A DNA stretch of 31,283 nucleotides from positions 1 through 31,283 of IMG/VR virus record IMGVR_UViG_3300047443_000139; one strand, given 5' to 3'. Shown in pieces: positions 1-31,283 of the stretch (within the stretch, counting starts at the first letter, position 1; each line of letters opens with the position of its first letter). This stretch comes from a virus. The notes below the pieces were generated by a model. It did no database searches and was not told the origin of the DNA. It worked only from the letters and a program-made list of their open reading frames with translations. The translations under genes and the position numbers were made by a program.

Positions 1-11
1 CAGCCATGCGG

Positions 12-158
12 CTATAGAGCAAAGGCGATCCACTGATGGAGTTCGGTCTTGGCTCTCCGTCCAATCATCGTTTGGAAACAATCAATCAGATTGCTGGCCT
101 CGATCAAGGCAGGATGTTGTCCGCCACCAGTAACCGGAATATCCGGTAACAGCCGGGA
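12..158 (-). pseudogene. Possible transposase C-terminal remnant
   Basis: A 48-codon open stretch on the minus strand ends in TAG at 12-14 and is closed upstream by TAA at 159-161, with no good start codon. Its translation (containing QHPALIEASNLIDCF and MIGRRAKTELHQWI) resembles in style the C-terminal helices of ISL3-type transposases, where a short arginine-rich helix is followed by a Trp-containing helix. This is pattern recognition only. It could equally be the tail of another broken gene. Confidence 0.25.
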
Positions 159-329
159 TTATCTGAGAACGAGCGAGTAAGCCAAGAAAAACAAGGGCTT
201 TAGGGACAAAGATGCCGAAAAAGCGGAATGAAAGTTTTGACACAAGACCGCTGCAAATTGCGGAGTGCCGGAGAGCCCAGCGTAATTCGTGCCCGATTTG
301 AAATCAGCCCTCAAATCGACTTTGAAACG

Positions 330-347
330 GCTTAAAACACGTTCAAG
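330..347 (+). repeat. Conserved flank motif, copy A
   Basis: The sequence GCTTAAAACACGTTCAAG is one of three occurrences of GCTTnAAAnACGTTCAA in the window. The others are at 1202-1219 (minus) and 30880-30897 (plus). No recognisable gene starts just downstream of this copy. Candidate roles are transposase-binding end sites of the prophage or a regulator site. Confidence 0.6.
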
Positions 348-549
348 TTATTGAAAATAATACAAGTGGTACCATCCGCCGTCACGCGCGAATTTTAGTG
401 ACAGCTAGCCAAACGATGCTCAAATTCCAATTTCAGGTTTGCCCAGCAGGGAAAACCTAAGGCAACCCATCCGAAACGCCCGAAAAGCGGAGTTGCAGGC
501 AGTCGAATAGCCCCAGCGAGGTTTGCCCACCATTTGCGGTACTTTCGGT

Positions 550-1173
550 CTAGATACCATCGGATATAACCGGCAAATAATTCCTAATTTCCGCAGGCAT
601 AGAATCGTAGGTCTCCTTACTCATAAGCATCGTCAACTCAGTGAAAGCCCCGCCAACAAATTTACAGTTTTCAAACACAGTGATTCCGAAAACCGCTATT
701 GGTTTAGAGGAATTGGTTTTCGCAATGACAACCTGGACTTGGCGGAATTCGATGCCCTCGGCGTATAGTCCTCCCACAAAATAGACTAGACCCGGCCCCG
801 CGAGGTGGCAGTTTCTAAAGTCCTTATTCTTATGGCTAATATATTGTGGACTGTAGAAATCGATTAATCTGATTTTTTTATGGTCAAATTTTTCATCCAG
901 CGGATTTACATTTGTCTCCGCTATTATCCCTGCTGTGCGTTTCGCAATTAGCAGTTTCGAGTATGCTTGGGTACCTAGCCAGCATACTAACGAAACAATC
1001 AAAAGCCCAAAGAGTCCTGCCGCTACCCAGGATAGCGGCGAATAGCTCGACATGAAGAGTGTTAAATATGACACCCATGCCGTCCCGATAAAGCTAAGTA
1101 AGAGCGGTCCGACAATAAGAAATTTGTCAAAATTACCCCAAATCCAAACTGCAGATTTACTAATAGGTTTCAT
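550..1173 (-). CDS. Two-helix membrane protein of unknown function
   Basis: The 207-residue product has two hydrophobic stretches near residues 18-40 and 48-70, so the N-terminus should form a membrane hairpin. The rest is predicted soluble. Within it, repeated aromatic-Asn-Cys patterns (FRNCHL, then FENCKF about 60 residues later) with short hydrophobic strands suggest a small beta-solenoid-like fold. I recognise no family or function. The start is the ATG at 1173, with only a weak ribosome site. The gene is clearly more AT-rich than the phage core, which suggests separate acquisition. A copy of the 18-bp flank motif lies 28 nt upstream. It may be a host gene or a phage-carried accessory gene. 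Confidence 0.7.
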   Translation of the reverse strand: MKPISKSAVWIWGNFDKFLIVGPLLLSFIGTAWVSYLTLFMSSYSPLSWVAAGLFGLLIVSLVCWLGTQAYSKLLIAKRTAGIIAETNVNPLDEKFDHKKIRLIDFYSPQYISHKNKDFRNCHLAGPGLVYFVGGLYAEGIEFRQVQVVIAKTNSSKPIAVFGITVFENCKFVGGAFTELTMLMSKETYDSMPAEIRNYLPVISDGI

Positions 1174-1201
1174 ATCTCGACTCGCTTACCCCAAACACTT
1201 A

Positions 1202-1219
1202 TTTGAACGTATTTGAAGC
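1202..1219 (-). repeat. Conserved flank motif, copy B (inverted)
   Basis: The minus strand reads GCTTCAAATACGTTCAAA, matching copies A and C at every position except 5, 9 and 18. It lies 28 nt upstream of the ATG of the membrane protein gene and is inverted relative to copy C at the right flank, as expected if both are transposase-binding end sites. Confidence 0.6.
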
Positions 1220-1418
1220 ACGATTCGACTTCACCTGTCCAAGCTAAAGCCGTCCAAAAGCAAAACTGCGTTTTGCGAATGAGCTCATTTTCATCGAGAA
1301 CAAATGCAGTCAGCCATACCTGACCTAACTCTCCCTCTCGAGCCGGTGCTTAGCAACCTTCCAAGCACGCAACCCTACCGCTCGGTCGCCCTGGCCTATT
1401 TATCGTTGAAGGCATAAG

Positions 1419-1475
1419 CGATATCGGTTATGTGTGCTGCCTGGAGGCGAGATTGACTGACTTTCCGATATCGGA
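1419..1475 (+). promoter_or_regulatory. Two CGATATCGG boxes, candidate autoregulatory operator
   Basis: CGATATCGG occurs at 1419-1427 and again at 1466-1474, 47 bp apart. The second sits inside a perfect 12-bp palindrome (TCCGATATCGGA, 1464-1475) that ends 13 nt before the ATG of the ribbon-helix-helix gene. Proteins of that class commonly repress their own promoter by binding short palindromes in tandem. The assignment to this protein is inferred. Confidence 0.4.
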
Positions 1476-1488
1476 TAGTTCCCGTCGC

Positions 1489-1674
1489 ATGGGGCGACCA
1501 CCACTCAACGTGAAAGCAATACTTGTGCGCCTGCCGGAAGGCATGGACAAACGTATTGACGCCCTGGTCGGCAAGAACAAGCGTGCAGAGTTCATCCGCG
1601 ATGCAGTCTCTAAAGAACTGCAGCGCTTGGAGCGTGCGGCCGGCAAACAACCTCCTGAAAGCAACGACGCCTAA
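1489..1674 (+). CDS. Ribbon-helix-helix (CopG/Arc-like) DNA-binding protein
   Basis: The 61-residue protein begins MGRPPLNVKAILVRLPEGM. A short basic N-terminal strand (residues 8-14) precedes two helices (about 16-25 and 30-43), the layout of dimeric ribbon-helix-helix regulators. The segment NKRAEFIRDAVSKEL matches the usual second helix, and the tail is polar and probably disordered. I chose ATG 1489 because the fold is complete from there. A GTG at 1432 would add 19 unrelated residues that overlap the palindromes. Neither start has a clear ribosome site. It has no obvious operon partner and could be a phage regulator, an orphan antitoxin or a host gene. Confidence 0.7.
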   Translation: MGRPPLNVKAILVRLPEGMDKRIDALVGKNKRAEFIRDAVSKELQRLERAAGKQPPESNDA

Positions 1675-1975
1675 AATATCAGGCACGAAAGTAAGCATAC
1701 TTAAGGTCATGTGGGCGCGGAGAGATACTCGCCCCTTGCGAGTGGAAACCGGGGTCACTAGCTTCAACTTCTTTGTTTAGCAATGCCGTGGGGGCACATT
1801 GATTATCATGCTGTATTTCTAGGTCGTTGACCGCATCCATGCGGTCATCTCGTCATGCTATCTACGAACTGCATGACCCTCAACTTCACATCGTCAATGC
1901 TCGCCACCTGGCCTACTTTGCCGGGAACTGTCGAGTGTTGCCGCAATATCTGTTGATCCGGGCTTGGCTCGACGA
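1675..1975. other. Intergenic stretch left of the repressor
   Basis: No supported gene. A plus-strand frame at about 1839-2072 continues antisense into the repressor gene and was judged unreliable. This is where the left end of a Mu-like genome would normally be expected, but I see no terminus or repeated transposase-binding site. Confidence 0.4.
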
Positions 1976-2473
1976 TCATGAGGCCGAGCGTTTGCCGGCT
2001 CCAGGCTCCGCTTTTACCAAGCGTTCCTTAAAACGGGACCTGAGAACAGGGATCAGGGCGACGACCACTTGATGATCCCTCGGGTCCGCGACCATTGTCA
2101 GAAGCTCATTATAGAGACCCGCCGCCTCTGCCATGATTGCCCTTTGTGGGGCAGTCTGCTTGCACTCGACGAACACCGCTTGAACGGCATCGCCCAATCG
2201 TTGCAGCAGGACGATGTCGACACGCTCAGGCGTGGACGCACGATCGTCGCCTGCCAAGGATTTCGGGCCTAATCCAGCCAATACCCAGCCGGGATTGATC
2301 CCGATCTTCTCGAACTGGATCAGCGTTTCACCGCTGGGGGTGCCCTCATCCCGCTCCATCTTTTGCCAAGCACGCACGGATATTCCCAGCCTATCGGCAG
2401 CTTCTTGCTGCGATAGGCCGAGATCCGCTCGAACCATTTTCACCCGATCGCCGATCGTCTGAACTTCAACCAA
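1976..2473 (-). CDS. Xre-type phage repressor (lysogeny regulator)
   Basis: A helix-turn-helix of the Cro/CI type occupies about residues 6-65: IGDRVKMVRADLGLSQQEAA, then DRLGISVRAWQKMERDEGTP, with the classic LSQQEAADRLGIS turn. The rest is a helical domain of about 100 residues, probably for dimerisation, with no visible LexA-type Ser-Lys autocleavage pair. I placed the start at TTG 2473 because GAGG lies 9 nt upstream of it. The TTG at 2494 has no ribosome site and would overlap an operator. It is divergent from the Ner-like gene across two operators, as in the Mu c/ner switch. By analogy it maintains lysogeny by blocking early and possibly its own transcription. Confidence 0.85.
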   Translation of the reverse strand: MVEVQTIGDRVKMVRADLGLSQQEAADRLGISVRAWQKMERDEGTPSGETLIQFEKIGINPGWVLAGLGPKSLAGDDRASTPERVDIVLLQRLGDAVQAVFVECKQTAPQRAIMAEAAGLYNELLTMVADPRDHQVVVALIPVLRSRFKERLVKAEPGAGKRSAS

Positions 2474-2492
2474 ATGACGCGCCTCAACATGC

Positions 2493-2508
2493 AAGCACTT
2501 TTATGCTT
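2493..2508. promoter_or_regulatory. Operator O1 (imperfect dyad)
   Basis: AAGCACTTTTATGCTT has AAGCA/TGCTT arms. It lies 20 nt upstream of the chosen repressor start and shares its arms with O2, whose start is 22 bp (two helical turns) away, which allows cooperative binding on one DNA face. Confidence 0.6.
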
Positions 2509-2535
2509 GCCAACAAGCACAAATGTGCTTATCTG
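2507..2535 (+). promoter_or_regulatory. Likely promoter of the Ner-like gene
   Basis: TTGCCA (2507-2512) and TATCTG (2530-2535) are separated by 17 bp. The -35 is close to consensus and the -10 is weak. Operator O2 fills almost exactly the spacer, so repressor bound there would occlude RNA polymerase. Confidence 0.5.
2515..2530. promoter_or_regulatory. Operator O2 (7-bp perfect dyad)
   Basis: AAGCACAAATGTGCTT has perfect AAGCACA/TGTGCTT arms around a 2-bp centre. It lies between the repressor and Ner-like genes. It is the better of two related sites and the probable primary binding site of the repressor, the Ner-like protein or both. Confidence 0.65.
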
Positions 2536-2630
2536 TATCTCTAGCAGCCAGCGTTTGCAGGCTGCGATTGCTCACTCAAGTGTCAACAAAAGGCGGATGC
2601 GCAAACATCCACCTTGTGCAGGAGGCTCAA

Positions 2631-2909
2631 ATGGCGAAGCCGAAACGCTGGGATCGTCATCTCATCCTCGCCGAGCTGCGTAGCAGGGGTATGACCCTGA
2701 CGCGGTTGGCGGAGATGAACAACAAATCACCCGGCGGCTTCCGGACGATCTGGACTCGGCCAAACGAGGGAAACGAGGCCATTATTTCTGCGTTTCTCAG
2801 TATCCCCGCGGCCGAGCTTTTCCCGGATCGATATCCCAAAAAAACCACGACAATTCTTTCGCACGAGTACCGTGCGGAGTCCACTGACAGCCAGAGGGCT
2901 GTCGCATGA
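2631..2909 (+). CDS. ner: Ner-like (Nlp family) DNA-binding regulator
   Basis: The 92-residue protein matches the Ner/SfsB pattern: RWDRHLILAELRSRGMTLTR, then a turn and recognition helix in LAEMNNKSPGGFRTIWTRPN, and the diagnostic end AELFPDRYPKK. In Mu, Ner is a small repressor that turns down the early and repressor promoters during lytic growth. The start is ATG 2631, preceded by a strong GGAGG at 2621-2625. An in-frame upstream start at 2523 would add a Cys-rich, non-conserved leader. It is divergent from the repressor, as expected. Unlike in Mu, the transposase does not follow it. The transposition operon starts about 8.5 kb away on the other strand. Confidence 0.85.
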   Translation: MAKPKRWDRHLILAELRSRGMTLTRLAEMNNKSPGGFRTIWTRPNEGNEAIISAFLSIPAAELFPDRYPKKTTTILSHEYRAESTDSQRAVA

Positions 2910-3210
2910 TGTGGCGCGGACGGATGGCTGTTCTAGCCCTTTTCGTCCGGTACCAGCCCTGTGAGCTGGTCGGCAAGGTTTCAGTCAGTCAACCCCGGCT
3001 GTCCAGTCCTGTCACCGCCCGTGCCACACCCCCACAATCCGTTTTTCCGCTGGATACCACAATGACGAAAACACACGGGAAAATTGGCGCTCGAAATCCC
3101 TTTATCCCCTCCATTCCACCCGCTTGCCGGCTGCTGGAATGGTTACTCGTCGGCAGCACCACGGTTGCAGGCATGGTTGAAGCCGGCATGGATGGCGGCG
3201 AGAGCGGAAC
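2910..3210. other. Intergenic stretch after the Ner-like gene
   Basis: No supported gene. It contains a hairpin with 6-bp arms (ACCAGC 2952-2957 / GCTGGT 2965-2970) without a T tract, which could slow or end the rightward ner transcript. An open frame starting at 2906 runs antisense into the next gene and was rejected. Confidence 0.4.
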
Positions 3211-3453
3211 TCATATCAGCTCCCCCAGCACTTCTTCGCCAAGGCCACGTCCAAAGGCAACGGCCCTCGCGGCATCGATGTCGGTTGCAATGATCGAACC
3301 ATCGAACCAGCGGTCACCGTCCTCATCGTAGAACTTCGTGAGGAAGAGAACGCGGCGCGCTTTCAGGAGTTGGATATGTCTGCGGCTGAAGCCGAGGGTA
3401 TCGTCGAATACGATGCCATCCGCTACCGGCATATCCTTGGAAATAACCATCAT
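3211..3453 (-). CDS. Small conserved-looking protein of unknown function
   Basis: The 80-residue protein is compact and well balanced, with an alternating strand-rich N-terminal half (residues 1-50) and a C-terminal helix (IDAARAVAFGRGLGEEVLGE). It has no membrane segment or known motif. The start is ATG 3453, with GGAGG just upstream on the minus strand. An in-frame second ATG follows immediately. It is divergent from the paired membrane protein genes across an 86-bp gap and may be coregulated with them. I do not recognise a family. Small early proteins of this kind are common in phages as regulators or inhibitors of host functions. Confidence 0.6.
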   Translation of the reverse strand: MMVISKDMPVADGIVFDDTLGFSRRHIQLLKARRVLFLTKFYDEDGDRWFDGSIIATDIDAARAVAFGRGLGEEVLGELI

Positions 3454-3494
3454 GCTGCCTCCGCATTTTTGCTTGCTGGGGCACTGTCGTTATG

Positions 3495-3505
3495 GTGGTA
3501 TCCAC
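3495..3505. promoter_or_regulatory. Small dyad in a divergent promoter region
   Basis: GTGGTATCCAC has 4-bp perfect arms. It lies in the AT-rich gap between the minus-strand small gene and the first membrane paralogue, where divergent promoters should be. The short arms make this tentative. Confidence 0.25.
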
Positions 3506-3539
3506 TACTATTTTTGTGTTCGATTAGGTTGAAAAAGAA

Positions 3540-4358
3540 ATGTCCACAGCGCGTTATACCGCCAGCATTGTAGTCATCGGGCTGTTCGTTGTTTGGTCCC
3601 TGCTTTTGCTTGTCTATGGAGTTCCTCAGCCGGAACCGGAGGGCTACAAAGGGCTCAGCGGTCAATGGGCGACGGCGCTTTACAACTACCAAACCTTCAT
3701 AACCGGTTGCATGGCTGTAGGTGCGGCTCTCGGAACGATCTGGAAGATGGGACAAATTGACGAGAAGCAACGAGAGCGTCACGAGCAATTGGTGCGACTC
3801 AGTCGGCGACCAGATGCTTTGAAGGTAGAAAGAGCGCTCTACCCCACCTTTGGAAAGCTCCGAGTTTGTTACAAGCAGATGAGAGACTACAAGTTCGAGT
3901 GGGATAACCCCGATCCGGACAGCCTGCCTGATGAATTCTTTGCGGACGTTGCTCTGAAGATCCCTGAGATTAAGAAAACGGTGAAGGAAATTCACGGCTA
4001 TCTGCAGCCCCTGTGCGAAGGAGATACCGCTCTGCTGTTCGGTGGCCATCTTACTAGCGACCTGAAGATCTTGCTGGATGCGGTGGTGTCGCTCATGGGC
4101 AGCATTCGGTCTTACGAGGAGCGCGAACGGGAGAGGCAAAGTTGGGAACTGGCAGACTCTCGTGGCAGACGAACTGGCCTCGATCTTCCCATCTCTCAGG
4201 GTCTTGCCAATGAAAGATCGAAGTCGGCAATTCACCGGATGGAACTCATGCAGGATATCCCGATGCAGACCGCCCGAATTGATAGAGCCTTTGCGCCAGT
4301 CTTTAAGGGCTTCTGGAGTTTGATTGACCTCTATGAACTGACGATTGAAATTGCATAA
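3540..4358 (+). CDS. Two-helix membrane protein, paralogue 1 of a tandem pair
   Basis: The 272-residue protein has a membrane helix near residues 8-28, a short loop and a second helix near 52-70. A soluble, charged, mostly helical domain of about 200 residues follows, probably cytoplasmic. Around the second helix, GYKGLSGQWATALYNYQTFI followed by TG..AVGAA matches the next gene closely, so the two arose by duplication. The central part contains a charged, coiled-coil-prone stretch (EERERERQSWE). No catalytic motif is visible. It sits on the opposite strand to the transposition operon and has no place in the Mu plan, which marks it as accessory cargo. A lysogen-protection role is possible but is inference only. 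Confidence 0.8.
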   Translation: MSTARYTASIVVIGLFVVWSLLLLVYGVPQPEPEGYKGLSGQWATALYNYQTFITGCMAVGAALGTIWKMGQIDEKQRERHEQLVRLSRRPDALKVERALYPTFGKLRVCYKQMRDYKFEWDNPDPDSLPDEFFADVALKIPEIKKTVKEIHGYLQPLCEGDTALLFGGHLTSDLKILLDAVVSLMGSIRSYEERERERQSWELADSRGRRTGLDLPISQGLANERSKSAIHRMELMQDIPMQTARIDRAFAPVFKGFWSLIDLYELTIEIA

Positions 4359-4388
4359 AACGGTCGTACGGGCCGCAGGAGAGTAAAA

Positions 4389-5105
4389 ATGTTCCAACAG
4401 GGAACGAAGGCGGTGGCTGCTGCCGGGATTGTCATTTTGATAATGGCGTTGCTTCCACCTGCTATATTTGGACCCCATCCTCCGGCCTCGGGCGACTACA
4501 AGGATCTCGGCGACGGCTGGGCAACGATCATTTATAACTATCAGACCCTCATCACAGGTATGCTCGCTGTAGGCGCCGCGTTCGTCACGATCATGGTCTC
4601 CCAGCGCAGCCACAATGAGATTGTCGCGTTGACCCTGCGCGCGGACAAAATGAGGATCGAGCAAGCGCTTGTTCCTCACTACTACTTTCTTCGTTTTAAA
4701 CGACAAGAGTTGGCCGCGTTCCAAGACAACTTCGGCGGATTGCGTGGCAACACTCAGGCATTGAAAGATATGCTCATTTCGCGTGCGGGATGGCTTTATG
4801 AAGCTCTGGCGCGCGTGAAGGAAATAATGGGTTCGAAGGGCTTTGTTGCAGGGGAACCACTCTTCAACGGTGAAATGCTCTACGTGCTCGAAAAGGTTCG
4901 GGTTCAAGTCGATGGACTGATGATTGGCACAAAAGACCTTCGCGATGCTGGCCAGGGTGGACAGCTTGTCTGGCGAGATGATGAATTGGTCCGCTTTCCT
5001 AGCACGCTCATAATTCTTGAACGCGATCTGGAAATCTTGCTCAGCCAAATGCGTAGCCTCGCCGACGAATATAGGTTGAAGCTGAATCATGATCTCACGC
5101 CTTAG
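4389..5105 (+). CDS. Two-helix membrane protein, paralogue 2 of a tandem pair
   Basis: The 238-residue protein has helices near residues 8-27 and 53-72 and then a helical soluble domain. DYKDLGDGWATIIYNYQTLI followed by TGMLAVGAA aligns with paralogue 1 (YK-L, WAT, YNYQT, ITG, AVGAA conserved). The soluble domains have diverged strongly, so the pair may form a hetero-complex rather than being redundant. The gap between the genes is 30 bp and carries a GCAGGAGAG ribosome site, so they form an operon. The 3' end overlaps the end of the DUF3164 gene by 11 bp, tail to tail. Function unknown. Confidence 0.8.
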   Translation: MFQQGTKAVAAAGIVILIMALLPPAIFGPHPPASGDYKDLGDGWATIIYNYQTLITGMLAVGAAFVTIMVSQRSHNEIVALTLRADKMRIEQALVPHYYFLRFKRQELAAFQDNFGGLRGNTQALKDMLISRAGWLYEALARVKEIMGSKGFVAGEPLFNGEMLYVLEKVRVQVDGLMIGTKDLRDAGQGGQLVWRDDELVRFPSTLIILERDLEILLSQMRSLADEYRLKLNHDLTP

Positions 5106-5748
5106 CTAGGTCGATGGTGATCGCCTCAAAGCGATTTTCAATCGTCTGGCGCTTGTAGAATCTGACGTATTCTTTGCTGCCGGTAATCCGCATCGCATCG
5201 CGGATGGCCTGCATTGCGCTAGTCCATCGTTCATCGACGATATCCATGCGAAGGAGCATGAAGATCTCCGATCGGTTAACCTTGCCTTCCTTGTCGGTGT
5301 TGAAGGCGCGGGTAATGATTGCGCGGATCTCCGGGCGGCTGTCTGCCGACCACTCGTTCAAGCACTCATCGAGTAGCTTCTTAGCGATCTGCAGCTGCGG
5401 GCCGAAGTCGATGAAATCTGCGACCTGAACACTGACCTTCATCAGCCCATCGAACGTCTGATAGGTGCGATTGCCCTTCGCGCCGCCGATCTTCACGTTG
5501 TATTCCTGCGCCAGCAAGGCGTCGAAGTCGCCCAGGTCCGTCATTGTGTGACCTCGGAACCGCGCTATCTGTGCTGATAGTTCATCGGCAAAGCCAATGA
5601 TCTTACGGACAACCTCATCCTGCAGCTTGTCGGCTGCAGAGATCATCTCTACGGGGACGAGGTTGCCTTTGGCATCTGGCATATAGTTGTTGCCGTTGAC
5701 CAGGACGAGGCCGGCTTCTGGCCTATCTTCGAGAATGACTGCGTTCAT
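5095..5748 (-). CDS. DUF3164 family protein, early Mu-like gene
   Basis: The 217-residue soluble protein matches the DUF3164 family found in the early region of Mu-like phages: an N-terminal 'YMPDAKGNLVPVEMI' element, a central KGNRTYQTFDGLMKVSVQVA segment and a C-terminal helical part with DLAKA at the end. Its biochemical role is not known. It is sometimes labelled a sulfate transporter in databases, which nothing here supports. It is the last gene of the leftward transposition operon and follows the preceding gene after 4 bp. It ends in a tail-to-tail overlap with the membrane paralogue pair, so the two transcripts converge. Confidence 0.85.
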   Translation of the reverse strand: MNAVILEDRPEAGLVLVNGNNYMPDAKGNLVPVEMISAADKLQDEVVRKIIGFADELSAQIARFRGHTMTDLGDFDALLAQEYNVKIGGAKGNRTYQTFDGLMKVSVQVADFIDFGPQLQIAKKLLDECLNEWSADSRPEIRAIITRAFNTDKEGKVNRSEIFMLLRMDIVDERWTSAMQAIRDAMRITGSKEYVRFYKRQTIENRFEAITIDLAKA

Positions 5749-5752
5749 GGTT

Positions 5753-6034
5753 TCAGCCTTTGCTTTGCTGGAAGGTTTTCTTTACGGAGTGGGCAACCCG
5801 CAATCTGCGGGCGGCCAGCATGAGCGCCCGATAGGCGGCTTGCTCGTCGCGATCGGTACGTGCGTTTTCGACACGATTGCAGGCGGTGATCACGTCGACG
5901 ATGGCGTCGGTGATGGTGGGCAAGCCAAGCTCCGGGGTCGGCTCGATGCGCTGCTCTTTGACCAAGGCGAAGGTCAATTCCGTCGCGACATTGGCCGCAT
6001 CAGACATCCGGATGGTGAGAACGCCGGACTTCAT
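5753..6034 (-). CDS. Small early-operon protein, unknown
   Basis: The 93-residue, mostly helical protein starts MKSGVLTIRMSDAANVATEL. The start at 6034 is set by an ATGA overlap with the upstream gene, and upstream codons in this frame are antisense-like. It has no membrane segment or recognised motif. The C-terminus is basic (RRLRVAHSVKKTFQ) and might contact nucleic acid. It is one of three small genes between MuB and DUF3164, the position where Mu carries its non-essential early genes. Confidence 0.7.
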   Translation of the reverse strand: MKSGVLTIRMSDAANVATELTFALVKEQRIEPTPELGLPTITDAIVDVITACNRVENARTDRDEQAAYRALMLAARRLRVAHSVKKTFQQSKG

Positions 6035-6288
6035 GGCGTCTCTCCTGGTCGCTGATCGCGCTTTGCGAGAGCACGGGCGATGAAGGAAATAATGTTCCCA
6101 CCTTCTGCGCCGGCATTGATCGGCAGATCGCCGGTCAATCGCTTTTCCATCTGCTCGCAATCAGCAGCGACGTTGTCGAGCAGTTCGCAAATATCGGCGG
6201 TGATCAGCGCCGATATCGATCCGCCGACAAGGGCGTGGTTGAGCATCGCATCACGCAATGCTGCCAACTTCTGAGATGACCGGATCAT
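6031..6288 (-). CDS. Small early-operon protein, unknown
   Basis: The 85-residue protein starts MIRSSQKLAALRDAMLNHAL at 6288, overlapping the upstream stop as ATGA. Longer forms in this frame reach back over the MuB gene and are not credible. The centre contains a helix with ADICELLDNVAADCEQMEKR and the C-terminus is basic. I recognise no domain. Tight coupling to its neighbours argues for translation as part of the transposition operon. Confidence 0.7.
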   Translation of the reverse strand: MIRSSQKLAALRDAMLNHALVGGSISALITADICELLDNVAADCEQMEKRLTGDLPINAGAEGGNIISFIARALAKRDQRPGETP

Positions 6289-6572
6289 GTCTTCTTCCTC
6301 CCGAATTCCGGGCGGATGATCTTGTTGTCCTCTATCATCAGATTGCCCATCGCCTGCGTGGCAAGGTCGTTGATGACCGTGCGGCCGATGTCGCCGGCTT
6401 CCGTTAGCCGGAAGACGGACAACTCTTGCTCCTGGTTGTGGGCAAGGCGAGCGAGCGCCGACAGGAAATCGGTAAGCTCGGCAATCTGGTCGGGGTCGAG
6501 GCCAGCGCCAGTCGTAGACTTTACGCGCAGATCGTCGGCGATGGCGAACAGCTCGGTGGCGAGTGACATCAT
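6285..6572 (-). CDS. Small early-operon protein, unknown
   Basis: The 95-residue helical protein starts at tandem ATG codons (6572 and 6569) overlapping the MuB stop, with GGAGG 8 nt upstream. The N-terminal half (LATELFAIADDLRVK, LTDFLSALARLAHNQ) looks like an amphipathic helical hairpin, and the C-terminus is basic (KIIRPEFGRKKT). It contains no known motif. It is translationally coupled to MuB, so a role close to transposition or replication is plausible but undemonstrated. Confidence 0.7.
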   Translation of the reverse strand: MMSLATELFAIADDLRVKSTTGAGLDPDQIAELTDFLSALARLAHNQEQELSVFRLTEAGDIGRTVINDLATQAMGNLMIEDNKIIRPEFGRKKT

Positions 6573-7597
6573 GCCATGTCCTCCACGTCGCGCATCTTCC
6601 AGGCTGACTGGATATGCCGCAGCTCGACGACGCTGGAGCCTTCACCGATCGCCGCCATGATCGCCATGCGCATGGTCTTGTCGATCTGGCGAAACGCGCC
6701 ACCCTTCATGCCGACACCCGTCAGGAACTTGATGCAGGCCGGATCGGTGACGTTCCAGGCGGCGATGCAAGTTGCCAGATCTTCGTCATATGGCTGCGTG
6801 CGATGAAGGCGCTTACCAATTCGGCTTTTGAGCTGAGCGTAGGAACGGTCGCTCCGATGCTTGGTGAAGCGGCTGTAGACTTCCGAGTTGCCGACGATGG
6901 CAACGCCGCACTCGTAAACATCAACGAAGTAGCGCAACTGATTGAGCGCCGCATCGTCGAGGTGCTGACCTTCGTCAACGATCAGTAGCGTTCCGCCACC
7001 CGATCGGCGCAGTCTCATCCCGATAGCGCGTGCCAAGCGGGCGGGATTGTGTTCGCGCACCTCCAATTGCTCGGCCAGCTCGACGAGCATACCGTGGACG
7101 GTCTTGGTGCTTTCAGTGACCGTCGTGTGGAAGACGAGCGGGCGGGTGCGGGCAAACTGGCGGCATGTCGCAGTCTTGCCCATGCCCGCGCCGAGCGTGA
7201 TCATGACGAAGTCAGGAGCGACCTGTGCCCAGGTCAGCGTCTCGATGATCTCAATCGAACCGCGCAGGGGCATGTAGGATGGTGACTGCGGGATAGCGGC
7301 GGCGATGCCAGCGGTTTCCTGAAGAGCGTCGAGCCATTGCGCGACCTTCTCATTCAAGCTGTCCAGGCGACCCTCATATTTGCCGGAATAATACTGGCTG
7401 AAGGTCCCATCCGGCATGTCGATACGCCTAGCAACCTCGGCCTTGGTCCATCCGTAGGTCTTTCCCACCGCAATGATGCGATCGATGAGGTTAAGCCACA
7501 GATCGACATCAGCTCGCGATTTGTTCCCACCAACATCGGGAGTGCGCGACGGGCGATCCCAAGTTTTCAGCTGGCTTGTGCTATTATGCATGTTCAT
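6569..7597 (-). CDS. MuB-like transposition activator ATPase
   Basis: The 342-residue protein is a AAA+ ATPase of the MuB type, which forms filaments on target DNA, delivers it to the transposase and gives target immunity. A Cro-like helix-turn-helix occupies residues about 45-75 (TKAEVARRIDMPDGTFSQYY), as in Mu B. The Walker A loop is GAGMGKT (136-142) and Walker B is TLLIVDEGQ (203-211), with Asp208-Glu209. A conserved GNSEVY follows at 236-241, in the sensor-1 position. The start at 7597 has a GGAG upstream. The gap to the transposase gene is 23 bp. The protein appears intact at about the family length (Mu B is 312). Confidence 0.93.
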   Translation of the reverse strand: MNMHNSTSQLKTWDRPSRTPDVGGNKSRADVDLWLNLIDRIIAVGKTYGWTKAEVARRIDMPDGTFSQYYSGKYEGRLDSLNEKVAQWLDALQETAGIAAAIPQSPSYMPLRGSIEIIETLTWAQVAPDFVMITLGAGMGKTATCRQFARTRPLVFHTTVTESTKTVHGMLVELAEQLEVREHNPARLARAIGMRLRRSGGGTLLIVDEGQHLDDAALNQLRYFVDVYECGVAIVGNSEVYSRFTKHRSDRSYAQLKSRIGKRLHRTQPYDEDLATCIAAWNVTDPACIKFLTGVGMKGGAFRQIDKTMRMAIMAAIGEGSSVVELRHIQSAWKMRDVEDMA

Positions 7598-7620
7598 TTA
7601 AAATGGCTCCATGGATGCCC

Positions 7621-9702
7621 TTAGGGGCTGATTATTGGGCGGGCTTTCCCGCCCTTCTTTTTTCCGGAACCGTACTCATTACTTTTCGGCTCTACGTGGA
7701 CGCCGGACGCAGTACTCACCGGCGCATTTCCCGAAGGAAATTCAATGACCCCGTTCGCCTGGACGATGCCCAGGGCGCGGGAGAATAGGGTTTCAAAATG
7801 CTGCTCGCTGATGGCGTCAGCAGGCGCTTGGGTGGGTGCCAGGGCGAGATTGCCGCTGGTGACCAGGCGCGTGACCGTGGGCCGGACTTTCTCCGGCTCT
7901 GCTTTCGGCTTGTTGCCTCGGGAGTAAATTTCGCCGAGCTGCTGCGCCGTGAGCGTGGCATGGGCATCGGCGACCTGCCTGACCGCCTTGATATGGTTCT
8001 TCACGAGGCGAGCCTGCATGCGGGCGTCGTCGACGTTGTCGAAGCCGGTATTCTCGATGCACTTCGCCTCGCAGATGAGACGGCTTTTCAGGTCGTAGAC
8101 CTTGACTGGCTGATGCAGCGCGTCGGGATCGAAGCGGATAACAACCTTGTCGCCCGCGTATTGGTTGAGCGCGACATTCCAATAGCGGTTGCCCTGATAG
8201 TGGATCTCGCCGCTGCCCTTCTTCGTCTTGATGGCCTCGGACGCGAGCAGCCAGAGCGATGATTGCGCGGCAGTCGGCTGACGGACGATCGTCGCAGGTG
8301 CACGCATGCTCGCTTCGAAGGTCTGCAAAAAGCTTCGGCCACGGCAGTTTTCAGCGCGACGGCCTAGCTGCTCGTTATGGTCTTCGATCTGCTCGGCGAC
8401 GTGGCGGCGGAACTCCTCATACGGGATCGCCCGCGTCATGTAGTTTTCCGGCTTCGCGTCCGGCTTGTTGCCGGTGTATGCGCCGCTGCAGAAGGGATGC
8501 TTTGAGATCGCCTCGGCAAGATCGCGCCATGCGCGCTCGATCGGCTTCGACTGGCCGGCGTAAGGCCGGGTGAAGTGGACGTTGATGCCGAGCGTGGTGA
8601 GCAAGCCGCGAGGATCTTCCGGTTTCACTTTGAAGCGGAAACGCTGCACCGCATCGCCGCTGATCCATTTCGAAGCAAAGGCTTTGCCGTTGTCGATGTA
8701 CATGGTTTCGGGAATGCCATAGCGCTCGACCATGCCGCCGATCACCAGGCGCACCGCTTCCCAAGTTTCGGCTTCGGCCAGGCGGTGAGAGAGGATCAAG
8801 CCGGAATAGAGATCCTGAATACCGATGAGATAGAAGCGCGCCGGCTTTTTTGACCAGGGCACGTCAACGAACACGTCGATCTTGTGACCGTCCATGTTGA
8901 CGGCCTGCATGGCATGAAAGTGCGCGCGGCTGCGGCGCTGTGCCGGGACCAGTGTTCTCGCCTTGTCTTTGCCCTGCCGCTTCAGCAATGCAGCGGCCTT
9001 GCCAACATCGGCCTCCATCCGGCGACGGAGCGTGCGCTCGGAAGGAACTGGCTCCCATCCGTTGCGCTTCGCAGCTTTTGCCATACGGCGATAGCAGGCG
9101 GAAAATGCCGGCTTTTCGGGGCGCAGATAATCTGATGTGAGAACTTCCCATGCTTTGGGATGGCATTCTGCCAGATCGGCAACAGTGCCATCGTTTCCGG
9201 CAAAGTCGGGAGCGAGCGCCGCCAGATGGTCCTCGGCATCAAGTCCCTCGGTCATCTTCCGCCATTCGTAATAGGCTGACTTCTGGACACCCGCGTCAAA
9301 CGTCGCAATCGCAACGGCAGCATCGCGGCGGATCGAACGATCGCGCACCAGCTCTTCGACGCGACGAAGCACCTTTAGCCGCGTTTCACAGATGGCTTTA
9401 TGGTCCTTCGAGAGCTTGTTGAAGCGTGCCCAAAGGGCATCTTTCCGTGCCTTCACCGCCTTCGTTTCCGCATCGGTCGTGTCAGCGGTGATGAAGGTGA
9501 GCCGATCCCTGGCCTCTTTCGGCAAGAGCGAAACATGATACTTGAAGCCGCCGCCACCTTCCCGCCCATCCGCCTTGCAGAAGAGCGCAGGGTTCGCCCG
9601 CCATCCCTCGGCCTTTGCCTTCTTGGCAAAGCCGCTGAGAGAGGCAGGGAGGCCCGGGAGGGAGAGCGCCAGGAGTTCGTTGAAGGTCAGGAACTCGGTC
9701 AT
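7621..9702 (-). CDS. MuA-like DDE transposase
   Basis: The 693-residue transposase catalyses strand cleavage and transfer at the phage ends. The N-terminus (about 1-70, with LPGLPASLSGFAKKAKAEGW) is the Mu-type winged-helix domain. Further DNA-binding helices follow. The catalytic RNase-H-like core has Asp271 (VNMDGHKIDVF), Asp337 (PETMYIDNGKAF) and Glu389 (YAGQSKPIERAW), very close to Mu's 269/336/392. A beta-barrel (about 490-545, GNRYWN, VVIRFDPD) and a C-terminal tail for MuB contact follow. No disruption is seen, so the element may remain mobile. The final 15 codons contain a plus-strand terminator. Confidence 0.96.
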   Translation of the reverse strand: MTEFLTFNELLALSLPGLPASLSGFAKKAKAEGWRANPALFCKADGREGGGGFKYHVSLLPKEARDRLTFITADTTDAETKAVKARKDALWARFNKLSKDHKAICETRLKVLRRVEELVRDRSIRRDAAVAIATFDAGVQKSAYYEWRKMTEGLDAEDHLAALAPDFAGNDGTVADLAECHPKAWEVLTSDYLRPEKPAFSACYRRMAKAAKRNGWEPVPSERTLRRRMEADVGKAAALLKRQGKDKARTLVPAQRRSRAHFHAMQAVNMDGHKIDVFVDVPWSKKPARFYLIGIQDLYSGLILSHRLAEAETWEAVRLVIGGMVERYGIPETMYIDNGKAFASKWISGDAVQRFRFKVKPEDPRGLLTTLGINVHFTRPYAGQSKPIERAWRDLAEAISKHPFCSGAYTGNKPDAKPENYMTRAIPYEEFRRHVAEQIEDHNEQLGRRAENCRGRSFLQTFEASMRAPATIVRQPTAAQSSLWLLASEAIKTKKGSGEIHYQGNRYWNVALNQYAGDKVVIRFDPDALHQPVKVYDLKSRLICEAKCIENTGFDNVDDARMQARLVKNHIKAVRQVADAHATLTAQQLGEIYSRGNKPKAEPEKVRPTVTRLVTSGNLALAPTQAPADAISEQHFETLFSRALGIVQANGVIEFPSGNAPVSTASGVHVEPKSNEYGSGKKKGGKARPIISP
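7637..7663 (+). terminator. Strong rightward intrinsic terminator inside the 3' end of the transposase gene
   Basis: GGGCGGG (7637-7643), loop CTTT, CCCGCCC (7648-7654), then TTCTTTTTT. Only plus-strand transcripts would carry the U tract. No plus-strand gene ends here, so it would stop antisense transcription entering the transposase gene from the left. Confidence 0.7.
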
Positions 9703-9704
9703 GC

Positions 9705-10163
9705 CTATGCGCCTCTCTTCGCAATGGTGACGGGGCGGGCTGACTGGCGGCGGATTTCCGCCTCGATGCGCTTGCGCTCTTGCCGAAGCCGGGCGATTTC
9801 GGCGAAGCGTGCTTCGTCACCAATGAGGACGGTGACGCCCTGGATGGAGGCGACCTCATCCCAAAGCCAAAGGGCTCCCGTGGCGTGCACGAAGGCAGTG
9901 AAGCGGATTAGCGTGACATCGTGGCCGGTCTTACTCTCGGCTGTGTAGGCATCGAGCGCGGCCTTGCTGACGTTCGCCAGGCCGAGATATTGCGCCATGC
10001 GGGCAACGATCGTGGGGCGATCGTGGGGGCACTCGCGAATGGCCCGAGCCATCGCGCGTTTGATCTTGGTGCGATAGTGGTCGATGTCGATGGATTGGAC
10101 CGGCATGCGAACCGGGAAAATCTCCTGGCTCCAGAAGTCGAGCTGTGAAGGATCGGTCTTCAT
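9705..10163 (-). CDS. Early-operon protein of unknown function upstream of the transposase
   Basis: The 152-residue protein starts MKTDPSQLDFWSQEIFPVRM. ATG 10163 overlaps the ParB-like stop as ATGA, and a longer frame would be antisense-like. Residues 30-70 look like a helical DNA-binding-type segment (ARAIRECPHDRPTIVARMAQ, then YLGLANVSKAALDAYTAES, which is reminiscent of a helix-turn-helix). The C-terminus is a long charged helix (about 120-145, RFAEIARLRQERKRIEAEIR), probably coiled coil. It lies directly before the transposase, 2 bp from its start. It is likely a DNA-associated transposition accessory protein, on context only. Confidence 0.75.
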   Translation of the reverse strand: MKTDPSQLDFWSQEIFPVRMPVQSIDIDHYRTKIKRAMARAIRECPHDRPTIVARMAQYLGLANVSKAALDAYTAESKTGHDVTLIRFTAFVHATGALWLWDEVASIQGVTVLIGDEARFAEIARLRQERKRIEAEIRRQSARPVTIAKRGA

Positions 10164-11017
10164 CGAGCCTTCTCCATCGCTGCCTTGACCTGATTGCGCA
10201 GTTCGTCGGCAACGCCGGCCTCGACCAGCATGTCGAAAACGAACAGCACGCGCGTCATGCGGTCGGCTGACTTCCATGCGCGATCGAGATCAAGTCGAAC
10301 GGCCCGTTGCTTGTCGGCCTCGGAAACTTCTTTCGGCGGCTCTTTCGCGGCCTCCAGAACCTTCGCGATGTCAGGTTCTTTCTTGAGCGCGGCTGCAATC
10401 TGCTGCTGCCGCTTTGGGCCTTCCTTGGCTAGTTTCAGAAGAAGAGACTGGTTGTCGGCGGCGGGGGTGCCGCGAAGCTGCGAACGCAGCGTGGGGTGGA
10501 GGTTTTGGGCGATGGCGTTCAGGCGAAAGTATGCACGCTTGGAGAGGCCCATGCGATCGGCGACATGCTGAGAAAAGCCGCCGCTCTCTGACTCCGTCTC
10601 GAACAATAGTGCCAAGTTGGCACTATTTCCGGGGCGACCCGCTTCAATCTTACCGTGCTTGTTTTCCCAGACATCGCGATAGGACTGCACGAAAATGGCC
10701 CGGTCCATCACGGACAGGTCGTTGCGGAAGAGGTTTTCGGAGATCTCGATGAGCTGAGCTTCGTCCTTGTCGCCCTCGACGATCATGGCCTCAATCTGCG
10801 GCTCTTGATTTAGCTCGAAGGCGCGGAGGCGATGAGCGCCGGCAACCAATGTCCAATTGCCGGCCTTTGATGCGGGCGTAGAACGGACTGTGATCGGGTT
10901 GATGAGGCCGTGCTCGACGATGTTCTGAGCGATCGCAAGCGCATGCTCTTCCTCAACAGCGCGCAGGCGCGCCGGAACCACGATCTGATTGATAGGAATA
11001 AGTTTGAACTCGGCCAT
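10160..11017 (-). CDS. ParB/Spo0J-like N-terminal domain protein
   Basis: The 285-residue protein begins MAEFKLIPINQIVVPARLR. It has the ParB box-II-like GAHRLRAFEL and a SENLFRNDLSVMDRA segment that corresponds to the ParB ENLQR motif. A helix-turn-helix-like segment follows (FSQHVADRMGLSKRAYFRL, about 145-165), then a charged C-terminal region. I chose ATG 11017 because GGAGG precedes it. It overlaps the upstream stop by one base. ParB-fold proteins bind CTP and specific DNA, but no parA partner is present. In a transposable phage it more likely acts in regulation, end recognition or host modulation than in partition. This role is inferred. Confidence 0.85.
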   Translation of the reverse strand: MAEFKLIPINQIVVPARLRAVEEEHALAIAQNIVEHGLINPITVRSTPASKAGNWTLVAGAHRLRAFELNQEPQIEAMIVEGDKDEAQLIEISENLFRNDLSVMDRAIFVQSYRDVWENKHGKIEAGRPGNSANLALLFETESESGGFSQHVADRMGLSKRAYFRLNAIAQNLHPTLRSQLRGTPAADNQSLLLKLAKEGPKRQQQIAAALKKEPDIAKVLEAAKEPPKEVSEADKQRAVRLDLDRAWKSADRMTRVLFVFDMLVEAGVADELRNQVKAAMEKAR

Positions 11018-11373
11018 CACGCGGCCTCCGCAAGTTTCGCGAGCTCGGCCATGAACAGGTCGCCGGCGCGAGAGGCTACGCGGTGGTACATTCGGTCAAA
11101 GACGCCATCAGCGCGTCGGGCTTCAATGACGCGAACGGCCATCAACATCGTCGAACGTGCGATGCCGAGCATCGCGACGATGCGTCGACGCGGAACGTTG
11201 AATTCGTCGTGGAAGATGTAGAGGGCGACCTGTCGCGCAAGCGCCGCGTCCAACATGTGGTTGGGCGGGCTGATGAGGTAGCGCAACGGCAGGTGCGAGA
11301 AATGCTGCTGCGAGGCCTTGTAGCAGCAGGCCAGCATGACCGTAAGGCGTTCCGGTTCGGAGTAGGGGTTCAT
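11017..11373 (-). CDS. DnaA domain IV-like helix-turn-helix protein
   Basis: The 118-residue protein has a central segment (about 48-85) resembling the DNA-binding domain of the replication initiator DnaA: RQVALYIFHDEFNVPRRRIV, then AMLGIARSTMLMAVRVIEAR, in place of DnaA's 'RQVAMYL...IG..FGGRDHTTV..A..KI'. The ATPase domains of DnaA are absent. It is the first gene of the leftward operon, with GGGAGC upstream of ATG 11373. It may bind DnaA-box-like sites to control the early promoter or phage replication. The gap to the divergent GemA gene is only 17 bp. Confidence 0.75.
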   Translation of the reverse strand: MNPYSEPERLTVMLACCYKASQQHFSHLPLRYLISPPNHMLDAALARQVALYIFHDEFNVPRRRIVAMLGIARSTMLMAVRVIEARRADGVFDRMYHRVASRAGDLFMAELAKLAEAA

Positions 11374-11390
11374 TAGAAAGCTCCCATCTG

Positions 11391-12029
11391 ATGGGCGACA
11401 GCGAGAGCTGCGGCAAGCAACTCGGCATTTCCGACGACGCCGATAGGCGCGCGCTCTACGAACGCGTGACCGGCAAAACCCGCCTCACTTTGATGCAGCC
11501 TCCCGAACAAGATGCCGTGGTAACTGAACTGCGTCGTCTTGGTTTCAAGCCGGCCGAGCGCCGCGCGAATGGTCGGCAGAAGCTTACCGGAAAATATGCC
11601 AAGAAGCTCCAGGCGCTCTGGATTGCCGCCTGGAACCTCGGTGTCGCCCGCGAACGCGACGACAAGGCCATGCTGGCTTTCGTGAAACGCCAGACCGGTA
11701 TCGACCATACCCGTTTCCTAGTCTATCCGGACGATGCCGCCAAGGCGATCGAAGGGCTGAAGGCGTGGCTCGCCAGAGAGGCTGGCGTCGGCTTCGGCAA
11801 TACCAACGGCTACGAATGGCTGGCCAGCGACGGCGCAAAGATCGCCTGGGCGCAGTGGAAGATCCTGCATCCATCCGCAGGCCTCGTGGTCCGCAAAGGG
11901 TTTGACGAGGAGGCGGCGCGGCTGGCAGGGATCAGCATCGTATGGCTGGCAGAGCTGAAGCCGTCGCATTGGCAAGCGGTCATGAACGCCCTTGGCGAAC
12001 GCGTCCGCGCAGGAAAGGCTGGTGCGTGA
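11391..12029 (+). CDS. gemA: GemA (Mu gp16, DUF1018) regulatory protein
   Basis: The 212-residue protein matches GemA/gp16 of Mu-like phages: KQLGISDD followed by RRALYERVTGK, then VVTELRRLGFKP and the diagnostic LQALWIAAWNLGVARERDD, with AMLAFVKRQTGIDHTRFL. In Mu, GemA modulates host gene expression and DNA supercoiling. The start is the ATG at 11391, without a clear ribosome site, and the N-terminus is a few residues shorter than in typical relatives. A one-base frame difference upstream would restore an ATARAA-like segment, so a small N-terminal lesion is possible. It is the first rightward gene, in an operon with the next three. Confidence 0.85.
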   Translation: MGDSESCGKQLGISDDADRRALYERVTGKTRLTLMQPPEQDAVVTELRRLGFKPAERRANGRQKLTGKYAKKLQALWIAAWNLGVARERDDKAMLAFVKRQTGIDHTRFLVYPDDAAKAIEGLKAWLAREAGVGFGNTNGYEWLASDGAKIAWAQWKILHPSAGLVVRKGFDEEAARLAGISIVWLAELKPSHWQAVMNALGERVRAGKAGA

Positions 12030-12466
12030 TGGTCGCGTACGGCTTCAAACCCTACTTCGCCCCACAGATCGAGGATCGCTCGAAAACCCACACCATCCGT
12101 GGGCACCGCCGCCGCCACGCCCACGAGGGCGAACAGCTACAGCTCTTCGTCGGTTTGCGGACACGTCATTGCCGCAAGATCGTCCCCGATCCTGTCTGCA
12201 TCGCCGTCCTGCCGATCGTCATCATGTCCAGCGACCTGCTCGATGCGGGCATCGCATACATCGAGATCGACGGCCGGCCGCTGCACCGCGACGAGATCGA
12301 GCCCTTCGCCATTTCTGACGGCTTCGATCCTGGCAGGCTTGCCGGCCTTGCGCCGGCCCGGCTGATCGGCGCGACGGCGCGCGAGACCATGGGCCGCTTC
12401 TGGCGGGAAAGCCACCAGGGAAGCCGGTTCGAGGGTGTGATCATTCGCTGGAACCCGGAGAGCTGA
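12029..12466 (+). CDS. ASCH-like (PUA-fold) domain protein
   Basis: The 145-residue protein begins MVAYGFKPYFAPQIEDRSKT, followed by HTIRGHRRRHAHEGE. The pattern of an early basic 'F.P.I..R.KT.TIR' followed by 'GE.LQLFVGLRT..C' resembles ASCH domains, a PUA-like fold that binds RNA or modified nucleotides. ATG 12029 overlaps the GemA stop by one base. A longer frame from 11942 lies inside gemA and is not credible. Such proteins recur next to GemA in alphaproteobacterial Mu-like phages as far as I recall. The substrate is unknown. Confidence 0.65.
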   Translation: MVAYGFKPYFAPQIEDRSKTHTIRGHRRRHAHEGEQLQLFVGLRTRHCRKIVPDPVCIAVLPIVIMSSDLLDAGIAYIEIDGRPLHRDEIEPFAISDGFDPGRLAGLAPARLIGATARETMGRFWRESHQGSRFEGVIIRWNPES

Positions 12467-12468
12467 TC

Positions 12469-12660
12469 ATGGCGGCGGTCCTGCCTCTCTTCCTGATTGA
12501 CGATTTGAAGGGGCTTCGAGACCGCCGTTACGCGCTGTTGATGCGCCTTCAAACGATGCGGCCACATGAACACCGCCGCCTCGAAATCATCGGAGAATTG
12601 AAAGCCGTGACAAGTCAGATCCTGATCATCGAACAGCAGTTGGAGGTACGCCGTGGCTGA
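12469..12660 (+). CDS. Small helical protein, unknown
   Basis: The 63-residue protein is almost entirely helical, with two charged amphipathic helices (LKGLRDRRYALLMRLQTM and LEIIGELKAVTSQILIIEQQ) that could form a coiled-coil hairpin. CGGAGAG lies before the ATG, and the 3' end overlaps the start of the Mor-like gene by 8 bp, so it is translated in the same operon. No domain recognised. Confidence 0.65.
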   Translation: MAAVLPLFLIDDLKGLRDRRYALLMRLQTMRPHEHRRLEIIGELKAVTSQILIIEQQLEVRRG

Positions 12661-13024
12661 AGACCTGTTCAACGACCTTCTGGCGCTGCTCGGCGAAGAT
12701 GGCTTCTTCTCGCTGGTCGAAGCCCATGCGGGCGTTCGGCTGTATGTGCCGGCGGATCTGTCGCGAAGCGAGCTGTCCGCGACCATTGGCAATGATGCTG
12801 CTCATCGTCTAGCCAAATCGTATCCGGGCGGCTATATAAGAGTTCCGCTTGCTCGTGAGTTTCGCGCTCGGCGTTATGTTTGTGACGAGTTGAGCAATCG
12901 AGATATAGCCAAACGGCTTGGCCTGACAGAAAGCGGTGTTGAACGCCTTCTGAAACGGGCACGGAAACAAAAACCGCTTGCGCCTCGGCGTAAGAAAGAT
13001 CCCCGCCAGATTGAAATGTTCTGA
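12653..13024 (+). CDS. Mor/C-like middle/late transcription activator
   Basis: The 123-residue protein resembles the Mor family. An N-terminal dimerisation part (LFNDLLALLGEDGFFSLVEA) leads into GGYIRVPLAREFRARRYVCD and a C-terminal helix-turn-helix (ELSNRDIAKRLGLTESGVER, about 80-100). In Mu, Mor activates the middle promoter and its relative C activates late promoters by binding dyads next to the -35. Only one such gene is present, so it may do both jobs. The start is GTG 12653, with GGAGG 7 nt upstream. It directly precedes the first of two repeated promoter-like elements, its likely target. Confidence 0.8.
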   Translation: MAEDLFNDLLALLGEDGFFSLVEAHAGVRLYVPADLSRSELSATIGNDAAHRLAKSYPGGYIRVPLAREFRARRYVCDELSNRDIAKRLGLTESGVERLLKRARKQKPLAPRRKKDPRQIEMF

Positions 13025-13080
13025 CCACCCGCCAGCCTTTGCGGGCATGATATAGCCTCTCGCGCGCAAGTAGTCTCGCC
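13021..13080 (+). promoter_or_regulatory. Repeated promoter-like element, copy 1 (upstream of lysis genes)
   Basis: From the TGA stop of the Mor-like gene this gap shares ordered blocks with 27851-27905: CTGACCrCCCGCCA, GGCATGAT, TCGCGCGC, and TAGTyTCGCsCCAT (whose last bases run to 13084). A CCCGC/GCGGG dyad lies at the upstream end. Two similar non-coding elements in front of two late gene blocks fit activator-dependent late promoters. The start site and activator are inferred. Confidence 0.6.
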
Positions 13081-13111
13081 CCATCAAATCGGCTTTTGGT
13101 GGGGCTTTTTT
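13078..13111 (+). terminator. Intrinsic terminator just before the endolysin start
   Basis: An 11-bp stem (GCCCCATCAAA 13078-13088 with TTTGGTGGGGC 13095-13105, one G-U pair) and a 6-nt loop are followed by six T. The endolysin ATG follows at 13113. The GGTGGGG of the downstream arm is also the only ribosome-site-like sequence for that gene, so the hairpin could control both transcription and translation. Confidence 0.75.
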
Positions 13112-13112
13112 C

Positions 13113-13835
13113 ATGCAGAGTTTTGACGATTGGCTTGTTACGCGGCTCAAGGCGCGTGGCGTCTATTCAGCTCCGGCCGGCGCTTCTACGGCACGCGCTA
13201 TCAGCGTGAGCCTTTCAGCTTTCCAGCAGAAAAACGACATCAAGGTTACCGGTACCGCGACGACCGAGACCGTCGCTCTGCTGCGCCAAGACCCGCCGTC
13301 AAGTGCTACCATCTATCAGCCAGTCCCGACCGCTCCCGCTCACCCGGCATGGATGCGCGAGGCCTATCGCTTCATGGGGCTGAAGGAGATCGCGGGGGCG
13401 AAATCCAACCCCACCATTATCTCATGGGCGCAGAAGCTCGGGGGCTGGATCAAGACCTTTTACAACAACGACGATATCCCGTGGTGCGGTCTATTCATCT
13501 CGCATTGCATTACCGAGACCCTGCCGAGCGAACATGTTCCCGCCAATCCGCTAGGCGCGCTCAACTGGTCGACCTTCGGCAAGCAGCTGAAAACCCCTGT
13601 TTTGGGTGCCATCCTGACCTTCCACCGGACGGGCGGCGGTCATGTCGGCCTCTACGTTGGTGAAGACAAGACGGCCTACCATGTCCTCGGCGGCAACCAG
13701 AGCAACAGCGTGTCTGTCACTCGGATCGACAAAGGCAGACTGGAAGACATTCGGTGGCCGATCACCGGCGAAGCTCCGACTGACGGTCGCGTCTATCTGA
13801 CGCCCAGCGGCGAACTCTCCAAGAACGAAGCCTAG
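13113..13835 (+). CDS. Endolysin, peptidoglycan hydrolase of TIGR02594/CHAP-like type
   Basis: The 240-residue protein has a short N-terminal peptidoglycan-binding-like segment (about 25-58, ISVSLSAFQQKNDIKVTGTA) and a papain-like amidase/endopeptidase domain from about 78. The likely catalytic set is Cys125 (DIPWCGLFIS), His177 (GGGHVGLYVG) and Asn195 (GGNQSN). It has no signal peptide, so it should need the downstream holin to reach the wall. It is the first late gene, after a repeated promoter-like element and a terminator hairpin. It looks intact, so lysis capacity may survive in this defective element. Confidence 0.85.
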   Translation: MQSFDDWLVTRLKARGVYSAPAGASTARAISVSLSAFQQKNDIKVTGTATTETVALLRQDPPSSATIYQPVPTAPAHPAWMREAYRFMGLKEIAGAKSNPTIISWAQKLGGWIKTFYNNDDIPWCGLFISHCITETLPSEHVPANPLGALNWSTFGKQLKTPVLGAILTFHRTGGGHVGLYVGEDKTAYHVLGGNQSNSVSVTRIDKGRLEDIRWPITGEAPTDGRVYLTPSGELSKNEA

Positions 13836-13844
13836 GAGGCTCCA

Positions 13845-14189
13845 TTGCGCTTAGCATCCGTTGCGGCGATCGCCGCCCTGTCTCTTGCATCTGCAGCCGC
13901 GACGAGCTGCGTGACCACAGAGAAAGTCGACCAGGCGAACGACAAGATCCAGAGCGGCCTTTCGGAGTACTGCCCGAAGGTTGCCGAGGCGGATCTCGCC
14001 TTCAGCTTTCTGAAGCTGGTTTTCAAGTTCCCGCAGTCTGTCATCGACGCGGAGGCCAAGGCCTTCGCCGCCACCCAGGAGTTCTGCACCGACCCTTCGT
14101 CCGTCACGCTGCAAAGCGCGCCGCAGAAGGTGCTCGATGCGCTGAACGCCATCAACGCCGCTCGCGCAAAGTCGAGCGGCTCCAACTAA
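13845..14189 (+). CDS. Small exported or lipoprotein-like lysis-cassette protein
   Basis: The 114-residue protein has a signal peptide (MRLASVAAIAALSLASAAAT). A Cys at residue 22 (ATSC) is an atypical lipobox, so either a lipoprotein or an ordinary exported protein is possible. Two further cysteines (CPK, FCT) could form a disulfide. The start is the unusual codon TTG at 13845, chosen because a perfect AGGAGG lies 7 nt upstream and no ATG gives the signal sequence. It sits between endolysin and holin, where spanin-like proteins occur, but the sequence does not prove that role. Confidence 0.7.
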   Translation: MRLASVAAIAALSLASAAATSCVTTEKVDQANDKIQSGLSEYCPKVAEADLAFSFLKLVFKFPQSVIDAEAKAFAATQEFCTDPSSVTLQSAPQKVLDALNAINAARAKSSGSN

Positions 14190-14213
14190 CACCGTCAACC
14201 TTCAGGAGCCACG

Positions 14214-14765
14214 ATGCGCAAGCTACTCCCTATTCTCGACGATATCTTTCCACTACGTCTCTTCGCCTTCGCAATAGCTGCTCTGCTTTTCCTCTGGATT
14301 GCTGCGCCGTATGCCTTTGCAGCGGACGCCGGGCAGACGCCCGACAATCCATCACTGTTATCTGTCGCCATTTCCTACGGCTTGCCTTTCGTTGAGGCTT
14401 TACTCAGCGTTCTGGTGACATGGGTCATTGCCCAGATTATTCGGCTGCTCGGGATCACCGACCAGGCTACGCGCCTGAAAGTCGAAGGCCAGTTGCGGGG
14501 CGCGCTGCACTTCGCCGCCGAGAACGGATTGAAGTACGCCTTTGCCAAGCTGGGCGCACCGCCGTCGCTTGCAGCCTCAGCGGGCGTCATTGCAGATGCC
14601 ATCACCTACGTGAAGGACAAGAACCCGGATACGGTCGCCGCCCTCGGCGTCGATGATGAGGCACTGAAGCATATCATCCTGTCGAAGCTGCCGTCGTTGG
14701 TGTCAGCGGCACCAACGGTGCTGAACATCAACCCCTCGGTCGTCGCAAGTTCTCCGGATCGCTGA
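14214..14765 (+). CDS. Probable holin (LLH-like membrane protein)
   Basis: The 183-residue protein has two hydrophobic segments: residues about 14-36 (ending ...APYAFAADA, which could also be a cleaved signal) and about 48-78 (VAISYGLPFVEALLSVLVTW). A helical, soluble region follows with VEGQLRGALHFAAENGLKYA, a pattern seen in LLH-type phage holins. In that role it would form inner-membrane lesions that release the endolysin. AGGAG lies before the ATG. Position next to the endolysin supports the call, but the family match is from memory. Confidence 0.6.
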   Translation: MRKLLPILDDIFPLRLFAFAIAALLFLWIAAPYAFAADAGQTPDNPSLLSVAISYGLPFVEALLSVLVTWVIAQIIRLLGITDQATRLKVEGQLRGALHFAAENGLKYAFAKLGAPPSLAASAGVIADAITYVKDKNPDTVAALGVDDEALKHIILSKLPSLVSAAPTVLNINPSVVASSPDR

Positions 14766-14980
14766 TGTCAGAGCGAGATTTCGAACTCGCCGATCGCCGT
14801 AGCGAAGAGGAGCGGGAGGCGCAGATTGCTGCTGCCTCTCGCGCTCTGACAGTGACCGGCCGCATGCGCTGCAAAGACTGTGACTGCAGCATCTCGCCCG
14901 CCCGCCTTCGCGTCTATCCATCCGCAACACGCTGCCTGGAATGTCAGGCCGACTTCGAACGAGCTGAAAGCCTCAAATGA
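14765..14980 (+). CDS. TraR/DksA-type C4 zinc-finger protein
   Basis: The 71-residue protein has CKDC near residue 36 and CLEC near 58, a four-cysteine zinc finger with the motif RLRVYPSATRCLECQ typical of TraR/DksA. Small phage TraR homologues bind in the secondary channel of RNA polymerase and adjust promoter choice. The N-terminal helix (ERDFELADRRSEEEREAQ) is the probable polymerase-contact helix. The ATG overlaps the preceding stop by one base. Such genes are usual at this point in Mu-like phages. Confidence 0.85.
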   Translation: MSERDFELADRRSEEEREAQIAAASRALTVTGRMRCKDCDCSISPARLRVYPSATRCLECQADFERAESLK

Positions 14981-15312
14981 ATTTCGATCTTTCATTGTTG
15001 ACGGCCATGATCGCGCTCGCGCTCTCGGCGCTCAATCTCGTTGCCGCCATTCGGAACCTCCTCTCGGAGGGCGAAAAGAAGTTGAACGAGCGGCTCACCA
15101 TAGCGGAAACCACGCTCATCAAACACGATCGTCGCATCCAGAAAGTTGAGAACGATCTCGAACACATGCCGACCGGGGCAGCCATACATTCGCTGGAGCT
15201 GATGATGGAAAGGGTGCTGGGTCGCCTCGACACCATGGACGAGCGGCTTAAGCCGATCGCAGCCACAAACCTGAGACTGCAGGATTACCTTTTGGAGCAC
15301 GCGGAGAAATGA
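14977..15312 (+). CDS. DUF2730 family protein (Mu gp25-like)
   Basis: The 111-residue protein has an N-terminal membrane helix (about 7-26) followed by a long coiled coil (EGEKKLNERLTIAETTLIKH through LEHMPTGAAIHSLELMMERV). This is the layout of Mu gp25/DUF2730. It overlaps both neighbours by 4 bp (ATGA). The family's function is not established. Its constant position between lysis and packaging genes suggests a lysis or assembly accessory role. Confidence 0.85.
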   Translation: MNFDLSLLTAMIALALSALNLVAAIRNLLSEGEKKLNERLTIAETTLIKHDRRIQKVENDLEHMPTGAAIHSLELMMERVLGRLDTMDERLKPIAATNLRLQDYLLEHAEK

Positions 15313-15608
15313 GCATGGCCACACTGATGGAAGAAGAAGCTCGCCTGGCAATCCTGAAGGAATTGGCCAAAGAGGACAACAACGCGATCTCTTCGGCGAG
15401 AATGCAGATCTATCTGCTGACGCAGCTGTTGATCGACAAGCCGCGCGAATGGGTGGAGGCACAGTACGCTTTCCTGAAGGACATGGGAGCGGTCACCATC
15501 GTCCAGGCCGACACGGTCAAAATCGCTCGCCTTGCCAAGCGAGGAGAGCTGCACCTTCAAAACCTGATCAGCATTCCGGGTGTGCTGTGCCCTACGGCTA
15601 GAGGTTGA
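15309..15608 (+). CDS. Mu gp26-like winged-helix protein
   Basis: The 99-residue protein begins with MSMATLMEEEARLAILKELA and resembles the Mu gp26 (VpaChn25_0724) family: a winged-helix-like fold with DNNAISSARMQIYLL as the helical part and WVEAQYAFLKDMGAVTIVQA as recognition helix and wing, ending in a conserved-looking ARLAKRGELH. It has a 4-bp overlap with gp25-like. It probably binds DNA during packaging or regulation, but this is untested for the family as far as I know. Confidence 0.8.
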   Translation: MSMATLMEEEARLAILKELAKEDNNAISSARMQIYLLTQLLIDKPREWVEAQYAFLKDMGAVTIVQADTVKIARLAKRGELHLQNLISIPGVLCPTARG

Positions 15609-15611
15609 ACA

Positions 15612-16250
15612 ATGGCGGCGAAGGGACGCGGACGGCTCACCGCCATCGACTTGCTACCGGAAGAATGCGAGCCGGTGATCGCCTGGGCGGCGCAGGAGCT
15701 TGCCGATCGGAGCCGGACGCAGCTCGAAATCTATGGCGAGTTCAAAGAAAAGCTAATTGCGCTCCAGGGCGAGCTTGGCCTCGGCTTTGATATTCCATCA
15801 TTCTCCGCATTCAACCGCCACGCCATTCGCCTGTCACAGATGACGCGGCGGCTTGAGCAGACGCGCGAGATCGCCGCGACGATCTCGGAACGTATGGACG
15901 CAGCCGGTTCCGACGATCTGACCCTGATTGCCGCTGAGGCCATCAAAACCCTCATCTTCGAATTGCTTCAGGCGGGCGGTGATGCCGGCATCAGCCCGAA
16001 GGGCGCGATGGAACTCGCGAATGCCTTGCGTGCCGCCTCTGCAGCGCAGGCGTCATCGTCCAGTCGTCGCTTGAAGCTGGAAGCCGAAGAGAAGGCCCGC
16101 AGGATCGAAGTCGATATGAAGGACAAGGCCGAGAGGGCTCTCGATGTCCTGTCCAATGAGCCTGGCATCTCGAAGGAAGCGATCGCCCGCGCCCGCCACG
16201 AGTTCCTCGGCGTTCGTCCGAAAAAGAAGGACGAAGGCAGCAATGGTTGA
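15612..16250 (+). CDS. Terminase small subunit-like (DUF3486, Mu gp27)
   Basis: The 212-residue protein matches DUF3486. An N-terminal helix-turn-helix region (AAKGRGRLTAIDLLPEECEP to FDIPSFSAFNRHAIRLSQMT) is followed by long charged helices. In Mu this gene lies directly before the terminase large subunit and is thought to be the DNA-recognising small subunit. It is intact. Its stop overlaps the next gene by 8 bp. With the large subunit broken downstream, it has no partner for packaging. Confidence 0.85.
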   Translation: MAAKGRGRLTAIDLLPEECEPVIAWAAQELADRSRTQLEIYGEFKEKLIALQGELGLGFDIPSFSAFNRHAIRLSQMTRRLEQTREIAATISERMDAAGSDDLTLIAAEAIKTLIFELLQAGGDAGISPKGAMELANALRAASAAQASSSSRRLKLEAEEKARRIEVDMKDKAERALDVLSNEPGISKEAIARARHEFLGVRPKKKDEGSNG

Positions 16251-17832
16251 ACTGCCCAAGGGTGAATGGAAAGACCCGCCTGTCCTCGCCCGCGATCCCA
16301 AAGAGCTAATCGACGAGCTGCCGCGTGGTGGCGACATTCCGGACGAACTGGACCCGCTGGCTGAAGGCGTCCTCATGGCGCATCAGGCCGAGTGGATCGC
16401 GGACGAAAGCGCCCTGAAGGTCTGCGCCAAGGGTCGCCGTACCGGGATCACCTTCGCCGAGGCGCTGGACTGCACCTTGATTGCAGCGGCAAAGCGTTCG
16501 GCCGGTGGCCAGAACGTCTTTTATATTCCCGACACAAAGCCGAAGGGTCGGGAGTTCATCGGCTATTGCGCCCACTTCGCCAAGACTGTCGCCAAGGAAA
16601 TGCTGACGATCGAAGATGGCATATTCTTTGACCAAAAGGCAGACGGCACCACACAGGCGATATCCAGCTACATTAATGGCCATACCTGCCCGCGTGCCCT
16701 GACGTGGCGAACGCAGCGTTGGTTTGCATTCGATCGGACCGATGGCGAAACCCTGCTGCTGCGCGACAACGCCGGAAACCTGCCGCTCACGCCCCACAAG
16801 TTCATCATTCACCGCTCAAAGGCAAAGTCCGGCCTGACCGTCCGCTCTAGTATTGCTCGCGTGGCCGTGTGGTGCTGGATGTTCAAAAGCTTCACGGTGA
16901 AGGATTGGGCGATCTTCTGCCAGAACTACGGCCAGCCGATCCGTATTGGCAAGTATGGGCGTGGTGCGACCGAAGCGGAAAAGGATGTCCTGTGGCGCGC
17001 GGTCAGCGGCATAGCCGGTGATTGCGCCGCCATCATGCCGCGCGAGATGCTCGTCGAGTTTCATGAGGTCGCCTCAAAAGGCACCTCGACCGATATGTAT
17101 GAGCGTCGAGCCGACTGGCTGGACCGGCAGGTCTCCAAGCTCGTCCTCGGGCAAACGACTACGACGGACGCAGTTGCTGGTGGCCACGCCGTCTCCCAGG
17201 AGCATCGGCTGGTCCAAGAGGATATCGAACGCTCAGATGCGCTCGACGGCTCCGACACGCTGAACATGCAGCTCGTTCCCAACATGATCGCGTTCAACTT
17301 CGGGCCTCAGGATCGGTACCCGACCATCCACATCGGCCGTCCGGACGAAGTGCCGCTAGATATTTTCGCGACCGCTTTCGACAAGCTTGCCAAACATGGT
17401 CTGACCGCCGAGGCGAGTTTCATGCGTGATCGGCTCGGCATTCCCGCACCAAAACCGGACGCAGAGCTCGTCGGCGGCAGAATGGTTACGCCATCCCAGC
17501 AAGACCAGCCCACCGCGCGCCAGAACAAGAAGGCGCTGCAAGCGATGTTCGATCGGCTTTTTGACGGCACCCACGCGCGCCAGACGCCAGACGAGATCGT
17601 CGATTCCCTGACCGAACGCCTGGAGCAAGATGCAGCCGGCGCGATGAGCGGCATGATCGACGAGGTTAAAGCCGTGCTAATGTCTGCGACCGATTTGCGC
17701 GATGCGGCCGAGCGTCTGGCCGCTCTCGACCTATCGGCCGACGAGCTGACGGAAGCCATGGCCAGGGGCATGGCTCTCGCGCATCTCGCAGGGCAGGCAT
17801 CATTGCTGGACGACATCGCGGGCCGCTCATGA
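16243..17832 (+). CDS. In-frame fusion of truncated terminase large subunit and truncated portal (gp28::gp29)
   Basis: The 529-residue frame joins two genes. Residues 1 to about 143 are a Mu gp28-like terminase N-terminus, with the Walker A-like KGRRTGITFAEA (63-74) and NVFYIPDTKPKGREFIGY. They stop at QAISSY, just where the family continues to the Walker B region. From about residue 148 the sequence is a DUF935 portal (gp29) that has lost its N-terminus: PRALTWRTQRWFAFDRTDGE, then FKSFTVKDWAIFCQNYGQPI and the normal portal C-terminus. Both families are normally about 500 residues or more, so roughly 1.5 kb is missing. ATPase completion, nuclease and part of the portal are lost. The protein cannot package DNA. 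Confidence 0.88.
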   Translation: MVELPKGEWKDPPVLARDPKELIDELPRGGDIPDELDPLAEGVLMAHQAEWIADESALKVCAKGRRTGITFAEALDCTLIAAAKRSAGGQNVFYIPDTKPKGREFIGYCAHFAKTVAKEMLTIEDGIFFDQKADGTTQAISSYINGHTCPRALTWRTQRWFAFDRTDGETLLLRDNAGNLPLTPHKFIIHRSKAKSGLTVRSSIARVAVWCWMFKSFTVKDWAIFCQNYGQPIRIGKYGRGATEAEKDVLWRAVSGIAGDCAAIMPREMLVEFHEVASKGTSTDMYERRADWLDRQVSKLVLGQTTTTDAVAGGHAVSQEHRLVQEDIERSDALDGSDTLNMQLVPNMIAFNFGPQDRYPTIHIGRPDEVPLDIFATAFDKLAKHGLTAEASFMRDRLGIPAPKPDAELVGGRMVTPSQQDQPTARQNKKALQAMFDRLFDGTHARQTPDEIVDSLTERLEQDAAGAMSGMIDEVKAVLMSATDLRDAAERLAALDLSADELTEAMARGMALAHLAGQASLLDDIAGRS

Positions 17833-19013
17833 ATAGAGGCCCACAGACGCGCAAGGACACGTCTGCTCGCCCGATGATCGCGAAACTATTCAAAAGCGCG
17901 TCAGCGGCCTTTGAAAGTGCTTCGAAATCGATGGTGGTTGGCGTCGCCCTGATGGCTTCGACGCTCAGCGCCGTCTCTTTGCCGTTTGATGAGGCGATCG
18001 ACTTTCTGAAGCAGAAAGTCTCGACGACCACGACAAGCTTCCGAGACGTCTGGGATGGCGCTCATAGCAAGATGTTCATGGTCGCGGGTGCCAATAAACA
18101 GGCGATCGTCGACGACTTCAAGTCCGAGATCCTGAAGGCCCTTGAAAAGGGAACCACGCTCGAGGAATTCCGCGCCGGCTTCGACGACATCGTGAAGCGG
18201 CATGGCTGGTCCTATAATGGGGATCGCGGCTGGCGCACCAGGACGATTTTTGAAACCAACCTGCGCACCGCTTATGCGGCCGGCCGTTATGCGCAGATGA
18301 CCGAGCCGGACACGCTCGCGACGTTCCCATTTTGGCAATATCACCATTCCGGCGCTGTGCATCCTCGCCTTCAACATAAGGCGTGGGATGGCACGATCTT
18401 GCGCGCGGACGATCCGTTCTGGTCCGTGGCGTACCCGCCGAATGGCTACGGCTGCGGTTGCTTCGTCACTCCTGTCTCGCGTGGCGGACTTCGGCGCATG
18501 GGTAAGGCCGCGCCCGATAGAACTCCCGATCTCGACCAGCTCGGCACAGATCAGCCGCTCGGCGTGGATCCGTCATTCGCCTACAATCCGGGTAAAAGCT
18601 GGCTCGATCAGACCTCCCCTGGTCCGAAGGCCGTCACCGCGACGGAAGCGAACATCGCCGCCTTCGTTCAATCGTCATTGAAGGGCAAGTGGCCCGACGG
18701 AAGCTGGACGCCGGTCGGCATCACGAACAGCAAGAATACCGCTGCGCTCGATCTTGCGGCCGGTACCGAGTTGCGGTTGCCGGCCTCAACGATCCGCGCC
18801 AATGCCGAGGCTGATGTCACGCCCGACGCATATGCCGTCATTCCGAAACAACTCCTGAAGAAAGGCCGCGTGAAGCGGGACAAGAAGACCGGTGCAGTCT
18901 CGCTGGTCGGAGAAGTCAATGGCGATCGCTGGACGGCTGATCTCGATTTCGTCGACAGCGGCAAGCGTCGTCAGCTTCACATCAAGAGCTTGAGACGGGA
19001 GCTGACGCAATGA
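17829..19013 (+). CDS. Phage minor head protein (Mu gpF, SPP1 gp7 family)
   Basis: The 394-residue protein carries the minor head (Phage_Mu_F) signature FETNLRTAYAAGRYAQM, HHSGAVHPRLQHKAWDGTIL and PPNGYGCGCFVTP. In Mu it associates with the portal and is ejected or stabilises the connector. ATG 17829 overlaps the preceding stop as ATGA. A second in-frame Met at residue 16 may be the true start, as the first 15 residues look non-conserved. It appears full length, although its partners (portal and capsid) are damaged or absent. Confidence 0.9.
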   Translation: MNRGPQTRKDTSARPMIAKLFKSASAAFESASKSMVVGVALMASTLSAVSLPFDEAIDFLKQKVSTTTTSFRDVWDGAHSKMFMVAGANKQAIVDDFKSEILKALEKGTTLEEFRAGFDDIVKRHGWSYNGDRGWRTRTIFETNLRTAYAAGRYAQMTEPDTLATFPFWQYHHSGAVHPRLQHKAWDGTILRADDPFWSVAYPPNGYGCGCFVTPVSRGGLRRMGKAAPDRTPDLDQLGTDQPLGVDPSFAYNPGKSWLDQTSPGPKAVTATEANIAAFVQSSLKGKWPDGSWTPVGITNSKNTAALDLAAGTELRLPASTIRANAEADVTPDAYAVIPKQLLKKGRVKRDKKTGAVSLVGEVNGDRWTADLDFVDSGKRRQLHIKSLRRELTQ

Positions 19014-19444
19014 GCGGCGCGTCGATCTCCGTTACCATCAGCGATGCCGGCGTCCGTCGCGGCTTCGAACAGCTCGCGCGCTTAATGACGAACACGCGGC
19101 CGGTCATGGCCGCGATCGGCACGGAACTCGTTGCCTCGACCCACCTGCGCTTCGTTACACAGACAGATCCGGATGGCCAGGCATGGCAGGCATTGAACTC
19201 GGAATATGCGGAAGGAAAGCGCAATACGCGCATCCTGACGGAGAGTGGTCGTCTCCGGGACAGCATCAATTCCCGACCGAGCAATGACCAGGTGCTCGTC
19301 GGCACGAATGTCATTTATGCGGCCGTCCACCAGTTCGGCGCTGTGATCCAGCCGAGGTCGGCGTCACACCTCTATTTTCGCGTGGGCGGTAATCTCATTG
19401 TTGCGAACAAGGTGACGCGCGCGGCCTCGGCCTGGACGCCATGA
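19010..19444 (+). CDS. Virion morphogenesis protein (Mu gpG-like), C-terminally truncated
   Basis: The 144-residue protein matches gpG/tail-completion proteins up to about residue 130: ASTHLRFVTQTDPDGQAWQA, LTESGRLRDSI, and the conserved YAAVHQFGAVI. The family usually ends with a proline-arginine 'PARP(F/Y)LG' motif and a short helix. Here the frame instead runs RAASAWTP and stops, so the C-terminus has been replaced at a deletion junction near 19400-19440. The protein may be non-functional. What follows is not the expected protease/scaffold and capsid pair but a tail gene fragment. Confidence 0.8.
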   Translation: MSGASISVTISDAGVRRGFEQLARLMTNTRPVMAAIGTELVASTHLRFVTQTDPDGQAWQALNSEYAEGKRNTRILTESGRLRDSINSRPSNDQVLVGTNVIYAAVHQFGAVIQPRSASHLYFRVGGNLIVANKVTRAASAWTP

Positions 19445-19716
19445 TCGATGTTTCCGTCGCTCTCCTTCAGGGCGCTGTCTTCGACAAGATCGGCATGTGC
19501 AACGTGACGCTCGCCAACAGCGTCATCGCTGACGGTTTCACTGACGACCTGGTCGTCATTGCGCAGGTCGATTTCGAGATCGCCTTTACGACCGCGCCGC
19601 CCGCCTTCGACCTTCTTTCCGCCGAAGCGTTCAAGCGCCTCGGCGTCACCTGGGCCGTCTCCGACGACCCGAACGTGCCAACCGTCTCTCAAGAGATCGA
19701 GCTACCGCAAGAGTGA
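19441..19716 (+). CDS. Probable C-terminal remnant of a gp37-like tail gene
   Basis: The 91-residue frame starts at an ATG that overlaps the gpG stop, with no ribosome site. In the same frame, reading is open upstream of the ATG through the junction region, which suggests the start is internal to a formerly longer gene. By order (it precedes DUF2635 and the sheath) it should be the tail end of the gp37/DUF1834-like gene. The sequence itself (PPAFDLLSAEAFKRLGVTW) is not diagnostic for me. The protease, scaffold, major capsid and gp35-36 genes that belong before it are absent. Confidence 0.55.
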   Translation: MIDVSVALLQGAVFDKIGMCNVTLANSVIADGFTDDLVVIAQVDFEIAFTTAPPAFDLLSAEAFKRLGVTWAVSDDPNVPTVSQEIELPQE

Positions 19717-19721
19717 GGACC

Positions 19722-19958
19722 ATGACGAAGTTCCTGAAACCGGCTGACGGCCGGACAGTCCCCCAGCCGGACGGCCGCCCTTGGCCGGCCGAAGGCATGG
19801 ACGCGGAAGACACGCTTTATGTGCGCCGCCGTCTCGCTGACGGCGACCTTGTCGCTGCGACCGTGCCGGCTGTCCCGAGCGAGCCGCCTGTCGGCGATCC
19901 CCCTGCAAACGATCCACCGGCCACCGACGCTGGCGGTAAACCCAAAGGAGCAAAGTAA
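19722..19958 (+). CDS. DUF2635 family protein (Mu gp38-like)
   Basis: The 78-residue protein matches DUF2635 in its first 45 residues: FLKPADGRTVPQPDGRPWPA followed by EG and a strand-rich VRRRLADGDLV. The rest is a proline-rich, disordered tail. The start is ATG 19722, with GTGAGG close upstream. A GTG at 19713 overlaps the previous stop and adds only three residues. It always lies immediately before the tail sheath in Mu-like phages and its role in tail assembly is not known. Confidence 0.85.
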   Translation: MTKFLKPADGRTVPQPDGRPWPAEGMDAEDTLYVRRRLADGDLVAATVPAVPSEPPVGDPPANDPPATDAGGKPKGAK

Positions 19959-19961
19959 GCC

Positions 19962-21455
19962 ATGTCCATGGTTTTCGATGAAATCCCGTCAGACTGGCTT
20001 GAGCCGTCGACGCTGATTGAGATCAAGGCGAACTATTCGCAGACCGGCGTCCTGCCCTATCCCGACAAGGCGCTGATCATCGGCCATAAGCTCGCCACCG
20101 GCACGCTTGCGCCGGGTAACTTCGTCCAGGTCACGCGCCCCGAGGAAGCGATCGCCTATTTCGGCCTCGGCTCGATCGGCGCTGAGCAGGTCGCAAGCTT
20201 CCGCAAGGCCAACAAGACCACGCCACTCTATGTGACGGCAATGGCGGATGCGGGCGGCGCAACGAAGGCGACCGGTACCCAGACCTTCACCGGCACGGTG
20301 GCTGTTGCGACGGTTCTGCGCTTCAAGATCGGTGGCCGTGACATCCGCTTCACCGCGCTTTCGACCGACACGGCCGCGACCATGGCAACGAAGCTTGCTG
20401 CAGCCGTCAACGCCGACACGGCTTGCGTGGTCACCGCCTCTGCCGCGCTTGGCGTCATCACCTATACCGCCCGAAACGGCGGCGAAGTGGGTAACGACAT
20501 CAACATCCGGGTCAACACAAAGGCGCAGCCGATCCCGAGCGGTCTGACGATCGCGACCGTCGCCATGGCGGGCGGTACCGGCAACCCGGTACTGCAGACA
20601 GCTCTCGACGCGATCGAGAACACCTGGTTCACGAAGATCACGCATCCGTGGTCCGACGCAACCAACATGTCGGCCTTCGCGGAATGGCTGCGTGTTCGCT
20701 ATCTCGCGACCTCGAAGCTCGATGCCCATGGGTTTGTCGCCAAGGCTGGCACCTTCGGCGACCTCGGCACGTTCGGGGCATTGACGAACAACGCCTTCCT
20801 CACGACGCTCGGTCTCAAGAATTCGCCGACCAGCTCCTGGAACATTGCGGCATCTGCCTGCGCACTTGCCGCGTTCCATCTGAACAACGATCCGGCTCGC
20901 CAGCTCCGTTCGCTGGTGCTGCCAGGTGTCGAAGCTCCGGACCCGGCCGATCAGTTTACCGAAGAGGAAAAGGATCTGCTGCTTCGGACGGGCATTTCGA
21001 CGTTCGACCATCTCTCCGACGGTTCGACCAGCATCTCGCGCATGATCACCACGTACAAGGTTACCTCGCTCGGGGTGGCCGATCGCGCCTGGCTGGACAT
21101 CATGGTGCCCGCCACCATGAGCCGCATTCGCTACGATTGGGCATCCTACGTTTCCTTGCTCTATCCACGCGCGAAGCTTGCCGACGATGACAGTGCGGCG
21201 GCGCTGACGTCCAACTATGACGACGGCGGCGTGGTGAATACCGCTGTCGTCACGCCATCGCGGATGAAGGCCTCCTGGGCGGCACGCTGCAAGCTTTACG
21301 GCGACAAGGTGTGGATCCAGAACGTCAGCTCCACCGTCAAGCAGAGCACCTTCGCCATCTCCGACGATGACAAGAACCGGCTCGAAGGCCGGCCGATCGT
21401 CGACATCGTCGGCAACCTCATGGTCTTCGCGCAGTCGCTCGAATTCCTGGCCTAA
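19962..21455 (+). CDS. Contractile tail sheath protein (Mu gpL)
   Basis: The 497-residue protein is the same size as Mu gpL (495). Typical features are the N-terminal IPSDWLEPSTLIEIKANYSQ, a variable outer domain with ETW-like repeats of Ala/Thr (about 100-200), and the conserved C-terminal domain (MVPATMSRIRYDWASYV, IVDIVGNLMVFAQSLEF) that builds the sheath core. It polymerises around the tube and contracts on infection. AAGGAG lies 13 nt before ATG 19962. Intact. Confidence 0.95.
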   Translation: MSMVFDEIPSDWLEPSTLIEIKANYSQTGVLPYPDKALIIGHKLATGTLAPGNFVQVTRPEEAIAYFGLGSIGAEQVASFRKANKTTPLYVTAMADAGGATKATGTQTFTGTVAVATVLRFKIGGRDIRFTALSTDTAATMATKLAAAVNADTACVVTASAALGVITYTARNGGEVGNDINIRVNTKAQPIPSGLTIATVAMAGGTGNPVLQTALDAIENTWFTKITHPWSDATNMSAFAEWLRVRYLATSKLDAHGFVAKAGTFGDLGTFGALTNNAFLTTLGLKNSPTSSWNIAASACALAAFHLNNDPARQLRSLVLPGVEAPDPADQFTEEEKDLLLRTGISTFDHLSDGSTSISRMITTYKVTSLGVADRAWLDIMVPATMSRIRYDWASYVSLLYPRAKLADDDSAAALTSNYDDGGVVNTAVVTPSRMKASWAARCKLYGDKVWIQNVSSTVKQSTFAISDDDKNRLEGRPIVDIVGNLMVFAQSLEFLA

Positions 21456-21471
21456 GAAAGGACCGTAACCC

Positions 21472-21837
21472 ATGACCCAAGTATTGGGCATCGTCGATAT
21501 CGTCTGGAAAGGGACCAACATCCCCGTCGAAAAAGGCGGCAAGTTCCGGATCGGCGGCATCAAGAATACAGCCGTCACCTATGGCCGCAAGGTCGGTCGC
21601 GCCCAGGAGTATCAGGGCTCGGAAGTGTCGGTCACGACGAACCTTGAGAAGGGCCAGAGCCTAACGGCCCTGCTCGATCCAGGCGAAGGCGAACTTCAGG
21701 TTCGCTGCGACACCGGGCAGACGTACGTCCTGTACGATGCCTTCCTTGAAGGCGATCTGCCGGAAGTCACCGGCGGCGAAGGCGGTAAGATCCCGTTGAA
21801 GTGGTCAGGTGGTACGCCTGAGGAGATCCTGGCATGA
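21472..21837 (+). CDS. Tail tube protein (Mu gpM)
   Basis: The 121-residue protein is close to the 118 of Mu gpM and follows the sheath as expected. Recognisable stretches are MTQVLGIVDIVWKGTNIPVE, an alternating beta pattern in the centre (SEVSVTTNLEKGQSL) and LQVRCDTGQTYVLYDAFLEG. It should form the hexameric rings of the inner tube. AAAGGA lies upstream. Its stop overlaps the next start by 4 bp. Intact. Confidence 0.93.
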   Translation: MTQVLGIVDIVWKGTNIPVEKGGKFRIGGIKNTAVTYGRKVGRAQEYQGSEVSVTTNLEKGQSLTALLDPGEGELQVRCDTGQTYVLYDAFLEGDLPEVTGGEGGKIPLKWSGGTPEEILA

Positions 21838-22310
21838 CGAAGGCACTCTCGAAAAACGTGACCATCGATCTCGATGAAGACACCGTGCAGGCGACCGACA
21901 CAGTCGTTGACGAAGATCGTCCGGTTTCCTTTGATACCGGCAAGAGCGCCGACGTCGTCGATGAGGACGTCAATCCGCTCGACGCCTTGCCGGAAGATGC
22001 CCTCCGGAACACGGACGGCTCCGTAACGCTGCCTCTGCATTTCCCGGTCACCATCCGCACGAAGAAGGATGGCAAGGTCAAGGAAAAGGCCTACGAGGAA
22101 CTGGTGTTTCATCGCCTCGTCGGCGCTGATCAGCGCGCTATTGCCGCTGTCAGCGACGAGCATACGACCGTGGTGACCTTCTCCCGTTCGACGCGGATCA
22201 ATCAGGCGATCATGAACGCCATCTTCGACAAGATGGATCTGGCAGACGTTGCGCGAGCCGGGCGGGTGCTGAACCATTTTTTGAGCAGTGGCCCAAGAAC
22301 TGGCCGGTAA
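21834..22310 (+). CDS. Tail assembly chaperone, unshifted product (Mu gp41)
   Basis: The 158-residue product is the short form of the tail assembly chaperone. The N-terminal 60 residues are acidic and low complexity. The core (LPLHFPVTIRTKKDGKVKEK through YEELVFHRLVGADQ) is the gp41/phage tail assembly pattern. In the zero frame the last nine residues (SSGPRTGR and neighbours) are not conserved, because the normal reading switches at T-TTT-TTG (22277-22283). Together with the shifted form it should coat the tape measure protein during tail assembly. Confidence 0.88.
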   Translation: MTKALSKNVTIDLDEDTVQATDTVVDEDRPVSFDTGKSADVVDEDVNPLDALPEDALRNTDGSVTLPLHFPVTIRTKKDGKVKEKAYEELVFHRLVGADQRAIAAVSDEHTTVVTFSRSTRINQAIMNAIFDKMDLADVARAGRVLNHFLSSGPRTGR

Positions 22311-22438
22311 TGTTCGGCGGGCTCGCCGATAGCACCGGGTTTTCGGCGTCGGAGATCGAGAACTTCGACGCCGAAACGACGGTCTTCTGGTGGAACAACG
22401 TCATGGCCTACCGGGAACATCTGAAACAACAGGAGTAA
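21834..22438 (+). CDS. Tail assembly chaperone, -1 frameshift product (Mu gp41')
   Basis: If ribosomes slip back one base at 22277-22283, the product continues FFEQWPKNWPVMFGGLADST and ends at TAA 22436-22438, giving about 201 residues. The extension (WPVMFGG, EIENFDAETTVFWWNNVMAY) has the Trp-rich helical pattern of the downstream half of such pairs. It has no ribosome site of its own, and its frame is open across the overlap. Programmed -1 frameshifting between the two genes before the tape measure gene is a general rule in long-tailed phages. Confidence 0.85.
22277..22283 (+). promoter_or_regulatory. -1 ribosomal slippery heptamer
   Basis: T TTT TTG in the gp41 reading frame is a canonical X-XXY-YYZ heptamer. 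Slippage places both tRNAs on TTT TTT with matching first two bases and joins gp41 to the downstream frame. Confidence 0.85.
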
Positions 22439-22442
22439 TGAG

Positions 22443-24893
22443 ATGGCAGCAAAGTCGATGGCGCTGGACGTCTTGGTCCGGCTCAAGGATCTGCTGTCAT
22501 CTCCCCTTCGCGGCCTGAAACGGAACCTCGAAGGCGTGGCCAACATGGCCAAGAAGATCGGCCTTGTCGGTACCGCGATCGCCGCCATCTCTTTCATGGC
22601 ACCAATCCAGCAGGCTGCGGCGTTCGAACAGAAGCTGGTCGATATTGCTGGAATCGCCAACCTCTCGGGCGATGCCGCCTTCGCATCCGTCGCGAAGATG
22701 AAAACCCAGTATGAAGAATTGGCGCTGCAGATCGGCCAGACCTCGGACACCATTGCCGAGGGTGCCGGGCAGATGATCGCAGCCGGCCTCGATCAGAAGC
22801 TGATCGACCAGTCGATCGGCCGGATCGGCAAAGCGGCGACCGCCGCTCATGCGCAGTTCAACGATATGGCCGGTGTCGCCACCTCCCTCATGCAGACGCT
22901 GAAGCTGCCGGCTGATCAGCTTGACGGCGCGCTTGCCGGCCTGATCGTGTCGGGCAAGGAAGGCGCGTTCGAAATGAAGGACATGGCGCGCTACCTGCCG
23001 ACACTGACCGGTCAGATGGCGAAGTTCGGTGTCACCGGCCGCGAGGCCGTCAACTTTCTCGGCGCTGCATTGCAGATCGCCAAGAAGGGAACCGCCGATC
23101 CGGCCGAGGCGGCGAACAACCTGAAGAACTTCCTCTCGAAGATCCTCGCGCCCGCGACCATCAAGAATTTCAAGGAAGCCGGTGTCGATATTCAGGCCGT
23201 CATGCAGGACGCCGCGACCAAGGGCATCAATCCGATCGAGGCCGTGATCCAGAAGATCGTCAAGCTGACGGGCACATCCGGCAACGAAATCGACGGCCTG
23301 ATGAAGAAGGCCAAGGCCAGCGGCCTCGAAGGTGCCGATGCGCTTTCCTACGTGCGCGAGCAACTGGAGAAGATCCACGGCGCAGGCAAGCTGGGTGATC
23401 TCTTCTCCGACCAACAGGTCATGGACTTCCTCATTCCGATGCTCGGTAACATCGAAGAGTATAAGCGGATCAAGGATGAGGTCGCCAAGGCGACCGGCGC
23501 TGTCACCGACCGCGACTTCGATACACAGATGCGCGCCCTTAATCAGCAGCTCGTCCGCTTCGGCGAGATCGGCACGCAGGCCACGCGCGAAGTCGGCTTT
23601 GCCTTCGGCAGTTGGTTGCCGATGATCAATGATGGGCTGGAAGCCACCCTGAAATGGTTGCGGGAACTCGACGCACAGACTGGCGGCATGGTGCGCCAGG
23701 CGCTCATGTTCTCCGGCGCTGCCATCCTCGTCGCGGCGGGTCTCGGTGCCCTTGGCATCATCCTGCCCATCGTCGCCGCAGGTTTCGGCGCGATCGCGGC
23801 TCTGCTCTCGCCCGTTGGTCTTGTCCTCGCCGCGATCGCGGGCGGCGCTGTGGCGATCTACAAGAACTGGAACACGATCGGTCCTCGTGTCGGTCAGATC
23901 TGGCAGCGCCTCAAAACCGGCTTCATGCAGTTCGCCGACGACATGCGCGATCGCGGCCGGCGCATCGTCGAGGCCGGACGTGAGATCTTCGATCGTTATG
24001 GCCCGATCGTAAGCGCCGGTCTTTCCTCTGCCTGGACAAGCATAAAGTCCGGTTGGACGAAGCTTCAAGACCTGTTTGAAGGCTTCCGCAGCAAGCTCGA
24101 TTTCAAGATCGACCTCTCGGGTTTGACGATCGACGACGCCAAGGTGCGCTCTTTCCAGCTGCTCGACGCGGCGTTGCGTGGCATCGCCATCGGCTGGCAG
24201 GCTTTGAAGGATTTCGGAAGCGGCTTTGCGCCCCATCTGCGCGCGATCGGCGAAAACCTCGGCAGTTCGGTCAACAACATCGTCAAGATCGGCGAAGGTC
24301 TTATCCGCATCGGTCAGGGGGTCGCCCAGTTGGTCGGTATCGACGGCGCGAAGATGGACGGTTTCTTCAAATGGCTCGGCGGATTTGCTGGTGGTGCAGT
24401 GCAAGCGGCGACAGAAGTGCTTCGCGAACTTTCAGGCATCCTTGCGTCACTGGCGAATGGAATTGCCGACCTGATCGAGAAGATCAACAAAGGCGAAATC
24501 AAATGGAGTAACCTGATGCCTCCAGGCGTCCTTGACGCCTGGAACAACCTCGCTTCGGTGATCGAGCGGGTTAAGGCCGCGTTGAATTTCGGCCCGTCCT
24601 CCGCCCAGCCAGGCGAGACGCTTCCGAACGGAACGACGGCAGGTTCGTCGGCCGATGGCAGTGACCGCGACGCCAATCTGGAAGACTCGCTGAAGCCGTT
24701 GCCACGGATCCCGGCTAACGGAAACCGCCCGGCCGTCGCTCCTGCCGCACTCCCCGTTCAGGGCTCCGTCGTGGTCAAGAGCGAAGTCAAGGTTGCGGTT
24801 GAGGGTCCGGGTCGGGTTGTCGGTCAGCAAACCGCGCCCGTCCAGAACGTGCCCATCAGCTCGCAGACCGGCCGCGCGATCGGGAGGCTCTAA
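22443..24893 (+). CDS. Tail tape measure protein (Mu gp42-like)
   Basis: The 816-residue protein has the tape measure layout. An N-terminal helical region begins MAAKSMALDVLVRLKDLLSS, then comes a TP901-type core (about 55-330, with AGQMIAAGLDQKL and EAANNLKNFLSKILAP). A long Gly/Ala hydrophobic region (about 418-475, ILVAAGLGALGIILPIVAAG) would enter the host membrane, and the C-terminal part is flexible and Pro/Ser-rich. Its length sets tail length and it is later ejected. The start follows the gp41' stop by 4 bp. Apparently intact. Confidence 0.93.
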   Translation: MAAKSMALDVLVRLKDLLSSPLRGLKRNLEGVANMAKKIGLVGTAIAAISFMAPIQQAAAFEQKLVDIAGIANLSGDAAFASVAKMKTQYEELALQIGQTSDTIAEGAGQMIAAGLDQKLIDQSIGRIGKAATAAHAQFNDMAGVATSLMQTLKLPADQLDGALAGLIVSGKEGAFEMKDMARYLPTLTGQMAKFGVTGREAVNFLGAALQIAKKGTADPAEAANNLKNFLSKILAPATIKNFKEAGVDIQAVMQDAATKGINPIEAVIQKIVKLTGTSGNEIDGLMKKAKASGLEGADALSYVREQLEKIHGAGKLGDLFSDQQVMDFLIPMLGNIEEYKRIKDEVAKATGAVTDRDFDTQMRALNQQLVRFGEIGTQATREVGFAFGSWLPMINDGLEATLKWLRELDAQTGGMVRQALMFSGAAILVAAGLGALGIILPIVAAGFGAIAALLSPVGLVLAAIAGGAVAIYKNWNTIGPRVGQIWQRLKTGFMQFADDMRDRGRRIVEAGREIFDRYGPIVSAGLSSAWTSIKSGWTKLQDLFEGFRSKLDFKIDLSGLTIDDAKVRSFQLLDAALRGIAIGWQALKDFGSGFAPHLRAIGENLGSSVNNIVKIGEGLIRIGQGVAQLVGIDGAKMDGFFKWLGGFAGGAVQAATEVLRELSGILASLANGIADLIEKINKGEIKWSNLMPPGVLDAWNNLASVIERVKAALNFGPSSAQPGETLPNGTTAGSSADGSDRDANLEDSLKPLPRIPANGNRPAVAPAALPVQGSVVVKSEVKVAVEGPGRVVGQQTAPVQNVPISSQTGRAIGRL

Positions 24894-26137
24894 TGTTGTT
24901 CGACAGTCTCGACTGGGTACTCCCTGGCCTTCTCCCCGGCTCCTATCGCGGGATCAACTTCCACATTCCGGATACGACGACGGAACCCGGTCGGCGCGTC
25001 GTCGAGTATCTATTTCCCGGAGTGGACGAAGCGGCCTATGACGATTTCGGGCAAGCGCCGAACGTTGTCTCCGTCAGCGGCATGATCATCGGCGACGATT
25101 ACATCGCCCAGGCAAAAGCCCTTGAAACGGCGTTCAATACCGCTGGCCCGGCGACGCTGATCCATCCATGGCTCGGCCCGATGACGGTCATCATGGAACA
25201 ACCGGCGCAGATCTCTTTCTCCGATCGCGAGCTGCGCGTTGCCCGCTTTTCCGCCACCTTCAAGCGTGTCGCAAGTTCCGGCATCCTCGGGCTGTCCGGC
25301 TTGAGCGATCTGACATCGGCGATCGACGCCGTTGTTTCGGCCGCAACCGCCATTGCCACTGTCGTCTCGTCTGTTATGTCGGCAACCAGAACCAAGGCTG
25401 TGTCACGCTCGCGGCGTATCGCCGTCACAGTGGTTGACGATCTTGCAGCGCCGGCCGGTTCCGCGCGCACCTTGCCGCGTCTCAAGGCCGCGATCGCGGC
25501 GTCGACGCCCTCCGATCCGACAGAATTCGACGGCCTCATTCAGTCGTCGGCCGCATTGATCAATGCCGTCACGTCTGATGCGTCCGTCTCACCTGCAGCG
25601 GAGGCGACGACCGAACAGCAACCGACCGCACTCAGCCTCATGAGCTTGGGCATGGCGACGGCCGAGGCGCTGACGTCGGAAAGTGCAGATGCGCCATCGG
25701 ACACCGATCGCGCGCTCCTGCTTTCGGCAGCAGCCCATTTTCTGGCGCAATCCGCAGCTCAATCCGTCTATGCCGATTACGGCTCCAGCAAGGAAGCCTT
25801 GGCATTCCGCAGTCGCGCTACGAGTGCCGCGGACGCCCTGGTCGATGCAATCGAGACTATCAGCTCCGATATCTTCCTCGCTGCCTCGTCCACGCTGCGC
25901 CGCTCTGTTCGCAGTCTGCAGGCGGCATTTATCGCCGATATCAATGAGACCATCGGCCGGTTGCCATCCGTCCTGACCTTCCGGTCTGATCTTCCGGTCG
26001 ATGCGTGGCTGCTAGCCCAGCATGTCTATGGCGATACGCCGTCACGGATCGAGGACGCCTATCTCGATATCGTTGCTCGCAACGATCCGCGTCACCCGGC
26101 CGCTATCCCCGCCGGCAATGTTGAGGTGATCGGCTGA
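24893..26137 (+). CDS. DNA circularisation/tail protein (Mu gpN, DNA_circ_N domain)
   Basis: The 414-residue protein has the DNA_circ_N domain at residues 1-125: LLPGSYRGINFHIPDTTTEP, RRVVEYLFPG, then YDDFGQAPNVVSVSGMIIGD and ATLIHPWLGPMTV. Central and C-terminal parts are Ala/Ser-rich helices. In Mu, N is a tail protein next to the baseplate hub. The 'circularisation' name comes from domain annotation rather than from proven activity in contractile tails. It overlaps the tape measure stop by one base. Intact. Confidence 0.9.
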   Translation: MLFDSLDWVLPGLLPGSYRGINFHIPDTTTEPGRRVVEYLFPGVDEAAYDDFGQAPNVVSVSGMIIGDDYIAQAKALETAFNTAGPATLIHPWLGPMTVIMEQPAQISFSDRELRVARFSATFKRVASSGILGLSGLSDLTSAIDAVVSAATAIATVVSSVMSATRTKAVSRSRRIAVTVVDDLAAPAGSARTLPRLKAAIAASTPSDPTEFDGLIQSSAALINAVTSDASVSPAAEATTEQQPTALSLMSLGMATAEALTSESADAPSDTDRALLLSAAAHFLAQSAAQSVYADYGSSKEALAFRSRATSAADALVDAIETISSDIFLAASSTLRRSVRSLQAAFIADINETIGRLPSVLTFRSDLPVDAWLLAQHVYGDTPSRIEDAYLDIVARNDPRHPAAIPAGNVEVIG

Positions 26138-27342
26138 TGGCGCGCAGGTCTGGCATAGTGTTGCGCGTTGATGGCAAGGATTACGATCAGTGGACCTCGG
26201 CCGAGGTCACCCGCGATCTGAAGGACTTTTCAGGCTCGTTTAATTTCGTCCTACGCGACACGAAGCGGTCAATCCAGACATTTCCCTACGCCAGCAAGGG
26301 CAGCGTCGCGAAGCTACGGCCGGGACCGGCCGTCGACGTCTTGATCAACGGAACCATCGTTCTCAAAGGGTACATCGATGACGTCAATAAGGAAATCGAT
26401 GACGGCCGCGCCGAGGTAACCATTTCCGGCCGTGACAAGACAGGCGATCTGGTCGATTGCGGCGCCCTGACCGATGGTCCAAGCGAGTTCAAGAACGTCA
26501 AACTGGAAGAAGCGGTCAAGCGGATCGTCCAGCCCTATGGCCTCACCGTCCGCAGCGAGATCGATACGGGCGAACCGTTCCCGCGCTATTCGCTCGATCT
26601 TGCCGAGACCGCCTTCTCCGCCACAGAGAAAGGCGCTCGCTCCCGCCATGCCCTCGTACTGTCTGATGGCGTCGGCGGCGTCGTCATCACCAGAACCGGA
26701 AGTAAGCGCGCGCCGGCCGATCTCACACTGCCCGGCAACGTGCAATCTTCAAGCGGCCGCTACAGTCACCAGAAGCGGCACAACAAAACCTATGTGCGTG
26801 GCCAGGGAGAAAAGGCCGGCAAGAGCCGTTCTGGCTCAGCCGCCCTGGACACGACAGCTGCGCCATTGTCACCCGAGGATCGCTCGCAGGGTGACGGCTC
26901 CGCAACGACCATGGAGCGCAAGGGAACGGCCGCCACCGGTATCGCCGTCGATGACGAGATCACGCGTCATCGCCCGATCGTCCATATGGCCCGCACGAAA
27001 GCGGACCAGACGAGCGCCCAGGATGAAGCCGATTGGCGTATGAGAACGGCGCGCGCTGAATCGGAGGAGCTAACCTATAAGGTTCGGGGCTTCGATGTTG
27101 GCGGCAATCTTTGGCGTGTCAACGAGATCGCCTATGTGTCGGACGCCTTTCAGGACATCGAGCGCGACATGCTCATCGCGCGGGTGACCAATCGGAGCGA
27201 TGAGCAGGGTGACGTCACCGAGCTTGGTGTCATGAGCCCCGAAGCCTTCGATGCAAAACCGGTCGGCAAGCGGCGTAAGAACGCGAAGCGTAAGAAGAAG
27301 GGCTCTTCCGGCCCGCTCGATGGCACGGCGAAAGGGCTCTGA
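26137..27342 (+). CDS. Baseplate hub protein (Mu gpP, gp27/GpD-like)
   Basis: The 401-residue protein is close to the 379 of Mu gpP. Signature stretches are VDGKDYDQWTSAEVTRDLKD, GYIDDVNKEIDDGRAEVTIS, GRDKTGDLVDCGALTDGPSE and, near the C-terminus, EELTYKVRGFDVGGNLWRVN. It should form the trimeric hub that connects tube and spike. A Ser/Thr-rich stretch at about 225-260 is probably a loop. The last 30 residues are very basic (RRKNAKRKKK). Overlaps its neighbours by one base on both sides. Intact. Confidence 0.9.
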   Translation: MARRSGIVLRVDGKDYDQWTSAEVTRDLKDFSGSFNFVLRDTKRSIQTFPYASKGSVAKLRPGPAVDVLINGTIVLKGYIDDVNKEIDDGRAEVTISGRDKTGDLVDCGALTDGPSEFKNVKLEEAVKRIVQPYGLTVRSEIDTGEPFPRYSLDLAETAFSATEKGARSRHALVLSDGVGGVVITRTGSKRAPADLTLPGNVQSSSGRYSHQKRHNKTYVRGQGEKAGKSRSGSAALDTTAAPLSPEDRSQGDGSATTMERKGTAATGIAVDDEITRHRPIVHMARTKADQTSAQDEADWRMRTARAESEELTYKVRGFDVGGNLWRVNEIAYVSDAFQDIERDMLIARVTNRSDEQGDVTELGVMSPEAFDAKPVGKRRKNAKRKKKGSSGPLDGTAKGL

Positions 27343-27854
27343 TGGACAAGGAAACGGCCGACAAGACCCGTGGCATGATCCGTCGCGCCACCATCAAGAA
27401 CATCAAGGACGATGGACAGGTGCAAACCTGTTCGGTCGAAGTCGCGGACGGCGTCTGGCGGGATGACGTGGAAATCCACCAGCCATATGGTTCTGCTTCG
27501 CATGTTCCATCCGATGGCGCGCTGGCGATCGTGTTGGCGGTCGGCGGCGATGAAGGTGACCTGGTCGTCATGCCACTCGCCAATCCGTCCAAGCGCCTCG
27601 GCAAGCTCAAAGAGGGCGACGTTGGCCAATATAATCAGCACGGCGATCGCATCGTCCTGACCGATAGTGGCGATATCGAAGTTGCGGCCGGTGGCTCGCT
27701 CAACGTCAAGATCGGCGGCGTCACCTTCCGCGTCTCGGCTGATGGTGTCGATATTGAAGGTGGCCGAGTGACGCACAACGGTAAGGATATCGGCTTTACC
27801 CACGAGCATACCAATGTGACGCCTGGACCGTCTCTCACCGGCCCGCCAGCCTGA
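27342..27854 (+). CDS. Baseplate spike protein (Mu gp45, gpV-like)
   Basis: The 170-residue protein matches Mu gp45: an OB-fold N-terminus (RRATIKNIKDDGQVQTCSVE), the typical ILAVGGDEGDLVVMPLANPS-like stretch, then repeated strands (SLNVKIGGVTFRVSADGVDI) of the triple-stranded helix and a C-terminal tip with HNGKDIGFTHEHTNVTPGPS, including a His-x-His that can bind metal. It is the membrane-piercing spike under the hub. It is followed by the second promoter-like element. Intact. Confidence 0.92.
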   Translation: MDKETADKTRGMIRRATIKNIKDDGQVQTCSVEVADGVWRDDVEIHQPYGSASHVPSDGALAIVLAVGGDEGDLVVMPLANPSKRLGKLKEGDVGQYNQHGDRIVLTDSGDIEVAAGGSLNVKIGGVTFRVSADGVDIEGGRVTHNGKDIGFTHEHTNVTPGPSLTGPPA

Positions 27855-27908
27855 CCGCCCGCCAAGGCAGGCATGATCTCAGGTTCGCGCGCGCGATAGT
27901 TTCGCGCC
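27851..27908 (+). promoter_or_regulatory. Repeated promoter-like element, copy 2 (upstream of gp46/fibre)
   Basis: From the TGA stop of the spike gene this 54-bp gap aligns with 13021-13084: CTGACCGCCCGCCA, GGCATGAT, TCGCGCGC, TAGTTTCGCGCCAT. A GCCCGCC/GGCAGGC imperfect dyad is present upstream. It is the only sizeable gap among the tail genes and should start a separate late transcript for the baseplate/fibre block. No ribosome site is evident before ATG 27909. Confidence 0.6.
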
Positions 27909-28979
27909 ATGTTTTTCGATCTCGCTATTGTCTATGACCCCAATAAGCGCCTGTGCGATCTCGCGCTCGGCGACGATGGCGATCTGCTGATCGATGAAAC
28001 GCCGATCACCCCCATGCTTTTGTCGATCGGCCTCGATCGGCGCGCAGCTCCAGACGATCCGCTTCCGGACGGTCGCAGCCAGTTCCTCGCTCCCGTCAGC
28101 TTTTCCGAACGTCGTGGTTGCCCCGGCGATGCCCTCGATCTGCCAGCCGGCTCGACCGTTACGCTCATCTGCACCGGGACAACTTGGGCATTGGCTGGCA
28201 TTGCGTATTCGGAAGTTCCGAGTGTCGGCGATGTGACGATTTACGTCAGGACTGATGGCTCAGATAGCAATGATGGCTCTTCGAACGACAGCGGCCACGC
28301 GCTGGCAACGATCGGTGAAGCGCTGAACCGTGCAAAGAAGGCGGGATCCAGCAACACTGTCACGATCCAGCTCGGCGTTGCAGGAACATACGCCGAGCGC
28401 ATTGTAACTGCGAATATTGCGGCAACCATTGTGGTCAAAGGCGACACGGCCAATCAGGCCAACTACAATATTGCCCCACCGGGGACGATCTTTAGCGTGT
28501 TGGATATAAACAACGCCAACGTCTCGTTTCAGGGCATCCGGTTAGTCCCATCCGGAACGGTGACGCATGAACTCTACGCGTCCAGCAATGCGACGGTCTC
28601 AATCAGCAACGTCACTTTGTCGGCAGCGGGAACGATCTCCGGAGGCCTCATTACTGCAGCCACCGGCGCCACGATTACGATCAGTGCTGGATGCAATATT
28701 TTGGCCGGTGCAGGCTCGGCGCTCAACGTCAACGGCGGCACAATAGCGATCAATGAAAACGTAGCCGTAGGTACTCCAACCTACACTGCTGCTTTCGTGG
28801 CTGCGGCAAATGGCGGAGCGGTCTTACGTGCCTCTACCGGGCCGACATTCAGCGGCTCTGCAACTGGCACCAGATATGCGGCCAGCATGAATTCGATCAT
28901 CAGCACGAATGGCGGCGGCGCGAACTATTTCCCCGGCACCGTCGCCGGGAGCGTCTCTACCGGAGGGCAATACGCATGA
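27909..28979 (+). CDS. In-frame fusion of gp46-like baseplate N-terminus to a tail-fibre beta-helix
   Basis: Residues 1 to about 77 of 356 match the Mu gp46 family: DGDLLIDETPITPMLLSIGL, DRRAAPDDPLPDG, RRGCPGDALD. The family then continues with a C-terminal half that is missing here. From LPAGSTVTLICTGTTWALAG onward the protein is fibre-like, with a right-handed beta-helix (TIYVRTDGSDSNDGSSNDSG, then repeating T/V/I strands) and a typical fibre end (GGGANYFPGTVAGS). The join near 28140 removes the rest of gp46, the baseplate J-like gp47, gp48 and the fibre N-terminus. A fibre without its tail-attachment domain is unlikely to work normally. Confidence 0.85.
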   Translation: MFFDLAIVYDPNKRLCDLALGDDGDLLIDETPITPMLLSIGLDRRAAPDDPLPDGRSQFLAPVSFSERRGCPGDALDLPAGSTVTLICTGTTWALAGIAYSEVPSVGDVTIYVRTDGSDSNDGSSNDSGHALATIGEALNRAKKAGSSNTVTIQLGVAGTYAERIVTANIAATIVVKGDTANQANYNIAPPGTIFSVLDINNANVSFQGIRLVPSGTVTHELYASSNATVSISNVTLSAAGTISGGLITAATGATITISAGCNILAGAGSALNVNGGTIAINENVAVGTPTYTAAFVAAANGGAVLRASTGPTFSGSATGTRYAASMNSIISTNGGGANYFPGTVAGSVSTGGQYA

Positions 28980-29527
28980 CCTATAATCCTTATGATTGGT
29001 ATTGGCTCTCTGCGGATGGGCGTCTTTATTCTTCTTCAACTCAGGCCTTGGTGGAGAAATCCGATGAGGCATATGTAGCATGGAGTTCAGCCGGCTTTCA
29101 GCCGACACCATGGCCTTGTGACGAAAATGGAGAGCAAACCAACGCCGCCCTTCAGGAAGTCCTTTCCCCCTATGGCCGTTTCCTTGATCTAGCCGCCTAT
29201 GCGGCCTTTAAGCGCTATTCGGTCGAAACGGGTGGCTTCACCTTCAATGGTCATTCTATCGCTACTGACAGAGACAGTCAGGGCAAGATAACCAGTGTGG
29301 CGGTTGCTGCGAACACTGTCGGCTCGTCCTTCTCAACCGAATGGAAATGCTTGGACGGCAGGTTCTTCACTCTCAACCGCGACGACGCAATCTCCATGGC
29401 TACCGGTGTTATGAATTTTGTCAGCAACTGCTTTGCTACCGAAGCCTATATCGTCGGCGCAATCGCGGCTGGCACGATCACGACCATGGCGGCAGTCGAT
29501 GCTACCGCCTGGCCCACGAACAGCTAA
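28976..29527 (+). CDS. DUF4376-type tail-fibre-associated protein
   Basis: The 183-residue protein begins YDWYWLSADGRLYSSSTQAL, a short N-terminal element common in small fibre-associated proteins. From about 70 it continues with the DUF4376 pattern (AAYAAFKRYSVETGGFTFNG, ATDRDSQGKITSVAVA, FFTLNRDDAISMATGVM). Such proteins lie downstream of the fibre and may be fibre tips or assembly chaperones. ATG 28976 overlaps the fibre stop by 4 bp. It is the last gene of the late transcript and ends in a 4-bp tail-to-tail overlap with the FkbM gene. Confidence 0.8.
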   Translation: MTYNPYDWYWLSADGRLYSSSTQALVEKSDEAYVAWSSAGFQPTPWPCDENGEQTNAALQEVLSPYGRFLDLAAYAAFKRYSVETGGFTFNGHSIATDRDSQGKITSVAVAANTVGSSFSTEWKCLDGRFFTLNRDDAISMATGVMNFVSNCFATEAYIVGAIAAGTITTMAAVDATAWPTNS

Positions 29528-30396
29528 TTAAAAGCAGCCGCCACGCTATCAAGGTTCGTGCATAGCAGATCGTCGACGTTGTTTTTCACCATATTGGAGT
29601 GAAGGAACGACCACTTTTCTGCATCAGAGGCTATCCGTCTGTACGACTGAATTTCGTGGTCATACACATGCACGAATCTGAAGTGCGAGAAAATTGCAGA
29701 CAACGCGTCTTCGGGGAAGGTTCTGGCGAGGGAGGTCAGGCACCAATGATTGAATTCCAGGAGGACGAGATCAGTCGTATAGAAAGTGGCAACGCCGCCC
29801 TTCAGCACATCTATCTCGAACCCCTCGACGTCGATCTTGGCGAGGTTGATACGATGTCCCGGCGCGATGTTCAGATTATCCAGTCGCTCCACCGCTACAG
29901 ATATGGAGTTTTGCGCCTTTTCTGCGAGGGACCCATCAATGAGAAGCGAGTTGCCAGTATTATATTGGTCGATGTCTCGGAACTTCAGCGTCGCTTGTTC
30001 TTTCCCCAGTGCAAACGGAAAGACGGTAATCTCATTGCTTCCGCTTTTGTTAGACGAGATGTTTTGTTCAAGTTGACGATGGGTTTTCGGATGCGGTTCG
30101 AACGCAAATATTTTCGCGCCAGACAGGACTTGATCCATTAGGATGGATGTGACGCCGATGTTTGCACCTATATCGAGGCATATAGGTGCAGATACATTCT
30201 TCACGTAGCGTTCCAGTGCAATCGTCAAGTGCGGCAGCCCTGAAAGGCCGACGTGGGCGGCGTACTCGCTGGAACCCACAATTTCTATCGGCCCGTTTGG
30301 AAAATCTTTTTTGTAGACCGTCTCGACGTTGTTCAAAGCGTACCCCCAATCAATTGTATAGCGAGCCACTATATGAATGCTGGGGTAGATAGCCAA
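29524..30396 (-). CDS. FkbM family SAM-dependent methyltransferase
   Basis: The 290-residue protein has the FkbM O-methyltransferase plan: SAM-binding motif I at 74-81 (LDIGANIG), FAFEPHP at 97-103 and KIDVEGFE at 187-194. FkbM proteins O-methylate hydroxyls of polyketides, sugars and glycans. The start is TTG 30396, with GAGG just upstream. A GTG nine codons later is the alternative. The gene is more AT-rich than the late genes and on the opposite strand, a typical placement for cargo expressed in the lysogen. Methylation of a surface sugar that alters phage adsorption is a reasonable guess, but a host origin beyond the prophage end is equally possible. Confidence 0.88.
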   Translation of the reverse strand: MAIYPSIHIVARYTIDWGYALNNVETVYKKDFPNGPIEIVGSSEYAAHVGLSGLPHLTIALERYVKNVSAPICLDIGANIGVTSILMDQVLSGAKIFAFEPHPKTHRQLEQNISSNKSGSNEITVFPFALGKEQATLKFRDIDQYNTGNSLLIDGSLAEKAQNSISVAVERLDNLNIAPGHRINLAKIDVEGFEIDVLKGGVATFYTTDLVLLEFNHWCLTSLARTFPEDALSAIFSHFRFVHVYDHEIQSYRRIASDAEKWSFLHSNMVKNNVDDLLCTNLDSVAAAFN

Positions 30397-30516
30397 GCCG
30401 CCTCAAGGCTTCTTTCTCCACCACCGCACAGATGCCAAATTCGGCCTACGGATTAGACCTGTACTGTTTTCGCGTTCGGGGCTAGTCATGCAAACGGTTA
30501 GAGATCAGGAGGAAAA

Positions 30517-30831
30517 ATGACGCGCTTGGCTGCCATACTTCTTTTGCTTTTGACAGCTTCTCCCAGCCTTGCAGACATGAGCAGTGCTCAGATGGAGGCC
30601 GCGATCGGCTTAGCGGGGATTATTGGGAACACGCAGGCCTGCAGCTACGAAATAGACCAGAAAGGGCTAGACCGCTACTTCGTCTCCATGGGGCTATCTT
30701 CTCCTGAAGGGCTATCCTATGTGAAGGCGAACATCGCAAGGAACGCCAAGGCGCAGCCATCGCAATCCGAGTGCACCTTATACCGCGCAACAGCTAGCTC
30801 GATTGGCGTACTTGCCGCACCCCACCAGTGA
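30517..30831 (+). CDS. Small exported protein, unknown
   Basis: The 104-residue protein has a clear signal peptide (MTRLAAILLLLLTASPSLAD, cleavage near residue 19-20), then a mostly helical domain with two cysteines (QACSYE, SECTLY) that could form one disulfide in the periplasm. An AGGAGG ribosome site precedes the ATG. I do not recognise the family, though small two-Cys exported proteins of this kind occur widely in rhizobia. Whether it is phage cargo or host is unknown. Confidence 0.75.
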   Translation: MTRLAAILLLLLTASPSLADMSSAQMEAAIGLAGIIGNTQACSYEIDQKGLDRYFVSMGLSSPEGLSYVKANIARNAKAQPSQSECTLYRATASSIGVLAAPHQ

Positions 30832-30879
30832 CCAAAGAAGGAGCGCTACGGCCCTCTCCTTCAAACCAGCTTTTAGCCC

Positions 30880-30897
30880 GCTTTAAAGACGTTCAAG
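30880..30897 (+). repeat. Conserved flank motif, copy C
   Basis: GCTTTAAAGACGTTCAAG matches copy A at 16 of 18 positions and copy B at 15. It ends 10 nt before the GTG of the last gene, right next to its GGGAGG ribosome site. Confidence 0.6.
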
Positions 30898-30907
30898 GGA
30901 GGGCACC

Positions 30908-31192
30908 GTGAACTCGATTAACTCAGGAAGGTCACGGCCGCTACATCCAGTGGCGCAACAGTACTACGTTGCCTTCGCCTATTGTGGCGATCCTGATTGG
31001 ATCAAAGGCTGCCTCTTGATTTGCTTAGCATACCTGGTGAATAAGGCTAATGCCTCCACCGTGGACCTGTTTCCGGAGTTCGAAAGAGCAGACTTGGCTG
31101 GGGTCGGCCGAGAAATATCATTCAGCGTTTATGACACAGCCGGTACGCATCGAATCGAGGGCTCTATAGAGCTACTAGCGGGGTCCGACTAG
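30908..31192 (+). CDS. Small protein of unknown function
   Basis: The 94-residue protein starts at GTG 30908, chosen because GGGAGG lies just upstream. One hydrophobic segment (GCLLICLAYLVN) within PDWIKGCLLICLAYLVNKAN is short for a membrane helix and may be a buried core helix. The second half looks strand-rich (REISFSVYDTAGTHRIEGSI). No family recognised. Its upstream region carries flank motif copy C. It stops 6 bp before the repeat pair that may mark an insertion-sequence end. Confidence 0.6.
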   Translation: MNSINSGRSRPLHPVAQQYYVAFAYCGDPDWIKGCLLICLAYLVNKANASTVDLFPEFERADLAGVGREISFSVYDTAGTHRIEGSIELLAGSD

Positions 31193-31198
31193 GTTTTG

Positions 31199-31231
31199 AA
31201 AATTCCGGAAGCCCGTGTCAAAATTCCGGAA
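31199..31231 (+). repeat. Tandem AAAATTCCGGAA repeats, possible IS21-type end
   Basis: AAAATTCCGGAA occurs at 31199-31210 and 31220-31231, a 21-bp period in larger related blocks (TGAAAATTCCGGAAgcccg and TGTCAAAATTCCGGAAagtcg). Closely spaced terminal repeats starting with TG are typical of IS21-family ends. The window stops before any transposase could be seen, so the call is tentative. Confidence 0.45.
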
Positions 31232-31283
31232 AGTCGCGTCCGGCTACACAGGAACACAGGCCTCTATGGCCATGATCGTAATT

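Follow-up and report, generated by a model that had tools for sequence, protein, structure and literature searches.

An in-frame terminase-portal fusion as an ordinary deletion product in a Mu-like phage record that is defective or misassembled

Does a single open reading frame that begins as a large terminase and ends as a portal protein represent a new kind of packaging protein, or is it what remains after DNA was lost between two genes? We have analyzed this question for a 31,283-nt stretch of DNA, called the window here, which comprises positions 1 to 31,283 of the IMG/VR virus record IMGVR_UViG_3300047443_000139. An earlier note on this DNA, made from the sequence alone, had described the 16243-17832 ORF as an in-frame deletion chimera of a Mu gp28-like and a Mu gp29-like gene, and profile matches of the two halves (phrog_2 and PF06074, respectively) bear this out. 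The fusion is a real feature of the record, and it is an ordinary deletion fusion in a Mu-like phage that is either defective or misassembled.

The two halves of the fused ORF

The fused ORF and its immediate neighbours are as follows.

15612..16250, + strand: small terminase subunit, Mu gp27-like, intact (PF11985, E 9e-34; phrog_426)
16243-17832, + strand: fused ORF, 529 aa
16243..16674, + strand: N-terminal part of a gp28-like large terminase, forming residues 1-144 of the fused ORF (phrog_2, identity to L015)
16675..17832, + strand: residues 145-529 of the fused ORF, Mu gp29-like portal minus its first 146 residues (PF06074)
17829..19013, + strand: gpF-like minor head protein, full length (PF04233)

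The whole window was aligned to three relatives. Its nearest known counterparts are L015 (IMG/VR 3300010367_000108) and the Mu-like prophages L038 (Rhizobium sp. ASV8) and L044 (P38BS-XIX). These have the same gp27-TerL-portal-gpF-gpG order and tail genes, but unlike the window they encode a full-length large terminase (TerL) of 555 aa and, as a separate protein, a portal of 531-537 aa. Phage Mu has the order gp27-gp28-gp29-gpF, as in the window. Its gp28 (terminase) and gp29 (portal) belong to the same families as the fused halves (PHROG 2, PHROG 113 and PF06074), but are two separate, intact proteins.

Residues 36-116 of the fused ORF match the terminase large subunit family phrog_2, with an E-value of 3.5e-7 when the first 143 aa are used alone. 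The terminase part shares 97% amino acid identity with the intact 555-aa TerL of L015, and the TerL of the Ochrobactrum phage POA1180 is 86% identical to residues 4-144. A search of PDB sequences with TerL gave no meaningful match. The portal part is assigned by the alignment of residues 145-400 to positions 81-336 of the 336-position Portal_Mu profile (PF06074, DUF935; E 3e-72), by a match to phrog_113, and by 91-92% identity to the intact portals of the Rhizobium prophages L038 and L044. The solved portal structure PDB 8rka_A aligns with the fused ORF from residue 149 onward.

Neither half is a complete protein of its kind. The Walker A-like loop that the earlier note saw as retained is present as KGRRTG at residues 63-68; every TerL row in the alignment conserves it, but it does not have the form of a canonical Walker A. 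The ORF retains this N-terminal loop of a Mu-type large terminase, while the Walker B motif IDEAAF (at residue 172 of the intact TerL) and everything else past residue 144, including the nuclease, are absent. The Portal_Mu domain lacks its start, along with the 146 N-terminal residues of the portal. The earlier expectation that such a chimera must disable packaging is right. The proposed coupling of the fused ORF to both neighbours also has its counterpart in the DNA, as start and stop overlaps are present with gp27, which ends at 16250, and with gpF, which starts at 17829.

The deletion between terminase and portal

The two halves are joined between codon 144 (16672-16674) and codon 145 (16675-16677), that is at 16674/16675, within the 16663-16690 interval proposed beforehand.

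16672..16677, + strand: deletion junction 1, TACAT/TAATGG, with microhomology of about 1-3 nt at most

The left parent (L015) reads AGCTACAT followed by CATCCGG and the right parent (L038) reads TATCACAACGGCCATAC; the window itself reads AGCTACATTAATGGCCATAC. The sequence between the two halves is exactly 1673 nt long in L015, L038 and L044. It encodes TerL residues 145-555, with Walker B, the remainder of the ATPase and the nuclease, and portal residues 1-146, the N-terminal core. Among 52 related loci, a set in which some records are represented by more than one overlapping copy, all have 1625-1715 nt of extra sequence between the halves and a separate, intact TerL and portal; none has the fused state. 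Extra sequence had thus been rightly predicted for intact relatives, although at about 1.5 kb its size was put too low.

No other record shares the fusion: among 279 phage records with a match to the fused protein, none covers at least 80% of it in one place, and a search for terminase-portal fusions in one collection of papers found none. The exact junction sequences of deletion 1, of deletion 2 (described below) and of one inversion end are absent from the viral contigs searched, a search in which records near the window were possibly missed. Within the record, no repeat of 18 nt or longer joins the two sides of a junction.

The open frame across the join can be a matter of chance. TerL and portal genes overlap in the relatives and lie in different frames, so joining them requires the right deletion length. 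When breakpoints were placed at random in L044, 33% of the joins were in frame and open. The in-frame outcome of junction 1 is thus expected by chance in one join out of three.

Further deletions and an inversion

The earlier note described the fusion correctly, but left out that the record carries two more large deletions as well as an inversion.

19010..19444, + strand: gpG/neck protein, shortened by deletion 2 (PF05069 positions 3-110 of 148)
19404..19416, + strand: deletion junction 2, about 3.9 kb lost, with up to 8 nt of microhomology (AAGGTGAC)
19962..21455, + strand: tail sheath, intact (PF04984; 97% to the L015 record; dN/dS 0.06)
27909..28979, + strand: product of deletion 3, in which about 77 aa from the N-terminus of gp46 run on in frame into the C-terminal third of a tail fibre
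3177..11414, no strand assigned: inverted early block, 8.2 kb (alignment with the three relatives)
6569-7597, - strand: transposase B, within the inverted block
7621-9702, - strand: transposase A, within the inverted block
10160-11020, - strand: ParB-like gene, within the inverted block

Deletion 2, placed at 19409-19416 by the alignment, has taken the last part of gpG, the Mu-like protease/scaffold, the major capsid gene gpT, a gp35-like and further small genes, gp36 and the first part of gp37. The frame is lost at this join: gpG has 168 aa in relatives, and that of the window ends with about ten foreign, out-of-frame residues. A search of the record for gpT was empty, which is weak evidence taken alone, but the alignment with the three relatives shows the gap directly; L015 and L038 have the protease and gpT region that the window lacks. 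Deletion 3, near 28138, has cost the record about 3.9 kb, with Baseplate_J, gp48 and the greater part of the fibre. The resulting product matches GP46 at positions 3-42 of 101 only, and the remainder shows 35% to the G3 fibre C-terminus. Baseplate_J and gp48 are present in L038 and L044, unlike in the window.

The ends of the inversion are reciprocal, with 3 nt (TTG/CAA) at the breakpoints and no bases lost. In the three compared prophages the transposase lies on the strand of the structural genes, and in 15 further records on that of the portal; the block is opposite in orientation to all of these, and the inversion occurs in none of the 18. The inversion also provides a new start for a GemA-like gene.

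Two observations concern the right end of the record. At 31199-31248 there are tandem AAAATTCCGGAA repeats, a 50-nt stretch that is 98% identical to its counterpart in L038; they are possible end sites for the transposase. An FkbM-type methyltransferase gene (29524-30396, - strand), with a GC content below that of the phage, adjoins the tail-fibre region and is a possible cargo gene.

The nature of the record

The DDE_2, MuB_C, Tail_tube, gp45 and GpP-like domains identify a Mu-like transposable genome, albeit one with its A/B block inverted. With at least three large deletions, two of which (1 and 3) are in-frame fusions, and one inversion, the record cannot build a particle. It is not a functional tailed phage: searches for gpT and for Baseplate_J, both intact in relatives, were empty here.

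Could the phage have been losing its head module on the way to a tailocin, a bacteriocin made of a tail without a head, and could the fused ORF be a leftover of this? The head genes have been struck twice, and the sheath, tube, tape measure, gp43, gp44 and gp45 frames are full and open, as such a route would predict. Baseplate_J, gp48 and the N-terminal part of the fibre are also deleted, so a contractile tail should not assemble. The tailocin reading, which we consider very improbable, was rejected on account of the missing baseplate genes. Since both capsid and Baseplate_J genes are absent, the record is neither phage nor tailocin.

Defective prophages offer another comparison. Incomplete prophages preferentially lose genes for replication, packaging and release and are enriched in transposases (PMC7744054). 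The window resembles such cryptic prophages in having lost packaging and particle genes while keeping a transposase. The window differs from them in that its retained genes show neither stop codons nor relaxed selection. The dN/dS ratios against the nearest relatives are 0.02 for the terminase part and 0.05 for the portal part, and no stop codons occur among those retained genes that could be compared. There is thus no sign of relaxed selection after the fusion, a result equally expected from a very recent event and from an artefact. This lack of decay indicates that the damage is either recent or technical, the breaks being very young or absent from the natural DNA.

Natural or technical origin of the breaks

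The relatedness of the window changes along its length. The nearest relative is L015 to the left of junction 1, L038/L044 to its right, and L015 again past junction 2. Since the left part is nearest to one phage and the right part to others, junction 1 could, to judge from these affinities, join two phages instead of marking a simple deletion within one. Another switch lies within 15001-15617: as far as the beginning of gp27 the window is nearest to L038/L044, and thereafter to L015, with no deletion. Such a switch near 15617 is usual for mosaic phages.

These switches at junctions 1 and 2 are also what would be seen if amplification chimeras or misassembly had joined distant fragments, or fragments of different phages, while the natural phage is intact. 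This explanation overlaps with our preferred one, and we regard it as a serious contender, though not as the favoured account. At least three deletions and an inversion within 31 kb, searched joins that recur in no other record, and retained genes without point decay would all fit it. The joins share about 1-8 nt, which overlaps the range of chimeras formed in multiple displacement amplification (MDA), where complementarity of 2-21 nt is reported for over 70% of junctions, and where inversions with deletions make up over 85% (PMC1855051). The inversion in the window, in contrast to these MDA-typical inversions with intervening deletions, is reciprocal to the base, without loss. The switch near 15617 also speaks against a technical cause, as it shows relatedness changing without a deletion, as in natural mosaics. 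Short-read assemblers need shared words much longer than 8 nt to make a misjoin, and those at the joins are too short for this. On balance we lean modestly towards breaks in natural DNA over breaks that arose in amplification or assembly.

Our preferred reading of the whole, to which we assign a probability of roughly 0.85, is that the fused ORF is a deletion by-product in a defective Mu-like phage or prophage, a remnant without packaging or portal function. An illegitimate deletion of 1.67 kb in a Mu-like phage, putatively of Rhizobiales, would have cut into both TerL and portal and joined two reading frames by chance, probably at short microhomologies. The same phage or prophage would also have lost its genes for capsid and baseplate and undergone the inversion of the transposase block, and these breaks would be of recent origin.

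Function of the hybrid

If translated, the fused protein would probably be unstable. AlphaFold predicts it with a pLDDT of 46 and a pTM of 0.23 (35 aligned sequences), as against 64 and 0.56 for an intact portal (20 aligned sequences), and the deleted portal residues cover part of the most confident predicted core, roughly residues 80-146. Both models are modest, and the poorer predicted structure of the fusion may serve as supporting evidence only. As the record has no capsid gene, there is nothing in it for a portal to join. The hybrid very probably has no function.

A functional fusion, with the ATP-loop domain of a terminase placed on a portal body for packaging or for interference against related phages, would be in keeping with the open frame, the retained overlaps with both neighbours and the good conservation of both halves. 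It occurs in no relative, has lost Walker B, the nuclease and the portal core, sits in a record without a capsid gene and has a poor predicted fold; we hold it to be most unlikely. The variant in which a natural Mu-derived element, with its ends and transposase, is spread by a helper whose packaging the hybrid would impede as a dominant-negative interferer seems more far-fetched still. The view that an active hybrid is probable or noteworthy is not upheld, given that a third of joins keep the frame, that capsid, protease and baseplate genes are gone and the transposase block is inverted, that no other record has the fusion, and that the predicted structure is poor.

Chance can produce an in-frame fusion as striking as this one in a single phage record, here with other large breaks and a second in-frame fusion alongside it. 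A database label of 'portal-terminase fusion' would mislead in this case, and the record merits a flag as defective or possibly misassembled.
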